Source: an uncultured Piscirickettsiaceae bacterium
GTDB lineage: Bacteria > Pseudomonadota > Gammaproteobacteria > Methylococcales > Cycloclasticaceae
Assembly (NCBI GenBank): GCA_913061075.1
Contig: CAJXSK010000006.1
Location: forward strand, 1-64,000
Length of the DNA: 64,000 nucleotides
Direction: 5' to 3'
Shown here: positions 1 to 64,000 of the stretch, piece by piece
Position numbering within the stretch: position 1 is the stretch's first letter
How the letters are laid out: each line of letters starts with the position of its first letter
Program-made: the position numbers and the translations under genes
The notes under the pieces: generated by a model
The model's database searches: none
Told to the model about the DNA's origin: nothing
What the model saw: the letters and a program-made list of their open reading frames with translations, nothing else

Positions 1-48
1 TCTACACTATCCTCTTCGTCGGCAGCGTCAGATGTGTATAAGAGACAG
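1..48 (+). other. Illumina Nextera i5 adapter remnant (sequencing artefact)
   Basis: Positions 16-48 are the complete 33-base Nextera read-1 adapter. It ends in the 19-base Tn5 mosaic end at 30-48 (AGATGTGTATAAGAGACAG). Positions 1-7 (TCTACAC) are the end of the i5 flow-cell oligo, and 8-15 (TATCCTCT) sit exactly where the 8-base i5 index belongs; I recall this as index 503. The order oligo-index-adapter-insert is exact, so this is untrimmed library sequence and not a genomic transposon end. Genomic sequence starts at 49. Confidence 0.98.
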
Positions 49-66
49 GTATAATTGAACACACTA

Positions 67-160
67 CCCCCATCCCAGCCTTCCCCCTTAAAGGAGGAAG
101 GAGCAGACAATAAAATATTTTTATCCCCTTCCCATTTAGGGGGAGGGTTAGGGTGGGGGG
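67..160. repeat. C-rich/G-rich palindromic repeat, copy A
   Basis: The left end reads CCCCCATCCCAGCCTTCC and the right end reads GGAGGGTTAGGGTGGGGG, which is an imperfect inverted repeat of the left. Each end also contains a smaller inner hairpin. A longer version with near-identical ends lies at 5658-5854, on the other side of the first catabolic cassette. The sequence is non-coding. It resembles REP/MITE-type palindromic units; mobility is inferred only from the two copies and their positions. Confidence 0.75.
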
Positions 161-253
161 AAACAATAGCAACATACGAAGCGATTAAGATTTAACGAGC
201 TGCACGGGTATCAGTATAATAACGTCAGGACAGACGAAACAGAGAAAAGCAAA

Positions 254-300
254 TTAAGGTTTATGAGTAATAACCTTTAAAAACAAATGACTAATCTCAC
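254..300 (+). promoter_or_regulatory. Candidate operator region upstream of the PQQ-alcohol dehydrogenase
   Basis: AAGGTT-N10-AACCTT is a perfect 6-base inverted repeat at 256-277. Ten bases later, 287-300 reads ATGAC-TAAT-CTCAC, a degraded form (about 7 of 10 positions) of the ATGAY-N4-RTCAT palindrome found upstream of other oxygenase operons in this window. A TATCCT hexamer at 319-324 is a possible -10, but the spacing is shorter than at the better sites. The rest of 161-374 shows nothing I can assign. Confidence 0.35.
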
Positions 301-374
301 TTAGCATTGAAACAAGACTATCCTGCAGCGATTAAATCTAATAGTATTAAAGAACTACAAGGGGAGTGTTACAA

Positions 375-2414
375 ATGAATAATAAGTTACAGCTAAGCAA
401 GGCATTAACAACAGGTTTATTAATATCATTGATCATCTCAGGATGCAACGATAACACCCAAACTACTGAACCAGCAAGCATACAAAAACCCGCTGAATCA
501 ATAGTCGAGATACAAGTCGCACAACCAACCCAAGCAGACAAGGGTGTTCAGTATTATGGTTTGGAACAAAACCTTCAACGATTCTCCCCACTAACACAAA
601 TCAACGACGGTAATGTGCAAACACTACGCCCTTCATGGGTGCTGTCCTTAGGTGATAACCGGGGACAACAAACGCAACCATTGATCATTAATGGCATTAT
701 GTATGCGACAACACATAACGCAACGTATGCTGTAGATGCAAAATCGGGCCGCCAACTTTGGAAAACAAAGATTGAATACCCACCCGATACAGTTACGTGT
801 TGTGGTATTACCAACCGTGGTGCGACATGGCACGAGGGTGTTCTCTATCGAGTAACCCTCGACAACCATATACAAGCCATTAACCCTGAAAATGGCTCTA
901 TTATTTGGGAAAAAGTTGCAGCTGATGTTAAAGAAGGCTTCTCAATGACCAGCGCGCCATTAATAGCCAACGGAACTATGATTACCGGCATTGCAGGTGG
1001 CGAGTTTGGCGTAAGAGCCTTTTTAGATGGGTGGGACCCAAAAACCGGCGAACATTTATGGCGATTTTATACAGTAGCAGGCCCTGATGAAAAAGGTGGT
1101 GATACATGGGAAGGTGATGACTGGAAACGAGGCGGCGCCCCTACTTGGCTTATCGGTTCATACGATAAAGAATTAGATATTGTTTATTGGGGCGTTGGTA
1201 ATGCAGCACCTTGGAATGCAGCTATGCACCCAGGTGATAATTTATACACCGAAAGTGTTATTGCAATTAAACCTAAAACTGGTGAATTAGTTTGGCATTA
1301 TCAGTTCACACCAAATGATGGGTTTGATTACGATGGTGTTAATGACCCAATATTGGCTGATATAGAGATAGACGGTAAGTTACGCAAAATAATGATGCAA
1401 GCGAATAGAAACGGTTACTTCTATGTCTTAGATCGCGAAACGGGTGAGCTTTTAAAGGCAAATCAGTTTGTTGATAAAGTAACGTGGGCCGATGGTATTG
1501 ACATGAAAACAGGTCGCCCTATTGTTGCAGAACGCGTAAAAAATATGCTTAAAACAGGTGAGCCAACAGAAATATGGCCAGCTGCGTTTGGTGGTAAAAA
1601 CCTTGCACCAATGGCCTATAGCCCAACAACAGGGCTGGCCTATGCGAATACATTTAATGTTGGTTGGAAGTACACACCGGTAGAGCAAGAATATAAGCCT
1701 GGCGTATTTTATATCGGTATGTCATTCGAATGGTTATTACCAGAAGGCCCTAAAGGCTTTTTACGTGCCATTGATCCACTAACGGGTGAATACAAATGGC
1801 AGTTCCCTACCGAAGTGCCCATGAATGGTGGCGTATTAGTAACAGAAGGTAATGTTGTATTTTCTGGTGCACAAACCGGTGAACTGTACGCCTTTAATGC
1901 TGAAACAGGTGAGAAATTATGGGAGTTCAGAACAGGCTCTGGCATCATCGCACCACCGATTACTTACCAGATAGACGGTAAACAATACATTGCGGTAGCC
2001 AGTGGTATTGGCGGCGTATATAACAACTTCTCCGGTGACGTTAATCTTAAGAATATAAACCCAGGCGGTTCTATTTGGGTATTTGAATTAGGTGATGGCG
2101 GCAATACCAGCACGATCAGTGCAAACACCATAAAGCCACCGGTTATTGAAGTAGCGGAAGCGCCTGTAGATGATAAAAGCAAATGGTCTGATACAGTAAA
2201 ACACGGCGCGGAACTGTATGAGCAAACATGCTCGCATTGCCATGGGGTAGAGATGAAAACATCGGGTACGACCTTTGATTTACGTACATTTCCAAAAGGT
2301 GAGAAAGAACGTTTTGTAACTGCTGTGGTTGATGGAAAGGGCTCTATGCCTGCTTGGGGTGACAAGCTAACGGCAGAAGAAGTATCTGATATTTACGAAT
2401 ACGTTATTCATTAA
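375..2414 (+). CDS. PQQ-dependent alcohol dehydrogenase with C-terminal cytochrome c domain, lipoprotein
   Basis: This is a periplasmic quinohaemoprotein oxidising an alcohol and passing electrons to its own haem. ATG 375 is preferred over GTG 366: it sits 8 bases after a GGGGAG ribosome site and gives a clean lipoprotein signal (lipobox ISGC, lipidated Cys24). The beta-propeller shows the vicinal Cys142-Cys143 pair and the metal ligands Glu210 and Asn276. The active-site stretch D318-Y-D320 carries the second Asp that marks lanthanide-dependent enzymes such as XoxF and PedH. The haem motif is C619-S-H-C622-H623, with Met658 as likely axial ligand. It lies 12 bases upstream of a dioxygenase alpha gene, so it is probably co-transcribed. 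The substrate is unknown; an aromatic alcohol or diol is an inference from context. Confidence 0.9.
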   Translation: MNNKLQLSKALTTGLLISLIISGCNDNTQTTEPASIQKPAESIVEIQVAQPTQADKGVQYYGLEQNLQRFSPLTQINDGNVQTLRPSWVLSLGDNRGQQTQPLIINGIMYATTHNATYAVDAKSGRQLWKTKIEYPPDTVTCCGITNRGATWHEGVLYRVTLDNHIQAINPENGSIIWEKVAADVKEGFSMTSAPLIANGTMITGIAGGEFGVRAFLDGWDPKTGEHLWRFYTVAGPDEKGGDTWEGDDWKRGGAPTWLIGSYDKELDIVYWGVGNAAPWNAAMHPGDNLYTESVIAIKPKTGELVWHYQFTPNDGFDYDGVNDPILADIEIDGKLRKIMMQANRNGYFYVLDRETGELLKANQFVDKVTWADGIDMKTGRPIVAERVKNMLKTGEPTEIWPAAFGGKNLAPMAYSPTTGLAYANTFNVGWKYTPVEQEYKPGVFYIGMSFEWLLPEGPKGFLRAIDPLTGEYKWQFPTEVPMNGGVLVTEGNVVFSGAQTGELYAFNAETGEKLWEFRTGSGIIAPPITYQIDGKQYIAVASGIGGVYNNFSGDVNLKNINPGGSIWVFELGDGGNTSTISANTIKPPVIEVAEAPVDDKSKWSDTVKHGAELYEQTCSHCHGVEMKTSGTTFDLRTFPKGEKERFVTAVVDGKGSMPAWGDKLTAEEVSDIYEYVIH

Positions 2415-2426
2415 ATAGGTAGGCAT

Positions 2427-3773
2427 ATGTCGAAACTGGATGATTTGATAGATTTTAAAACGGGGCGTCAAAAGCGTGTTATTTATTCAGACCCTGATAT
2501 ATATGAGCAAGAACTTGAAAAAATATTTGCACGTAGTTGGTTGTTTGTAGCGCATGTATGCCAAATAAAAGAACCAGGTGACTTTATTCGAACCTTTATG
2601 GGTGAGGATGAAGTGCTGGTAGTAAGGCAAAAAGACGGTGGCGTAAAAGCCTTTTTAAATAGTTGTACTCACCGAGGAAATCGTCTTTGTAAAGCGGATC
2701 ATGGGAATAAAAAAACCTTTGTGTGTAACTATCATGGCTGGGGTTTTGGAACAGATGGAGCGCTAAATGGAGTGCCGTTAGAAAAAGAGGCATATTACAA
2801 CAAGCTCGATAAGGGTAAATTTGGTTTGATTGAAGTAGCGCAAATAAAAAATTATAAAGGGCTCATCTTTGCTACGTTTGATGAAGAAGCGCCAAGCCTT
2901 GAGGAATACCTTGGTGAAATGAAATGGTATTTGGATAGCTGGCTTGATGCGATGCCAGAAGGTACGGAACTTATTGGCACGGCAATGAAAGTTGAATTAC
3001 CGGTTAACTGGAAATTGCCGGTAGAAAACGTGTCCGGCGATGGTTACCACCTCGGCTGGGCACACGCTGGAGCGATGACAGTAACTTCAAGTCTAACTGT
3101 AGGTGGACTAGAGGTTGGAAATACAGGTACAGACAACGATGGCGCTGTTTCAGTGGCCGGGCTCAATGGGCATACCGTTCTTGCGGCGTTAGACGGCCAA
3201 TCTGGTTATGGTTTTTATCCAGACCCGACAATACCCTTACAATATCTTAAAGATAATAGGGAAACTGTCATTGGACGACTCGGTAAATATCGTGGTGAGC
3301 ACTTATGGGGCTCGCAAATAAACCTAACTATTTTTCCGAACTTGCAGATGCTGCCGGGCCTTAATTGGTTCCGTATTTATCATCCTAAAGGACCGGGTAA
3401 ATTTGAAATGTGGACTTGGGCGATGGTGGACAAAGAAATGTCCGATGAATTAAAACAAATGATATTGGATAATGTTAGCCGAACGTTTGGCCCAGCCGGA
3501 TTGTTTGATAATGACGATGGCGATAATCTACAAGCCATCACAGAGCAAAGTCGTGGTTGGCGTACGCGTCAAATGGACGTGTACACAAATATGGCAATAG
3601 GTGGTGAACAAACCCGTGATGAAATGCCTGGCGTGGTAAGTGATGGTTTGGTGTGTGAACAAAACCAGCGATATGTGTACCGGCGTTGGCTAGAAATGAT
3701 GAATGCAGACAGTTGGGCCGACATTCCAAACTATAACAGCCTTGAAGAAGCACGTGCAACGGAGGGTAAATGA
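2427..3773 (+). CDS. Ring-hydroxylating dioxygenase alpha subunit (naphthalene/biphenyl type)
   Basis: Catalytic large subunit of a Rieske non-haem iron dioxygenase (448 aa) that adds O2 to an aromatic ring to give a cis-dihydrodiol. The Rieske cluster ligands are C80-x-H82 and C100-x2-H103. The mononuclear iron site is G-D205-G-Y-H208 with H213 and a C-terminal acidic stretch at 361-366. Spacing matches naphthalene dioxygenase almost residue for residue. ATG 2427 has an AGGTAGG site upstream. The stop overlaps the beta-subunit start by 4 bases, which implies translational coupling. No ferredoxin or reductase is adjacent, so it probably draws electrons from the 19.1-20.5 kb pair. Specificity cannot be read from sequence. 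Confidence 0.92.
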   Translation: MSKLDDLIDFKTGRQKRVIYSDPDIYEQELEKIFARSWLFVAHVCQIKEPGDFIRTFMGEDEVLVVRQKDGGVKAFLNSCTHRGNRLCKADHGNKKTFVCNYHGWGFGTDGALNGVPLEKEAYYNKLDKGKFGLIEVAQIKNYKGLIFATFDEEAPSLEEYLGEMKWYLDSWLDAMPEGTELIGTAMKVELPVNWKLPVENVSGDGYHLGWAHAGAMTVTSSLTVGGLEVGNTGTDNDGAVSVAGLNGHTVLAALDGQSGYGFYPDPTIPLQYLKDNRETVIGRLGKYRGEHLWGSQINLTIFPNLQMLPGLNWFRIYHPKGPGKFEMWTWAMVDKEMSDELKQMILDNVSRTFGPAGLFDNDDGDNLQAITEQSRGWRTRQMDVYTNMAIGGEQTRDEMPGVVSDGLVCEQNQRYVYRRWLEMMNADSWADIPNYNSLEEARATEGK

Positions 3774-4285
3774 TGGTGCAAGCAGCAGATGATGTGTACC
3801 TTGCGCTACAGCGAGAATTATTTCATGAGGCGCGGCTGTTAAGTGCGGCTGATTATGACGGTTGGGTTAGCATGCTAGCTGATAATATAAAGTATTCAAT
3901 GGATATGCCACAACGTCGCTTTATAGAAGATAAAAGTAACGATAGAGCGCCTAAAAAGACACCCATTTTTGATGATGATATGGCGGCATTAAAAATGCGC
4001 ATTGAACGGTTTAAAACAGGGTTTGTGTGGGCAGAAAACCCGATTAACTCGATTAGGCATATCATCAGCAATGTGGAAGTGTTTGAAACAAAAACTGACA
4101 ATGAGTTTACCGTGTATTCAATTATGGAAGTACACCGTAGTCGACTTGATGCAGAACGTAAACGCCTAACAGCAGGGCGAAAAGACCTCTGGCAGGTATC
4201 TGAAACAGGCTATAAACTCGTAAAACGAACCGCAACGCTAGATGATGGTGTTGTATTAGACAGTAATATGAATTTCTTTTTTTAG
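3770..4285 (+). CDS. Ring-hydroxylating dioxygenase beta subunit
   Basis: Small structural subunit (171 aa, NTF2/SnoaL-like fold) of the alpha3beta3 oxygenase formed with the preceding gene. Supporting features are the N-terminal helix with 'ALQRELFHEARLL', the aromatic 'YSMDMPQRR' segment, and the C-terminal 'DSNMNFFF' ending common to naphthalene/biphenyl-type beta subunits. The start overlaps the alpha stop as ATGA; a second ATG one codon later at 3773 is equally possible. It is followed 9 bases on by the dihydrodiol dehydrogenase, completing a three-gene oxygenase/dehydrogenase module. Confidence 0.9.
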   Translation: MMVQAADDVYLALQRELFHEARLLSAADYDGWVSMLADNIKYSMDMPQRRFIEDKSNDRAPKKTPIFDDDMAALKMRIERFKTGFVWAENPINSIRHIISNVEVFETKTDNEFTVYSIMEVHRSRLDAERKRLTAGRKDLWQVSETGYKLVKRTATLDDGVVLDSNMNFFF

Positions 4286-4294
4286 GAGAACAAA

Positions 4295-5092
4295 ATGGGT
4301 TGGATGGACAATAAGGTATTGTTAATTACGGGCGGTGCATCAGGCATTGGTAAAGCGGTTGTTGAGCGGTTTGTAGCTGAAGGCGCAAAGGTGTGTGTGA
4401 TGGACCGTTCGCAAGACGGCATTGATGCACTAGAAGCAGAGTTTAATGGCAAGGTGGTTGGTTTAACTGGCGATGTGCGCTCATTAGCTGATAACAAAGC
4501 TGCTGTAGCGAAAACAGTTGAAGCATTTGGCCAGCTTGATACCTTTATTGGTAATGCGGGTATTTGGGACTATATGGTGCCCTTAGAAGGGCAGGAAGAT
4601 GACAAAGTAGAAGACATTTGCGATGAGATTTTTGCCGTTAATGTTAAAGGCTATGTGTTGGGCGCAAAAGCAGCCTTGCCAGAGCTCAGAAAAACCAAAG
4701 GCAGCATTGTCTATACTGCTTCCAGTTCCAGTTACTTTACTGGTGGTGGCGGGCCGATTTATGTAGCCTCAAAACACGCAGTTGTTGGTTTAATTAAGCA
4801 GTTGGCACATGAAGTAGCGCCGGATGTACGGGTTAATGGTGTTGCCCCTGGCGGCACACTAACTAACTTGGGTGGTAGTAATGCCGCTGGCCAAGCGGAT
4901 GCGAAATTGAATGAGATTCCAGGTGTGGATCAAATGATTGGCAGCATGACACCACTTGGCTTTACCTCAAAACCTGAAGACCATGCCGGTATTTATTTGT
5001 TATTGGCGTCAGATAAAAACGGCGGTTATATTACCGGTAGTGTCATCAGTTCAGATGGTGGTATTGGCTTAGGTATGAGGCCTGAGCAGTAA
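4295..5092 (+). CDS. cis-dihydrodiol dehydrogenase (SDR family, BphB/NahB-like)
   Basis: NAD-dependent short-chain dehydrogenase (265 aa) that rearomatises the cis-dihydrodiol to a catechol. The Rossmann motif is TGGASGIG near residue 12. 'NAGIWDY' and 'VRVNGVAPGGT' are hallmarks of the biphenyl/naphthalene dihydrodiol dehydrogenase branch. The catalytic set is a serine in the SSSSSYF stretch and Y-x3-K in 'YVASKHA'. An AGGAG site precedes ATG 4295. The position directly after alpha and beta genes fits the pathway step. Family assignment is firm; substrate is not known. Confidence 0.92.
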   Translation: MGWMDNKVLLITGGASGIGKAVVERFVAEGAKVCVMDRSQDGIDALEAEFNGKVVGLTGDVRSLADNKAAVAKTVEAFGQLDTFIGNAGIWDYMVPLEGQEDDKVEDICDEIFAVNVKGYVLGAKAALPELRKTKGSIVYTASSSSYFTGGGGPIYVASKHAVVGLIKQLAHEVAPDVRVNGVAPGGTLTNLGGSNAAGQADAKLNEIPGVDQMIGSMTPLGFTSKPEDHAGIYLLLASDKNGGYITGSVISSDGGIGLGMRPEQ

Positions 5093-5170
5093 TGGTTTAT
5101 TTATGTTTGAATAATTAGAGCGTAGGTTTGTTTTAAATGGTGTTATAGGCTGTAGTTTAGAGGTGGGGGT

Positions 5171-5212
5171 GAAATACTTACGTTATCCCACCAAAATCAA
5201 CAATAAGTATTT
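5171..5212. repeat. Perfect 10-bp inverted repeat upstream of the DUF559 pseudogene
   Basis: GAAATACTTA at 5171-5180 and TAAGTATTTC at 5203-5212 are exact reverse complements separated by 22 bases. They end 7 bases before the DUF559 start codon. A nested GGTGGG/CCCACC pair (5162-5192) overlaps the left arm, so two alternative hairpins are possible. It could be an operator or an mRNA leader hairpin. Confidence 0.5.
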
Positions 5213-5219
5213 CGCAAGG

Positions 5220-5570
5220 ATGCGTCGAATATCAACGAATCAAAAGACCCACTCACGTCAGTTACGTAAAAATATGACGGACGTTGAGCGGTTATTATAG
5301 TCAAAAACAAGAAGCCGCCAATTCCTGGGCTATCGTTTTCGTCGGGAACACCCTATTAAAAACTATATCGTTGCTTTTGTGTGCTTAGACAGCAAATTAA
5401 TTATTGAATTAGACGGCGGACAGCATATGGACCAACATGATTATGACGAACGTCGAGATAAGGTATTGAATCAAGAAGGGTTTGAAGTGTTACGTTTTTG
5501 GAATAATGACGTTATTGATAATTTGAATGGGGTTTTGGAAGTGGTTTGTAAGCGCCTTCTCGTGACCTGA
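5220..5570 (+). pseudogene. DUF559 endonuclease-like gene, broken by an in-frame stop
   Basis: Reading from ATG 5220 gives MRRISTNQKTHSRQLRKNMT..., then an in-frame TAG at codon 27 (5298-5300), then uninterrupted sequence in the same frame to TGA 5570. From memory of DUF559 proteins the stopped codon normally encodes Trp ('LLW'), so a single TGG to TAG change explains it. The remainder keeps 'LGYRFRREHPIKNYIV' and the predicted nuclease-fold core 'CLDSKLIIELDGGQH'. DUF559 proteins are Vsr/restriction-nuclease-like and of unknown role. Without the stop the protein would be 116 aa, about normal length. It sits between the catabolic cassette and repeat copy B. Confidence 0.88.
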
Positions 5571-5657
5571 AGGCGAGCCCTGAAATTGTATATTTGTTTG
5601 AAGGCTTATTTGTGTGATGCGTTGTTTGTTCCGATCATTGAACTGGCGGTTATTTGA

Positions 5658-5854
5658 CCCCCATCCCAGCCTCCCCCCTTAAATGGGGAAGGAGTAAAGG
5701 GGGGCTCTAAACAAGCAATATTGTGTAAATAACACAGATCAAAACACATGGATTTGGTTTTAAATTACTGAGTCAGTTTGAAAGGAGCTGTATTTAGCCC
5801 GGTGTATTTTGAATTGTTCCCTCCCGCCTTTAAGAGGGAGGGCTAGGGTGGGGG
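5658..5854. repeat. C-rich/G-rich palindromic repeat, copy B
   Basis: The left end reads CCCCCATCCCAGCCTCCC and the right end GGAGGGCTAGGGTGGGGG, matching copy A (67-160) apart from a few substitutions, but with about 100 bases of interior instead of about 20. Inner hairpins include AGCC(T)CCCCCCTT paired with AAGGGGGGCT on the left and CCCTCC paired with GGAGGG on the right. It fills most of the gap between the DUF559 pseudogene and the convergent beta gene, and the right-hand hairpin may end transcription of that minus-strand operon. The rest of 5571-5888 shows nothing else. Confidence 0.75.
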
Positions 5855-5888
5855 TAAACATCAAGCGTGAGAGTAAAAAACATTTAAC

Positions 5889-6377
5889 CTACACTGGATA
5901 AGCAACATACCTAGGCAACACGTTCGAATCAGTGATGGCTTTACGATGCTTAAATTCTGCCTTACCGCCTTTAAGCGTAATGATGTCTTCATACCGCCCA
6001 ACACATAAAATTTTAGTATGGTTGGTATCTTTTTGTGTGTAATAAATAGAAAAGTTAAACGTAGCGCGTACGGTTCCACTTTCTTGTTCGACAATATTGG
6101 TTAATTGCGTGAAGTGGCGCATTTGATAATGCTCAGTCGAGTCTATTTGAATATCAACAACTTGCGTTACACGATCTTGCAGCCGTTCATAACAATCATC
6201 GAGCATAAAGGCGATGGGAAGCCCTCGGCGCACATTCTCTTCGGCAATAAAGGTATAACTACCCTGTTGGCTAAAACAGGCCAGCCAGCCAGTCATATCC
6301 ATATTATCTAGCGCGCAGATATAATCACGGTTTAGGTTTTCTACTGCGCTAACAGTATCGTTTGATAGCTTACTCAT
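5889..6377 (-). CDS. Ring-hydroxylating dioxygenase beta subunit (second pair)
   Basis: Small subunit of 162 aa with NTF2-like features: 'LNRDYICALDNMDMTGWLACF' near the N-terminus, 'GLPIAFMLDD' and 'LQDRVTQV' in the middle, and 'RKAITDSNVLPRYVAYPV' at the end. That pattern fits beta subunits of aromatic-acid oxygenases more than those of PAH dioxygenases. Its start overlaps the stop of the upstream alpha gene by 4 bases. Together they form a two-gene minus-strand operon with no electron-transfer gene of its own. Confidence 0.85.
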   Translation of the reverse strand: MSKLSNDTVSAVENLNRDYICALDNMDMTGWLACFSQQGSYTFIAEENVRRGLPIAFMLDDCYERLQDRVTQVVDIQIDSTEHYQMRHFTQLTNIVEQESGTVRATFNFSIYYTQKDTNHTKILCVGRYEDIITLKGGKAEFKHRKAITDSNVLPRYVAYPV

Positions 6378-7564
6378 GATTCGCTCCTTTCAAAACCCAT
6401 GCGTTTTCTATAGTGTTCCCAGCGCGGCAAGTTACCGGATTCGTCATTTTGTTTTACGGTGAATGATAGTTTATGTTCGTCTTCCACACCTTTTTGGAAA
6501 ATAGCATTACCGGGTGTTTTATTTCCAATATCAATTCGTGAGAAAACAGAGGCATCTTCCATGCTGATTAGACCGCAAGGGCCTAATAGGTTGCTGGATT
6601 GGCGAATTCGATGAGCGAGCATTTCTTCGTCATCATCTTCATGGGAGAAGTAAGCATAATGAACTTCTAAGCCTTTCGGGCCTTTGGGGAAGGCGTACCG
6701 AATATTGAGCATATCCATGTGTTTGGAATAGACAGTGACAGGAAATTGCATTTGTACGATAGAGCCGGTGCTGGTTTCTGTGCCTTTAAAATCCAATATC
6801 GAACCATCTTCTAGCGCGGTAATGTCATCTGGTATTTTAAGTTCAGACTCAAAAGACAAATGGCCGTTTTCGGTCACTTTTTGGAAGCCTTTGCCACCTT
6901 GCCAATTGAGTAAGGCGAATGCTTTGTGTAATAAAGGTGCGTGATAGCCGTCGTTATCGCAATAAGCTTTCCAATTGCAGTCGTACATGACTTTTTGATA
7001 GCCAATTAATTTTAGGCGGCCATCACCACCCAATATGCGGCTAAGTGGTTCGTAAAAGCTTTCACCTAAATATTCCTTTAATGGCGGTGTTTTATCACTC
7101 ATGGTGACGAAAAATAAGCCACAAAATTCTTCTAGACGTAATTTCGCGAGTCCAAAGTTCTTACGATCAAAACCGGGCGCATAGTCTCTGCTGTTAGGGC
7201 AACCAACTAAGTCACCTTGTAAGTTAAATAACCAACGATGATACGGACATTCAAGTTCTTTTTTATTGCCAGAGCTTTCGGTAATTAATGATGTACCGCG
7301 ATGGGTGCAAGTGTTTTGAAAAACACGGATTTCGCCATCTTCACCGTGTACAGCAAAAATTGGCATTTCACCTAATTCTGCGGCCTTGTAATCACCAGGG
7401 TTAGGAATCTCGGCTCGATGAACAATGGGGTGCCATTCTTCGCCGTAAAAAATAGTTTCTAGTTCCTTAGGCCACAGCTCTTCCATTTCGAAAACAGCTT
7501 TGGGAATTTCATTGTATTTTTTAGGCCACACAAGTGTTGGGCCTTCGGTCGATTGCTTTGTCAT
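6374..7564 (-). CDS. Ring-hydroxylating oxygenase alpha subunit (second pair, short divergent type)
   Basis: Rieske oxygenase large subunit, 396 aa, shorter than the naphthalene type. Cluster ligands are C86-x-H88 and C106-x2-H109; note 'CPYHRW' instead of the usual CxYHGW or HQW. The iron site is D205-G-Y-H208 with H213 ('DNDGYHAPLLH'). The C-terminal 'SMEDASVF' should supply the last carboxylate. An FNR-like palindrome lies 75-88 bases upstream (7639-7652). It is clearly not a duplicate of the other alphas. The substrate is unknown; an aromatic acid is possible. Confidence 0.88.
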   Translation of the reverse strand: MTKQSTEGPTLVWPKKYNEIPKAVFEMEELWPKELETIFYGEEWHPIVHRAEIPNPGDYKAAELGEMPIFAVHGEDGEIRVFQNTCTHRGTSLITESSGNKKELECPYHRWLFNLQGDLVGCPNSRDYAPGFDRKNFGLAKLRLEEFCGLFFVTMSDKTPPLKEYLGESFYEPLSRILGGDGRLKLIGYQKVMYDCNWKAYCDNDGYHAPLLHKAFALLNWQGGKGFQKVTENGHLSFESELKIPDDITALEDGSILDFKGTETSTGSIVQMQFPVTVYSKHMDMLNIRYAFPKGPKGLEVHYAYFSHEDDDEEMLAHRIRQSSNLLGPCGLISMEDASVFSRIDIGNKTPGNAIFQKGVEDEHKLSFTVKQNDESGNLPRWEHYRKRMGFERSES

Positions 7565-7604
7565 TATTTTTTCCTAGGCTGAAGTTAGTAAACTATATCG
7601 ATTT

Positions 7605-7652
7605 ATCATAAAGTTACAAAGTTGATTATCATTAGAAAATGACGTAAATCAT
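7605..7652 (-). promoter_or_regulatory. FNR-like palindrome and promoter of the 7564-5889 oxygenase operon
   Basis: 7639-7652 reads ATGAC-GTAA-ATCAT, a perfect instance of the ATGAY-N4-RTCAT palindrome shared with 10309-10322 and 10865-10878. On the minus strand a TAACTT hexamer (7616-7611) is centred 32 bases from the palindrome centre, and a better TATGAT (7610-7605) 38 bases away. A second half-site, TTGAT, lies at 7622-7626. It overlaps the end of the regulator gene by one base. Binding by that regulator is inferred. Confidence 0.6.
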
Positions 7653-8368
7653 TATCTGGGCGGTGCATTTGCGTGTTCAACAAGGGAGGGCATATCTTGA
7701 ATGGTGACAGTTTTGCCTTCTTTGGTGATACAGCCAATTTTAATTAATGTAGTGAATGAGCGGCTAATAGTTTCAACGGCCAACCCCAAATGAATAGAGA
7801 TATCATGGCGGTTCATGGGTAGGTTAAAGTCGTTACGAGGACAACTGAACTGGTTACTACGCCGGTGGTACCTTATCAAAAAAGTGGCTAAGCGTGATGT
7901 GGCGGCCTGAATAGCGATGTTATTTTGTGTTTCGTTTGCTGATGCTAGACCTGAACTATAGGCCTTTACGGCGAAGTCTGACAATGCGGGAAACTTATGC
8001 CTTAGTTTAACGAGTGGTCGATATGCGATTTTACAGACCATGCTATCTTCTAAAGCAGTAGCACTATTTCGATACCGGCCCCTTGCTGCGCTATCTAAAC
8101 CGATAATGTCGCCTGGTAAAAAGAAATGAGCAATATGTTCAGCCCCAGATGGTGTTGTGATTTGTGTTTTAAATGCCCCAGACTTCACTACGTAAAGGAC
8201 GCTTGCGGGTGCGCCTTGTTTGAATAGGACATCACCATTGTTGAGATTAATATTTGTGGTGACAATATTAGTGAATTGATTTAAATCCTTAAGCTCAATG
8301 GCAGAAGGGATACATTTTTTTGCTAAAAAACATTCTGAGCAGTTAGCTGCTAAATTGTTAGGTGCCAT
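7652..8368 (-). CDS. FNR-type transcriptional regulator with [4Fe-4S] cysteine set
   Basis: CRP/FNR-family regulator of 238 aa. The N-terminus has C10-x2-C13-x5-C19 and a fourth C112 in 'DSMVCKI'. This spacing, including the 93 residues between the last two cysteines, equals that of E. coli FNR C20/C23/C29/C122, so an oxygen-labile cluster is likely. A cyclic-nucleotide-like beta-roll follows, then a dimer helix and a helix-turn-helix with 'VETISR', identical to the FNR recognition helix that reads TGAT. It sits between two oxygenase operons on the same strand and is probably their regulator. The ribosome site is weak. The family is certain; the effector is inferred from the cysteines. Confidence 0.9.
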   Translation of the reverse strand: MAPNNLAANCSECFLAKKCIPSAIELKDLNQFTNIVTTNINLNNGDVLFKQGAPASVLYVVKSGAFKTQITTPSGAEHIAHFFLPGDIIGLDSAARGRYRNSATALEDSMVCKIAYRPLVKLRHKFPALSDFAVKAYSSGLASANETQNNIAIQAATSRLATFLIRYHRRSNQFSCPRNDFNLPMNRHDISIHLGLAVETISRSFTTLIKIGCITKEGKTVTIQDMPSLVEHANAPPR

Positions 8369-8443
8369 CTTTATGGAGTATTGAAATAATACATATAAGC
8401 TAACTATAAACTATATATTTGGGCGTTGGAATAGGAAAAATAA

Positions 8444-8488
8444 AACACCAAACACCAAACACCAAAAACGCTGTTCTTGGTGTTTGGT
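8444..8488 (-). terminator. Tandem 7-base repeat forming a 12-bp perfect hairpin
   Basis: AACACCA occurs three times in tandem (8444-8464). The last units (ACCAAACACCAA, 8454-8465) pair perfectly with TTGGTGTTTGGT at 8477-8488 around an 11-base loop. It lies just after the stop of the minus-strand alpha gene at 8496 and reads into a U-rich but interrupted tail, so it may end that operon before the regulator gene. Because the arm is built of repeats, the hairpin could slip in register. Confidence 0.55.
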
Positions 8489-8495
8489 ACAGAAG

Positions 8496-9746
8496 CTAAA
8501 GCTGCATTATTTTTTGATAACCTTTCCACAAGCCACGAATAAGCCCTTCGGTGACCAGATGATCATTGCCGGTAGCCTCTTTGCCGTCCATTTGTATGAC
8601 GTTTGTGTACTTGCCATCACGAACAATGGCGTTTTGGCACAACTCGGTAGACTCGCCGTCTTCCATGGAAATAAGCCCAGCGGGACCAATTAGGTTGAAT
8701 TGTTTTAGGCGAATGTTTCTAAGTTCTTCTGTATCGTCTTTATAGCCAAAATACGTCCAAACGAGTTCGAATTCATCCTTACCTTTCGGTAAAATTTGGC
8801 GGAAGGCCAAGGTGTTTTGAATTTGCTGTAGCACCAATGATGGGAACAAAGACAAAATGACCAAGGTGATGCCGTCGTCAAATTCCTGCTGGCCCTTTAA
8901 TAGCGAAGGATCTTTTAGTTCATACTCACCTGTTTGAAGCGTGCGAAGTTTATCCTTTTTCATGTCGTCCAAGGCATCAGCGCTTTCGGTTCCGCTACTG
9001 GCCCACAGTACGGAGTGGTAATCGTTATTAACGATAGATGCGCCTTTTTGAGAGGAACGATATAGGCCAAAGGTGGCGTGAAAAAGGTGTAATAAACTCG
9101 CGTGGTATGGGTCTTTGGTGTTTTCTGAATAAAACTTCCAGTTACCTGCAATGTATTGGCGAGTAGTGCCGAGTATTTCAATCGGTTTATGCATGAGGCG
9201 TTTGAAGTGATACGCAACGTCTTCGCCCATGTATTCTTCAATATCGGGTGTATTATCGCCGAAGGTGCCGAAAACAGTGTCTTGGAAAACAACGACACGC
9301 ACTTTACGTAAGCTGTGCTGTTTTTTATCAAAGTCTTTCGGCATGCCGCCTTTACCCGCAAGCCCGCGCTGGAAAGGTACGCCGCGCAAATCGCCTTTAG
9401 CGTCATAAGCCCATTGGTGGTAAACGCAAGCGAATACGCCATCTTCGGATTTGCCATGGCGTTCACGGCAAACTTCTGCACCACGGTGCGCGCAGCGATT
9501 TACCCATGCGTACACTTCATCGTCGTGCCCGCGGGTAACAACCACAGGGGTGTCGCCAATGTAGGTTGATTTAAAGCTGCCTTTATCCGGTATTTCTGCG
9601 GTGGCTGCTAAAAAGTGCCAGGTGTCGCCGTTATAAATTTTTTCTTGCTCAAGCTCGTAAACCTCTTCGCTATTAAATACGGAATACGGTACAGCGGTGC
9701 AGCCTGCTTCTTTAGGCCATTTTAAATGTTCTGGTGTTGTGCTCAT
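8496..9746 (-). CDS. Ring-hydroxylating oxygenase alpha subunit (salicylate/anthranilate hydroxylase type)
   Basis: Large subunit of 416 aa. Rieske ligands are C85-x-H87 and C107-x2-H110 within 'CVYHQWAYDAKGDL'. The iron site is D212-P-Y-H215 with H220. The phrase 'SENTKDPYHASLLHLF' is typical of salicylate and anthranilate oxygenase large subunits, so an aromatic carboxylate is the likely substrate. A paralogue with the same layout is at 11944. AAGGAG precedes the ATG. The beta gene lies 10 bases upstream, and the pair has its own FNR-like promoter at 10282-10322. Electrons must come from elsewhere, probably the 19.1 kb reductase. Confidence 0.9.
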   Translation of the reverse strand: MSTTPEHLKWPKEAGCTAVPYSVFNSEEVYELEQEKIYNGDTWHFLAATAEIPDKGSFKSTYIGDTPVVVTRGHDDEVYAWVNRCAHRGAEVCRERHGKSEDGVFACVYHQWAYDAKGDLRGVPFQRGLAGKGGMPKDFDKKQHSLRKVRVVVFQDTVFGTFGDNTPDIEEYMGEDVAYHFKRLMHKPIEILGTTRQYIAGNWKFYSENTKDPYHASLLHLFHATFGLYRSSQKGASIVNNDYHSVLWASSGTESADALDDMKKDKLRTLQTGEYELKDPSLLKGQQEFDDGITLVILSLFPSLVLQQIQNTLAFRQILPKGKDEFELVWTYFGYKDDTEELRNIRLKQFNLIGPAGLISMEDGESTELCQNAIVRDGKYTNVIQMDGKEATGNDHLVTEGLIRGLWKGYQKIMQL

Positions 9747-9756
9747 ATGTGTCTCC

Positions 9757-10242
9757 TTAAATAGGAATAACCATTAAGGTTGTGATTTTGTGGGTGTCGA
9801 AGATGGCGGAACGCTCTTTGAATTTAAGCACGCCATTATCACGCACGATAACGTCTACATAACGACCAACGTTGTACACAGTACTTTCGCCATCGTTACA
9901 GGTTTTAAACACGGCATAGTTTGATTGAACGTTAAACGTGTTGCCATCTTCAGACGTGATAACCGGGTTGCTAAGCAGGTGACGGTACCATTGAACTTGG
10001 TAAACGTTGGCGTGACGAAGCGCAGTTACGCGATCTTCTAACATGCCTCGACTGTCGCACCACATAACGGCTGTTGGCAAGCCAACTTCATGGTTTTCCC
10101 GAGGGATAATGCGATACAAACAAGAGTCAGTAAAAAAATCTGGCCAGTTTTCTAGTTTGTCGTCATCTATGCATTGAGCATAGGCGTTCAATAAATCTTC
10201 TACTTCGCTCTTTAATTCAAGCGTGATATTTGAGGCAGCCAT
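9757..10242 (-). CDS. Ring-hydroxylating oxygenase beta subunit (salicylate/anthranilate type)
   Basis: Small subunit, 161 aa, NTF2-like. It carries 'LLNAYAQCIDDDKLENWPDFF', 'YRIIPRENHEVGLPTAVMWCDSRG', 'MLEDRVTALRHANVY' and 'KFKERSAIFDTHKITTLMVIPI' in the order expected for anthranilate/salicylate oxygenase beta subunits. A CAGGAG site lies 7 bases before the ATG. It is the first gene of a beta-alpha operon, the reverse of the alpha-beta order in the plus-strand clusters. Confidence 0.88.
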   Translation of the reverse strand: MAASNITLELKSEVEDLLNAYAQCIDDDKLENWPDFFTDSCLYRIIPRENHEVGLPTAVMWCDSRGMLEDRVTALRHANVYQVQWYRHLLSNPVITSEDGNTFNVQSNYAVFKTCNDGESTVYNVGRYVDVIVRDNGVLKFKERSAIFDTHKITTLMVIPI

Positions 10243-10281
10243 GAGGTCTCCTGTAGTTGAGTGCGGTTTGGGTATAAGGCC

Positions 10282-10322
10282 AGTATAAAAGGCCCATCAG
10301 ATTAAACGATGATTCTAGTCAT
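10282..10322 (-). promoter_or_regulatory. FNR-like class II promoter of the 10242-8496 beta-alpha operon
   Basis: The palindrome at 10309-10322 is ATGAT-TCTA-GTCAT. On the minus strand a TATACT -10 box occupies 10287-10282, centred 31 bases from the palindrome centre. This places the site near -41, the position used for class II activation by CRP/FNR proteins. The inferred start is about 30 bases upstream of the beta ATG. The same distance recurs upstream of the reductase gene (19047-19087). Confidence 0.7.
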
Positions 10323-10351
10323 TAAAAATTAATTTAATAAAAAGCGTTTCT

Positions 10352-10738
10352 TTAGCTGTTATCAATAAGGTTCATTTTGCCAATGAGGTCTTGAATATCA
10401 ACATTTTTCGAATTATCGAGCAATACTGATACACGATTGATTGTGCTAACCACAGAGCCTTGGCGGCTGTGTAGGTAATAGCCATCTAGCGGGTACATAA
10501 CAGTTTTATCTTCGCGAGCGCGGTGGTAGCTCAATTGGCTAATACCCATAATGCCTAAGCCAGCAGCTTCAGAATGCGCCATTAAGCGCTCAGCACGGTC
10601 TTCTGTAATATCACCAATATATTCTGTTAAAAGAGGCGGTGAAACAGCGCCTTTTCCAGCAACAGCTTCATGCCAGCGCACTGCGCCAACAACGCCATCA
10701 ACATCTAATAAAGTACTAAAAATGACGGGTGTAGACAT
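10352..10738 (-). CDS. Small protein of unknown function, possibly roadblock/DUF2173-like
   Basis: A 128-aa soluble protein with no signal peptide or metal motif. It starts 'MSTPVIFSTLLDVDGVVGAV', has a central helix-rich part 'EDRAERLMAHSEAAGLGIMG' and a strand-rich end 'GYYLHSRQGSVVSTINRVSVLL'. The pattern of an N-terminal 'll..dGVvgA' strand-helix, a long helix and paired strands resembles roadblock/LC7 proteins of the DUF2173 kind, but I am unsure. AAGGAG precedes ATG 10738, so it is a real gene. It is divergent from the PdxA-like gene and 109 bases upstream of the beta-alpha operon, whose promoter lies in between. Confidence 0.55.
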   Translation of the reverse strand: MSTPVIFSTLLDVDGVVGAVRWHEAVAGKGAVSPPLLTEYIGDITEDRAERLMAHSEAAGLGIMGISQLSYHRAREDKTVMYPLDGYYLHSRQGSVVSTINRVSVLLDNSKNVDIQDLIGKMNLIDNS

Positions 10739-10864
10739 AAGATCTCCTTGAGTTTGTCGTTATATAAACGTGTATCTTTGAATTTAGAGGTTAGCTCAGG
10801 ACCACGTTAAAAGGCAACTGCTAAATTTGCTTCATTTCATTTGTGGGAAATGTTTAGCTTATAA

Positions 10865-10878
10865 ATGATTTAAGTCAT
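10865..10878 (+). promoter_or_regulatory. FNR-like palindrome in the divergent 10738/10951 control region
   Basis: ATGAT-TTAA-GTCAT is the third perfect copy of the ATGAY-N4-RTCAT palindrome. For the plus-strand operon starting at 10951, an AATAAT hexamer (10904-10909) is centred 35 bases away, a little further than the 31 bases at the two best sites. No convincing -10 box was seen in the minus direction, so it more likely serves the PdxA-like/alpha/alpha/beta genes. Confidence 0.6.
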
Positions 10879-10950
10879 GTTGCATTGGGTAGAAAATGAA
10901 GAGAATAATGTTAAGCTAATATTCCATAGTATTTACACATATTAAATTTG

Positions 10951-11931
10951 ATGAGTTTAAAACCAACAGTAGCAACGATGATTGGAGACCCTGCCGGCAT
11001 TGGCCCCGAAGTGGTGGCCAAGGCGTGGGCAACGGGTGAATTACACGATTATTGCCAACCTGTTTTAATTGGCAGCCAATTGGTGATGCAGCGTGCAGTT
11101 AAAGATTGCGGCTTGTCATTAAAGGTTAATAAAGTGGCGTCGGTGAAGGATATTCAAAATGACCCCGCTATTATTGATATTATCGATTCTGGGAAATTTG
11201 ATGATGAGAGCTTCAAACTAGGGCTAGATAACGAATCGTGCGGGCAAATAAGCGCCGATTGGTTAGACGAAATGGATCAGCTGGCATTAGCAGGCGAGGT
11301 AAATGCAACGGTGATGGCGCCGATCAGTTCGGTGTCGATGAAAATGGCCGGCGTGTTAGATAAAGTTATCAACATGGAGCCTGGCCATAGCTATTTATTT
11401 TTAATTAGCGGCCCGCTACGCGTTATGCACCTAACAGACCACCTGCCGTTGCGTGATGTGTGCGACTTAATTACCGCTGATCTAGTGTCAACATCCATTT
11501 CACAATTAAATAAAGCCTTGATCTCTTGGGGTATAGAAAAACCACGAATAGCGGTAGCAGGATTAAATCCGCATGCGTCGGGCAAAGAAGAAGACGAAGA
11601 AATTACTCCGGGTGTTGAGCAAGCAAAAGCACAAGGTATTAATGTTGAAGGCCCTATCGCACCAGATTCTGTTTTTAGACACTGTATAGATGGCCACTAC
11701 GACGTGGTGTTGGCGATGTTTCATGACCAAGGCCATATTGCGATTAAAACCTGGGGCTTTTCCGGTAATTGCGCGTTGATTATGGGGCCGCCGTATTTAC
11801 ATATGTCGGTCGCACACGGCACCGCGTATGATTTGGCGGGTACTGGGCAAGCCGACCATTCGATGATGTTAGAAGCGATAAAATTAACCGGAAACCTTGC
11901 CGCGGGCAATGGTTTTTTAAACAATAGGTAA
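10951..11931 (+). CDS. PdxA-family dehydrogenase, probable carboxylated cis-dihydrodiol dehydrogenase
   Basis: Metal- and NAD-dependent dehydrogenase of the 4-hydroxythreonine-4-phosphate dehydrogenase family (326 aa from ATG 10951; TTG 10948 is less likely). Signature segments are 'GDPAGIGPEV' near the N-terminus, 'LNPHASGKEE' and the metal-binding 'MFHDQGHIAIK'. PdxA relatives include TphB, which oxidises and decarboxylates the terephthalate dihydrodiol. Here the gene sits 12 bases before a salicylate-type oxygenase alpha. I therefore infer that it handles a carboxylated dihydrodiol rather than vitamin B6 synthesis; a B6 role is not excluded. Confidence 0.85.
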   Translation: MSLKPTVATMIGDPAGIGPEVVAKAWATGELHDYCQPVLIGSQLVMQRAVKDCGLSLKVNKVASVKDIQNDPAIIDIIDSGKFDDESFKLGLDNESCGQISADWLDEMDQLALAGEVNATVMAPISSVSMKMAGVLDKVINMEPGHSYLFLISGPLRVMHLTDHLPLRDVCDLITADLVSTSISQLNKALISWGIEKPRIAVAGLNPHASGKEEDEEITPGVEQAKAQGINVEGPIAPDSVFRHCIDGHYDVVLAMFHDQGHIAIKTWGFSGNCALIMGPPYLHMSVAHGTAYDLAGTGQADHSMMLEAIKLTGNLAAGNGFLNNR

Positions 11932-11943
11932 ACAGGAGTATTT

Positions 11944-13200
11944 ATGAACGCTCAGCAACAAGTAGACAGCATCAACATTAATGGCAACAGCGCACCCTTT
12001 TCTGTTTATTTAGACGAAGACGTTTATAAACTAGAGCAAGAAAAATTATACCGTGGGCCGGTTTGGTCTTACCTAGGTTTAGATGCAGAAGTACCTAACG
12101 CCGGTGATTACAAGTCTACCTTTGTGGGAGATACGCCTGTTGTTATGACACGTGATGAAGCAGGTAATATTCATGCGTGGGTTAATCGTTGTGCGCATAA
12201 AGGCGCGCAAGTGTGTAGAGAGCGCTTTGGGCACTCTGATGATGGTGCGTTTACCTGTGTTTACCATCAGTGGGCGTATGACGCAAAAGGTGATTTAAAA
12301 GGCGTGCCGTTTCGCCGCGGTTTAAAAGGTGCGGGCGGTTACGAAAAAGATTTTGATATGGGCGCGCATGGTTTGCGCCAGCTAAAGGTGGCAACTATTG
12401 CTCAGATGGTGTTTGCCAGTTTTGATGACAGTACACCCGACTTAGAAACATTTTTAGGCGAAAAAATGTGTGCGAATATTCATCGCATTATGCACAAGCC
12501 AATTAAAGTAATTGGCTACGCGCGCCAGTATATGAAGGGCAATTGGAAGCTGTATTCAGAAAATAGCAGAGATGCCTACCATGGTGGCCTATTGCACTTG
12601 TTTTACCCAACGTTTGGCATTTATCGCCAAAGCCAAGAGAGCGAAGGCGTGTTAAATGAGATCGGTTACCATAATTACTTTAATGTGTCCGCGCCTGCGC
12701 CGGCAAAAAAAGTTGATTATGAAGGCTTTAAAGAAGAAGCGAACCGTGAGATGCAAGGCCCACATGAGCTAAAGGATCCGCGAGTACTTAAATTTGTACC
12801 GGAACGAGATGATAGAGTTGGCTTAAGCATTCAGTCTTTATTCCCATCGGTGGTGTTACAGCAAATTCAAAACACCTTAGCGGCTCGGCAAGTGTTGCCA
12901 AAAAGCGTTAATGAAACAGAATTGGTCTGGACATACTTTGGTTTTGAGGATGATAATGAAGAAATGGATCAGCACCGCTTGCGAAATATTAATTTAGTAG
13001 GCCCCGCGGGGTTTATTTCAATGGAAGATGGCGAGGCAGTAGAGCTTTGCCAAAACGGTGTTCATCGCGATGAAACTGAACGCTCATTTATAGAGATGGG
13101 CGGCACGGAAGCTGCGCAACACACAAGCCCAATAGGCATGGATGAAAATGCCGTACGTGGGTTTTGGAAAGGTTATAGAAAAGTGATGACAAGCAGTTAA
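11944..13200 (+). CDS. Ring-hydroxylating oxygenase alpha subunit without an adjacent own beta gene
   Basis: Large subunit of 418 aa, paralogous to the 8496-9746 protein. Rieske ligands are C83-x-H85 ('CAHKG') and C105-x2-H108 ('CVYHQWAYDAKGDL'); the iron ligands are D210, H213 and H218 in 'RDAYHGGLLHLF'. It is of the salicylate/anthranilate type, so an aromatic acid is likely. It is followed 16 bases on by a naphthalene-type alpha and only then a beta, so it must borrow a beta subunit, perhaps that at 9757, or work as an alpha-only oligomer. ACAGGAGT precedes the ATG. Confidence 0.9.
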   Translation: MNAQQQVDSININGNSAPFSVYLDEDVYKLEQEKLYRGPVWSYLGLDAEVPNAGDYKSTFVGDTPVVMTRDEAGNIHAWVNRCAHKGAQVCRERFGHSDDGAFTCVYHQWAYDAKGDLKGVPFRRGLKGAGGYEKDFDMGAHGLRQLKVATIAQMVFASFDDSTPDLETFLGEKMCANIHRIMHKPIKVIGYARQYMKGNWKLYSENSRDAYHGGLLHLFYPTFGIYRQSQESEGVLNEIGYHNYFNVSAPAPAKKVDYEGFKEEANREMQGPHELKDPRVLKFVPERDDRVGLSIQSLFPSVVLQQIQNTLAARQVLPKSVNETELVWTYFGFEDDNEEMDQHRLRNINLVGPAGFISMEDGEAVELCQNGVHRDETERSFIEMGGTEAAQHTSPIGMDENAVRGFWKGYRKVMTSS

Positions 13201-13216
13201 ACAATAAGGTGTAGAG

Positions 13217-14581
13217 ATGATAGATTCAACAGAATTGGTCGATACGAAAAATTCGACTCAAGCAAAAAAGATTTTTGGTGACCAAGACGTTTACGAACAA
13301 GAGTTAGAGCGAATTTTTGGTCGCTGTTGGTTGTTTTTGGCGCATGAATGCATGCTTGAAAAAACAGGCGACTTTATTACAACAACAATGGCAGAAGATC
13401 CGGTGGTGGTTACCCGTGCTAAAGATGGCTCCATAAACGCATTTATCAATTCTTGTAGCCACCGCGGTAACCGTGTGTGTACGGCAGATTCAGGCAATTC
13501 AAAATCCTTTGTTTGTAATTATCACGGCTGGGTATTTGGGTCTGATGGCTCGTTGGTTGATGTGCCGTTAGAAGAAACCTGCTACCACGGAGATATTGAT
13601 AAGAGTAAATTTGGGCTTCCTAAAATTCGTGTAGAAAGCTATAGAGGGTTTGTCTTCGGTTGTTTTGATGACGACGCACCAAGTTTAAATGACTATCTTG
13701 GTGATTGGGGCTGGTATTTAGATACCTTTATGGTGGGTGCAGGCGAGGGCATGGAGTTAGTTGGCCCGCCCATGAAATCAACCTTAAAATGCAACTGGAA
13801 AGTACCCGCTGAAAATTTTGTTGGCGACGCGTACCACGTGGGTTGGACGCACGCGGCAGCACTTGAAGTGCTTGGTGGTGAGCTGGCCATGTTGGCAGGT
13901 AATACCGCTGAAATGCCATATGACCAATTGGGTCTACAAGTGACAACGCGCCATGGTCATGGTTTTGGTGTTATTCGACAAGCCGCGGCATCCATCCATG
14001 TAAAGCGTGAGGGCTTCGATAAATTTAATCAAGAAATGATTCCTAAAGTGGCTGAAAAGTTAGGCCAACCTAGGGCAGACTTATTTGATGGACACTGGAA
14101 TTGTACGACCTTTCCAAGTTGCTCATTCCTGTATGGCACAAACATTTTTAAAGTCTGGCACCCAAGAGGGCCGAATGAGATTGAAGTGTGGTCGTATGTG
14201 TTGGTGCATAAAAGTATGGACGATGCGACTAAAAAAGAGGTGGTAAAGCAAGCGGTTAGAAGCTTTGGAACAGCGGGCACCTTGGAAAGTGATGATGGCG
14301 ATAATATGGTGAATGCTACCTCTATTAATAAAGGTGCCCAAGCTCGAAAAAACCGAATGAGTTCAACGATGGCTCAGGGGCATGAAGGGCCGCACCCAGA
14401 TTACCCAGGCATCGTCGGTTCAAGCTTTGTGGGTGAAACGTCGTACCGTGGTTTTTACCGTTTTTATCAAGAAATAATGAATGCAGACAGTTGGCAAGCG
14501 ATTCATGAAAAAGATGATGAATGGGATGATATGTTCGAGAACAAAGATTTTTGGAAGAATAAATTAGCGGGGGATAAATAA
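13217..14581 (+). CDS. PAH (naphthalene-type) dioxygenase alpha subunit
   Basis: Large subunit, 454 aa, with the closest resemblance in this window to naphthalene/phenanthrene dioxygenases. The active-site segment 'NFVGDAYHVGWTHAA' matches the NahAc pattern, with D204, H207 and H212 as bridging and iron ligands. Rieske ligands are C80-x-H82 and C100-x2-H103. The C-terminal 'LESDDGDN' supplies the remaining Asp. It is coupled to the beta gene 1 base later and followed by the extradiol dioxygenase, so it is the best candidate for initial PAH attack. Exact substrate range is inferred. Confidence 0.93.
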   Translation: MIDSTELVDTKNSTQAKKIFGDQDVYEQELERIFGRCWLFLAHECMLEKTGDFITTTMAEDPVVVTRAKDGSINAFINSCSHRGNRVCTADSGNSKSFVCNYHGWVFGSDGSLVDVPLEETCYHGDIDKSKFGLPKIRVESYRGFVFGCFDDDAPSLNDYLGDWGWYLDTFMVGAGEGMELVGPPMKSTLKCNWKVPAENFVGDAYHVGWTHAAALEVLGGELAMLAGNTAEMPYDQLGLQVTTRHGHGFGVIRQAAASIHVKREGFDKFNQEMIPKVAEKLGQPRADLFDGHWNCTTFPSCSFLYGTNIFKVWHPRGPNEIEVWSYVLVHKSMDDATKKEVVKQAVRSFGTAGTLESDDGDNMVNATSINKGAQARKNRMSSTMAQGHEGPHPDYPGIVGSSFVGETSYRGFYRFYQEIMNADSWQAIHEKDDEWDDMFENKDFWKNKLAGDK

Positions 14582-14582
14582 C

Positions 14583-15116
14583 ATGCACGATATCCAACCG
14601 ACAGACCGCGTTTCATTAGAAGAGCATTACGCTATTTCGCAACATGCCTATGCCGAAGCGCGTATGCTGCAAAATCATCAATATAAAGAATGGTTAGAAG
14701 AAATTGTTGCTGACGATATCCACCTTTGGATGCCAGTGACTGAACGTCGCTATCGTAAAGATAAGCGCCCAGAGCCAGGCCCAGATGATATGGCGATTTA
14801 TAGTGATGATTACAGTGAGGTAAAACAACGTGTTGACCGTATGTACACAGGCACGGTGTGGATGGAGGATCCAGCGTCTGATATTAAATACCTACTGACT
14901 AATATTGAAGCGTTTCATACGGACCAAGCTGACTTGTTTAAAGTGTATACCAACGTGGCGTATATCCGTCACCGCCAGCAAGATGAGCGCACAGAACACG
15001 TGGGCTCAAGAATTGATTTGTTACGTAAAGTGGGCGACAAATTTCAACTAGTGCGCCGTAAAATTACTTTAGACGCCCGAGTTACCGTAGATAAAAATTT
15101 ATATTTCTTTGGCTAG
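14583..15116 (+). CDS. PAH dioxygenase beta subunit
   Basis: Small subunit, 177 aa, partner of the preceding alpha gene. It has 'SLEEHYAISQHAYAEARML', 'WMPVTERRYRKDKRP', 'MYTGTVWMEDPASDIKYLLTN' and the C-terminal 'VTVDKNLYFFG', all typical of naphthalene-type beta subunits. It resembles the 3770 beta more than the acid-type betas at 5889 and 9757. The alpha stop and this ATG are separated by one base. Confidence 0.92.
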   Translation: MHDIQPTDRVSLEEHYAISQHAYAEARMLQNHQYKEWLEEIVADDIHLWMPVTERRYRKDKRPEPGPDDMAIYSDDYSEVKQRVDRMYTGTVWMEDPASDIKYLLTNIEAFHTDQADLFKVYTNVAYIRHRQQDERTEHVGSRIDLLRKVGDKFQLVRRKITLDARVTVDKNLYFFG

Positions 15117-15210
15117 TGGCCAACGAGATTTTAATTCTTTCCTGAATAAGGGGAAGGCGTGAAAAGTTTGAATGAGCGATTTATACATTAAATAAAAGAG
15201 GAAACAAAAA

Positions 15211-16107
15211 ATGGTAAAAGTGACAGAAGTAGGCTACATGGGTTTCAACGTGACGGATTTAAATGCGTGGCGTGAATTTGCAACAAAATGCGTTGGTTTG
15301 GAAATTGAAGAAGGCGATAGTGATGACCGTTTTTACTTAAGAATGGATACGCATCATTACCGGTTTGCCATTCATCAATCGAATGAGGACGATTTGGCGT
15401 ACACAGGTTGGAGAGTATCTGGTCGTGAAGAATTTGAAGCGATGCAACAGCAATTAAGCGATGCGGGCGTCGAGTACCAAGTAGCGTCAGAGGAAGACGC
15501 AGAAGAGCGTTGTGTTTTGGGCCTGTTAACGCTACAAGACCCTTCAGGCAATGCCGTGGAAATTTTCTATGCGCCGCAAGTTGATGTAATGAAGCCTTTC
15601 CACCCAGGCCGCCCAATGCATGGTAAATTCTTAACTGGTGATCAAGGTGTAGGCCACTTTATTATTCGCTCTATGGATGATGAAGCCATGTACCAATTTT
15701 ATTCAATGTTGGGCTTAAGGGGCTCGGCTGAATATAAATTAAAATTACCAAATGGTATGACGGCAAAACCAACCTTTATGAGCTGTAATGACCGTCAGCA
15801 TTCATTAGCCTTTGGTTTAGGCCCAATGGAAAAGCGCATTAACCACCTAATGTTGGAATACACGGAATTTGATGACTTGGGTCTTGCGCATGACACGATT
15901 CGCCAAGAAGGCATTGATGTGGCTATGCAATTGGGTAAACACTCAAATGACCAAGCGTATACTTTTTACTTCGCAACGCCATCAGGTTGGTTGTTAGAAC
16001 TTGGACACGGCGCGCGTCATACGCTAAAAGATCAAGAATATTATGTAGGCGATGTGTTTGGTCACAGACCAGAAGCAAAGGGCTATGGCATGGATATCGA
16101 TTTATAA
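15211..16107 (+). CDS. Extradiol ring-cleavage dioxygenase (type I, BphC/NahC-like)
   Basis: Fe(II) dioxygenase (298 aa) of the two-domain vicinal-oxygen-chelate family that opens dihydroxylated rings next to the hydroxyls. The C-terminal domain has iron ligands H149, H212 and E263, with second-sphere H197, H244 and Y253, matching 2,3-dihydroxybiphenyl and 1,2-dihydroxynaphthalene dioxygenases. A strong GAGGA site precedes ATG 15211. It closes the plus-strand oxygenase operon and is followed by a terminator at 16130. With the isomerase at 20520 it fits the naphthalene-type upper pathway. Confidence 0.93.
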   Translation: MVKVTEVGYMGFNVTDLNAWREFATKCVGLEIEEGDSDDRFYLRMDTHHYRFAIHQSNEDDLAYTGWRVSGREEFEAMQQQLSDAGVEYQVASEEDAEERCVLGLLTLQDPSGNAVEIFYAPQVDVMKPFHPGRPMHGKFLTGDQGVGHFIIRSMDDEAMYQFYSMLGLRGSAEYKLKLPNGMTAKPTFMSCNDRQHSLAFGLGPMEKRINHLMLEYTEFDDLGLAHDTIRQEGIDVAMQLGKHSNDQAYTFYFATPSGWLLELGHGARHTLKDQEYYVGDVFGHRPEAKGYGMDIDL

Positions 16108-16129
16108 GGTAGTTTTAGCGATAACGATT

Positions 16130-16157
16130 AAAAAAGGGCGCTTCGGCGTCCTTTTTG
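16130..16157 (+). terminator. Rho-independent terminator after the extradiol dioxygenase
   Basis: An A-rich lead, a stem of AGGGCGC around a TTCG loop paired with GCGTCCT, and a run of T. It lies 23 bases after the extradiol stop and ends the 10951-16107 operon. Its A/T symmetry could also allow function in the other direction. Confidence 0.85.
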
Positions 16158-16196
16158 TTGCTTATTATGTGAGGCCTAGTTTTGATGCGTATAAGC

Positions 16197-16230
16197 GAAA
16201 AAAAGCCCATTTTATCGAGATAAAATGGGC
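16197..16230 (-). terminator. Rho-independent terminator of the small secreted protein gene
   Basis: GCCCATTTTAT and ATAAAATGGGC form a perfect 11-bp stem around a CGAG loop (16205-16230). On the minus strand it is followed by a run of eight or so U residues. It lies about 95 bases after the stop of the minus-strand gene at 16324. Confidence 0.85.
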
Positions 16231-16323
16231 AAGTATTCGAGAAGGGAAGTCTCAGAATTACATACACCTATTATTCATAAGTGGTCTTGCAAATCAAAAC
16301 AGCGGTTAGGCCGCGTATGATAT

Positions 16324-16629
16324 TTATAGCGCTGAGTTTTTAGCTAGCACAGTATCGCTTTGCACAGGAAGATCTAATTCCATTGCATAGTCTTCAGCAT
16401 AAGTACGTTCATCAGTTGCTTCAACAACAACGTGAGTTGTTGGCAATACAACGTCTAATGAATAGTCAGATGCATAAGTTAGCTCGTCAGATGTTTCAGT
16501 TGTGTAGCTGCTAGCTGTTGGTGCTACAAGCTCCATTGAATAGTCTTCAACGCCTGGGTTTGCATAAGCAACGCCAAGAGTTAATGCGTTAAGTGTAAGT
16601 GCTGCAGTTAAAGTTTTTAATGTGTTCAT
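16324..16629 (-). CDS. Small secreted protein with three internal repeats, unknown function
   Basis: A 101-aa protein with a signal peptide (residues 1-23, cleavage after AYA). The mature part is acidic and consists of three imperfect repeats: EDYSMELVAPT (28-38), SDYSLDVVLPT (54-64) and EDYAMELDLPV (79-89). They are separated by linkers ending in DELTYA or DERTYA, a period of about 25-26 residues. There is no cysteine and no known enzymatic motif. GGAGA before the ATG and a dedicated terminator show a real monocistronic gene. It could be a periplasmic binding or scaffold peptide; I do not recognise the family. Confidence 0.8.
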   Translation of the reverse strand: MNTLKTLTAALTLNALTLGVAYANPGVEDYSMELVAPTASSYTTETSDELTYASDYSLDVVLPTTHVVVEATDERTYAEDYAMELDLPVQSDTVLAKNSAL

Positions 16630-17000
16630 TTTCGTCTCCGTTTCGTTAAGTTCGAGAGTAGTCTATATGCAAAGATAGAATATACAAAGAATTAAAAAGA
16701 ATAAGAGATGTGCTTTCTTATATCTCATATGAAAAAATTGTTAAAAAACAATGATTAAGAGTCAACTATTGCCTACAGGGATAGCGAAAATTCTTTAAAT
16801 TACTGTTATCTTAAGTGTTAGGCGGCTAATTCGTTCGTCTCTATTAAGTAATTGATGGTTGGTGTGGAAGAGTTAATGTGAAAAAAGTACGGCTAGTTAG
16901 AGGTTGTTTAATATTTAGCCCAGGGTGATTGTTTGCGTTGACTGTGTCTACGGTTTCTAATAAATTAAGATTACTTTAATAATATGAGCAAGGACACTTG

Positions 17001-18194
17001 ATGCAAAAAATCCCAATGCCCGATGATTGTGGTTACTTCGGCGAATACGGTGGACAAATAATTCCGCCTGAATTAGCCGTTATCATGGATCAAATTAAAG
17101 ACGCATACCTTGAAATCTCACAAACTAAAGCTTTCCAAGACGAACTAAACGACCTCTATGCTAATTATGTCGGCCGCCCTAGTCCTATTTATTACGCAAA
17201 GCGTTTAAGTGAAAAGCTGGGTGGGGCAAAAATATTCCTCAAACGCGAGGACTTAAATCATACCGGCGCACACAAAATTAACCATTGTTTGGGTGAGGCT
17301 TTATTGGCTAAGCATATGGGCAAAACAAAAGTATTGGCAGAAACAGGTGCCGGTCAACACGGTGTGGCTTTAGCAACAGCTTGTGCCTTAGTTGGCCTTG
17401 ACTGCGAAATTCATATGGGCGCGGTGGATATTGCTAAAGAACACCCAAATGTCACTAAAATGAAAATTTTAGGCTGTACATTGGTCGAAGTAACGCGCGG
17501 TACTCAAACCTTAAAAGATGCTGTTGATAGCGCCTTCGAAGAGTATTTAAAAGACCCTGTTAATTTTATTTATGCGATTGGTTCTGTGGTTGGGCCGCAC
17601 CCTTTTCCAATGATGGTGAGAGACTTTCAGAGTGTTGTGGGTAAAGAATCTCGAGAGCAGTTTCTTGAGCAGCATGGAAAGTTGCCCGATGTGGTGACCG
17701 CTTGTGTGGGTGGCGGTTCTAATGCTATTGGTATGTTCACCGCATTTTTGGGTGACGAATCAGTTGATTTGGTCGGTGTAGAACCAGCAGGTAAAGGGTT
17801 AGATACCAACCATCATGCGGCAACGATGAGTAAAGGTGTCAAAGGCGCTTTGCATGGTTTCAAATGTTATAACTTGCAAGATGAGGCTGGCGAACCGTTG
17901 CCTGTTCATTCCATTGCTTCAGGTTTGGACTACCCGGGCGTTGGTCCTCAACATTGTTTATTGAAAGACTTAGGGCGAGTGGATTACGTTGCAGTGGATG
18001 ATGATGATTGCGTGGATGCGTTCATGACCCTATCGAGAGTTGAAGGAATTATCCCTGCGTTAGAAAGTGCGCATGCGGTGGCTTATGCAATGAAGATTGC
18101 GGGCGATATGTCGCCGGAGCAAACTATTTTAATTAATTTGTCAGGGCGTGGTGATAAGGATGCGGATTTTATTGCGGATAAATTGGGGTTATAG
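17001..18194 (+). CDS. trpB: Tryptophan synthase beta subunit, orphan
   Basis: PLP enzyme (397 aa) joining indole and serine to give tryptophan. The PLP lysine is K92 in '[10 protein letters not shown]'. 'ETGAGQHG', '[10 protein letters not shown]' and 'SGRGDKD' are standard TrpB motifs, and the length is normal. ATG 17001 follows AAGGA by 6 bases; TTG 16998 is less likely. No trpA or trpF is next to it, unlike the usual trpFBA order. It sits between a secreted-protein gene and a DUF2461 gene. A possible promoter is TTGCGT-N17-TCTAAT at about 16933-16961. The rest of 16630-17000 shows nothing clear. Confidence 0.9.
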
Positions 18195-18204
18195 GGTTTA
18201 TTTA

Positions 18205-18260
18205 CTGCCGTAAGGGCGTTCATTTTTTGCATTGCCAAAAAACGAACGCCCTTGCGGCAG
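18205..18260. terminator. Long inverted repeat, probable bidirectional terminator
   Basis: Arms of 24 bases (18205-18228 and 18237-18260) beginning CTGCCG and ending CGGCAG pair with two mismatches around an 8-base loop. The inner ends are runs of T and A. It lies just after the trpB stop and before the convergent DUF2461 gene, so it can serve both. The size is unusual for a terminator, and it might also be a dispersed repeat. Confidence 0.65.
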
Positions 18261-18343
18261 CAAAAATAGTACTTCTGAGAGAATAGCTGGTGAGATTACG
18301 ATTGAAAAAAGCAACTCGACCTTTAGGTCGAAACCCAGCAAAC

Positions 18344-19030
18344 CTAATATGACAGCTCCAACGCATTACACAAATAATCCATTAAATCATTAGCTGCTTT
18401 ATAACGTTTATGAACAATGTTAACCAAGTCAGGGCTTGTTATGTCTTCTTGGCTAAGTGGGTGGATGGCGATAAAGTCTTTACGCTTTAAATCGTTAATC
18501 ATCGGGTGATCTTTTGCGTAGCCGCGTGGGTAAGTTTTGAGCGAGTCACCGGAAAATGAGTAGAGTCGTTTGAAGGTTTTGTTGTCTGTTAGTTGTTTCC
18601 AGGCGTTTGGGCTATCGCTGATCATTTCGCGAATCTTGCTGAGTGCTTTGCTGTCGGGGCGCCAGATTCCTGCGCCTACAAAACATTCTTGCGGCGATAT
18701 GTGCAGGTAAAACCCCGGTGCGTGTACATCCTTCCCTGCCACGTGTCTAAATTGAATGCCAATATTGGTTTTATAGGGCGTTTTATCTTTGCTAAATCTT
18801 GCATCTCGGTAAACGCGCATTAACGAGCCGCCAGTTTTTTTTGAAATAGCAGTAAAACTTGGCGATAGCGATTCAATGCTAGGCCGCATCGCTTCAATAA
18901 AATCTAAGGCTGGCGAACGAACGTGGTCTTCATACAAGGGTTTGCGCTCGTTAAACCATGGGCGATTGTTGTTGCTAGTCAGTTGATTTAAAAAATCGAA
19001 CGTCTGCTGGTTAAAGAAAGAAGGTTGCAT
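18344..19030 (-). CDS. DUF2461 (TIGR02453) family protein
   Basis: A 228-aa cytosolic protein of a widespread uncharacterised family. Recognisable segments are 'FLNQLTSNNNRPWFNERKP' near residue 15, 'RVYRDARFSKDKTPYKTNIG' near 75-95 and 'GFYLHISPQECFVGAGIWRP' near 105-125. No catalytic function is established. The gene stands alone and is divergent from the ferredoxin reductase gene, with the FNR-like promoter of the latter in between. Confidence 0.85.
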   Translation of the reverse strand: MQPSFFNQQTFDFLNQLTSNNNRPWFNERKPLYEDHVRSPALDFIEAMRPSIESLSPSFTAISKKTGGSLMRVYRDARFSKDKTPYKTNIGIQFRHVAGKDVHAPGFYLHISPQECFVGAGIWRPDSKALSKIREMISDSPNAWKQLTDNKTFKRLYSFSGDSLKTYPRGYAKDHPMINDLKRKDFIAIHPLSQEDITSPDLVNIVHKRYKAANDLMDYLCNALELSY

Positions 19031-19046
19031 TGTCGTTGTCCTGTAT

Positions 19047-19087
19047 ATGATTTAAAGCATGGCTTGTTTGTTAGTTGAAGATATAAT
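19047..19087 (+). promoter_or_regulatory. FNR-like promoter of the shared reductase gene
   Basis: 19047-19060 reads ATGAT-TTAA-AGCAT, one mismatch from ATGAY-N4-RTCAT in its four-base TCAT core. A consensus -10 box, TATAAT, is at 19082-19087, centred 31 bases from the palindrome centre, exactly as in the 10282-10322 promoter. No good -35 hexamer is visible, as expected for activator-dependent class II promoters. Confidence 0.65.
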
Positions 19088-19132
19088 AACCTTAATAACT
19101 AATATTTACGGCATAAATCATTTGGGGTAGGA

Positions 19133-20155
19133 ATGGCTAGTTTTAATGTAAAAATCAGCGAACAAGAGTTTGAGTTTAAATGCGAAGAAGGCGATACAAT
19201 TTTACGTGCGGCGCTTCGTGCAGGGCTTGGTATGCCGTATGAGTGTAACTCGGGCGGTTGTGGTAGCTGTAAGGTTGAAATTCTTAACGGCGAGATTAAT
19301 GATGTTTGGCCAGATGCGCCAGGCCTATCGCCACGTGATATTAAAAAAGGCCGCAAACTAAGCTGCCAATGTATTCCAACGGCTGATTGTGAAATTAAGG
19401 TGCGCTTGAACCATGAGGCAATGCCAGTTCATAAGCCCATTAAATCAAAAGCCACGTTATTCCAAATTAATACATTAACGGATGATATGGCGGAATTTTG
19501 TTTTAAAACAGAACATGCAGCTAATTTTGAGCCAGGCCAATTCGCTTTATTAGACTTCCCTGGGGTTGTTGGTTCACGTGGATACTCAATGAGTAATTTG
19601 CCAAATGATGCAGGTGAGTGGAATTTCATTATTAAAAAAATGCCTGGTGGTAGTGCGACGGGTAAACTGTTCGATGAATATAAAGTAGGCGACGAAATAA
19701 TTGTTGATGGCCCTTATGGCTTGGCGTATTTAAAACCTGAAATTCCTCGCGATATTGTTTGTGTCGGTGGTGGTTCGGGCTTGTCGCCAGAAATGTCTAT
19801 CATTAAAGCAGCAGCAAAAGATCCGCGATTAGAAGATCGTAATATTTATTTATTCTACGGTGGTAGAGCGCCTAAAGACATTTGCACGCCAGCGCTTATT
19901 GAAGCTGATGATGATATGCGAGGTAGAATTAAAAACTTTAATGCAGTGTCAGATGTTGATGCAGCAAAAGCAGCGGGTTGGGATGGTGAAGTAGGCTTTA
20001 TTCATGAATTGTTGGCCAAAACATTAGGTGATAAACTACCTGAGCATGAGTTTTATTTCTGTGGCCCACCACCAATGACCGATGCGTTAACACGTATGTT
20101 GATGATGGAATATAAAGTACCATTTGACCAAATTCATTATGATCGTTTTTATTGA
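19133..20155 (+). CDS. Oxygenase electron-transfer reductase (2Fe-2S ferredoxin/FAD/NAD domains)
   Basis: NAD(P)H reductase (340 aa) feeding Rieske ferredoxin and oxygenases. The N-terminal plant-type ferredoxin domain has C38-x4-C43-x2-C46 and C78. The FAD domain has 'RGYSMSN', and the NAD domain has 'GGGSGLSP' and C-terminal 'FYFCGPPPM'. This domain order is that of NahAa-type reductases. It is the only such reductase in the window while there are six oxygenase alphas, so it is probably shared. It starts a small operon with the ferredoxin and the isomerase and has its own FNR-like promoter. Confidence 0.93.
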   Translation: MASFNVKISEQEFEFKCEEGDTILRAALRAGLGMPYECNSGGCGSCKVEILNGEINDVWPDAPGLSPRDIKKGRKLSCQCIPTADCEIKVRLNHEAMPVHKPIKSKATLFQINTLTDDMAEFCFKTEHAANFEPGQFALLDFPGVVGSRGYSMSNLPNDAGEWNFIIKKMPGGSATGKLFDEYKVGDEIIVDGPYGLAYLKPEIPRDIVCVGGGSGLSPEMSIIKAAAKDPRLEDRNIYLFYGGRAPKDICTPALIEADDDMRGRIKNFNAVSDVDAAKAAGWDGEVGFIHELLAKTLGDKLPEHEFYFCGPPPMTDALTRMLMMEYKVPFDQIHYDRFY

Positions 20156-20193
20156 TTAATTATTTTATAACTTAACTATATTGATACCAGAAT

Positions 20194-20511
20194 ATGAGTA
20201 ATTTAGTAACGCTGTGTAAAGCAGACGATGTAAAAGAAGAAGCGCCGATTTCAGTAACACCAGAAGGTTTTCCAGGCTTGGCAGTGTACGAGTTTGAAGG
20301 TGAATACTTCGTAACAGATAACCTTTGCACACATGGCATGGCGATGTTGACAGACGGTTACCAAGATGGCGAAGAAATTGAATGCCCATTCCATGGCGGT
20401 GCATTTTCAATAAAAACAGGTGAAGCGACGGCTTTTCCTTGTCAGATAGCAATTAAAAGCTATCCAGTAACGCTTGAAGACGGCAATATTTGCATTCCAG
20501 CTGCTGAGTAA
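20194..20511 (+). CDS. Rieske-type ferredoxin of the aromatic dioxygenase system
   Basis: A 105-aa soluble [2Fe-2S] Rieske ferredoxin passing electrons from the reductase to the oxygenase. Cluster ligands lie in 'CTHGMAML' and 'CPFHGGAF'; the length and the 'TGEATAFPCQIAIKSYPV' segment match NahAb/BphF-type ferredoxins. It follows the reductase by 38 bases and precedes the isomerase by 8. Confidence 0.93.
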   Translation: MSNLVTLCKADDVKEEAPISVTPEGFPGLAVYEFEGEYFVTDNLCTHGMAMLTDGYQDGEEIECPFHGGAFSIKTGEATAFPCQIAIKSYPVTLEDGNICIPAAE

Positions 20512-20519
20512 TTCGCGTC

Positions 20520-21110
20520 ATGAAAAATAGCATTGATTTTTATTTTGATTTAATGAGCCCATTTAGTTATTTGGCTCATGTAAAGCTGCCTGATTTAGCA
20601 CGCAAGTATGACTTGTCTGTGGCGTATCATCCGATGGACATTCCACAAGCAAAAATGGCAGCAGGTAACTACGGCCCATCTAACCGTGAAGTGCCAGCAA
20701 AAATAAAAGTGATGCTAGCCGATTTAAAACGTTGGGCTAAGCACTACGACGTGCCATTTACATTCCCTAAAAACTTACAAGTTGAGCTTTGGAACGTAGG
20801 TGTATTATTCGCTATCGAAAAAGGCGAAGAAGAGGTTTATGTTAATGCTGCGTATGCAAAAATTTGGGGCGAAGGTTGTGACCCAGCGGATATTACAGAG
20901 CTACAGCAAGTAGCTGAAGGGCTGGGTTGGGATGTTGCAGCGTTTACCAGCTTTGTAGAGTCTAACGAAGCGCAAACGGCGTTCCGTAAGGCTTGTGTAC
21001 AAGCGCATCAAGTGGGTGTGTTCGGTGCGCCGATTATGATGTTAGATGACGAGATTTGGTGGGGTAATGATCGTTTTGACTTTATTGAAGAGTATCTTCA
21101 GCAGCGTTAA
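20520..21110 (+). CDS. 2-hydroxychromene-2-carboxylate isomerase (NahD-like)
   Basis: A 196-aa enzyme of the DsbA/GST-kappa fold that isomerises 2-hydroxychromene-2-carboxylate to trans-o-hydroxybenzylidenepyruvate in naphthalene and PAH degradation. It has the N-terminal 'DFYFDLMSPFSYLAHVKLP' glutathione-site signature and C-terminal 'GVFGAPIMMLDDEIWWGNDR'. It is co-transcribed with the reductase and ferredoxin. Its presence ties the cluster to bicyclic or larger aromatics. The 3' end overlaps the convergent GNAT gene by 29 bases. Confidence 0.92.
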   Translation: MKNSIDFYFDLMSPFSYLAHVKLPDLARKYDLSVAYHPMDIPQAKMAAGNYGPSNREVPAKIKVMLADLKRWAKHYDVPFTFPKNLQVELWNVGVLFAIEKGEEEVYVNAAYAKIWGEGCDPADITELQQVAEGLGWDVAAFTSFVESNEAQTAFRKACVQAHQVGVFGAPIMMLDDEIWWGNDRFDFIEEYLQQR

Positions 21111-21531
21111 GCGTTTTAATCATTTTAATATGGGCAATGCCAGCCTCATCCATAGGTTCGCCCAGTCGAATAAACCCATTTTTAATATAAAAGCCCTCGG
21201 CTGAAAGCTGTGCGTGGCAAGTTAATTGTTCTAGTTTTAAGTGCCGAGCTTGCTGATTAATCAGCCGCAGTAGTTCATTGCCTATTCCCTGCCTTCGATA
21301 ATTTTTTAGCACGGCCATTCGGCCAAACTTTCCGCTAGCAATCAACCTAGCCGTTGCAACAGGATTTTGCCGGTCATTAAAAACCACAACATGATGGCTA
21401 TGTTCGTCAAGGGTATCTAGTTCTATGGCGCTGGGAACACCTTGTTCAGTAACAAAGACGGTGAGCCGAATTGGTTTGCAGTATTTTTTGAGTTTGGCCC
21501 AAGTATCAGTTTGTGATCTAAACCGTGACAC
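21082..21531 (-). CDS. GNAT family N-acetyltransferase
   Basis: A 149-aa acetyl-CoA-dependent acyltransferase of the ElaA/YjcF-like group. The acetyl-CoA site 'RRQGIGNELL' is near residue 80, preceded by 'KFGRMAVLKNY', and a 'FYIKNGFI' segment follows. The start is GTG 21531, which shares one base with the MoxR stop (TAGTG), so the two are translationally coupled. The substrate is unknown. Confidence 0.85.
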   Translation of the reverse strand: MSRFRSQTDTWAKLKKYCKPIRLTVFVTEQGVPSAIELDTLDEHSHHVVVFNDRQNPVATARLIASGKFGRMAVLKNYRRQGIGNELLRLINQQARHLKLEQLTCHAQLSAEGFYIKNGFIRLGEPMDEAGIAHIKMIKTLNAAEDTLQ

Positions 21532-22442
21532 TACGGGATGGCAACCTCGGTCAACAAAACATGAGAGGCGCTTTGTCCGCGTGTTGTGTAGTCTTGAAGT
21601 ACAAGCCGGTGTTCTGTGGTGGCGCTAAGAACGGCCTGAATATCTTCGGGGTATACGCTGTCTCGCCCATCCATAAGGGCCCACGCTTTAGCGGATTGCA
21701 CCAAGCCAATACCGCCTCTAGGGGACAAGCCTTGAGAGAATAAAGGTGAGGTACGTGAAAATTCCAACAAAGCTTGTACGTAGGCAATGAGGGGCTCAGC
21801 CACATGAACGTTAGGGCATTGTTGTTGAAGGGACAGTAGTTGCTCGCATGAAAGTGCGGTGCTCAAGGCATTGAGTATTTGTTTGGTATCTTGCCCCGCC
21901 AGTAGTTTTTTCTCTGAGCTTGCGTCGGGGTAGCCAATGGATAGGCGCATTAAAAAGCGATCTAATTGTGATTCCGGTAGCGGAAACGTACCAACTTGAT
22001 GGCCCGGATTTTGTGTGGCAAAAACAATAAAGGGTTGAGCCATTGGATAGGTGGTTTTTTCAATGGTAACTTGACGCTCTTCCATTGCTTCTAATAAAGC
22101 GCTTTGTGTTTTGGGTGTGGCACGGTTTATTTCATCAGCCAATATGAAAGATGAAAAAATGGGGCCAGGGTGAAACTCAAAGCTATTATTGTCGCGGTCA
22201 AAAACGCTGGAGCCAACAATGTCGGCCGGTAATAAGTCGCTAGTAAATTGAATGCGTTGAAATTCCAATCCAAATAAGGTGGAGAAGGTATGAGCCAATG
22301 TGGTTTTCCCCACGCCCGGGATATCTTCAAGTAATAAATGCCCTTTCGCTAAAATACAGGCTAAGGCCAGTTTGATGGTGTGTTCTTTGCCTAAAATAAC
22401 AGAATTTGCGTGCTCTAAAAAATCTTCAACAGGGTTTTTCAT
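21531..22442 (-). CDS. MoxR family AAA+ ATPase
   Basis: A 303-aa chaperone-like ATPase. The Walker A is 'GVGKTT' (residues 43-48), the Walker B 'LADEINR', then sensor 'FATQNPG' and 'LDRFLMRL'. MoxR proteins usually act with DUF58/VWA partners to mature or fold a target. Here no such partner follows; the next gene is the GNAT acetyltransferase. It is divergent from mnmG. Confidence 0.9.
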   Translation of the reverse strand: MKNPVEDFLEHANSVILGKEHTIKLALACILAKGHLLLEDIPGVGKTTLAHTFSTLFGLEFQRIQFTSDLLPADIVGSSVFDRDNNSFEFHPGPIFSSFILADEINRATPKTQSALLEAMEERQVTIEKTTYPMAQPFIVFATQNPGHQVGTFPLPESQLDRFLMRLSIGYPDASSEKKLLAGQDTKQILNALSTALSCEQLLSLQQQCPNVHVAEPLIAYVQALLEFSRTSPLFSQGLSPRGGIGLVQSAKAWALMDGRDSVYPEDIQAVLSATTEHRLVLQDYTTRGQSASHVLLTEVAIP

Positions 22443-22575
22443 ATAGGCAGAATCTACTTAATTTATTGAGAGAAGTGTTTATCTTAGCAAATAGTATTGA
22501 GGCTTGTTGTGAAGGCATTAACCAAATACATGAAAAAATGTTAAAATCAACAGCTTATGTCTAATGGTTACAGTT

Positions 22576-24450
22576 ATGGAACATCCAAATAAGTTTGACG
22601 TTATTATTGTAGGAGGCGGTCACGCAGGCACAGAAGCCGCGTTAGCGTCTGCTCGAACAGGGGCTCGCACCTTGTTGTTAACGCAAAACATTGAGACGTT
22701 AGGTCAAATGAGTTGCAACCCGGCTATTGGTGGCATTGGCAAAGGACACTTGGTAAAAGAAGTGGATGCGCTAGGCGGTTTAATGGCTAAGGCAACGGAC
22801 AAAGCCGGCATTCAATTCCGTACGTTAAATTCCAGCAAAGGACCTGCAGTACGCGCAACCCGTGCTCAAGCGGATCGGCTGTTGTACAAGCATGCTGTGC
22901 GAGAAGTTTTAGAGAATCAAGAGAATCTAAGTTTATTCCAACAGACTGTGTCGGACCTTGTTGTTGAAAATAATAAAGTTGAAGGCGTTGTGACGCAAAT
23001 GGGTCTTACGTTCAAAGCGCCAAGCGTGGTGTTAACGGTCGGCACATTTTTGGGCGGAAGAATTCATATCGGCCTTGAGAATTATGAAGGGGGTCGTGCA
23101 GGTGATGCGCCATCAAATGCCTTATCTGAACGGTTGCGCGCCCTGCCCTTTGGTGTTGATCGATTAAAAACAGGTACGCCACCGCGCATTGATGGGCGAA
23201 CCATTGATTTTAGTGTGATGGAGGAACAGCCGGGCGATACGCCGCTGCCGGTGTTTTCTTTTATGGGGTCTGTGGCGGATCATCCCGAGCAAATTTCTTG
23301 CTACATCACCCGAACCAATGAGCAAGGTCACGATATTATTCGTTCAGGATTAGATCGTTCGCCCATGTATACGGGTGTAATTGAAGGTGTTGGGCCGCGT
23401 TATTGTCCATCGATAGAAGACAAGGTGATGCGTTTTTCAGATAAAAACTCTCACCAAATTTTTGTGGAGCCTGAAGGGTTAACAACAACAGAAGTTTACC
23501 CGAATGGTATCTCAACCAGTTTGCCGTTTGATATTCAGTATGCGTTTATTAAAACGATTAAAGGATTTGAAAACGCGCATATTGTGCGCCCTGGTTACGC
23601 GATTGAATATGACTTTTTCGATCCGAGAGGGCTTAAGTCGTCTCTAGAAACGAAACACATGCCGGGTTTGTATTTTGCGGGCCAAATTAACGGCACAACG
23701 GGCTATGAAGAAGCGGCGGCTCAGGGCTTGATAGCGGGCCTTAATGCTGCGCGACAATCCAAAGATTTGGCGCCATGGTGTCCGCGCCGAGATGAGGCAT
23801 ATATTGGTGTGATGATCGACGACCTAGTGACGAATGGCACGCTTGAGCCTTACCGAATGTTTACAAGTCGTGCGGAATATCGCTTGTTACTTCGTGAAGA
23901 TAATGCCGATCTTCGGTTAACTGAAATTGGCTATGGAATGGGTTTAGTTGGTGAGAAGCAGTGGCGCGCTTTTAGTGCTAAGAAGGAAGCTGTTGAGAAA
24001 GAGCAGGCTCGTTTGAAATCAACCTGGATACGACCAGATTCGCAACCAGCCGATGAAGCAAGCGCCTTTTTAAAAGCGCCATTACAACGTGAGGCGAATT
24101 TATTAGATTTGCTTAGACGTCCAGAAGTGACGTACGACAACATTGCAAATTTATCTGGTCTTGAAAGTGAAGTTGATGATGTGTCGGTTACTGAACAGGT
24201 CCAAATTCAAGCTAAATATGCGGGTTATATTGAGCGCCAGCAAACAGAAATTGCAAGATCATTACGCTACGAAGACATGGCGTTGCCCCCACAAATGAGT
24301 TTTCAACAAGTACCGGGGTTGTCGTCTGAGGTTGTAGAAAAACTCGACAAGCACCGACCTGAGACATTGGGTCAAGCTGGCCGTATCCAAGGGGTTACGC
24401 CAGCTGCGGTATCCCTGCTGTTGGTTCATATGAAAAAGAAAAGCGCTTAG
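22576..24450 (+). CDS. mnmG: tRNA uridine-5-carboxymethylaminomethyl modification enzyme MnmG (GidA)
   Basis: FAD-dependent enzyme that, with MnmE, makes the cmnm5U34 wobble modification. It has an N-terminal '[16 protein letters not shown]' Rossmann motif, the family signature '[20 protein letters not shown]' and '[10 protein letters not shown]' later. The length is about 624 aa, normal. ATG 22576 (MEHPNKF) aligns best with known MnmG starts; ATG 22564 adds four residues and is also possible, as neither has a strong ribosome site. It begins the mnmG-rsmG-parA-parB set. Confidence 0.95.
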
Positions 24451-24455
24451 CTGTC

Positions 24456-25079
24456 GTGTTTAATGAACTTCATAAGGCTCAACTAGAGCGCGGTATCAGT
24501 GATGCGTCATTAGTGATGCGGCCAAGTCAAATTGAGCAACTAATGGCGTTTTTACAGTTGATGGTGAAGTGGAACAGGGTATATAACTTGTCCGCCATTA
24601 AAGAGCCAGAGGAAATGGTTAGCCTGCATTTACTGGACAGCTTGAGTGTATTGCCTTTTTTGCACGGTAAGCGGTGTATTGATGTTGGAACAGGTGCCGG
24701 CTTACCCGGCTTGCCATTAGCCATTGCTAAGCCAGAAGTAGAATTTGTGTTGTTGGATAGCAATTCAAAGAAAACTCGGTTTATTCAGCAGGTGTGTATT
24801 GAGTTGGGTTTAAAAAATGTTGAGCCACTGCATGAACGTGTTGAGAATTATAATCCAGAACAAAAATTTGATACGGTAATTGCTCGCGCATTGTCAGCGT
24901 TACCCAATCTGTTAACAAAAACACGGCATTTGTTGTTGGATGGTGGTAAATTGCTGGCCATGAAATCAAAAGAAACGGACGAATTGGTTCGAGATGATTT
25001 TCAATTTGATGAAGTTAAAGCGCTTAACATCGCAGGCCTAGATGCAACGCGTAACTTAGTGATTTATACGGCTAAGTAG
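24456..25079 (+). CDS. rsmG: 16S rRNA (G527-N7) methyltransferase RsmG (GidB)
   Basis: SAM-dependent methyltransferase of 207 aa. The SAM-binding loop is 'VGTGAGLPGLPLAI', followed by the acidic 'LLDSNSKKTRF'. It begins with GTG 24456, five bases after the mnmG stop; no in-frame ATG is close. The mnmG-rsmG pairing is conserved across bacteria. Confidence 0.94.
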   Translation: MFNELHKAQLERGISDASLVMRPSQIEQLMAFLQLMVKWNRVYNLSAIKEPEEMVSLHLLDSLSVLPFLHGKRCIDVGTGAGLPGLPLAIAKPEVEFVLLDSNSKKTRFIQQVCIELGLKNVEPLHERVENYNPEQKFDTVIARALSALPNLLTKTRHLLLDGGKLLAMKSKETDELVRDDFQFDEVKALNIAGLDATRNLVIYTAK

Positions 25080-25111
25080 CGGCACGAACAAAAATACATA
25101 AGGTATATAGA

Positions 25112-25876
25112 GTGGCAAAAATCATAGCGATCGCGAATCAAAAAGGCGGGGTTGGGAAAACAACAACGAGTATCAATTTAGCGGCATCAATGGCTGAGTT
25201 AGATAGGCGCGTATTATTAGTGGATATGGATCCACAGGGTAATGCGACGATGGGCTCTGGTGTCAATAAACAAGAGGTTGAGTTGTCTTGTTATGATGTG
25301 TTGTTAGAAGGTTGTGATCCAAAAAAGGCAGTTATTTCGCCAGAGAAAATTCGCCATGATGTATTGCCCAGTAACATGGATCTTGCCGGTGCAGAGGTGC
25401 ATTTGCTAGATGTTGACGATAGAGAAAGCCGATTAAAGCAAGCGATTAGGCGTTTGGCGGCTGAGTACGATTACATTTTTATAGACTGCCCACCTTCCAT
25501 GAACATGCTGACCATTAATGCGTTAGTGGCGGCAGATAGTGTGTTAGTACCCATGCAGTGTGAATATTTTGCACTGGAAGGTTTGTCTTCATTAATGGAC
25601 ACCCTGAAGCAAGTGCGAGAGTCGGTCAATAAAGGGTTGAAGCTAGAAGGTTTGTTGAGAACCATGTTTGACGGTCGTAGCCGGTTAACGCGCGAAGTCA
25701 GTGAGCAGCTACAATCACACTTTCCGGACAAGATTTTTAGTACGGTAGTGCCTAGAAACATACGGTTGGCAGAAGCGCCAAGCTTTGGGTTGCCGGCAAT
25801 CATATATGATAAGAGTTCACGTGGTGCGCAGGCTTATATGGCGCTTGCACGAGAATTAGACGCAAAATATTACTAG
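25112..25876 (+). CDS. parA: Chromosome partitioning ATPase ParA (Soj)
   Basis: A 254-aa deviant Walker A ATPase ('KGGVGKTT', residues 11-18) with Walker A' 'DMDPQGNATMG' and 'IDCPPSMN'. Short ParA proteins without an N-terminal DNA-binding domain are the chromosomal Soj type. It starts with GTG 25112 behind AAGGTA. It is followed by parB; together they segregate the origin region, so this locus is probably near oriC. Confidence 0.95.
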   Translation: MAKIIAIANQKGGVGKTTTSINLAASMAELDRRVLLVDMDPQGNATMGSGVNKQEVELSCYDVLLEGCDPKKAVISPEKIRHDVLPSNMDLAGAEVHLLDVDDRESRLKQAIRRLAAEYDYIFIDCPPSMNMLTINALVAADSVLVPMQCEYFALEGLSSLMDTLKQVRESVNKGLKLEGLLRTMFDGRSRLTREVSEQLQSHFPDKIFSTVVPRNIRLAEAPSFGLPAIIYDKSSRGAQAYMALARELDAKYY

Positions 25877-25886
25877 GACATAGATT

Positions 25887-26732
25887 ATGGCTAAAACAAG
25901 GGGGTTAGGTAGAGGGTTGGATGCGTTGCTAAGTCAGCCGTCTAGCGGCGGTAGTAAAAAACCTGCTAGCACGTTACCTATTGATTTATTGCAGCGTGGA
26001 AAATACCAACCAAGAACTGAATTTGATGCTGAGTTGTTGCAAGAGCTGGCAGATTCAATCAGCGCTCAGGGCTTGATTCAGCCGATTGTGGTTAGGCCTG
26101 TTGGCGATAATAGTTACGAAATATTGGCTGGCGAAAGGCGCTGGCGAGCTGCCCAAATTGCAGGCCTGCAAGACGTAGCTGTCGTTATCAATGACGTTGA
26201 TGACCGTTCTGCAATAGCAATATCGCTGATAGAAAATATTCAGCGTGAGGACTTGAATCCCTTGGATGAATCTGAGGCGTTGCTGCGTTTAATTAATGAG
26301 TTTGAGTTGACGCATCAACAAGCGGCAGATGCGGTTGGTCGGTCACGGGTGGCGGTCAGTAATTTATTACGGTTGCTCGATTTGACTCAAGATGTGAAAA
26401 ATATGCTTCGCAGTGGCCAAGTTGAAATGGGGCATGGGCGAGCTATATTAGCGCTGCCAGAGGAAGCGCAATTAGTAGCAGCAAACAAGGTGTTTAAAAA
26501 AGGGTTGTCCGTACGCGCAACGGAGGCTTTGGTTAAGCAAATGCTAAAAGGCGTTCCAGAACAAACGGAAAAGCCATCGAAAGATCCCGATGTGGAAATT
26601 CTACAGCAGAATATTTCTGAAAAGCTGGGAGCAAAGGTGTCTATAAGCCATGCAAAGACAGGTGTGGGCAAAATTGTCATACATTACTCATCATTAGATG
26701 AGCTTGAAGGTGTGTTGGAGCATTTAAAATAA
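25887..26732 (+). CDS. parB: Chromosome partitioning protein ParB (Spo0J)
   Basis: A 281-aa CTP-dependent clamp binding parS. It has N-terminal 'RGLGRGLDALL', the ParB/Srx motif 'AGERRWRAAQIAGL', the helix-turn-helix 'TQQAADAVGRSRVAVSNLLRLL'-like segment near residue 140 and a C-terminal dimerisation part. It lies 10 bases after parA. No parS site (TGTTNCACGTGAAACA) was noticed in the window. Confidence 0.95.
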   Translation: MAKTRGLGRGLDALLSQPSSGGSKKPASTLPIDLLQRGKYQPRTEFDAELLQELADSISAQGLIQPIVVRPVGDNSYEILAGERRWRAAQIAGLQDVAVVINDVDDRSAIAISLIENIQREDLNPLDESEALLRLINEFELTHQQAADAVGRSRVAVSNLLRLLDLTQDVKNMLRSGQVEMGHGRAILALPEEAQLVAANKVFKKGLSVRATEALVKQMLKGVPEQTEKPSKDPDVEILQQNISEKLGAKVSISHAKTGVGKIVIHYSSLDELEGVLEHLK

Positions 26733-26734
26733 TC

Positions 26735-26763
26735 TTGACTGTGCGCTGCAGCAAATTTATAAT
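26735..26763 (+). promoter_or_regulatory. Near-consensus sigma70 promoter of the atp operon
   Basis: TTGACT (26735-26740), a 17-base spacer and TATAAT (26758-26763). It begins 3 bases after the parB stop and sits about 38 bases before the atpI start, so the ATP synthase operon has its own strong promoter and a leader of about 30 bases. Confidence 0.85.
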
Positions 26764-26800
26764 TAGTCGGATAACTTGAGCAAAAGATAAAGTTTAAACA

Positions 26801-27999
<1,199 letters not shown>

Positions 28000-28018
28000 T
28001 TTTTTTATTAATTAGTAA

Positions 28019-28273
<255 letters not shown>

Positions 28274-28317
28274 GTAACAAGGTAAATGAAACATTAACCA
28301 TAACGTAAGGTTTAATA

Positions 28318-28797
28318 ATGAATATTAATGCAACCCTAATAGGTCAAACAATAGCGTTTTTTATATTCGTTTGGTTCTGCATGAAATATGTATGGCCGCC
28401 ATTAATGGCAGCTATGGAAGAACGAAAAAACAAAATTGCTGAAGGTTTAGCAGCTGGTGAACGCGGTCAAAAAGAACATGAATTAGCAGAAAAACGTGCT
28501 ATTGAAGTGTTACAAGAGGCCCGTGCAGAAGCATCCGATATAATTAATCTAGCAAATGTACGTGCTGGAGAAATGGTAGAGGAAGCAAAAGGTAAGGCGA
28601 CAGAAGAGGCAGCTAAAGTTAAAAAAGGTGCTGAAGCTGAGATTGAGCAGGAAGTAGCCGGTGCTCGTGAAGCGTTGCGCGAAGAAGTGTCATCATTAGC
28701 GATAGCAGCAGCCGAGCAAATCATTAAGAGTGAAATTAATGCGACTAAGCATAAGAAGATCATTAATGATATCAGCAGCAAGTTGGGCGCAGCCTAA
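28318..28797 (+). CDS. atpF: ATP synthase F0 subunit b
   Basis: A 159-aa peripheral stalk subunit with one N-terminal membrane helix followed by a long, highly charged coiled coil rich in A, E and K. '[21 protein letters not shown]' marks the junction. The stop overlaps the atpH start by one base. Confidence 0.95.
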
Positions 28798-29330
28798 TGG
28801 CTGAATTAGCAGCATTGGCAAGACCTTATGCGGAAGCCGTATTCTTAATGGCGGAAGAAAAGGGTCAATTGGACCAATGGTCAGACATGCTTGGTTTTTT
28901 AAAACAAGTGACATCTGATGAGCTTTTAAAGAAAATTTCAGACAACCCAAAGGTATCTAAAGAAGCGCTCCAAGAGGCGATGATAGATATTTGTAAGGGG
29001 CAAATGGATGATAACGGCCAAAATTTAATTAAGTTACTTATTAAAAATAACCGTTTAGAAATAGCTGGCGAACTTTGCGAGCAGTTTGAAGTTAAGAAAG
29101 CTGAAAAAACTGGAATGATTGATGTCAAAGTTACATCAGCCTTTCCGATGTCAGATAGTGATAAAGATGGGTTAACTAAATCCTTATCCAGCTCGTTCGG
29201 TAAACAAGTAAAAATAAGTGTTGAAGAGGATTCAAGCTTGGTCGGCGGCATGATTATTCGTGCGGGCGATAAAGTAATTGACGGCTCTTTGAGTGGACAG
29301 ATTCAACAATTAGCTAACAAGCTAAAATAG
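28797..29330 (+). CDS. atpH: ATP synthase F1 subunit delta
   Basis: A 177-aa stalk protein linking b to the F1 head. The N-terminal six-helix domain begins '[10 protein letters not shown]', and the C-terminal '[22 protein letters not shown]' is the family signature. It starts by TAATG overlap with atpF. Confidence 0.95.
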
Positions 29331-29344
29331 CAAAGGTAAAAACG

Positions 29345-30886
29345 ATGCAACTAAATCCATCCGAGATAAGTAATCTTATCAAGAAAAAAATTGAAAACTT
29401 CGATGCAGACGTAGAGGCGAAATCAGAAGGCACTATTGTTTCGCTAACAGACGGTATTGCTCGAGTTCATGGCTTATCAGATGCCATGCAAGGTGAAATG
29501 CTAGAGTTCCCAGGCGGAACATTTGGTATGGCGCTTAACTTAGAAAGAGATTCAGTGGGTGTCGTTATTATGGGCTCTTATTTGCATCTTTCAGAAGGCG
29601 ACAGCGTAAAATGTACGGGTCGTATTTTAGAAGTGCCTACTGGCGAAGCACTGCTGGGTCGTGTTGTAGATGCGCTAGGTGTTCCTATTGACGGTAAAGG
29701 TGCTATAGAGGCTGAATCATCATCACCAGTTGAACGTATTGCGCCGGGTGTTATCTCTCGCCAATCAGTAGATGAGCCGGTACAAACAGGCCTAAAGTCA
29801 ATTGATGCGATGATTCCACTTGGACGTGGCCAACGTGAATTAATCATTGGTGACAGACAAACAGGTAAAACAGCGATTGCGATTGACGCCATCATCAACC
29901 AAAAAGGTACAGGCATTAAATGTATCTATGTTGCGATTGGTCAAAAACAATCATCAATTTCAAACGTGGTAAGAAAGCTTGAAGAGCATGGCGCGATGGA
30001 TCACACCATTGTGGTTAACGCCGGTGCTGCTGACTCTCCTGCCCTACAATTTATTGCGCCATACGCTGGTTGTGCAATGGGTGAGTACTTCCGTGATAAA
30101 GGTGAAGATGCGTTAATCATTTATGATGATTTAACAAAACAAGCCTGGGCATATCGTCAAATTTCATTGTTGCTTCGTCGTCCTCCAGGCCGTGAAGCAT
30201 ACCCTGGTGACGTCTTCTACATTCACTCAAGATTACTAGAACGTGCTGCGCGTATTAACGTTGATGAAGTAGAAAAGCTTACAAACGGTAAAGTAAAAGG
30301 TAAAACAGGTTCTTTAACTGCGTTACCTATTATTGAAACGCAAGCGGGTGACGTATCAGCGTTCGTTCCAACTAACGTAATTTCAATTACAGACGGTCAG
30401 ATCTTCCTTGAAACTGACTTATTTAATGCGGGTATTCGTCCTGCTGTAAATGCTGGTTTGTCCGTGTCACGAGTAGGTGGTGCAGCACAAACTAAATCAG
30501 TTAAAAAATTGGGCGGTGGTACACGTCTCGATTTGGCCCAGTATCGTGAATTAGCTGCGTTTGCTCAGTTCGCATCAGATCTAGATGCAGCAACTAAAGC
30601 ACAAATTGATCGTGGTATTCGTGTAACAGAATTAATGAAGCAAAACCAATATGCGCCATTAAGTGTTCCGCAAATGTCTATTTCATTATTTGCTGCTAAC
30701 GAAGGCTTTATTGATGATCTAGATGTAGAAAATGTACTGGCTTTTGAAGGCGCCTTACATAGCTATATGGAAAGAGAGAAAGCAGAACTAGTTGCCTCTA
30801 TTGGTCCAGAAGGTAATTACAACGACGACATCATTGCTGAATTGAGAGCATCTATCGAAGAGTTTAAAAAGACTCAAACTTGGTAA
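29345..30886 (+). CDS. atpA: ATP synthase F1 subunit alpha
   Basis: A 513-aa non-catalytic nucleotide-binding subunit. The P-loop is 'GDRQTGKTA' near residue 169, with '[20 protein letters not shown]' (here beginning WAYRQ) carrying the arginine-finger region. It is of standard length with no anomalies. Confidence 0.97.
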
Positions 30887-30898
30887 ACGGATAACGTT

Positions 30899-31762
30899 AT
30901 GGCAGTCGGAAAAGAGATAAAAACCAAAATCGCGAGTGTACAAAGTACACAGAAGATTACGCGTGCGATGGAAATGGTTGCTGCAAGTAAAATGCGCAAA
31001 ACTCAAGAGCGTGTTTTAGCAGCACGCCCTTATGCAAAGAAGATGAGTCAAGTAATACGTCATCTTGCACAAGCGAGTTCAGAGTATAAGCATGCGTATT
31101 TAGCTGAAAGAGAAGTAAAACGCGTTGGTATTATTCTTATCAGCAGTGATCGTGGTTTATGTGGCGGTTTAAACTCAAATTTATTCCGTAAGTTTTTAGG
31201 GCAACTTAAAACTTGGGACGATGAAGGTATTGAGGTAACAATGGCATCTATTGGCTCAAAAGGCGAAGGCTTTTTGGGACGGTTAGGTGGTGAAGTACTA
31301 GGTACAGTGACACATCTTGGTGAAACACCTTCTATTGATGACATTATTGGTGTTGTTAAAACCATGCTAACAGCATACGACGAAGGCAAGATTGATCGTT
31401 TTTACATAGCCCATAACGACTATGTTAATACAATGACGCAGTCACCTGAAATTGTACAATTATTGCCGGTTTATACAGAAGAATTAGAAGACGAATTAAC
31501 GCATCATTGGGATTATATCTATGAGCCTGATGCGAAAGACGTGTTGGACCAACTGTTGATTCGCTACATAGAATCATTGGTTTACCAAGGCGTTCTTGAA
31601 AACAATGCGTGTGAACAAGCTGCTCGAATGGTTGCTATGAAAAGTGCATCGGACAATGCAGGTACATTAATTGATGAATTACAGCTAATTTATAACAAAG
31701 CTAGACAGGCATCAATTACACAAGAATTATCGGAGATCGTTGCTGGTGCAGCAGCGGTTTAA
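30899..31762 (+). CDS. atpG: ATP synthase F1 subunit gamma
   Basis: A 287-aa central rotor shaft made of N- and C-terminal helices. '[20 protein letters not shown]' at the start and '[17 protein letters not shown]' near the end are the conserved contacts with alpha3beta3. It follows atpA by 12 bases. Confidence 0.96.
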
Positions 31763-31788
31763 TAAAGAATTTAAATTAAGACTATTGA

Positions 31789-33180
<1,392 letters not shown>

Positions 33181-33196
33181 TTAATAAGGGTCTAAA

Positions 33197-33613
33197 ATGA
33201 GCATGACAATACACGTAGACATAGTAAGTGCAGAAGAGTCGATTTTTTCTGGGCTTGCTGAAATGGTGTATGCGCCGGGTGAATTGGGCGAGTTAGGTAT
33301 TGCACCTCGCCACGCTCCGTTAGTAACGCGTTTAAAACCAGGTGAAGTTCGATTAGACACTGGCAAAGAAGAGTTGGATTTCTTTATTTCTGGTGGTATT
33401 TTGGAAGTTCAGCCCCACGTAGTGACAGTGTTAGCTGACACGGCAATTAGAGCAGATGACTTAGATGAAGCTAAAGCATTAGAAGCTAAGAAAAATGCAG
33501 AAGAGGCATTAGCTAACCGAGAGTCTGATATTGATTTTGCTAAAGCTCAAGCGGAACTGGCTGAGGCTGCTGCACAATTACAAGCAATAGGACGTTTACG
33601 TAAAACAAGGTAG
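33197..33613 (+). CDS. atpC: ATP synthase F1 subunit epsilon
   Basis: A 138-aa rotor subunit with an N-terminal beta-sandwich ('[20 protein letters not shown]') and a C-terminal helical hairpin that can inhibit ATP hydrolysis. It is the last gene of the operon, followed by a strong terminator. Confidence 0.95.
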
Positions 33614-33631
33614 TAACAGTTTGTTATACTT

Positions 33632-33661
33632 AAAAGCCCGCATATGTGCGGGCTTTTTTTT
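33632..33661 (+). terminator. Rho-independent terminator of the atp operon
   Basis: AAGCCCGCA and TGCGGGCTT form a perfect 9-bp stem (33634-33642 with 33647-33655) around TATG, followed by a run of T. It lies about 20 bases after the atpC stop. Confidence 0.93.
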
Positions 33662-33703
33662 ACCTGCTAAAATTAGTACATAAAATTTTAAGGAAAAAGC
33701 TTT

Positions 33704-35062
33704 ATGAGTTTAAAAACAGTAATTCTCGCTGCCGGCAAAGGAACGAGAATGAACTCCAATATGCCGAAGGTTTTACACCAGATTGCTGGAAAGTCCATGC
33801 TAGAGCGAGTGATTGAAGCAGGCTCAGGTTTTGGTGGGGAAATCATTGTAATATACGGCCATGGTGGCGAAGAGGTAAAGCGCCAAATTAACGACTCAGC
33901 AATCACTTGGGTAGAACAAGTTGAACAGTTGGGTACGGGCCATGCTGTTCAACAAGCGGAATCTGAAATAGAGGATCAAGATACAGCGCTTATCTTGTAT
34001 GGAGATGTTCCCCTAACCAACACTAAGACGTTAGAGAGATTAGTTGATAAAGTGAATGATAAGGTAATGGCGTTATTAACCGTCACCTTAGCTAACCCAA
34101 CAGGGTATGGACGAATAATTCGCGAAGATAATGTCGTAAAATGTATCGTAGAACAAAAAGATGCTAATGCATCGCAATTGCTCGTTCAAGAAGTAAATAC
34201 AGGCATACTAGCAGTTAATGGTAAGCAACTTAAAAAATGGTTGTCTAATTTACAAAGCAATAATGCACAAGGTGAGTTTTATTTAACTGACATTATTGAA
34301 ATGGCGGTTAGTGACAATGTGGTTGTGGAAACAGTATCGCCGGATTCCGAATATGAAGTGATGGGCGTTAACTCTAAAAGAGAGTTAAACGTGATTGAAA
34401 GATATTATCAGCGACAACAAGCTAACAAGTTAATGGACGAAGGGGTAACCCTTGCTGATGCCAATAGAATAGATATTAGAGGTGAATTAGAGATACAAGG
34501 ACAGGACATATTCATTGATGTAAATTGTGTTTTTGAAGGACATGTTAAATTAGCAGCCGGCGTTCAAATTGGTGCAAATTGTGTGTTACAAGACGTAAGC
34601 ATTGAGGAGAATGGAGTTGTAAAACCAAATAGTGTGCTAGAGAGCTGTTCAATCGGTAAAAATAGTTCAGTAGGCCCGTTTGCTCGTATTAGGCCAGGTG
34701 CTGTACTCAATAATGACGTTCATATTGGTAATTTTGTTGAAGTTAAGAAAACGACGATTGGCGATGGTTCTAAAATAAGCCATTTAAGTTATATTGGTGA
34801 TGCTGAAATTGGCGAAAATGTAAATATTGGCGCAGGGACAATAACGTGCAATTATGACGGGGTTAATAAATTTAAGACGGTTATCGAAGACGATGTATTT
34901 ATTGGCTCAGACACTCAACTAGTAGCGCCTGTTGTCGTTAGAAAGGGTGCCACCGTTGGTGCTGGGACAACATTAACGAAAGAGGCCCCTGAAGGGGAAT
35001 TAACCCTTTCACGATCTAAACAAATGACCCTCAAGGGTTGGAAGAAACCAACAAAGGATTGA
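33704..35062 (+). CDS. glmU: Bifunctional GlmU: glucosamine-1-P acetyltransferase / GlcNAc-1-P uridyltransferase
   Basis: A 452-aa enzyme making UDP-GlcNAc for peptidoglycan and lipopolysaccharide. The N-terminal uridyltransferase domain begins 'LAAGKGTRMNS', and the C-terminal left-handed beta-helix has hexapeptide repeats and 'HIGNFVEVKK' / 'GAGTITCNYDG' acetyltransferase motifs. It is coupled to glmS, which starts 1 base after its stop. Confidence 0.96.
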   Translation: MSLKTVILAAGKGTRMNSNMPKVLHQIAGKSMLERVIEAGSGFGGEIIVIYGHGGEEVKRQINDSAITWVEQVEQLGTGHAVQQAESEIEDQDTALILYGDVPLTNTKTLERLVDKVNDKVMALLTVTLANPTGYGRIIREDNVVKCIVEQKDANASQLLVQEVNTGILAVNGKQLKKWLSNLQSNNAQGEFYLTDIIEMAVSDNVVVETVSPDSEYEVMGVNSKRELNVIERYYQRQQANKLMDEGVTLADANRIDIRGELEIQGQDIFIDVNCVFEGHVKLAAGVQIGANCVLQDVSIEENGVVKPNSVLESCSIGKNSSVGPFARIRPGAVLNNDVHIGNFVEVKKTTIGDGSKISHLSYIGDAEIGENVNIGAGTITCNYDGVNKFKTVIEDDVFIGSDTQLVAPVVVRKGATVGAGTTLTKEAPEGELTLSRSKQMTLKGWKKPTKD

Positions 35063-35063
35063 T

Positions 35064-36893
35064 ATGTGCGGAATAGTCGGTGCACTAGCGAAAAGAGATA
35101 TAACTAACGTACTAATACAGGGTCTAAAGCGTCTGGAATATAGAGGCTATGATTCCGCTGGCGTCGCAATTATAGATAATAATGGCGATGTCCAACGCAG
35201 GCGAGCTAAAGGCAAAGTTAAGAATGTAGAAGCATTAATAAATGAGCAGCCTTTGTCAGGTGTTTGTGGTATCTCACACACCCGATGGGCAACGCATGGC
35301 GTACCTTCAGAAAACAACGCTCACCCCCACCTTTGTAATGAAATTGGATTAGTTCATAACGGCATTATCGAAAATCACGAAGTGTTGAGAAAGCAACAGC
35401 TAGAACAAGGTCATGAATTTGACTCTGAGACGGATACAGAGGTCATTGTTCATGCGGTATATGACCAATGGAAACCTTCAGGTGACTTGTTGGCTGCGGT
35501 ACAAAGCACCATTAAAAAACTCGACGGTGCTTATGCATTAGGCGTTATTGAAAAGGGTAATCAAAACAGATTAATTGCAGCACGTAAAGGCAGCCCTCTT
35601 GTTATTGGCTTAGGCGATGATGAGTACTTTATTGCATCTGATGTATTTGCCCTATTAGGCGAAGCGAAAAAGTTTATATATCTAGAAGACGGTGATGTGG
35701 CAGATATTACATTGGCTGGCTTAACGATATACGACGCATCCGGTAATGTAGTCACAAGGCCGATTAATGAAACCGAATTAAAGGCAGATAATATTGGCTT
35801 AGGGCGTTACCGCCACTACATGCAAAAGGAAATATTTGAACAAGCTGCTGTATTAAAAAACACAATTGAAGGCCGCATTAGCGATGGCCGACTACTAGAC
35901 AGCTGTTTTGGCGCGCAGGCTAATGAGGCATTTAAAACAATAGAAGAAGTACAAATTGTAGCGTGTGGAACCAGTTTTCATGCGGGGCTAGTAGCCAAGT
36001 ATTGGTTGGAATCATTAGCCGGTTTACCTTGTCATATAGAAGTGGCCAGTGAATTTAGATACAGACCACACGTCGTTAACAAAAAAACATTATTCGTCAC
36101 CATTTCACAATCTGGTGAAACGGCAGATACGTTGGCCGCGCTACAAGCCTCAGGCGATCTAGGTTATGCACATACGTTGGCCATTTGTAATGTGCCAGAA
36201 AGCTCGCTTGTAAGGGAGTCTGAGTGGCATTTGATGACAAAAGCTGGCCCAGAAATAGGTGTGGCATCAACAAAAGCATTTACGACACAATTGGCTTCTT
36301 TATTAATGCTAGTAATAGCGCTGGGCAAACACCACAAATTAACGAATAAACAAGAAACAGAAATAGTTAGGCAGTTAGAAGTGTTGCCTGAAAAAGTAGC
36401 CGAGGTGCTTAGATTAGAGCCAGAGATTGTACGATTCGCCGAACAATTCGAAGACAAGAATCACGCGTTATTTTTAGGGCGAGGGGAACAATACCCCGTG
36501 GCGATGGAAGGTGCCTTAAAACTCAAAGAAATTTCATATATTCATGCAGAAGCTTACCCAGCAGGCGAATTAAAACATGGGCCATTAGCTTTAGTAGATG
36601 ACCAAATGCCCGTAGTGGCGGTGGCGCCAAACAATGACTTGCTTGAAAAGTTAAAATCCAATTTACAAGAAGTACAAGCACGTGGCGGCAAACTGTTTGT
36701 GTTTGCAGACAAAAAGGCAGCGTTTGAAGAAATGGATGGGCTGAGCCTTATCCGCGTATCAGAAATTGATGATGTGATTGCGCCTATTGTTTATACCATC
36801 CCACTACAGCTGCTGTCATACCACGTGGCTGTTATTAAAGGAACGGACGTGGATCAACCCAGGAACCTTGCAAAGTCTGTGACTGTCGAATAG
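35064..36893 (+). CDS. glmS: Glutamine-fructose-6-phosphate aminotransferase GlmS
   Basis: A 609-aa enzyme making glucosamine-6-phosphate. Cys2 ('MCGIVGA') is the glutaminase nucleophile; two SIS domains follow with 'SQSGETADTLAAL' and the C-terminal 'DVDQPRNLAKSVTVE'. With glmU it provides the start of the UDP-GlcNAc pathway. No glmS ribozyme is expected or visible in the short junction. Confidence 0.97.
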   Translation: MCGIVGALAKRDITNVLIQGLKRLEYRGYDSAGVAIIDNNGDVQRRRAKGKVKNVEALINEQPLSGVCGISHTRWATHGVPSENNAHPHLCNEIGLVHNGIIENHEVLRKQQLEQGHEFDSETDTEVIVHAVYDQWKPSGDLLAAVQSTIKKLDGAYALGVIEKGNQNRLIAARKGSPLVIGLGDDEYFIASDVFALLGEAKKFIYLEDGDVADITLAGLTIYDASGNVVTRPINETELKADNIGLGRYRHYMQKEIFEQAAVLKNTIEGRISDGRLLDSCFGAQANEAFKTIEEVQIVACGTSFHAGLVAKYWLESLAGLPCHIEVASEFRYRPHVVNKKTLFVTISQSGETADTLAALQASGDLGYAHTLAICNVPESSLVRESEWHLMTKAGPEIGVASTKAFTTQLASLLMLVIALGKHHKLTNKQETEIVRQLEVLPEKVAEVLRLEPEIVRFAEQFEDKNHALFLGRGEQYPVAMEGALKLKEISYIHAEAYPAGELKHGPLALVDDQMPVVAVAPNNDLLEKLKSNLQEVQARGGKLFVFADKKAAFEEMDGLSLIRVSEIDDVIAPIVYTIPLQLLSYHVAVIKGTDVDQPRNLAKSVTVE

Positions 36894-36943
36894 ACGTCAA
36901 CGTATATAATAGAGCTAGGCCTAATTAGTAGAGTACAGCTAAC

Positions 36944-37258
36944 ATGTTTGATATCGGTTTTTTAGAGTTATGTTTAATAGGTGTTATTGCACTGTTAGTT
37001 ATAGGCCCAGAGAAATTACCACGCGTTGCACGCACGACCGGTCTGTGGATTGGTAAGGCAAAGGGCGCTATTAAGACGGTGAAGTACGATATTGACGAAC
37101 AAATTCGTATGGATGAGATTCGGGCCTCGGCGGAACAAGTGACAAGTACTGTAAAAAATGAATTTAGCGAATCAATTGATGAGGTAGAAAGTTCTTTCAA
37201 AGAAGTTAAAGAGGAGCTTGATGAAACTATTGACGCCACAAAGGAAAAGCAAAGCTAA
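36944..37258 (+). CDS. tatB: Sec-independent translocase subunit TatB
   Basis: A 104-aa protein with one N-terminal membrane helix 'MFDIGFLELCLIGVIALLVI', the 'GPEKLP' hinge and an amphipathic plus acidic coiled region, all TatB-like. A TATAAT at 36905-36910 may drive it. It is alone on the plus strand, 2.6 kb from tatC and 3.4 kb from tatA on the other strand, which breaks the usual tatABC order. Confidence 0.88.
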   Translation: MFDIGFLELCLIGVIALLVIGPEKLPRVARTTGLWIGKAKGAIKTVKYDIDEQIRMDEIRASAEQVTSTVKNEFSESIDEVESSFKEVKEELDETIDATKEKQS

Positions 37259-37262
37259 ACGC

Positions 37263-37718
37263 CTATTCTAGGTTTGGCCCAGTTTGGGTTACGCTGAACT
37301 CACTCAGATAGATGTTGCCCTTGTCTTTAATAAGTACTCTTATGGTGTGGGCTAGCCCCTCAGTGACACTCTTCTTAATATCGGTTTCACGTTCCCAGTA
37401 TTGGGGGTTTAGAGCTTGGTCTAGACGATAAAGGATTTCGTTACCTTTGTTATAAACCAGGGAAATTACAACACTATCTACGGGAAAGCTGGTGTTTGCT
37501 TTGGTAATGCCAAGATTGTCTGTAATGTTTACCTGCATATTGCCTGACGTTAAAACACACCCCTCCTTAAAAATATCACACAGATCTGACATAGATAGTT
37601 TGAATATTCTTTGCTCGTTTGTTTTGTTCGCCACATAATAATCGGATGCTATATACCCGCCAACGATAAGAAAGGGGGCAAGCAATATGGCTAATTTGGA
37701 GTGTTTGCTTAATTCCAT
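37263..37718 (-). CDS. Membrane-anchored protein of unknown function
   Basis: A 151-aa protein with one N-terminal hydrophobic segment 'LAILLAPFLIVGGYIA' and a periplasmic part with two cysteines ('DLCDIFKEGC'), possibly a disulfide. I prefer ATG 37718 over the longer reading from 37769, because the longer one runs through the terminator at 37748-37780. It is convergent with tatB, four bases apart. I do not recognise the family. Confidence 0.6.
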   Translation of the reverse strand: MELSKHSKLAILLAPFLIVGGYIASDYYVANKTNEQRIFKLSMSDLCDIFKEGCVLTSGNMQVNITDNLGITKANTSFPVDSVVISLVYNKGNEILYRLDQALNPQYWERETDIKKSVTEGLAHTIRVLIKDKGNIYLSEFSVTQTGPNLE

Positions 37719-37747
37719 TTTTGCAGTGTTATGCGGGTGTATTGAGT

Positions 37748-37780
37748 AAAAAAGGCTCCGTAACAGCATGGAGCCCTTTT
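37748..37780 (-). terminator. Rho-independent terminator of the symporter operon
   Basis: GGCTCC and GGAGCC pair around a 10-base loop, flanked by A-rich and T-rich runs. On the minus strand it lies 15 bases after the stop of the symporter gene at 37795. Confidence 0.85.
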
Positions 37781-37794
37781 GCAGTATTTATTAG

Positions 37795-39534
37795 TTAGTG
37801 ATTGTGTGCGGATCCTGACCCAGCGGGTATACGGAAATTTTCAACCAATTGTTGAATTTCCTTGGGTGCAGGGCCAGTTATTTTGCTGACGATGAAAGCG
37901 ACAGAAAAATTAACGATAGCGCCAACAACACCAAAGGCATTGGGGGAAATACCCATAAACCAATTAGGCTGCATGCCACCCAAAAAAGCAGTGCCTGGAA
38001 TAAACATAATACCCTTGTGTTGAAACACGTATAGCATGGTTATGCCGATGCCTGAGCACATGCCTGCAACAGCAGCGTGACCACTGATTTTCTTAGAAAA
38101 AATACCCATCATCAGCGCGGGGAATATTGATGAAGCCGCTAAACCAAAGGCTAAGGCAACCGTTCCTGCGGCAAAGCCGGGCGGATTAAGCCCGAGATAG
38201 CCGGACACGAGTATCGCCAATGTCATGATGATACGACTGGACAACAATTCATTTTTTTCTGATATGTTGGGCGTTAGTACCCCTTTCATTAGGTCGTGCG
38301 ATATGGACGATGAAATGGCTAACAATAACCCTGCCGCTGTGGACAGTGCGGCCGCTAAACCGCCTGCTGCGACTAAGGCAATAACCCAGTTTGGTAAGTT
38401 AGCAATAGCCGGGTTAGCAAGCACCATGATGTCTCTGTCTACTTTGACCATTTCATTGGTGTCGTCATTCGATGTGTACTGAATTTTACCGTCACCATTT
38501 TTATCTTCAAATTTTAATAAACCGGTCACTTCCCAATCCTTAAACCATTGTGGTCGTTCGTCATAAACCAGGCTTTGGCCAGGCGTAGGCTCAATGGTGT
38601 TCATTAAATTCAATCGAGCCATTGCGCCAACTGCAGGTGCAACGGTGTAAAGTAAAGCAATAAAGACCAATGCATAACCTGCTGAAGCACGCGCAGCTTT
38701 AACGGAAGGAACGGTGAAGAACCGCATAATAACGTGTGGTAAGCCTGCGGTGCCAATCATTAACGATAAGGTGTAGGCGAACATATTAACGCTACTGCCT
38801 AATTTTGCTGTGGTGTATTCTTTAAAACCCAAGTCGGTGACGACCATATCGAGTTTGTCGAGCAAATAAACACCACTGCCATCAGACATGGTGCTGCCTA
38901 AGCCTAATTGAGGTATCGGATTACCCGTAAGGTGTAGGGAAATAAAGACAGCGGGCACGGTATAGGCAAAAATTAATACGACGTATTGAGCGATTTGCGT
39001 ATACGTGATGCCTTTCATGCCGCCCATAACGGCATAGACCCAAACGACAGCCATACCAATGCCTAAGCCAAGGCCATAATCAACCTCAAGGAAACGTGAG
39101 AATGCAACGCCAACGCCTTTCATCTGGCCAATGATATAGGTGAGTGAGGCAATAATTAAGCAGGCCACAGCAACAATGCGAGCTGCTTTGGAATAATAAC
39201 GGTCGCCAATAAATTCGGGCACGGTAAATTTCCCGTGTTTGCGTAAATACGGTGCAAGTAACATGGCGAGGAGTACGTAGCCGCCTGTCCAACCCATTAA
39301 GAAAACGGAACCGCCATAACCTAAGAATGAGATCAGGCCAGCCATAGAAATAAAGGAAGCTGCGCTCATCCAATCAGCGCCTATCGCAATACCATTTGCT
39401 ACGGGGCCAACGCCGCCGCCAGCGGCATAAAACTCACTGGTAGAACCAGCGCGTGCCCACCATGCGATAGCAAAATAAAGGGCAAAAGAACCAAATACGG
39501 CGATATAGGTGAGTGTTTTTAAATCCATATCCAT
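37795..39534 (-). CDS. Sodium/solute symporter (acetate/small carboxylate type)
   Basis: A 579-aa inner-membrane protein of the SSS family with about 13 membrane segments. 'FYAAGGGVGPVANGIAIGADWMSAASFISMAG' positions the sodium site, and an internal hydrophilic loop of about 80 residues near residue 320 is characteristic of the VC2705-like symporters that pair with a DUF4212 small subunit. The substrate is probably a short monocarboxylate such as acetate or pyruvate (inferred). The small subunit lies 12 bases upstream. Confidence 0.85.
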   Translation of the reverse strand: MDMDLKTLTYIAVFGSFALYFAIAWWARAGSTSEFYAAGGGVGPVANGIAIGADWMSAASFISMAGLISFLGYGGSVFLMGWTGGYVLLAMLLAPYLRKHGKFTVPEFIGDRYYSKAARIVAVACLIIASLTYIIGQMKGVGVAFSRFLEVDYGLGLGIGMAVVWVYAVMGGMKGITYTQIAQYVVLIFAYTVPAVFISLHLTGNPIPQLGLGSTMSDGSGVYLLDKLDMVVTDLGFKEYTTAKLGSSVNMFAYTLSLMIGTAGLPHVIMRFFTVPSVKAARASAGYALVFIALLYTVAPAVGAMARLNLMNTIEPTPGQSLVYDERPQWFKDWEVTGLLKFEDKNGDGKIQYTSNDDTNEMVKVDRDIMVLANPAIANLPNWVIALVAAGGLAAALSTAAGLLLAISSSISHDLMKGVLTPNISEKNELLSSRIIMTLAILVSGYLGLNPPGFAAGTVALAFGLAASSIFPALMMGIFSKKISGHAAVAGMCSGIGITMLYVFQHKGIMFIPGTAFLGGMQPNWFMGISPNAFGVVGAIVNFSVAFIVSKITGPAPKEIQQLVENFRIPAGSGSAHNH

Positions 39535-39546
39535 TGTCTGGCTCTC

Positions 39547-39801
39547 CTATTCTTCTTCAACGCCATATTTGGCATCTAGTTTGTTCATGGCATGTGAATA
39601 GTAAAATACCAGTGCAACGAACACATAAATGGAGCCTTGCTGCGCGAACCAGAAGCCCAATTTATAACCGCCAAGACGGATGGTATTTAATTGCTCAACA
39701 AAGAGAAGCCCGCAGCCGAACGAAACAATGAACCATATAATCAGACATTTGATTATAAGGCGAATGTTTTCTTGCCAGTATGAAGTACTTTTAGTGCTCA
39801 T
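39547..39801 (-). CDS. DUF4212 symporter small subunit
   Basis: An 84-aa protein with two membrane helices ('IIKCLIIWFIVSFGCGLLF' and 'GSIYVFVALVFYY') and the ending 'LDAKYGVEEE'. DUF4212 proteins are encoded just upstream of SSS symporters of this kind and are thought to be accessory subunits. It is first in the two-gene operon. Confidence 0.85.
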   Translation of the reverse strand: MSTKSTSYWQENIRLIIKCLIIWFIVSFGCGLLFVEQLNTIRLGGYKLGFWFAQQGSIYVFVALVFYYSHAMNKLDAKYGVEEE

Positions 39802-39886
39802 GTTTTCTCCCGTTGCACGGCGTGCTCGTGCGTATTTATCATTATTATTAACTAAGGCAACATTAAGTTAACATAGTTTATAGCAG

Positions 39887-40651
39887 TCATTTGGCTGGTT
39901 TTATCAGTACTTTAGAGGCATATAGGCCAATTTCAAACAATAGCCACATTGGAATAGCTAATAGAGTTTGAGAAATTATATCTGGGGGCGTTAACAGCAT
40001 GCCAATGACGAATGTGCCGACAACAACGTAGGGTCTTTTTTCAGCTAATTTTGCAGGTGTAGTCGCTCCAGCTTTAACCATTAAGAAAGTAGCTATAGGT
40101 ATTTGAAACGCTAACCCAAACGCAAAAAATAGCGTTAAAACGAAATCTAAGTATTTGGTGATGTCCGTCATAACCGCAACACCTTCAGGCGCAGTAGCCG
40201 TTATAAATTGAAAGATAAGAGGCAAAACAACGTAATAAGCAAAAACTATGCCCAGGTAAAATAAGAACGTGCCTGCAGAAACAAGGGGTAACGCTAGGCG
40301 CTGTTCTCGTGCATATAGGCCGGGTGAAACGAACAGCCATATCTGATAAAAAATCCATGGAATCGCGATGAAAAGCGACATCATTAACGTTAATTTAAAA
40401 GGGGTTAGAAAAGGTGAAATAACCTCGATGGCCACCATGCTTGTGCCTTCAGGCATATGTACAAGCAGGGGCTGCGCCAAATAAGCGTAGATGTCATTCG
40501 CGAAAGGTAAAGAAGGCAGTAGAACAGCTAATATGCCAAGTAATGCATAAATTAAGCGTGTTCGAAGCTCAACAAGATGTGAAACAAGCGTTGCTTGTTG
40601 GTCACTTTCTGGTTCACTGGAGTGGTTCTCACCTCTTGTTTCAGATGCCAT
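39887..40651 (-). CDS. tatC: Sec-independent translocase subunit TatC
   Basis: A 254-aa multispanning receptor for twin-arginine signals, with six membrane helices. 'LVSHLVELRTRLIYALLG' at the N-terminus carries the conserved H-L-x-E-L-R-x-R, and 'FGLAFQIPI' and 'LTPPDIISQTLLAIPMWLLFE' are family motifs. It follows tatA by 33 bases with no tatB between them. Confidence 0.95.
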   Translation of the reverse strand: MASETRGENHSSEPESDQQATLVSHLVELRTRLIYALLGILAVLLPSLPFANDIYAYLAQPLLVHMPEGTSMVAIEVISPFLTPFKLTLMMSLFIAIPWIFYQIWLFVSPGLYAREQRLALPLVSAGTFLFYLGIVFAYYVVLPLIFQFITATAPEGVAVMTDITKYLDFVLTLFFAFGLAFQIPIATFLMVKAGATTPAKLAEKRPYVVVGTFVIGMLLTPPDIISQTLLAIPMWLLFEIGLYASKVLIKPAK

Positions 40652-40684
40652 GATATAAAAAAGAAATCGAGTTAGAGTATAAGG

Positions 40685-40900
40685 CTAGTCTTTTTTACTT
40701 TTTTCAGCGGAATCATCTTCTACAGATTGCTGATCTTCGGTGTTCGTTTCTGACTTTTCGTCACCTTCTTTCATGGCGCCTTTAAAGCCCTTAATTGCAC
40801 CCCCTAAATCGCCGCCTAAGTTTTTAAGTCGTTTTGTACCGAATAACAATAAAACGATGACAAGAATAATAACCAGTTGCCAAATACCAATGCCGCCCAT
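40685..40900 (-). CDS. tatA: Sec-independent translocase subunit TatA
   Basis: A 71-aa pore-forming subunit with helix '[20 protein letters not shown]', an amphipathic helix with '[14 protein letters not shown]' and an acidic tail. It is first gene of a tatA-tatC pair; tatB is at 36944 on the opposite strand. Confidence 0.93.
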
Positions 40901-41004
40901 GTGTGTTCCTTTAAATAATGGTTAAGTCAGCGTTTATTCTATACCTTTCTATGTGTAATTTCAGCCTGAACGTATGTAGCTACTATCTATAATAACTAAA
41001 GGGC

Positions 41005-41862
41005 TTAATCTAGTTGGCCATCGAAAAAGAATTTAACAAGTTGGTTGAATGCGTTTTTTTGCTCAATCTGAATCCAATGCCCACAATGATGAAAAACGTG
41101 TAGCTGGGCATTGGGTACCTTTTCTGCTAAATGGTAGGCGTTATTCAGGGGAATAAAGTAATCTTCACGCGCATGGGTGACTAACATGGAGTGAGGTATA
41201 GAGGCTAATTCAGCATCGGATAATACAAAGGCATCAATGGCATCTTTTGTGCCGCCGGAAAACATCGCAACGAATTGCTTACGCACCTTATCTTGCATAA
41301 CGTTTAGATAACGCTCGGCTGCTATTTTTTGAACGTCATCCCCAAGAAGTGAAGGATTGTGTAGAAATTTTTGTATTAAGAAAAGCAGGTTTTCCTCAGA
41401 CGGGTCATTATAAAACTCCCAGCCTTTAGTTAGGCCTTCAGTCGGTTTAAAAGGTGCGCCAACAGGGCCCATCAGTAACGCTTTTTTGAAGCGGTCTGGG
41501 TGCCTGTTAAGTAGATGTAACGTCACGCCCCCGCCCATTGAATTGCCTATAATATGTGCATGCTCGATACCTTTTGCATCCAATAAGTCTATCTGTTGCT
41601 GCACCCAAATATCGATCCACGCTTTCGTGCCATTAGGTGGGTTATTGTGCTGGCTTAGGCCAAAACCGGCGATGTCCGGTGCTATACAGTGATAGTGCGG
41701 TGCTAAAAAGGGCAAAGCAAACTGCCAATTTGACATGGCGTTAGCGCCTGGGCCAGAACCATGCAGTAATAAAATTGCTGTTGCATTCTCTTCACCAACT
41801 TCGTGAAAAGATGTATTGAAACTGCCGGTTTTAATTGATGACATTTGCATAGTGGAATCCAT
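41005..41862 (-). CDS. Meta-cleavage product hydrolase (alpha/beta hydrolase, XylF/TodF type)
   Basis: A 285-aa alpha/beta hydrolase cleaving C-C bonds of ring-fission products such as 2-hydroxymuconic semialdehydes. The oxyanion segment is 'LLHGSGPGANAMSNW', the nucleophile S108 lies in 'GNSMGGG', the acid in 'THAREDYFIPL' and the histidine in 'HHCGHW'. It is divergent from the membrane hydroxylase gene and may belong to that route. Start choice among M1, M5 and M7 is uncertain. Confidence 0.85.
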   Translation of the reverse strand: MDSTMQMSSIKTGSFNTSFHEVGEENATAILLLHGSGPGANAMSNWQFALPFLAPHYHCIAPDIAGFGLSQHNNPPNGTKAWIDIWVQQQIDLLDAKGIEHAHIIGNSMGGGVTLHLLNRHPDRFKKALLMGPVGAPFKPTEGLTKGWEFYNDPSEENLLFLIQKFLHNPSLLGDDVQKIAAERYLNVMQDKVRKQFVAMFSGGTKDAIDAFVLSDAELASIPHSMLVTHAREDYFIPLNNAYHLAEKVPNAQLHVFHHCGHWIQIEQKNAFNQLVKFFFDGQLD

Positions 41863-41905
41863 GTTTAATGAAGGTTGTTATGTATGCTTTTAATCATACT
41901 TGAAG

Positions 41906-41920
41906 CGATTAATTTAATCG
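41906..41920. promoter_or_regulatory. 15-bp perfect palindrome between divergent catabolic genes
   Basis: CGATTAA-T-TTAATCG is perfectly symmetric. It lies 44 bases from the hydrolase start and 59 from the hydroxylase start. It looks like an operator of a dimeric repressor such as a TetR or MarR protein. It differs from the FNR-like palindromes. No local regulator gene is adjacent. Confidence 0.5.
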
Positions 41921-41978
41921 AATAACATTAGGCTATGTTAATGTTATTTAAATTTAAATTAAAATAAAAGGTCTCATA

Positions 41979-43172
41979 ATGAGTGCTGTAGTGCAAATAA
42001 AGCGTCAGGTGAGTATTGTTACAAAATACACGACGTTACCGCTGTTATTTTTTTCAATCACGCCTGTATTGGCTTATCTTGCAGGCGGTGGTGTTTGGTA
42101 TTGGCTGACAGTTTTTGTATTGTTGGCGAGCATCGCGCTCGACCCTATTGTGGGTGACGATTCTATTAACGCCCCGGCGGATCTAGAAAAGGAATTAGAA
42201 AACAGTAATTTCTTCCGTGTCATGCTGTGGGCATACGTTCCGATACAGTTTTTAATGACGCTGTTTTGTTATTCGCTGATCACTCAAACGCCAATGGCTA
42301 TTTTTGTCACGTTAGGGGTGGATTACGTGCCTTTGAGTTGGGGTGAGATTATTGGTTTGTCTTTATCTTTGTCGTTAGTAACTGGATTTGGAGCAACCAT
42401 TGGGCACGAGCTTTGTCACCACGGTAACGCCTTCGATCGATTTATGGGGCAAGCAATCCTTACGCCGATTAGTATGGCGGATTTCTTTGTGTATCATAAT
42501 TTCCATCACCATTTAACGGTGGCAACACCAGAAGACCATGCAACAGCGCCGTATGGTGAAAATTTTTGGCGTTTTGCCTTACGTAGCACAATAAAGAAAT
42601 CAATTTGTGCCTGGCAGGTAGAGGCAAAACGGTTGGCTCGTAAAGGGTTGAGTTGGCTTAATATAGATAATCGAATGGTTAAAATTACGGTAGCTCAAGT
42701 TGCTTGGTTATCTTTATTGTTGATTCTTTTTGGTTGGATGACGATTCCCTTATTTATTTTGCAATATATCTTTCCCAGAATGCTTCTGGCGACGGCAGAC
42801 TTTGCTGAACATTATGGTTTGATGAGAAAACAATTACCTGATGGTAGCTACGAAAAGGTCCGTCCAGAACACGCGTGGGATGACAGCGCTATTATTAGTA
42901 GTTTTTATATGTGTCAGATTGATCGGCACTCAGACCATCATGCTAATGTGGGTCGGCCTTATCAAATACTACGGGTGATGGACAAGGCACCTCGCTTGCC
43001 TTACGGGTATCTAAATATATTATTTGTGGTGATGGTGCCGTCAGCATGGCGAAAATTGATGCACCCGATTATCGAGGAGTTTTATGACACAGCAGATATT
43101 ATTCCTTATGCCTTGCCGAATACATTACCCGAAAGGTTTGTTGAACGAGCAGTGATGGCGGAGATTAAATAA
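41979..43172 (+). CDS. AlkB/XylM-family membrane di-iron hydroxylase
   Basis: A 397-aa inner-membrane monooxygenase with several membrane helices and three histidine boxes: H143-E-L-C-H147-H148, H173-N-F-H-H-H178, and R316-H317-S-D-H320-H321-A. 'VATPEDHATAPYGE' follows box two as in alkane and xylene hydroxylases. Box two lacks the usual leading Glu ('YHNFHHH'), so substrate use may differ. It needs a rubredoxin or reductase that is not encoded here. It begins a plus-strand run to 48603. The likely role is terminal or methyl-group hydroxylation of an alkyl or alkyl-aromatic compound. Confidence 0.85.
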   Translation: MSAVVQIKRQVSIVTKYTTLPLLFFSITPVLAYLAGGGVWYWLTVFVLLASIALDPIVGDDSINAPADLEKELENSNFFRVMLWAYVPIQFLMTLFCYSLITQTPMAIFVTLGVDYVPLSWGEIIGLSLSLSLVTGFGATIGHELCHHGNAFDRFMGQAILTPISMADFFVYHNFHHHLTVATPEDHATAPYGENFWRFALRSTIKKSICAWQVEAKRLARKGLSWLNIDNRMVKITVAQVAWLSLLLILFGWMTIPLFILQYIFPRMLLATADFAEHYGLMRKQLPDGSYEKVRPEHAWDDSAIISSFYMCQIDRHSDHHANVGRPYQILRVMDKAPRLPYGYLNILFVVMVPSAWRKLMHPIIEEFYDTADIIPYALPNTLPERFVERAVMAEIK

Positions 43173-43175
43173 ACG

Positions 43176-43640
43176 ATGTTTTCTTGGCTTGAGTTAAAAG
43201 TACCCCCACCATTCGTGGCGTTAATTGCTGCGGGTTTGATGTGGTTTTTAAGCAGCAAAATAGGCGTTGCGAGTGTCGATGTGCCCTATAAAACTGTACT
43301 ATGTAGCTTATTGGTCGGGTTGGGCTTAGTTGTGGATTTTTCGGCGCTATGGCAGTTTAGACAAGCAAAAACAACGGTTAACCCGGTACGGCCTAAGAAC
43401 GCATCAGCATTGGTGACAACTGGCATATATCAATACACACGAAATCCGATGTACGTCGGTAATTTTATTTTTTTAACGGCTTATTTGATTTGGCTGGGCT
43501 CTCCGTATAACGTGTTTTGTCTTGCGTTGTATGTTTTGTATATGAATAAATTTCAAATTAAGCCCGAAGAGCGTGTTTTATTGGGCATGTTTGATGGCGA
43601 GTATGCAGATTTTTGCGCCAACGTTAGGCGATGGGTCTAG
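43176..43640 (+). CDS. Isoprenylcysteine carboxyl methyltransferase-like membrane protein
   Basis: A 154-aa protein of the ICMT/PEMT family with four membrane helices. The signature is 'LVTTGIYQYTRNPMYVGNF' followed by 'KPEERVLLGMFDGEYADFCANVRRWV'. Bacterial members are SAM-dependent methyltransferases of mostly unknown substrate. It lies 3 bases after the hydroxylase, so it is co-transcribed and perhaps acts on its product or on a membrane lipid. Confidence 0.85.
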   Translation: MFSWLELKVPPPFVALIAAGLMWFLSSKIGVASVDVPYKTVLCSLLVGLGLVVDFSALWQFRQAKTTVNPVRPKNASALVTTGIYQYTRNPMYVGNFIFLTAYLIWLGSPYNVFCLALYVLYMNKFQIKPEERVLLGMFDGEYADFCANVRRWV

Positions 43641-43691
43641 GTTGAGTAGCTTGAAGAGTAAACTAAAAAGAAACAATAGGGAGTGACCACC

Positions 43692-44933
43692 GTGTCAACA
43701 ATTGATTACGAACACCTAATACAAGAAGACAAGGTACATGGGTCTCTTTATACCGATGAAGCTATCTACGAAGATGAAATAGAGAAAATTTTCTACAGCA
43801 GCTGGGTGTTTATTGGCCATGAAAGCGAAATAAAAAAACGCGGTGATTATGTAACGCGCGATATTGGCCGTTCATCGGTCATTATGGTGCGTGGAAAAGA
43901 CGAGGATATTCAAGTCATCGTCAACCGCTGCCAACACCGTGGCAACTTATTATGTAATGAATCACAAGGGAATAAGCGAAATTTCACCTGCCCTTACCAC
44001 GGTTGGGTATTTGGTTTAAATGGTGATCTGTTGGATGTGTCTTACCCCGGTGGTTTTGATAGGCCATTAGAAGAGCTAAATCTGGAAGTGTTAGTGACGG
44101 ACAGCTATCGTGGTTTTGTTTTTGCTAGCTTTAAAGAACCAACGATCAGTTTTGATGACTATTTAGGTAATGGTAAAAAGCTAATAGATCGTTCCTGTAA
44201 TATGGCGCCAAATGGAAAAATTGACCTAAAAGGTGGCTGGATTCGCCAACATTTTGATGCTAATTGGAAAATGTTGCCTGAGAACGATACCGATGGTTAT
44301 CACGTTAATTATGTGCACCAGTCGTTTGTGCGTGCGATTGATTCGCAATACGGTGATTTTGTGGGCGCTGAAGATAGCATAAAAGGTGTTATCAAAAACT
44401 GGGGGAATGGCCATACGGAAATAGACTTTGCTCCGGGTTACACAAAAACCTTAGATTGGTTAGGGTCAACGCCTGAAAAAGCTAAGTCGTATGTTGATAG
44501 TATGCGTGAAGCCTATGGGCAAGAAAAAGCAGATCAAATGTTATACGACGGGCCAGCGCACGCGTGCATATTCCCCAACTTGTTTTTGGCAGAAATGAAC
44601 ATTGTTATATTTCAACCGACCGGTGCCCATTCAGCGGTGCAATGGAGTACGCCTATGTTTTTAGAGGGTGCGCCAGAATTGGACTTTAAATTACTCCGCC
44701 AAAGTGAAGGTGCTTTAGGCCCAGCCTCATTTTTGTTAGCAGATGATGCATCCATTGCCGAACGTGCTCAAAAAGCGCTTGGCGCAGGTACGCCATGGTG
44801 TGATTTAAGCCGTGGTTTAAATCGTGAAACTGAAGATACCGACGGCGTAAAAACATCGCATATGACAGATGAAACATCTAACCGTGGGTTCTGGCACCAT
44901 TACCGAGACGTCATGATGGGAGAACTGTCATGA
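43692..44933 (+). CDS. Ring-hydroxylating oxygenase alpha subunit (sixth)
   Basis: Rieske oxygenase large subunit, 413 aa from GTG 43692. I prefer this to GTG 43683 because AGGGAG lies 8 bases before it. Rieske ligands are C80-x-H82 and C100-x2-H103; the iron site is D201-G-Y-H204 with H209 ('DTDGYHVNYVHQ'). The C-terminal 'LLADDASIAERAQ' should supply the last Asp. It is unlike both the PAH and the salicylate-type alphas in this window. The alpha stop overlaps the beta start by 4 bases. The substrate may be the acid or CoA-linked product of the neighbouring genes. Confidence 0.9.
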   Translation: MSTIDYEHLIQEDKVHGSLYTDEAIYEDEIEKIFYSSWVFIGHESEIKKRGDYVTRDIGRSSVIMVRGKDEDIQVIVNRCQHRGNLLCNESQGNKRNFTCPYHGWVFGLNGDLLDVSYPGGFDRPLEELNLEVLVTDSYRGFVFASFKEPTISFDDYLGNGKKLIDRSCNMAPNGKIDLKGGWIRQHFDANWKMLPENDTDGYHVNYVHQSFVRAIDSQYGDFVGAEDSIKGVIKNWGNGHTEIDFAPGYTKTLDWLGSTPEKAKSYVDSMREAYGQEKADQMLYDGPAHACIFPNLFLAEMNIVIFQPTGAHSAVQWSTPMFLEGAPELDFKLLRQSEGALGPASFLLADDASIAERAQKALGAGTPWCDLSRGLNRETEDTDGVKTSHMTDETSNRGFWHHYRDVMMGELS

Positions 44934-45424
44934 ACCAGCCTGTGTCAGAAGCAATAGCAAAACAATTAGAAGCCTTTATTATTCAGGAAGCAAAGCTAGC
45001 TGATGAAGGACAATATGAAGCGTGGGAAGGGCTGTGGGCGGATGATGCCGTGTATTGGGTGCCATTAAAAGAGGGCGATGACCCTACTCAGCAGGTATCG
45101 CATTTGTATGATAATCGAACACGCATTGCGACCCGCATACGCCAATTAATGACGGGTTACCGCTACAGCCAATTGCCTATTTCGGGTATGCGCCGGTTGA
45201 TTTCAAATTATGAGTTTTTTGCTGAAGATGATAAACGTTACAGAGTCGAAGCGAATTTCTTTTTACCAGAATACTCGATTCAGTCGATTCATGATTTCAG
45301 AATTTGGTCGGGTCGCTACGTATACACCTTAAGTGCTAAGGACGATGGTTTTCAAATTCATACGAAAAAAGTATTGTTGGTGAATGGGACAGAGCCCGTC
45401 CCAACAATGGCATTTTTAATTTAG
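44930..45424 (+). CDS. Ring-hydroxylating oxygenase beta subunit (sixth system)
   Basis: Small subunit, 164 aa, NTF2-like. 'EAFIIQEAKLADEGQYEAWEGLWADDAVYWVP' and C-terminal 'TKKVLLVNGTEPVPTMAFLI' are typical. It is coupled by ATGA overlap to the alpha gene and followed by the thiolase-like gene 4 bases later. Confidence 0.88.
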   Translation: MNQPVSEAIAKQLEAFIIQEAKLADEGQYEAWEGLWADDAVYWVPLKEGDDPTQQVSHLYDNRTRIATRIRQLMTGYRYSQLPISGMRRLISNYEFFAEDDKRYRVEANFFLPEYSIQSIHDFRIWSGRYVYTLSAKDDGFQIHTKKVLLVNGTEPVPTMAFLI

Positions 45425-45428
45425 GGCA

Positions 45429-46610
45429 ATGACTAAAAAGTCAGCACTATCAGCAATAGTAGGACTTGGTATGACCGAGTTCACACGGGATTATCAAGTG
45501 CCAGCTTGGCAACTAGCCACGCAAGCGATTGGTTCAGCGATTGAAGATGCGGGATTAAAACACGCGGATATTGATGGCTTATTGCTGAACAAAAGCCCTT
45601 TGGCCGAGCTAAAAGATTTCCCCATGGAAATTCAAGACTACGCCGGTTTAAGCAACTTGAGTTTGCTGAGTGTGGTGGAAGCGGAAGGCAGTTCGATGGT
45701 GCAAACCATTCAACAAGCGACAATGGCGATTCAATCTGGCATGGCAACAAAAATTGTGTGTGTTTTCGCTGATACGCCGATACAAGCCAATGTGTCTTCG
45801 GGCGATGCATTTGCAGTAGCGATGCCAATGATGGGTCACCTTGGTATTGAAATAGCCAATGGCTTTTACACCCCAATTGCGGCTTATGCGATGGCTGCGC
45901 AGCGTTATTTGGCGGCGCATAACAGAACGACAGATGATTTGGGCGCGGTGGCTGTTTCAAACAGGCGCTGGGCAGAATTAAACGAGTTGGCAAAATTACG
46001 TAAACCGCTAACTATGGAACAATACCGAGCCGCACCTTTTTTAATTGAACCATTAAGAATGCTCGATTGCGCTTACCCAGTCAATGGTGCGATTGCCGTG
46101 GTGGTGACGGGTATAGAACAGGCTAAACAATGTCCTCAACCGCCGGCATATATTTATGGAATGGGTCAAGGTCATGCGGGAAATATTAACCGTCGTGGGC
46201 ACCAGCCAGAAATTGATACAGGTGCAAAACAAGCAGGCGAAATAGCCTACAACATGGCCGGTATAACAGCGGCGGATATAAATGCTTGCCAGTTTTACGA
46301 TGCGTTTAGCATTTCTACGTTAATAAATTTGGAGCTTTATGGCTTGTGCGAAACAGGACAAGCCGGTGAGTTTGTTCAAGCAGGTGAAACATCGCCCGGT
46401 GGGTCGCTACCAGTTAATACAGGTGGTGGACATTTGTCGGGATATTATTTACAAGGCGCAACGCCAGTGTCTGAAGCTATTATGCAAATCAGGCAGCAGG
46501 CAACTGGGCGGCAATTAGAAAAGTTAGAGCATATGCTGGTAACGGGTTACGGCGGCAGAATGCAGTTTCACGCAGCGTTGATTATGGGTCAACAGGAGGC
46601 GCGTCAATGA
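45429..46610 (+). CDS. Thiolase-superfamily protein lacking the nucleophilic cysteine (SCP-x/Ltp-like)
   Basis: A 393-aa thiolase-fold protein ('SAIVGLGMTEFTRDYQVPAWQLA' at the N-terminus). The usual active-site cysteine position reads 'EAEGSSMVQT', so it is unlikely to be a classical Claisen thiolase. It keeps 'CQFYDAFSIS' and 'NTGGGHLSGYYLQGATPVSEA', the pattern of lipid-transfer-protein-like members. In steroid side-chain degradation, Ltp2 pairs with a DUF35 protein as a retro-aldolase. Its stop overlaps the DUF35 gene start by 4 bases here, so the same type of complex is likely. The activity is inferred. Confidence 0.82.
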   Translation: MTKKSALSAIVGLGMTEFTRDYQVPAWQLATQAIGSAIEDAGLKHADIDGLLLNKSPLAELKDFPMEIQDYAGLSNLSLLSVVEAEGSSMVQTIQQATMAIQSGMATKIVCVFADTPIQANVSSGDAFAVAMPMMGHLGIEIANGFYTPIAAYAMAAQRYLAAHNRTTDDLGAVAVSNRRWAELNELAKLRKPLTMEQYRAAPFLIEPLRMLDCAYPVNGAIAVVVTGIEQAKQCPQPPAYIYGMGQGHAGNINRRGHQPEIDTGAKQAGEIAYNMAGITAADINACQFYDAFSISTLINLELYGLCETGQAGEFVQAGETSPGGSLPVNTGGGHLSGYYLQGATPVSEAIMQIRQQATGRQLEKLEHMLVTGYGGRMQFHAALIMGQQEARQ

Positions 46611-47020
46611 AGTTTGCCCAAGCCGATGTTATTTGGCCAGATATTGAAGAGGTGGCTCGTCCTTTTTATGAAGGGATGCAGCAAAAAAAGGTGATGATTC
46701 AGCAGTGTTCAGCCTGTTCAACCCACTTACCACCAGCCCAAATTGTTTGCGACCATTGCGGTAGCGATAAATTGGACTGGCTAGAAGCCAATGGGGCGGG
46801 TGAGATTTATAGTTATGTTGTTTATCACCGAAGCTTTCACCCGTTTTTTGACGATAAATTACCGTATACCGTCGCCCTAGTGGAATTAGGCGAAGGCCCA
46901 CGTTTGCAGGCGCTATTTTATGGCGATGATTGTGTCGTTGGGATGAAGGTTCAGCCACTATTTACAGACGTTGCTGGCAAACATACTTTATTGGCTTATC
47001 AACCCGCGGAGAAAGATTAA
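46607..47020 (+). CDS. DUF35 OB-fold/zinc-ribbon acyl-CoA-associated protein
   Basis: A 137-aa partner protein. The N-terminal helix 'ARPFYEGMQQKKVMIQQCSAC' leads into a rubredoxin-like zinc ribbon with C-x2-C ... C-x2-C ('CSAC' and 'CDHC'), followed by an OB-fold ('GEIYSYVVYHRSFHPFF', 'VALVELGEGPRLQA'). DUF35 proteins hold the acyl-CoA for thiolase-like partners. It overlaps both neighbours (4 bases with the thiolase, 1 base with the ligase). Confidence 0.88.
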   Translation: MKFAQADVIWPDIEEVARPFYEGMQQKKVMIQQCSACSTHLPPAQIVCDHCGSDKLDWLEANGAGEIYSYVVYHRSFHPFFDDKLPYTVALVELGEGPRLQALFYGDDCVVGMKVQPLFTDVAGKHTLLAYQPAEKD

Positions 47021-48603
47021 TGGATACGATGCCTAGAGATTTTGTAACGCGTTGTGCAAAAGCGCTGCCGAGAAAAGTAGCGTTTTATGATGGCGATAGA
47101 CTAAGCACGTGGAGCGAATTAAACCAACGGGCTAATCAGTTTGCCACTGCGCTGCAATCATTAGGCGTTAATAAAGGGGACGTGGTAGCGGTGTTGGCGC
47201 ACGAACACATAGAAGTGTACGAGCATTTTCACGCTTGTTTAAAACTTGGTACGCCACGGGTGGGTATCAATTGGCGGTTTTCCGAGAAAGAAGTGAAATA
47301 CGTTGTGGATGACGCTAATGTACGGGTTATTCTAGTTCAACAAAACTGTATTGAATTAGTTCAAGGCTTGCTGGAAACATTCAACGCAAGCGGGGTGCTT
47401 ATTATTGGTTTTGGTGGTGAGCATGGCTTGCCGTTGGATTACGAAACGTTGATGTCAGAACAGCTTAATAGTTCGCCAAATTTTCCTGTTTTAGTTGAAG
47501 AAGATGTGGTTGCCATCAGTTACACGTCGGGCACAACAGGCTCACCAAAAGGCGCGGTGCTTTCGCAAAAAGCGTTAAGGGAAGCGATGGTGCATACCGT
47601 GCTGAATATCGGTTTAACGTCAGAAGACGTTTGGTTTGCACCGACTTCCTCCGCTTGGATTACCTTCGTATTGGTGTCGATGAATTGCGTGAATGGTATG
47701 CCATCTGTTTTACCGAATGGTGACTTTGAACCGCATCGTTTCTTAGAATTTGTGAATAAATATAAGGTGACCAGTACGATTATGGTGCCGCTGATTATGC
47801 GTCGTTTGATTGAAATAATCGAAGATGAAGGCATCACGTTGCCAAGTTTACGGCTGATTACATTTGGCTCATCACCCGCCACGCCACAACTTATTCGCAA
47901 AGCAGATGAAGTATTCAATTGCGGCTTAGCCCAGCTTTATGGCGTGACGGAAGCAACCGGCGGTTGGGTTACCATTATGTCGCCGGAAGATACCAAGCGA
48001 GGTTTAGCAGGTGAGGAGCATTTGCTTAAATCATGTGGTCGGCCATTTCTACACTTTGATATAGAAATACGTGATGATAATAACAGCGTTTTTGCAGCCA
48101 ATACCGGTGGTGAAATTTGGTTAAAGTCTGACACCTTGATGACCAAATACCTGGGTTTAGAAGAACAGACAAAAGATGCTCTGCAAGAAGGTTGGTTACA
48201 AACTAACGATATGGGGTATTTGGACGACGAAGGTTTTTTGTACCTAACCGATAGAAAAAATAACCTGATTATTACTGGCTCCGCGAATGTATTCCCTAGC
48301 ATGGTTGAAAATGTACTCGACGAACACCCGCAAATTAGAGAAGTAGCTGTTGTCGGTGTACCACATCCAGAGTGGGACGAAGCGGTCGTCGCGGTGATTA
48401 TTCCTCATGATGTAGACGCGTTTAATCTTGAAGAAATTATCGCCTTTAGCAAATCAAAAATGGCAAAGTTTGAAGTCCCCAAAGCGTTAGTATTGGTTGA
48501 TGATTTTCCTAAGGGCTTAACAGGAAAAGTGCTGAAGAAAGATATTCAAGCGATGTTTAAAGACGGTCGCTTACAAGTACCGTGGGAACTGCCCGCTAGC
48601 TAG
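47020..48603 (+). CDS. Acyl-CoA synthetase (AMP-forming)
   Basis: A 527-aa ANL-superfamily ligase activating a carboxylic acid to its CoA ester. The AMP motif is '[17 protein letters not shown]', then '[13 protein letters not shown]', '[23 protein letters not shown]' and the C-terminal lysine in '[10 protein letters not shown]'. ATG 47020 overlaps the DUF35 stop (TAATG) and gives the normal N-terminus 'MDTMPRDFV'; the longer upstream reading overlaps the previous gene. It completes an oxygenase/thiolase/DUF35/ligase set. The substrate could be an aromatic or branched acid. Confidence 0.9.
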
Positions 48604-48886
48604 CCGCGATACGTTCCATTTGTTTAGCCAAAGAAAAATCACGTTCGGTAATGCCGCCGGCTTCGTGGGTGGTTAAATCCACCACTACTTTTTTATACAC
48701 GTTAAACCACTCGGGGTGATGATTGGCTTTCTCGGCTAATATCGCTGCTTGGGTCATAAAGCCAAACGCCTCAACAAAATTGGCGAATATAAATTCACGG
48801 TGAAGCTTCCCGTCTTCGATAGACCATTCGCCGAATTCATCGGCAAAAGCAGAAACTTCTTCCTGTGGAGCAATGGGTATAGTCAT
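48596..48886 (-). CDS. phhB: Pterin-4a-carbinolamine dehydratase
   Basis: A 96-aa enzyme recycling the pterin cofactor of aromatic amino acid hydroxylases. The signature is '[24 protein letters not shown]' followed by '[21 protein letters not shown]', with the E-x4-H-H-P-x-W catalytic pattern. No phenylalanine hydroxylase gene is adjacent. The 3' end overlaps the convergent ligase gene by 8 bases. Confidence 0.92.
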
Positions 48887-49392
48887 TCGGTGTTTCCTGA
48901 GTTGTTAGTGGCTTCCTCAGTATCACCCATTTGATATAACAAAAGAATAAAGGCCATAAAAATAACGCCAAGGTGCCAAATTAATGTGAAGACGTACATC
49001 GACTCTCTAGCAATATCTCCACCAAACCAAGCAATAGTAACTTGCGCTAGCCCCACGATAACGCCGCAAATTGCAGCAACACGAAATATGGTTGGTGCGC
49101 GTTTAGACTTAAAAAACAAAAAGTAGGCAGCATCTGCAAGGTGAGCTAGTCCATAGGACCACAAGCTATAAAGCCAAACATCACTAACGGGAATGGATAT
49201 TGCCAACAGCGATGGAATGAGTGAAAAGAAGATAACGACAATTGAGAGCTGAATCAATAGCCGAATGTTTACCTGATCCATTAAGATCCACTCACGGATG
49301 GGCCTGTTGTTTAGTGCGACGATGATGGCGCTAAACCCCGCTAGAGCGACGGCAATTTGAGCGATGGCGAGCATTAAATCTGCTGAGTGCAT
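48883..49392 (-). CDS. Inner-membrane protein of unknown function
   Basis: A 169-aa protein with about five hydrophobic segments and a hydrophilic C-terminus. It overlaps the phhB start by 4 bases, so the two are co-transcribed. No catalytic motif is visible. Many small aquatic gammaproteobacterial proteins start similarly ('[18 protein letters not shown]'), but no function is known to me. Confidence 0.7.
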
Positions 49393-49476
49393 AAAGTACG
49401 TCGCTAATTATTTTTTTCAATAATTATATATAGCATGAATAACAGATCTAAGTAAGGCCAAGTACTGCTGGTTAAA

Positions 49477-50259
49477 CTATTTTGTTAAGGAACGTGGGTT
49501 GAAGTTTCGTGGTGAAATGTTTGTTCTAAATTTATAATCTTTCCAACCTAATATGGTGTTCTTTTTTGTTCTTAAGTTGATCATATACATTTCATCTGGT
49601 CGCCAATATTGATTTAAATATTTTTTATATTTGCGATATATGAGGGTTTTTAAATGTTTATCTCGGCGGTTGAAATATTCAATTTTCCAAGGAATATATT
49701 CTTTTTGGTCCATCCAAACTAAGCTTTTACTGTAGAGGGAGCGGGTATCATTGGGTACTTGTTCTATAACAAAGATAGGGCGGCCTTTATATTCGTCATC
49801 TCGAATATATTTGTAGGTGTATTTTTCAATTTCACGAGAAGCCATGTCTTCATAAGAGAATTCACTGCCCATAAAAGAACCGCCTTTGTTAGAAGAAGAA
49901 ATCCGTTTAACACGCTTAAGAGCAGGTAAAAAAAGCCATTGATCATCGTCTAATTTCTTGTGTGAATGAGATAAAAAAACCGTATTTTTTACATCTAATG
50001 GTGTTTTGAAAATTAATAAACTTTTATCACCATCATTTGGTGTCTCTAATGTTTTGCTAACGATTTTACGAATGCTTTCTTCGCCTTGTCTGTTTTTTAA
50101 GATCATGGTGAGATTGGCGCTGTAATTTTGCCAACCGTTATCTCGTTGTTCGCTTTCTTTTGCAATTTCATAACCGCGTTCAAAAGGGTCTGCTGTCTCA
50201 GCATTAGTATAAAAGCTTGCAAGGCATGACGTTAAGAGCAGTAGTTTTAGTAAGTTCAT
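49477..50259 (-). CDS. Outer-membrane lipoprotein-sorting (LolA-like) protein
   Basis: A 260-aa periplasmic protein with a signal peptide ending near 'ASFYTNA'. The body fits the LolA-like 'outer membrane lipoprotein-sorting protein' family that accompanies RND exporters: 'SLLIFKTPLDVKNTVFLSHSH', 'DDQWLFLPALKRVKRISSSNKGGSFMGSEFSYEDM' and 'KSLVWMDQKEYIPWKIEYF'. The start overlaps the RND gene stop by 4 bases. It probably carries a hydrophobic ligand between the inner-membrane exporter and the outer membrane (inferred). Confidence 0.85.
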   Translation of the reverse strand: MNLLKLLLLTSCLASFYTNAETADPFERGYEIAKESEQRDNGWQNYSANLTMILKNRQGEESIRKIVSKTLETPNDGDKSLLIFKTPLDVKNTVFLSHSHKKLDDDQWLFLPALKRVKRISSSNKGGSFMGSEFSYEDMASREIEKYTYKYIRDDEYKGRPIFVIEQVPNDTRSLYSKSLVWMDQKEYIPWKIEYFNRRDKHLKTLIYRKYKKYLNQYWRPDEMYMINLRTKKNTILGWKDYKFRTNISPRNFNPRSLTK

Positions 50260-52601
50260 TTTTTATCTTTTATTAACATGAGTAGAGGAGGTAAAAAGAG
50301 GAAGTCAGCAATTAAAGCGAAGGAAATGGTTATTGCCGTTAATAGTCCTAATTTCGCATTAAGCTGGAAGTCGGATAAGGTTAGTACTAAAAACCCAGCA
50401 ATTAAAACGACGGATGTAATCCACAGAGCGGTGCCAACATGAATAAAAGCGTATTCAACGGCTTCTACACGGGTTTTATTGAGTTCTTTAAGAGCATATT
50501 GGAATTTGCTCAAAAAATGGACGGTATCATCTACAACAATTCCTAGTGTTAAGCTCGCAACAACAGATATCGCTAAGTTTATTTGACCATCAATTAGCCC
50601 CCAGAGGCCGAACGCCATTCCTGCCGGTATAAGATTGGGCAATATGCTAAGCAGGCCAAGCTTGATGGACTTAAGAGCAAAGATTAGTGTTAAAGAGATA
50701 AGAACCAATGCAATGACTGTTCCTTTCAGCATGCTATTAATATTGCTTTCACCGATGTGCGCAAAAATGAGGTTTGGGCTTGTGGCGTCTGCCCACATAA
50801 ATTTCGGTGCATTTTCTTTAAGCCAGTCATCCGCACGTACTTGTAAAGCCAACATTTCAGAGCTACTAATGGACTTAATCGTCGCAGTTAAACGAGAGGC
50901 TGATTTATCGACATTTATGCGGTCGTTTAGGTCTAGGCCTTCTGGAAGAGACATCTCGTAAAGTAGCATATATTGGGCAGCGAGCTCTTGAGAACTGGGC
51001 ATTTTAAAGAAGGTTTCGTCATCATCATGCATGTTTTTGTTTAAGCGTTTTTGGATATCAGCAATGCTGTATACATGAAGAACTTCGGGTTGTAGCCGGT
51101 ACCAATTAGCAAAGGCATTGATGACCGTTAGGTATTGTGGTGAATTGATGCCGCCGGACGTTTCTGCCCCCAAAGAATACTCCATGACATACATGCCAGT
51201 GAGATGTTCGGTCGCATAGTCGGTATCTGAGCGAAATGTGTTGTCGGGTGAGAAGTAGGCGATTAAATCGTCATTCAGCTCGTTCTTGGGGATAAATGAA
51301 ATAAGGATGCCTATGATAATCAACATACCAACTAAAAGGTAATGCCGACTTGCAATAACAAACCGAGAGAAGGTATGCATAAATTTATTGCCCTGCGTTT
51401 TGTATGGGCGAACTTTTATAGGCATGACCATCATGAGTGCAGGCATGAAAACGACAGATAATAAAAAAGCATAAACGACCCCCATGGCAACAATATTCCC
51501 AAGATCATGGAATGGTGGTGAGTCGCTAAAATTAAGGCTTAAGAACCCCAAAGCTGTTGTGATGCTAGTAATAAAAATAGGGTTTAAATTCATGGCTAAA
51601 GAATCGCGCGAGGCCTCGATTCGTTGTTGTTTCCAGCTTAGGCGGTTGCCCCAGCCTTTTCTCATAGAATGCAGGTAACTGACTAGCATGTGGACACAGT
51701 CGGCGACAGCGACTGTTAGAACGATATTAGACGCACCTGCAGATGGTGGTGATAAAGCTATTCCTAACCACCCTGCTGTTCCCATGGTCATGGTAATAGA
51801 AAGAATGATAACGACGAGGGCCCAGATCATCGCAGAAAGCGACCGTAGCATTAAGCCGAGTACAATGAATACAATTGCAAACATAACGGGAATTAGCGTC
51901 TCAATGTCGTGTAACGACGCTTCAGGAAATGCATTGCCAATCATAATGCCGCCAGTTAAACGGACGGTTAGATTAGGGTCTTTTGCTTCTAGTTCACGAG
52001 CCAGTTTTCGTGCGTAATTAGCTACTTCAGGGAACTCCGTTTGCTCATCAAGACCTGGAAGTTGGGCTGTAAGATGAATGCCGGTTACTTTGCGATCTTT
52101 GGAAATTAAGCGACCGTTGAGCAATGGTTCGGCTAAGGCGATAGTTGCTATGCTAGATAACTGTTCTTCACTAAGAGAAGAAGCGTCTACATAAAGGTCC
52201 TGAATAATCAGCTCATCATTATCGCTGTAGCTGTGTTGAAAATTTTGTAAGGAATCGACACGCTGGGTATAGGGTATGTCCCATGCAGAATAGGTGAGAT
52301 CTTCTATACTTGTTAGTGTTTGAGTAGTAAAAACATTACCATCTTTGGGCGTGATGATAAAAAGGACAGTATCATCTTTTGTGTACGTGTTTTGTAGGCG
52401 GTCGAGTGCTAGTAGTTGTGGGTTATCGTCACTAAAAAATATACGATAATCGTTGGTAAAGCTTAGAAAACGTGCGCCGCTGGATAAGACGCCAGCAATT
52501 ATTAGCGTTAAAATAATAATTGCCCAGCGCCCTTTTACAAGAGCATTAAAGTAGTGTTCGAACATTGTTATAAAGTCTAGCAGGGAACGGCTTTTATTCA
52601 A
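50256..52601 (-). CDS. RND/MMPL superfamily exporter
   Basis: A 781-aa inner-membrane transporter with two six-helix halves, each following a large periplasmic loop. The proton-relay motifs are visible as 'TVAVADCVHMLVSY' in the first half and 'GIVVDDTVHFLSKF' in the second. The type is that of hydrophobe or hopanoid exporters rather than drug-efflux AcrB. It forms an operon with the LolA-like gene and is divergent from an outer-membrane barrel gene; the three may form one transport system. Confidence 0.88.
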   Translation of the reverse strand: MNKSRSLLDFITMFEHYFNALVKGRWAIIILTLIIAGVLSSGARFLSFTNDYRIFFSDDNPQLLALDRLQNTYTKDDTVLFIITPKDGNVFTTQTLTSIEDLTYSAWDIPYTQRVDSLQNFQHSYSDNDELIIQDLYVDASSLSEEQLSSIATIALAEPLLNGRLISKDRKVTGIHLTAQLPGLDEQTEFPEVANYARKLARELEAKDPNLTVRLTGGIMIGNAFPEASLHDIETLIPVMFAIVFIVLGLMLRSLSAMIWALVVIILSITMTMGTAGWLGIALSPPSAGASNIVLTVAVADCVHMLVSYLHSMRKGWGNRLSWKQQRIEASRDSLAMNLNPIFITSITTALGFLSLNFSDSPPFHDLGNIVAMGVVYAFLLSVVFMPALMMVMPIKVRPYKTQGNKFMHTFSRFVIASRHYLLVGMLIIIGILISFIPKNELNDDLIAYFSPDNTFRSDTDYATEHLTGMYVMEYSLGAETSGGINSPQYLTVINAFANWYRLQPEVLHVYSIADIQKRLNKNMHDDDETFFKMPSSQELAAQYMLLYEMSLPEGLDLNDRINVDKSASRLTATIKSISSSEMLALQVRADDWLKENAPKFMWADATSPNLIFAHIGESNINSMLKGTVIALVLISLTLIFALKSIKLGLLSILPNLIPAGMAFGLWGLIDGQINLAISVVASLTLGIVVDDTVHFLSKFQYALKELNKTRVEAVEYAFIHVGTALWITSVVLIAGFLVLTLSDFQLNAKLGLLTAITISFALIADFLFLPPLLMLIKDKK

Positions 52602-52728
52602 CCGCGAACTAAGGCATATTTAATGTCATGTCGATGCTAACGTTTTGTTTATTATTCAACTACTTCGTAGGTAGAATGGCCATGTTCTGCTATATTTCTT
52701 AAATAATAATGATAAATTGGATAATCAA

Positions 52729-54072
52729 ATGAAAAATAAAGTTTTCTCAATCATCTTTTGCATGCTGTTACCTTTTTCGGTGCACGCTGCAGATACGTTG
52801 GATGCTGATAACGGGACACTAGACATTATGGATGATGGTGATTCTTTAGACCTTTCAGATGAATTGTTAGGAGAGGATGATGCGTTGCTTTCTGAATCTG
52901 CGGATGAGGCTTTTGCAGAGCCGGAGTCAGGACTCGTTTTTGAAGGGAAAGTGGCTTTAGAGCACCGCTATTTTCACCAAACAGGGCTTTCGCCAGATCA
53001 AGATTATCATAATAATACATCCTTTTCGATTGAACCTAGTTGGCGCTATGAATGGGATAGTGGGTTGCAAAATATTGTATTCACGCCGTTTGTTCGGTTA
53101 GATGATAAAGACAGTGATCGAACGCATGCAGATATTCGTGAGTTGTTGTGGACAAAGGAATCGGGCAATTGGACGATACGCGCGGGTATCGGTAAGGTTT
53201 TTTGGGGTGTGACAGAGTCGCAACACTTGGTTGATGTTATAAATCAAACAGATTTGATTGAAAACACCGATGCTGAAGAAAAATTAGGCCAGCAAATGAT
53301 TAATGTTGCCTATACGAGTGACTACGGCACGTTCGATATATTTGTATTACCGGGATTTAGAGAGCGTACGTTCCCAGGTAATGATGGCCGTTTAAGATTG
53401 GTGCCTAAAGTAGCTGATGACCATGTGATTTATGAATCCGGCGCGAAGCAAAAGCATATTGACTTAGCACTTCGATGGGCTCATACCATGGGTGATTGGG
53501 ATATTGGTTTGGCTCATTTTCATGGCACAGCGAGAGACCCGCAATACGTTCCAGTCATTAATGGTGGGCAGTTAGTTGAGTTCCGTACGTTCTATGAAAT
53601 TATTGATCAAACCAGTGTTGATGCTCAGGCGGTCAAAGGTAACTGGTTATGGAAGTTTGAAGGGCTTACTCGTGGTGGCCAGGGTTCAGGTCGATTTGAG
53701 GCGGCAACCGCAGGTTTCGAATACACCATTAGTGGCGTGTTTGAAACGGGGGCGGATTTAGGGTTTTTAGCTGAATATTTGTATGACAACAGACGCACCG
53801 GTGAGTTAACAACGCCGTTTGATGATGATGTTTATATGGGCATGCGTTTGGGTATGAATGATGCTCAAAGTACAGAGTTGTTAGCAGGCGTTATAGTTGA
53901 TCGTGACAACAGTGAGTGGGCCTACAATGTGGAAGCGAGTCGTCGTATTGCTGAGGGCTGGAAAATAAACCTTGAAGCGCGTGGGTTTTCAAATAATGAT
54001 CGTAATAGCTTGATTGCGTATACAGTACGGCGTGATGATTATATTAAGTTGGAACTAGAGCGGTTTTTTTAG
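52729..54072 (+). CDS. Outer-membrane beta-barrel protein, unknown specificity
   Basis: A 447-aa protein with a signal peptide (cleavage after 'FSVHA'), an acidic linker of about 55 residues rich in Asp and Glu ('LDLSDELLGEDDALL'), then alternating aromatic strands and a terminal Phe, as expected for a barrel. ATG 52729 is chosen over TTG 52717 because it starts the signal peptide. It is divergent from the RND gene by about 130 bases. It resembles DUF1302-type barrels found with RND and LolA-like genes; that assignment is tentative. Confidence 0.75.
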   Translation: MKNKVFSIIFCMLLPFSVHAADTLDADNGTLDIMDDGDSLDLSDELLGEDDALLSESADEAFAEPESGLVFEGKVALEHRYFHQTGLSPDQDYHNNTSFSIEPSWRYEWDSGLQNIVFTPFVRLDDKDSDRTHADIRELLWTKESGNWTIRAGIGKVFWGVTESQHLVDVINQTDLIENTDAEEKLGQQMINVAYTSDYGTFDIFVLPGFRERTFPGNDGRLRLVPKVADDHVIYESGAKQKHIDLALRWAHTMGDWDIGLAHFHGTARDPQYVPVINGGQLVEFRTFYEIIDQTSVDAQAVKGNWLWKFEGLTRGGQGSGRFEAATAGFEYTISGVFETGADLGFLAEYLYDNRRTGELTTPFDDDVYMGMRLGMNDAQSTELLAGVIVDRDNSEWAYNVEASRRIAEGWKINLEARGFSNNDRNSLIAYTVRRDDYIKLELERFF

Positions 54073-54109
54073 GCTAATTCGCACGTAACGCCCGGGTAAG
54101 TATTCTGTG

Positions 54110-55630
54110 TTAGAACGCTTTTGAAATTTCACATTGGAGCAAGTAGCACCATGTTCCAATGTGTTTTTTGGATAGTACGTTTGCAATAACGGTTCTATTC
54201 GAAGTAACTAATTGAACGCGGTCTCCCGCATCAATATTTTTTGACTCAACAATCACCCATGTTTTTTTATTTCCATGGCTGTCTTGCGTAAAGTAAATAA
54301 TAACGGGAACAACATAAGACGGTTTGTCTCCACAATCTAATGGTTGAATGGTCGCTGGATAAGGTTTGTTGGTTAGCAGACTTAACTTAAACTGTAACGT
54401 TGTACCTTCATGGCGGATATCAGTGGTGATCGCTAAAATCAGTTGTTGTCTAGAACGATTCATTGGGCGAAAGCCAATAAGCTGCCCTAGCGTTAATATT
54501 TCAGCGTCATCAAAAGTAGCTTGAAGAGTATTTTCTTCGAAGGTGTCCGCTAAAAACTCATAAGGGGCGACGGGCTTTTCTTCGGTAGCGCTAGAAAGGC
54601 TTTTATAAGCAGCGGTAATGCCAAATGTGCAAATACGTGTAGACTCGGCTTCAAATAAGCTTTCATCTATTAGATTGTGCCCATTCCATGACTTTTCTAA
54701 GTGCTGTATTAACCCATGAGAAATAGATTGTTGGGCAGCTTTTTCTGCAGTTGTTTCAAAGCGCCCTATTGTGTCGTCAACAAATTCTTCATGATCGCTC
54801 AATAGTCGTAACAAGTTAGACAAGTCGATATGCCCAAGGTACGGCTGCCAAGATGCCGGAGAATCATCTTTGAAATCAATTAAACAGGTTGTATTGTTTT
54901 CGGTAGGGTTGTTGTCCAATAAGTTTAATTCAACTAAATCGCTCCATTTTTCAAGCAGAAAAAACAATTCGATAATTTCTGTTTTTAATAAGCCGTAGGG
55001 TTTAGCAAGCCTAAGTAGCAGAAGTTGCTTATAGCTTGCTGATATTGATGTTTTAGGTAATTCTCTAGCAACTTTGTCAATAACTACTTTATCGCTATCA
55101 TGCCGAAAGTGGATGAATAATTGGTGAATATCCCGCCATATTCCATCGGGCTCTGCTTGTTTGTGTAGGTAGTTAAGTAAGATGACTTGGCCTAATCCCG
55201 CGAGGGTTCTTTGTATAATTGTCGGGCCTAATTTTTTAAGGTGCTTGGGTGGTGATGTAACTAAATGTGTTGCGACGGACCAATAACTAATCGTCAGCGC
55301 CATAGAAATTGATTGGAGTTGTTGAGAAAGCTCCTCGTCCTCTTTACTTAATGGGGATTTCTTGCCAATAGGTTTTTCGGCATAATGGTTAAGTAATAAG
55401 TAAATAGCGGGTCTAATGAGCTCAGTGCATTCAAATAAATCTGCTGGTTCTGCTTCTACATGATTAAGTAGTTGAAGCCTTGCTAATAAGAGCTCAGCTA
55501 CTTGGGAATGATTCGCTGATGGTAAACGCTTAACCCACGTTTTTGTTTCCTTAGCGTTTAGCGTTGCCCAAATGTCTGGTTGGGGGCTTCGAGCGGGTAG
55601 GAATAAGAAATTAGTATGCATGGCCGCCAA
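54110..55630 (-). CDS. Large cytosolic protein, possible PilZ-type c-di-GMP effector
   Basis: A 506-aa protein without signal peptide or membrane helix. The N-terminal 300 residues are helical ('LPSANHSQVAELLLARLQLLN', 'LFECTELIRPAIYLLLNHY'), and the last 110 are strand-rich. The N-terminal pattern recalls gammaproteobacterial PilZ-linked effector proteins, but I see no clear RxxxR/DxSxxG PilZ motif, so the assignment is weak. It has its own transcription unit. Confidence 0.5.
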   Translation of the reverse strand: MAAMHTNFLFLPARSPQPDIWATLNAKETKTWVKRLPSANHSQVAELLLARLQLLNHVEAEPADLFECTELIRPAIYLLLNHYAEKPIGKKSPLSKEDEELSQQLQSISMALTISYWSVATHLVTSPPKHLKKLGPTIIQRTLAGLGQVILLNYLHKQAEPDGIWRDIHQLFIHFRHDSDKVVIDKVARELPKTSISASYKQLLLLRLAKPYGLLKTEIIELFFLLEKWSDLVELNLLDNNPTENNTTCLIDFKDDSPASWQPYLGHIDLSNLLRLLSDHEEFVDDTIGRFETTAEKAAQQSISHGLIQHLEKSWNGHNLIDESLFEAESTRICTFGITAAYKSLSSATEEKPVAPYEFLADTFEENTLQATFDDAEILTLGQLIGFRPMNRSRQQLILAITTDIRHEGTTLQFKLSLLTNKPYPATIQPLDCGDKPSYVVPVIIYFTQDSHGNKKTWVIVESKNIDAGDRVQLVTSNRTVIANVLSKKHIGTWCYLLQCEISKAF

Positions 55631-55691
55631 GTCTAATCGAGTTGAATCAAACGAAAAATCATTATATTCTTTAGGCCAGTGCTAGTCATGG

Positions 55692-56480
55692 TTATACGCA
55701 CGCCTTAACAACGCCGCCATCCACTCTAATAGCTGAGCCTGTTGTTGCTGATGCTAACGGGCTACATAAATAGGTGACCATGTTGGCGACTTCTTGTACG
55801 TCTGCAAAACGTTTAATGAGTGATGAAGGGCGAACGGATTGAAAAAACTCTTTCTCGAACTCTTCAAAGTTCTGGCCACCGCTAATTTGATCTACAAATT
55901 CAACCACGCCTTCGGAACGTGTAGGGCCGGGTAATACGGCGTTAACGGTAATACCAGTGCCGGCACAGGTTTCCGCTAACCCGCGCGAAACGGCTAATTG
56001 AGCAGTTTTGGTGGTGCCGTAATGAATCATTTCTTGGGGAATTTGTACGGCGCTTTCACTACTAATGAAGATAATGCGGCCCCAGTCTTTTTCTTGCATA
56101 TACGGCAGGTAAGCGCGGGATAATCGCACACCACTGAGTACATTGACGTTGAAGAAGCGCTCCCAATCTTCATCAGGAATATCTAAAAAGTCTTTAGGTT
56201 CAAAAATGCCGAGAGCGTTTACTAATATATCTATTTTCGGGTGTTCGGATGCTAATTGATTGCAAGCGTCGCTATTGGATAAGTCACCAGCAAAACACGC
56301 AACGTGTGCCTTTGGGTGTTCAGTAAGAATGATTTGTTTAGCCGCAGCGAGTTTATCTTCACTTCTGCCATTAATAACAACGTGTGCGCCTTCCGCAGCC
56401 AGTGTTTTAGCAATGGCAAAGCCGATGCCTTGGCTAGAACCAGAAATAAGCGCTTTTTTACCTGCAATTTGTAAATCCAT
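55692..56480 (-). CDS. Short-chain dehydrogenase/reductase
   Basis: A 262-aa NAD(P)-dependent SDR. The cofactor loop is 'GSSQGIGFA', the active site a serine in 'FISSESAV' and Y-x3-K in 'YGTTKTA', and 'ITVNAVLPGPTRSEG' is the usual segment after it. It shares one base with the azoreductase stop, so the DODA-azoR-SDR genes form an operon. The substrate is unknown. Confidence 0.85.
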   Translation of the reverse strand: MDLQIAGKKALISGSSQGIGFAIAKTLAAEGAHVVINGRSEDKLAAAKQIILTEHPKAHVACFAGDLSNSDACNQLASEHPKIDILVNALGIFEPKDFLDIPDEDWERFFNVNVLSGVRLSRAYLPYMQEKDWGRIIFISSESAVQIPQEMIHYGTTKTAQLAVSRGLAETCAGTGITVNAVLPGPTRSEGVVEFVDQISGGQNFEEFEKEFFQSVRPSSLIKRFADVQEVANMVTYLCSPLASATTGSAIRVDGGVVKACV

Positions 56481-57106
56481 TAAACGTTGGCTCCAAGTTT
56501 TGCGGCTTGTTCTTTTGCTGCATTGATGACAGAACCGACGGTGTCGGGGTCAGCAAGGGTCGGTTCAATAATGACATTGTTAATATCCCTAAACCCAATG
56601 AAACCGAGAGACATTTCAAGGTAAGGCTTTTGGAAGTCCATGCCCTTCGCTTCGGCATTGTTGTATTCGCCACCCCGCGAATAAATAGCGGTAACCGGTT
56701 TGCCTGTGACGAGCCCGAAAAACCCTGTTTCAGGGTCAAAGCCGAACGTTAAGCCAGGTTGGGTAATCACATCAATATAGTGTTTTAGTTTATAAGGAAT
56801 GGAAAAATTCCACATCGGTACGCTGTATAGATAGCAATCAGCATCTTTAAATTGCTCCGTTAGGGTAACTATTTCCTGCCATGCAACTGTTTCCGTTTCA
56901 CTTGGGCTTTGGCCGTGTAAAAAACTGTATTTGGCATTGAGTCGTTCACCATCAAATTCTGGCAAGTTCGCATCCCATACATTTATCGTAGTGACTGTAT
57001 TGTCTGTAGAGGCGGCCTTGAAGGCTTCAATATAGCTATTTGCAACGTCACTAGAACTGGAACGCTCGCCGCGAGGTGATGATTGAATATAAAGTAATTT
57101 GCTCAT
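56480..57106 (-). CDS. azoR: FMN-dependent NADH-azoreductase/quinone reductase
   Basis: A 208-aa flavodoxin-fold enzyme. The FMN phosphate loop is 'SPRGERSSS', with 'YSVPMWNFSIPYKLKHYID' and 'YSRGGEY' as family motifs. It reduces quinones and azo bonds by two electrons. In this setting, detoxifying quinones formed from catechols is plausible. It lies 15 bases after the DODA-like gene. Confidence 0.9.
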   Translation of the reverse strand: MSKLLYIQSSPRGERSSSSDVANSYIEAFKAASTDNTVTTINVWDANLPEFDGERLNAKYSFLHGQSPSETETVAWQEIVTLTEQFKDADCYLYSVPMWNFSIPYKLKHYIDVITQPGLTFGFDPETGFFGLVTGKPVTAIYSRGGEYNNAEAKGMDFQKPYLEMSLGFIGFRDINNVIIEPTLADPDTVGSVINAAKEQAAKLGANV

Positions 57107-57121
57107 GATGCTTTCCTGTTG

Positions 57122-57931
57122 TTAACTAAATTGATAGGCAGATACATTAACACCCATCACATTGTCTGTGAATACGTTTGAACCGTTATCGTTACCGGCG
57201 GCGCCTTCGGCTACCATGAGTGGAATGAGGTGCTCTTCTCGAGGGTGACAGATTTTTGCAGAGGGCGCTTGTGCCCAGTTTGCTAAGCCGCCTTTTCGGG
57301 CAGCAGGGGTGTCGGTGCAGGTTTTAGTTAGCCATGTGTCAAATTGTATTGAGTGACCACCGGGGTCATTGCATTGCATTAATATTTGCATATTATGAAA
57401 GCTGATGCCGCTACCAAGGATTAGTATGTTTTCATCGCGTAATGATTGTAGTGCTGCCCCCATTTGTTGATGATAGGCCGGGTCCAAGCTGCTATGTAAT
57501 GAAACTTGGACGACGGGAATATCGGCATCAGGAAACATCACTTTTAAGGGTACAAACGTGCCGTGGTCATAGCCGTGTTCTGGAGTGAGTTCACTTTTTA
57601 TATCAGCGGCTGTGAACAGGGTTTGAATCTTGTTTGCTAACGCTGGCGAACCGGGCGCGGGATATGTCAGCTCATAAGTATGTTCAGGGAAGCCGTAGTA
57701 ATCGAAAATTAACTCGGGTTTGGGGTGACTGTTTATTTGAATAATATCAGCTTCCCAATGGGCGGAAAAAATAACGATGGCACTGGGTTTTTGTGGCAAC
57801 GAAGCGTGTATGTTTCTGAGCCAATGTTCGGTTTTATCCCAGGTGCCAGCATCACCTCTTGTCCAATCCATAAAAAAGCAAGGGCCAGCACCGTGAGGGA
57901 TGTACAGTGAAGGAAAACGAGGTTCTTTCAT
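57122..57931 (-). CDS. Class III extradiol dioxygenase, DODA/YgiD type
   Basis: A 269-aa LigB-superfamily enzyme. Metal histidines are visible in 'YIPHGAGP', 'FSAHWEAD' and 'EHGYDHGTFVPLKVMFP', and 'EEHLIPLMVAEGAA' closes the site. Relatives (E. coli YgiD, plant DODA) open catechol-type rings such as DOPA. It is unrelated in fold to the extradiol enzyme at 15211. It heads the minus-strand operon with azoR and the SDR. Confidence 0.88.
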   Translation of the reverse strand: MKEPRFPSLYIPHGAGPCFFMDWTRGDAGTWDKTEHWLRNIHASLPQKPSAIVIFSAHWEADIIQINSHPKPELIFDYYGFPEHTYELTYPAPGSPALANKIQTLFTAADIKSELTPEHGYDHGTFVPLKVMFPDADIPVVQVSLHSSLDPAYHQQMGAALQSLRDENILILGSGISFHNMQILMQCNDPGGHSIQFDTWLTKTCTDTPAARKGGLANWAQAPSAKICHPREEHLIPLMVAEGAAGNDNGSNVFTDNVMGVNVSAYQFS

Positions 57932-58007
57932 GCGTTAAATCATTTTAATGTAAAGGGTTTATGATATATCATCTATTACAAATCAACTGTAAATTATAGG
58001 TGCCAAC

Positions 58008-58568
58008 ATGAGTGATGCAAAAACAAAACTTTCGTGCGTAACAGTAGCGCTTCATTGGGCTGTAGGGTTAACGATGATTATTATGCTGACAGTTGGTTGG
58101 TATATGGCCGAATTTGAAGAGCACTGGCTATACCCTATCCATAAATCTGTCGGCATGATTGCTTTCGTCGTGATTCTTGCACGGGTGATTTGGCGTATTA
58201 AGCAGGGCTGGCCAGAAGCCGCGAGTAATTACAAAGCGTGGGAACATACATTGTCAAAAATAATTCATTGGGCATTGATTATTGGCACAGTGATGATGCC
58301 AGTATCTGGCATGCTGATGTCTGGTTTAGGTGGCTATGGCTTGTCTATTTTTGGCTTGGAGTTATTGGCTGCAACACCAAATCCTGAAGAAGCGGGGAAA
58401 ATGATACCGATTAATGGCCCTATAGCTGGCACAGCACATGAAATACACGAAATTGCCGGTTATGTGATTATGGTATCGGTGCTATTGCATGTATCGGGTG
58501 CTTTGAAACACCACTTTATGGATAAGGACGGTACGCTGAAAAGAATGCTGGGCAAACGTATCGATTAG
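58008..58568 (+). CDS. Cytochrome b561
   Basis: A 186-aa inner-membrane dihaem cytochrome with four membrane helices. Haem-ligand histidines are expected in 'VALHWAVGL', 'YPIHKSVGM', 'IIHWALI' and 'HEIHEIAGYVIMVSVLLHVSGALKHH'. It may mediate electron transfer between quinol and superoxide or an acceptor. It is divergent from the DODA operon and alone. Confidence 0.9.
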   Translation: MSDAKTKLSCVTVALHWAVGLTMIIMLTVGWYMAEFEEHWLYPIHKSVGMIAFVVILARVIWRIKQGWPEAASNYKAWEHTLSKIIHWALIIGTVMMPVSGMLMSGLGGYGLSIFGLELLAATPNPEEAGKMIPINGPIAGTAHEIHEIAGYVIMVSVLLHVSGALKHHFMDKDGTLKRMLGKRID

Positions 58569-58591
58569 AAATCACAGTGAGTGGAGCGGGG

Positions 58592-59440
58592 TTATTTAAA
58601 CGTAACAGACACCGTAACGGCTTGCTGAGAACTTAAGCCATTATAAACGGCTGTCAAACGCCCTTTTTTCACAGGAATCGGCGACGTTAAACTGCCAAGC
58701 GATAAAAATGCACCGGGTTTTAACGGGTAATTCATCGCTAATAGTTTATCTCGTAGCCAGCGAATGACATTCACGGGTTTGCCCATTAGCGAGGCACACG
58801 TGCCTGTTTTTAAATGGCTACGGTCGTCATACACAATGCCCACCTGGCAAGCATTGAAGTTCCCAATGTCTTCCATTGCAATAGCTGTGCCCATTACGCC
58901 ATATCGCGCGCCCGTATTAATGGCGGTCAGCATATCTGCCGTTAATGGCTTTTCAGTTGAATAAAGCCGGTCTGGAATTTCGATAAACGGAATTACCTGA
59001 TCAATAGCCGCTAAAAGTTCTTCATCTGTTTTTGCTTCGTTAATGGATGCATCTTTTACTCGTACCAATAAGTCAGCTTCAGCAAAGGGGAGAACGGTGG
59101 ATGAGATATTTATTTCGGCGGGGTTTTCCAACAACATATTTTTTAGAAATATGCCTAATAAGGGCTCGTTAATGCCCATTTTTTGCTGGATATCTGGATT
59201 GGTTAATGCGGCTTTATAGCCGGCAATACCACTCCAGTTTTCAGATAAGGCATAGACAACGCGCTTTTGAATGGCGAGCGCCGTTTCGGGTGTAAGCCCA
59301 GCAATGGCGTCGGCTTCCGTTTTATTAATAAAGTTATTGTAAATGTCGAGTGAAATGCGCGGTACAAAGTTTTCCTGGCGCATAAAGAAAATCGCGATAG
59401 CAGCGACGACGAATATCAAAAAAGTAAATTTAAATTTCAT
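58592..59440 (-). CDS. 2-keto-4-pentenoate hydratase-like protein with N-terminal membrane anchor
   Basis: A 282-aa protein of the fumarylacetoacetate hydrolase/hydratase-decarboxylase family (MhpD/DmpH-like). Recognisable parts are 'WSGIAGYKAALTNPDIQQKMGI', the metal segment 'LPFAEADLLVRV' (the usual E-x-E is E-A-D), 'FIEIPD' and the C-terminal 'PGAFLSLGSLTSPIPV'. It begins with a hydrophobic segment 'FTFLIFVVAAIAIFFM', suggesting export or anchoring, unlike the cytosolic catabolic enzymes. The role is unknown. Confidence 0.8.
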   Translation of the reverse strand: MKFKFTFLIFVVAAIAIFFMRQENFVPRISLDIYNNFINKTEADAIAGLTPETALAIQKRVVYALSENWSGIAGYKAALTNPDIQQKMGINEPLLGIFLKNMLLENPAEINISSTVLPFAEADLLVRVKDASINEAKTDEELLAAIDQVIPFIEIPDRLYSTEKPLTADMLTAINTGARYGVMGTAIAMEDIGNFNACQVGIVYDDRSHLKTGTCASLMGKPVNVIRWLRDKLLAMNYPLKPGAFLSLGSLTSPIPVKKGRLTAVYNGLSSQQAVTVSVTFK

Positions 59441-59448
59441 GAAGAGGC

Positions 59449-60732
59449 TTAACTAAAGAATTGGGTGAATACCTGTGTAATGTATTGGTGGTCTTGTACA
59501 CCAGCACTTTCGCGAATACTGTGCATCGCCCACATCGGGCAACCGACATCGACGGTATTAATGCCTAATCGAGCCGATGTCATTGGGCCAATGGTGCTAC
59601 CACAGCCGATATCTGTGCGATGTGAGTATTGTTGATAAGGCACGTTGGCCTGTTCGCATAGTTGGATAAACCGAGCTTGTGATACGCTGTTTGAGGCATA
59701 ATGAATATTCGCATTGACCTTAATAACAGGGCCTTTGTTTACCCATACTTTATGGTCAGGTTCGTATGCGCTGGGGAAATTCGGTTGATAGGCGTGGGCC
59801 ATGTCGGCGCTAATCATAAAGCTATTGGATAGGGCGCGCTTATAGTCTTCGGCAGGCATATCGAGTGAGCCAACTATACGTTCAAGTACATCAGGTAAGA
59901 AGCTACCATCTGCACCCTTATGGCTGTTGCTGCCAATTTCTTCATGGTCAAAGAAGGCACAAACATTAAACTGATTTGAGCTTAGTGATTCGTCCGACAA
60001 TAAGGCGCTTAAGCCGGCATGGCAGGAAGCCAAGTTATCGAGCTGGCTATTGGCGTAAAATTCATCATTTAGGCCATATAATGAGCCGGCTTGTGTATCG
60101 CAGGCGTGCACTTCCCACGCGGAAATCGTCCTGGCATCAACCTTCAATTCAGCGGCCAGTAAATCAATAAGTGGGAGCTGATCGTTTGAGACGGATAGTA
60201 ATAGAGGCAACTCTGTTTGTTTGTTCAGTTTCAATCCATCGGTGTTAACCGTTGGATTCATATGAATCGCTAGATTGGGTAAACGTAGAAAAGGCTTTTT
60301 AAAGTGAACCAGTTTAGATGTTAGCTGACCGTTATTATTGATATGTACGCGCCCTGCCAAACTTAAATCGCGGTCGGTAAAGGTGGCTAATAACGCGCCA
60401 CCGTATACTTCAACGCCAAGTCTATTAACGCCGCTTAGTTGATTGTCGGGCTTCGGTTTTACGCGTAACCCAGGTGAGTCGGTATGCGCGCCAAGCAGTC
60501 TAAAGCCATCCTGCGCCAAGTCATTTGCACCTACGGTAAATGCAATAATGGAAGAGTCATCCCGTTTAACGTAATAACGCCCCTTACGTTCTAGCGACCA
60601 AGTATCGCCTTCAATAAGTTCGCTAAACCCTTTTTCGCGTAAGGCTAATTCGCTTGTGTGAGCCGCGTGCCAAGGGCTTGGGCTAGCGTCAATATAATCT
60701 AATAAGGCTTGAGCGTGTGCGGTGGCAGACAT
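59449..60732 (-). CDS. M18 family aspartyl aminopeptidase
   Basis: A 427-aa cocatalytic zinc aminopeptidase. Metal and catalytic motifs are 'GAHTDSPG', 'FFDHEEIGSNS' and 'SADMAHAYQPN', with 'SHRTDIGCGSTIGPM' near the end. ATG 60732 is chosen because AAGGA lies 8 bases before it and the longer reading from 60804 runs back through msrB. It starts 1 base after the msrB stop, so the two are co-transcribed. Confidence 0.92.
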   Translation of the reverse strand: MSATAHAQALLDYIDASPSPWHAAHTSELALREKGFSELIEGDTWSLERKGRYYVKRDDSSIIAFTVGANDLAQDGFRLLGAHTDSPGLRVKPKPDNQLSGVNRLGVEVYGGALLATFTDRDLSLAGRVHINNNGQLTSKLVHFKKPFLRLPNLAIHMNPTVNTDGLKLNKQTELPLLLSVSNDQLPLIDLLAAELKVDARTISAWEVHACDTQAGSLYGLNDEFYANSQLDNLASCHAGLSALLSDESLSSNQFNVCAFFDHEEIGSNSHKGADGSFLPDVLERIVGSLDMPAEDYKRALSNSFMISADMAHAYQPNFPSAYEPDHKVWVNKGPVIKVNANIHYASNSVSQARFIQLCEQANVPYQQYSHRTDIGCGSTIGPMTSARLGINTVDVGCPMWAMHSIRESAGVQDHQYITQVFTQFFS

Positions 60733-60733
60733 A

Positions 60734-61117
60734 TTATTCCTTAGAGTCCAAGTTGAGTGATGCTGAATTAATACAGTATCGTAAGCCGGTGGGTTGCGGA
60801 CCATCTGGGAAAACGTGGCCTAGGTGGCAATCACATTCAGCGCAAACTACTTCAACGCGCGTCATGCCGTGGCTGCTATCCCTGTTTTCTTTAATACTGT
60901 CTGGGCTGATAGGCTTCCAAAAGCTAGGCCAGCCACTACCCGAATCGTATTTTGTATCCGATTCAAACAACGGTGTATTACAACACTTGCAATTAAAAAT
61001 ACCAGACGCTTTACTGTCGGCATACAGGCCAGAAAATGCAGGTTCGGTGCCTTTTTGCCTGCATATTTTGTAATCTTCAGGTGTTAATTTCGCTTTCCAA
61101 TCGTCGTCATGTTGCAT
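60734..61117 (-). CDS. msrB: Peptide methionine-R-sulfoxide reductase MsrB
   Basis: A 127-aa repair enzyme. Two zinc C-x2-C pairs ('CKCC' region and 'CAEC'), 'SGSGWPSFW' and the catalytic cysteine in 'RYCINSASL' are present. ATG 61117 follows GAGGA and gives the standard '[20 protein letters not shown]' N-terminus; the longer reading from 61162 is unlikely. Confidence 0.94.
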
Positions 61118-61170
61118 GGCGTTTCCTCGGTTGTGTTTAAAAATTATACCTGAGAAATACAAAAATTAAT

Positions 61171-62142
61171 TTACAGCCAGTCACTGAGCTGGATGCCGAA
61201 GCCAATGCTATTAGTGTGATTATCATAATCGAGCAGACTTTCGCCGTAACCGTTGAACCACTGCACATACCCGCGAACTTTTTTATGAAGAGGGAAGCTC
61301 CAGCCAAGTTCTAGAGCGCCTCTGTTTTTGCTACTGTTGAGGTTATTTCTGAACATGAACTCAACACTATGACGTTGTTTTTTGTATAGTCCTCGTAACT
61401 CAAAGTGACCTAAAAAGTCCTCGATATCTCGGTTGTCATCTTGTGATCTAGTCTCAGGGATGCGATACCAAGGTTTAAATGACAAATACATATCGCCTCT
61501 TTCTAAAATAAAGTCCGCATACAAGCGGTTCCAGCTTCTAGACAATAAGCCAGCCTGTCCATTCGATTGGTGGGTGAAACCTGTTCGAATAACTGAGTTA
61601 TGTAGGCCTAAAACATTAAAGTCTGTTCCAAATGAAAGCCACGTTTCAGCTTCATGGTTGGTGTCACGAAATGGCGATGAATGAGTCTTGTTAAATTGTT
61701 GCCAAAAAGAACGGTTGGTATAGCCAGCATATAAATCGCCCTGTCCAAATATTACATTCCGGACAATAGGTAGTTTTACGCTCAATTGAAATTTTGTTTC
61801 TAGGTGCTGAAGGTCGACGTTGTCTGTTGGGAAAGTTGCCTCAAAAGGTTCTTTGTTGGGTTCGCTGTTGTTATAGCTGGCAATAATGTAGTTTGGTTTA
61901 TGTGGTAATAGAGAAAAAGCGTTCCACCCTGAGTTTTTTTCGAATAATTGCCTACGTTTTAATGCCGATTGATGGGTTCTTTTTTCAGTCGTATTTTCTT
62001 GGCAGTGTTGCTTAAGTTCGCCTACTGTTACGCTATTGTCTGCTGTGGCCAATTGGTCCGATAGGCATGCTGTCATGCGGCTATTATCGATAGCAAACAA
62101 AGGTGTGCAGAATAAAATAAGTGCGGTAATTAACGTTTTCAT
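61171..62142 (-). CDS. pldA: Outer-membrane phospholipase A (OMPLA)
   Basis: A 323-aa outer-membrane barrel lipase. The active site is H191-Q-S193 in 'GFTHQSNGQAG' with N205 in 'RSWNRLY', as in E. coli PldA. A signal peptide precedes a plug-like soluble part of about 90 residues, longer than in E. coli. The last barrel strands include 'YGESLLDYDNHTNSIGFGIQLSDWL'. It acts on phospholipids that leak to the outer leaflet under membrane stress. Confidence 0.92.
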   Translation of the reverse strand: MKTLITALILFCTPLFAIDNSRMTACLSDQLATADNSVTVGELKQHCQENTTEKRTHQSALKRRQLFEKNSGWNAFSLLPHKPNYIIASYNNSEPNKEPFEATFPTDNVDLQHLETKFQLSVKLPIVRNVIFGQGDLYAGYTNRSFWQQFNKTHSSPFRDTNHEAETWLSFGTDFNVLGLHNSVIRTGFTHQSNGQAGLLSRSWNRLYADFILERGDMYLSFKPWYRIPETRSQDDNRDIEDFLGHFELRGLYKKQRHSVEFMFRNNLNSSKNRGALELGWSFPLHKKVRGYVQWFNGYGESLLDYDNHTNSIGFGIQLSDWL

Positions 62143-62217
62143 ATTGATTATTTGATGTATAAAAAAACGGCTGAAAAGTTCAGCCGCTTTATTGTTATGG
62201 AATATAGCTGCTTGGTG

Positions 62218-63126
62218 TTATTTAGGTAAGCTGTTATAAATTATTTTAATCCAATGTTCTTCATTAACAAAGCCGTCGCCCCAAGTGGTCCATTCGGTTG
62301 GTAGACCGCCAAGCTGGATGTCTTCTAGTGTTTCGCCTTCGGCAGCTAAGTTTTTAACATGTTCTGTCGTGCTTTTTAACATGGCGTAATAGGCTTTAAG
62401 GCCTTTCATATCAGATAAGCCGCCATGCCCCGGGATAACGAGTGCATCACTTGGTAAAGAGTCGATAATGTTGCCAATATTGCGCGTTAAGCTAAATGCA
62501 TTTCCGCCAGTATCCATATCAACAAAAGGGAAAATACCGTTAAAGAAATGGTCACCTAAATGGGCGACGTTACTTTTTGGAAAATAAATAATACCATCGC
62601 CATCGGTGTGGCCATTTGCATAATGAATAAATTGGATATCTTCATCATTAAAGTGAATATTAACGGCGTCCTCAAATGTAATTAACGGCCAAGCTTCTTT
62701 GGGTGATGCTGGAGATTTGCCGAAGAAGTTATTTTGTTCCGCCATTAAACGCTTGCGTACATTTTTATGAGAAATGATGGTTGCGTCGCTGGAAAAATGA
62801 CCATTGCTACCGGTGTGGTCGCCATGCCAGTGGGTGTTGAGTACGAAGCGCAGTTTGCCCGGATTAATATCAGCAAGAGCTGTATTTATTTTGCCAGGCA
62901 TGGGGCTAAGTTGGTCATCGACTAATAGAATGCCATCCTTACCAGCCGATACGCCAATGTTGCCACCAGCAAATCCGCCCTCGCCTTCAAGCATGTAAAT
63001 ATTGCCACGTACGTGGGTGGTCTTTAAGGTGATTTTGGTAAAGTCTTGATCTAAGAACCCCGCAACGCTGGGAGTACAAAAAAAGACAAAAATTGATGCG
63101 ATAAGTAGTTTATTTGGTAATATCAT
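62218..63126 (-). CDS. Exported metallo-beta-lactamase-fold hydrolase
   Basis: A 302-aa protein with a signal peptide (near 'FFCTPSVAG') and the MBL zinc motif 'HWHGDHTGSN', with later metal residues in 'GHTDGDGIIYF', 'HLGDHFFNG' and 'VIPGHGG'. It is of the periplasmic MBL type with unknown substrate, commonly near the QhpE/SoxH-like group. It is 20 bases downstream of the lipoprotein gene and probably co-transcribed with it. Confidence 0.88.
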   Translation of the reverse strand: MILPNKLLIASIFVFFCTPSVAGFLDQDFTKITLKTTHVRGNIYMLEGEGGFAGGNIGVSAGKDGILLVDDQLSPMPGKINTALADINPGKLRFVLNTHWHGDHTGSNGHFSSDATIISHKNVRKRLMAEQNNFFGKSPASPKEAWPLITFEDAVNIHFNDEDIQFIHYANGHTDGDGIIYFPKSNVAHLGDHFFNGIFPFVDMDTGGNAFSLTRNIGNIIDSLPSDALVIPGHGGLSDMKGLKAYYAMLKSTTEHVKNLAAEGETLEDIQLGGLPTEWTTWGDGFVNEEHWIKIIYNSLPK

Positions 63127-63146
63127 AATGAGCTCTCCTTAGGTGG

Positions 63147-63758
63147 TTAAAGGTCGTCGCCTTTTGGTGCTGGGTGCCATCCAGAATACCACAGTTTTGT
63201 AGGTATTATTTCTGGCCCAATACCATTTTTATGAAACCAAGAATCAACGGCAAAAGCAGCGCCGGTTTGGGTGTCTGTCATCACGGCAGAGGTATGTGGC
63301 CAACCATTAAAGAAAAAGCCTCGGTTAATACGATGACCTTCTTTGTGAAAATTAATAAACCCGCGTTGGCGAAACAGCTTGAGATATACCGTCGTGTTGG
63401 TTGCTTCATCTACGCAATCCATCTGGTCGGTCAGGTCATGAAAAAGGGCTGCAAACGTGCCAGGTAAGTCATTTTTAGTTTGAGTAATATCGCCAATAAA
63501 GGCTTCCATTTGTGCGATGGCAAGCGATATTTGTTTCCGTTCTTGCTTTGGGGTTGTGGCCTTGGGTAAAAAGAGTGACTCAATAATAAGCCACTGCTCT
63601 TTATGGAGGGTAACAGTTTGGATTGTTTTGCAGCCATACGAATAACACACTGGAAATGATTCAATAGATTTTAAATCCTTTTGCTTGTTAAAAGAGGCGC
63701 AACCTGAAAGAGCCAGTAAGCCAGCACACGCCGATAAAAGAAGCAATAAAGGACGCAT
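63147..63758 (-). CDS. Lipoprotein of unknown function
   Basis: A 203-aa protein with a lipobox 'LALSGC' (lipidated Cys19 or so) and a soluble part containing 'CYSYGCKTIQTVTLHKEQW' and 'GFINFHKEGHRINRGFFFNGWPHTSAVM', which look like a conserved core but which I cannot place. Several His and Trp residues in the C-terminal half may form a site. The ATG overlaps the previous stop by one base (TAATG). Confidence 0.75.
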   Translation of the reverse strand: MRPLLLLLSACAGLLALSGCASFNKQKDLKSIESFPVCYSYGCKTIQTVTLHKEQWLIIESLFLPKATTPKQERKQISLAIAQMEAFIGDITQTKNDLPGTFAALFHDLTDQMDCVDEATNTTVYLKLFRQRGFINFHKEGHRINRGFFFNGWPHTSAVMTDTQTGAAFAVDSWFHKNGIGPEIIPTKLWYSGWHPAPKGDDL

Positions 63759-64000
63759 TAGGCCAATGCTTTGCCAACAAGGTTCTGTAGGTGTACGGGC
63801 AACGTTAATGCTAAGGCGGCTTGATGTCCTTTATGTGACATCTTCCCCCACGTTTTTTGGACAATATCAATAACCCTTTCTTCAGAATGTTTGCTAGCAA
63901 AGGCATCAAAATAATAGTTTAAAAACACTAGGCAGGACACGTCTTCTAGCGCTTGTGATTCAGCGTCTGTTTTAAGTTTTCGTTTTTGAATAATGTGTTG
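63758..64000 (-). CDS. DUF4202 family protein, C-terminal part (runs off the window)
   Basis: The frame stays open to the window edge. The last 80 codons include 'QALEDVSCLVFLNYYFDAFA' and 'DIVQKTWGKMSHKGHQAALALTLP', which I recognise as the C-terminal part of DUF4202 proteins. The GTG at 63940 is internal, not the start. The function is unknown. It is translationally coupled to the lipoprotein gene. Confidence 0.75.
   Translation of the reverse strand, partial: QHIIQKRKLKTDAESQALEDVSCLVFLNYYFDAFASKHSEERVIDIVQKTWGKMSHKGHQAALALTLPVHLQNLVGKALA

Follow-up and report, generated by a model that had tools for sequence, protein, structure and literature searches.

An operon of seven closely packed genes in the window (64,000 nucleotides of contig CAJXSK010000006.1 from an uncultured Piscirickettsiaceae bacterium), located at positions 41979-48603 of the forward strand, probably constitutes an ipf-type arylalkanoyl-CoA deacylation module with a side-chain hydroxylase of its own, directed at alkyl-aromatic hydrocarbons, although we hold this reading on balance rather than firmly. 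What the sequence itself shows is the gene set and its conservation, the catalytic residues in IpfD, the separate clade to which the hydroxylase belongs, and a genome in which no rubredoxin was detected.

Organization of the operon

The first gene encodes an AlkB-family membrane di-iron hydroxylase of 397 aa (41979..43172; PF00487, 5e-24), and is followed by a small ICMT/PEMT-type membrane methyltransferase of 154 aa (43176..43640; PF04191, 3.5e-16; PF04140, 1e-7). The remaining five genes, also on the forward strand, code for an IpfA-like Rieske oxygenase alpha subunit of 416 aa with a GTG start (43683..44933; PF00355 and PF00848), an IpfB-like oxygenase beta subunit of 164 aa (44930..45424; PF00866, 7e-21), an IpfD-like thiolase-fold retro-aldolase of 393 aa, whose catalytic residues were aligned with those of Ltp2 (45429..46610), an IpfE-like DUF35 protein of 137 aa with a ChsH2-type zinc ribbon and an OB fold (46607..47020; PF12172 and PF01796), and an IpfF-like acyl-CoA ligase of 527 aa (47020..48603; PF00501, 6e-70). 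The ATG at 47020 was taken as the start of the ligase, the mechanical ORF beginning with a TTG at 46930. Calculated from the coordinates and the sequence with this start, the spacings in operon order are +3, +42, -4, +4, -4, and -1 base, in agreement with the several overlaps of 1-4 bases reported in the initial annotation. All genes named there were found at this location and on this strand, and its list lacked only the seventh gene, that of the oxygenase beta subunit. A sequence scan gave 14 promoter-like sites (18.9 expected) and 14 terminator-like sites (9.6 expected), counts that do not enter the argument. The search for the same gene set elsewhere, which the annotation had proposed, found content, order, and tight packing again in other genomes, and this recurrence indicates that the operon is more than a chance arrangement.

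The ipfABDEF core

The last five genes, from the oxygenase alpha subunit to the ligase, correspond to ipfABDEF, in the same order, of Sphingomonas Ibu-2 and Rhizorhabdus wittichii MPO218 (pIBU218), with identities to the pIBU218 proteins of 37-55% (IpfA 55%, IpfB 46%, IpfD 49%, IpfE 37% over 109 columns, and IpfF 42%) and with the same catalytic tyrosines in IpfD. For both IpfA and IpfD, pIBU218 was within the top three plasmid matches. The functions of the ipf genes in the ibuprofen and arylacetate upper pathway have been described (PMC9195938, and the accessible text of PMC6063337), and the latter text also reports that Ibu-2 deacylates 2-phenylpropionic and tolylacetic acids, and records ipfABDEF clusters in five Cycloclasticus genomes. 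By homology, the five genes form the upper pathway set for ibuprofen and arylacetates, already known from Cycloclasticus. The statement that the whole set could not be matched to a known pathway consequently holds for the first two genes of the operon, but not for these five.

The operon differs from pIBU218 in its front part: no AlkB/XylM-family gene was found in the 19 kb of the plasmid examined, and no methyltransferase is annotated in front, whereas ferredoxin and FAD-dependent oxidoreductase genes, presumably of the ipfH/I type, are annotated in that stretch instead. The Cycloclasticus clusters of PMC6063337 presumably represent this locus in related genomes of the genus; in the accessible text they are read as a potential for ibuprofen degradation, with no mention of the hydroxylase. 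For the AlkB-family hydroxylase in front of ipfA no earlier description was found: in the openly accessible text searched, no paper was seen to link it to ipf.

The front hydroxylase and its distribution

The hydroxylase matched PDB entry 8f6t, "Alkane 1-monooxygenase", at 7e-67, and both of its solved relatives found are alkane monooxygenases. It shares the fold family and the histidines with canonical AlkB, nine columns (143, 147, 173, 177, 178, 278, 317, 320, and 321) being His in all 26 aligned rows, but it forms a clade of its own, apart from both canonical AlkB and XylM (support 100/100, versus 100/98 for the AlkB branch, sampled with six rows, four of them, including AlkB of G015, with a rubredoxin gene next door). 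XylM of pWW0 belongs to the same family, and side-chain hydroxylation is proposed here as well; however, the hydroxylase does not group with XylM, to which it is 21-25% identical, and has no XylA-type gene adjacent. By sequence it is nearer to AlkB, which acts on alkanes, a point against a role on alkyl-aromatics. A single-sequence structure model of the hydroxylase was discarded (mean pLDDT of 42).

Orthologues of the hydroxylase occur in 11 of the 18 genomes of the genus, its own included, the nearest one being that of G012 (89%). Ten of these 11 carry an IpfD orthologue (at least 69% identity), the eleventh ending at a contig edge, and none of the seven genomes without the hydroxylase does. 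Hence, one contig-edge case aside, no genome of the genus has one of the two genes without the other, a co-occurrence that is not independent of descent. IpfA adjoins the hydroxylase in 10 of the 11 carriers. The same hydroxylase clade is found divergent from ipfA in three other gammaproteobacterial genomes (L023, L024, and G374); in L023 and G374 the two genes are separated by one for a catechol 2,3-dioxygenase-like protein. In G279 and G167, which belong to the family of G374 and have the ipf core, genes of the hydroxylase clade lie away from ipf, with an aldehyde dehydrogenase gene next to one of the two copies. Hydroxylase genes were present, when all reading frames were considered, in the GC-rich stretches L125-L128.

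The main alternative is that the substrates of the ipf core are arylalkanoic acids imported ready-made, as in ibuprofen degraders, and that the AlkB-family gene encodes an n-alkane hydroxylase having only the promoter in common with it. The solved alkane monooxygenases agree with this explanation, as do 29 of 38 ipf-core loci that have no such hydroxylase within the fetched stretches, from which it follows that the core works without it. Also in its favour, two genomes of the genus, G012 and G015, both carrying the hydroxylase, have rubredoxin genes, on other contigs than the operon; G374 likewise has rubredoxin. Rubredoxin was, however, undetected in 16 of the 18 genomes of the genus, and in none of the ten that are at least 90% complete was it found; for the genome of the operon itself, the search with PF00301 gave no match, with a control positive in 7 of 14 and the reservation that a divergent rubredoxin could be missed. 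As the hydroxylase also lies outside the branch of the six AlkB rows and co-occurs with IpfD in the genus, we consider this alternative unlikely.

The methyltransferase gene is missing in three of ten decidable members of the genus, and its plasmid relatives have metal-resistance genes as neighbours in the records examined (2 of 164), a context from which no role of the methyltransferase can be read. Divergent from the operon is a gene for a meta-cleavage-product hydrolase of the HsaD/BphD type (41005..41862, reverse strand; NF045632 HsaD, 1.8e-52; TIGR03343 BphD, 2e-42; both below the cut-off), which takes the same position in 10 of the 11 members of the genus having the hydroxylase. It is a probable lower-pathway partner of the operon. 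Hydrolases of this type suit 3-substituted catechols better than the 4-alkylcatechol to be expected from para-substituted substrates, which counts against the preferred reading.

Electron donors and XylM-type paralogues

The operon itself contains no gene for an alcohol or aldehyde dehydrogenase, a reductase, or a ferredoxin, which likewise speaks against the preferred reading. Unlinked candidates on the forward strand of the window are a XylA-like reductase with Fer2, FAD, and NAD domains assigned by Pfam (19133..20155; 32% identity to XylA of pWW0), which may serve as an electron donor, and a Rieske-type ferredoxin of 105 aa (20194..20511; PF00355, 2e-17), a possible donor for the IpfAB-like oxygenase. 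The genome also holds XylM-type paralogues, of which the C3 paralogue sits beside its own reductase. These paralogues and the XylA-like reductase, along with the comparison to XylM made in the initial annotation, would be in line with an attack on methyl-aromatics such as methyl-PAHs, the hydroxylase leading in XylM fashion to an aryl alcohol and then an aromatic acid. On chemical grounds, though, the thioester of an aryl carboxyl-CoA sits directly on the ring, leaving no intervening carbon for a retro-aldol cleavage by IpfDE, and the C3 paralogue beside its reductase better fills the XylM-type role, which makes this explanation improbable.

IpfD and its DUF35 partner

IpfD is related to Ltp2 (structure 6ok1, 2e-50), and its Y290 and Y340 align with Tyr294 and Tyr344 of the T. 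curvata enzyme. G87 and A292 occupy the positions of the thiolase catalytic cysteines, so that the nucleophilic Cys of an SCP2-type thiolase is missing; the description of IpfD as a cysteine-less thiolase is accordingly right for the catalytic positions, but not literally, other cysteines being present. Y290, Y340, and G87 are kept in 37 of 37 IpfD rows, whereas in a paralogue from this genome the second Tyr is replaced by His. The missing thiolase Cys and the presence of both Ltp2 tyrosines point to a chemistry in which the substrate is activated with CoA, its ring is dioxygenated, and a catechol is released by retro-aldol cleavage. A TAG flagged in the IpfD matches of G001, G002, and G007 is the gene's own stop, overrun by the match, as seen from the ORF ends.

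The thiolase fold and the DUF35 partner are common to IpfD/E, Ltp2/ChsH2-DUF35, and Sal/Shy, with the Tyr base of the YDxF motif and the second Tyr as in Ltp2. The motif itself is YDAF, as against YDHF in Ltp2, whose His is thus replaced by Ala, and YDCY in Sal. The DUF35 protein carries the zinc ribbon and OB fold only and stands alone, no MaoC hydratase domain being found in it or among the Pfam matches of the operon. The expected substrate of IpfD/E, a ring diol of an arylalkanoyl-CoA, likewise differs from those of Ltp2 and Sal/Shy, which are steroid aldolases. The parallel to steroid-type retro-aldolases drawn in the initial annotation thus stands at the level of the enzyme, by the tyrosine pair, and fails at the hydratase domain. 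A pathway for steroid, bile-acid, or resin-acid side chains would account for the Ltp2-like aldolase and the best score of the divergent hydrolase to HsaD, but is very improbable: every gene of the five-gene set has its counterpart in ipf, the operon has no MaoC hydratase, and the window is Cycloclasticus-like, six of its seven nearest named relatives being loci titled Cycloclasticus, a PAH-degrading genus.

Proposed pathway

For the preferred reading, in which the deacylation module is preceded by a dedicated side-chain hydroxylase, the following sequence of reactions may be suggested. The AlkB-family enzyme would hydroxylate an alkyl side chain, e.g. ethyl or isopropyl, at its terminus, and the alcohol would be converted to an arylacetic or 2-arylpropionic acid by unlinked dehydrogenases. 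IpfF would then form the CoA thioester, IpfAB would dioxygenate the ring at the carbon bearing the side chain and its neighbour, and IpfD/IpfE would cleave the resulting beta-hydroxyacyl-CoA by a retro-aldol reaction into acetyl- or propionyl-CoA and a catechol, to be processed by an extradiol dioxygenase and presumably the divergent hydrolase. The chemistry of the third to fifth steps, taken by itself, is very likely as drawn, by analogy with published work on ibuprofen degraders, whereas we infer the first, second, and last steps, the substrate, and the electron donor. The outline given in the initial annotation, with hydroxylation of an alkyl group, activation with CoA, dioxygenation of the ring, and a retro-aldol cleavage that removes the side chain, fits the evidence.

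The phenylacetyl-CoA epoxidase (paa) route was rejected as a candidate: a PF05138 search for PaaA/PaaC, with four controls positive and the E. coli control negative, gave no match in the genome. With regard to the fate of released propionyl-CoA, prpB is above the cut-off in the genome, the only mutase match is isobutyryl-CoA mutase IcmF, and the single PF03972 protein matches no NCBIfam model at 1e-40.

Implications

More tentatively, the ipf-linked AlkB clade might be a dedicated, rubredoxin-independent aryl-alkyl hydroxylase that together with ipfABDEF makes up a complete CoA-dependent route from the alkyl-aromatics of oil to catechols, ibuprofen degradation being a later offshoot of an older petroleum pathway. 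In the accessible text of PMC11409719, alkB in non-DWH Cycloclasticus is listed under non-gaseous n-alkanes, and in that of PMC9535955 alkB/M is termed rubredoxin-dependent, with an alkB cluster holding homologues from Immundisolibacter and Cycloclasticus. If our reading is true, alkB-based surveys may be taking an aryl side-chain hydroxylase for a sign of alkane degradation, and, provided that this clade is among the genes counted, the "alkB" evidence for alkane use by Cycloclasticus and Immundisolibacter would be a misreading. The reading, if true, would also provide a gene-level hypothesis for the removal of alkyl side chains from oil aromatics by marine PAH degraders, and would suggest that genes familiar from the breakdown of a drug have their natural origin in the use of hydrocarbons.

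Organisation of the operon and its ipf core

The packed operon at 41979-48603 that the initial annotation had pointed out was confirmed: seven plus-strand genes follow one another with gaps or overlaps of +3, +42, -4, +4, -4 and -1 bases, the last value being based on ATG at 47020 as the start of the IpfF-like ligase gene. Their Pfam families agree with that annotation, namely FA_desaturase (AlkB/XylM superfamily), PEMT/ICMT methyltransferase, Rieske oxygenase alpha subunit, oxygenase beta subunit, thiolase-like protein, DUF35 (ChsH2-type) and AMP-binding ligase; all the genes listed earlier are present, but the beta subunit had been missing from the list. On the opposite strand, a pterin-4a-carbinolamine dehydratase gene (48596-48886) meets the ligase gene tail to tail, the two 3' ends overlapping by 8 bases.

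The genome comprises 2.26 Mb in 20 contigs and contains 11 matches to the alpha subunit of the operon. A stretch of about 12 kb at 2427-14581 contains five more Rieske-domain oxygenase genes and, in their midst, a PdxA-like gene; a BphC-like gene follows shortly behind the stretch. When IpfA was compared with the named genome collection, the best matches came from seven loci at 73-92% identity, of which six bear the title Cycloclasticus and the seventh 'Methylococcaceae bacterium UBA975'; the window was taken to be Cycloclasticus.

Judged by sequence, the last five genes are of a known kind: ipfA, B, D, E and F, in the same order as on the ibuprofen plasmid pIBU218 of Rhizorhabdus wittichii MPO218, with protein identities of 55% (A), 46% (B), 49% (D), 37% (E, over 109 columns) and 42% (F). 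According to PMC9195938, the ligase of the ibuprofen pathway forms the CoA ester, the dioxygenase converts it to the dihydrodiol, and the retro-aldolase finally frees propionyl-CoA and 4-isobutylcatechol. The ipfABDEF genes have been reported from five Cycloclasticus genomes and read as ibuprofen potential (PMC6063337), a report repeated in PMC10004696. Since the ipf core is known and already reported in Cycloclasticus, a characterised operon of the same content exists for part of the set, and the earlier statement that no known pathway matches fails for genes 3-7. It stands for the front end: in the literature searched, the hydroxylase and its clade were not found described together with the ipf core.

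Catalytic residues of IpfD

Judged by its residues, the IpfD thiolase-like protein is an aldolase. In an alignment with thiolase 6esq, the cysteine, which we take to be the nucleophile, corresponds to G87 of IpfD, and the HDCF motif to YDAF. Tyr294 and Tyr344 of Ltp2 (6ok1), named as catalytic in PMC12329534, align with Y290 and Y340 (positions counted by eye on the alignment), which supports the suggestion that the thiolase/DUF35 pair acts as a retro-aldolase. G87, Y290 and Y340 are invariant in 37 IpfD rows, that is, 35 of the 38 loci with an IpfD match (three with <330 residues were dropped), the window and pIBU218. The oxyanion-hole His296 of Ltp2 is replaced by Ala in the window protein. 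An IpfD paralogue on another contig of the same genome (C12) has His where the second Tyr stands.

Distribution of the hydroxylase and the ipf genes

Hydroxylase orthologues (69-100% identity) were found in 11 of the 18 genomes of the genus, own genome included, and IpfD orthologues (69% or more) in ten of these 11, where contig ends truncate three of the IpfD genes; in the remaining one, the operon runs off the contig end. The other seven genomes contain neither the hydroxylase nor an IpfD orthologue, their best IpfD relatives reaching at most 36%. IpfA adjoins the hydroxylase in 10/11 genomes, and the divergent HsaD/BphD-type hydrolase gene (41005-41862, minus strand) is likewise kept in 10/11. 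The methyltransferase gene was found in seven of ten decidable cases and is thus accessory.

A survey of named loci, partly overlapping the genus survey as some loci come from the same genomes, covered 79 IpfA-like loci. In 38 of these, an IpfD match scoring 230 bits or more lies within 6 kb, and a ligase is present as well in 32 of the 38. The 41 loci without such a match, some ending near ipfA, were excluded from the hydroxylase count. An AlkB-family gene is present in nine of the 38: seven Cycloclasticus-type loci and two others, titled Gammaproteobacteria bacterium (L023) and Immundisolibacteraceae bacterium (L024). A 26-member AlkB-family profile, which includes several of these loci, recovered the same nine among the 79 and none further. 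At least 3 kb of upstream sequence is available for 26 of the 29 loci lacking the gene, so contig ends do not explain its absence there. The pairing of hydroxylase and ipf genes recurs in the genus, L023, L024 and genome G374; 29/38 ipf loci are without the hydroxylase in the stretch covered.

Hydroxylase clade and candidate electron donors

A tree built from 26 sequences unites the hydroxylases linked to ipf (Cycloclasticus, L023, L024 and G374) and two paralogues from genome G279 in one clade (100/100). Six AlkB-branch rows form a separate group (100/98), and the two groups are joined (96/95), which places the ipf-linked clade nearer AlkB than XylM. A rubredoxin gene adjoins four of the six AlkB-branch rows; none is annotated alongside the other two, for which short stretches are covered. 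Among own-genome paralogues, that on contig C3 groups with XylM (100/98), and those on C17 and C2 fall on the XylM side with weaker support.

Four of 369 sampled genomes of the class match the hydroxylase at 1e-80 or better: own genome and three of family f152, which we infer to be Immundisolibacteraceae from its likeness to L024. In one of the three, G374, the hydroxylase gene and ipfA point away from each other and flank a catechol 2,3-dioxygenase-like gene. G279 and G167 carry the hydroxylase gene apart from their ipf cluster, and one of its two copies adjoins an aldehyde dehydrogenase gene. Since the clade includes unlinked members, the hydroxylase-ipf linkage may have originated on one or two occasions. 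At the G279 and G167 loci (L161, L162), ipfF is followed by another Rieske alpha gene and a short ORF; L022, L023 and L024 show this pair too.

Rubredoxin (PF00301) has no match in own genome nor in any of the ten genus genomes of at least 90% completeness; matches occur in two of the 18, G012 and G015. Both also bear the hydroxylase, on contigs other than those of the rubredoxins, which counts against a rubredoxin-free reading. In f152, no match was found in G279 or G167 and one in G374. The AlkB-rubredoxin-aldehyde dehydrogenase cluster of G015 (L141, contig C41), its AlkB in the canonical branch, is a useful positive control. Candidate donors are XylA-like reductases on contig C3 (39% identity to pWW0 XylA) and at 19133-20155 in the window (32%). 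On contig C3, outside the window, the XylM-type paralogue is directly followed by a XylA/BenC-like reductase (L135:7631-9829), likely a true XylMA pair.

Proposed pathway

In the proposed pathway, the AlkB-family enzyme would hydroxylate an aromatic side chain, unlinked dehydrogenases would oxidise the alcohol, the acid would be ligated to CoA, the ring would be dioxygenated at the carbon bearing the side chain, and retro-aldol cleavage would free a catechol. Three points count against this account: none of the seven operon genes encodes a dehydrogenase, an HsaD/BphD-type hydrolase would fit 3-substituted catechols better, and the hydroxylase is closer in kinship to alkane hydroxylases.

In own genome, prpB scores above its cut-off, so propionyl-CoA released could be used; PaaA and PaaC were not found there, and arylacetates seemingly lack that route. 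Contig C1 encodes a fused isobutyryl-CoA mutase IcmF (L150:5652-8927; 1915 bits, cut-off 1500) after an acyl-CoA synthetase, which suggests that the bacterium uses isobutyrate; breakdown of isopropyl-aromatics could yield this acid.

Side-chain hydroxylation followed by ipf-type deacylation to catechols would be the simplest account of the facts. Because retro-aldol cleavage requires that a carbon separate the ring from the thioester, on chemical reasoning ethyl, longer or branched chains would be expected as substrates over methyl.
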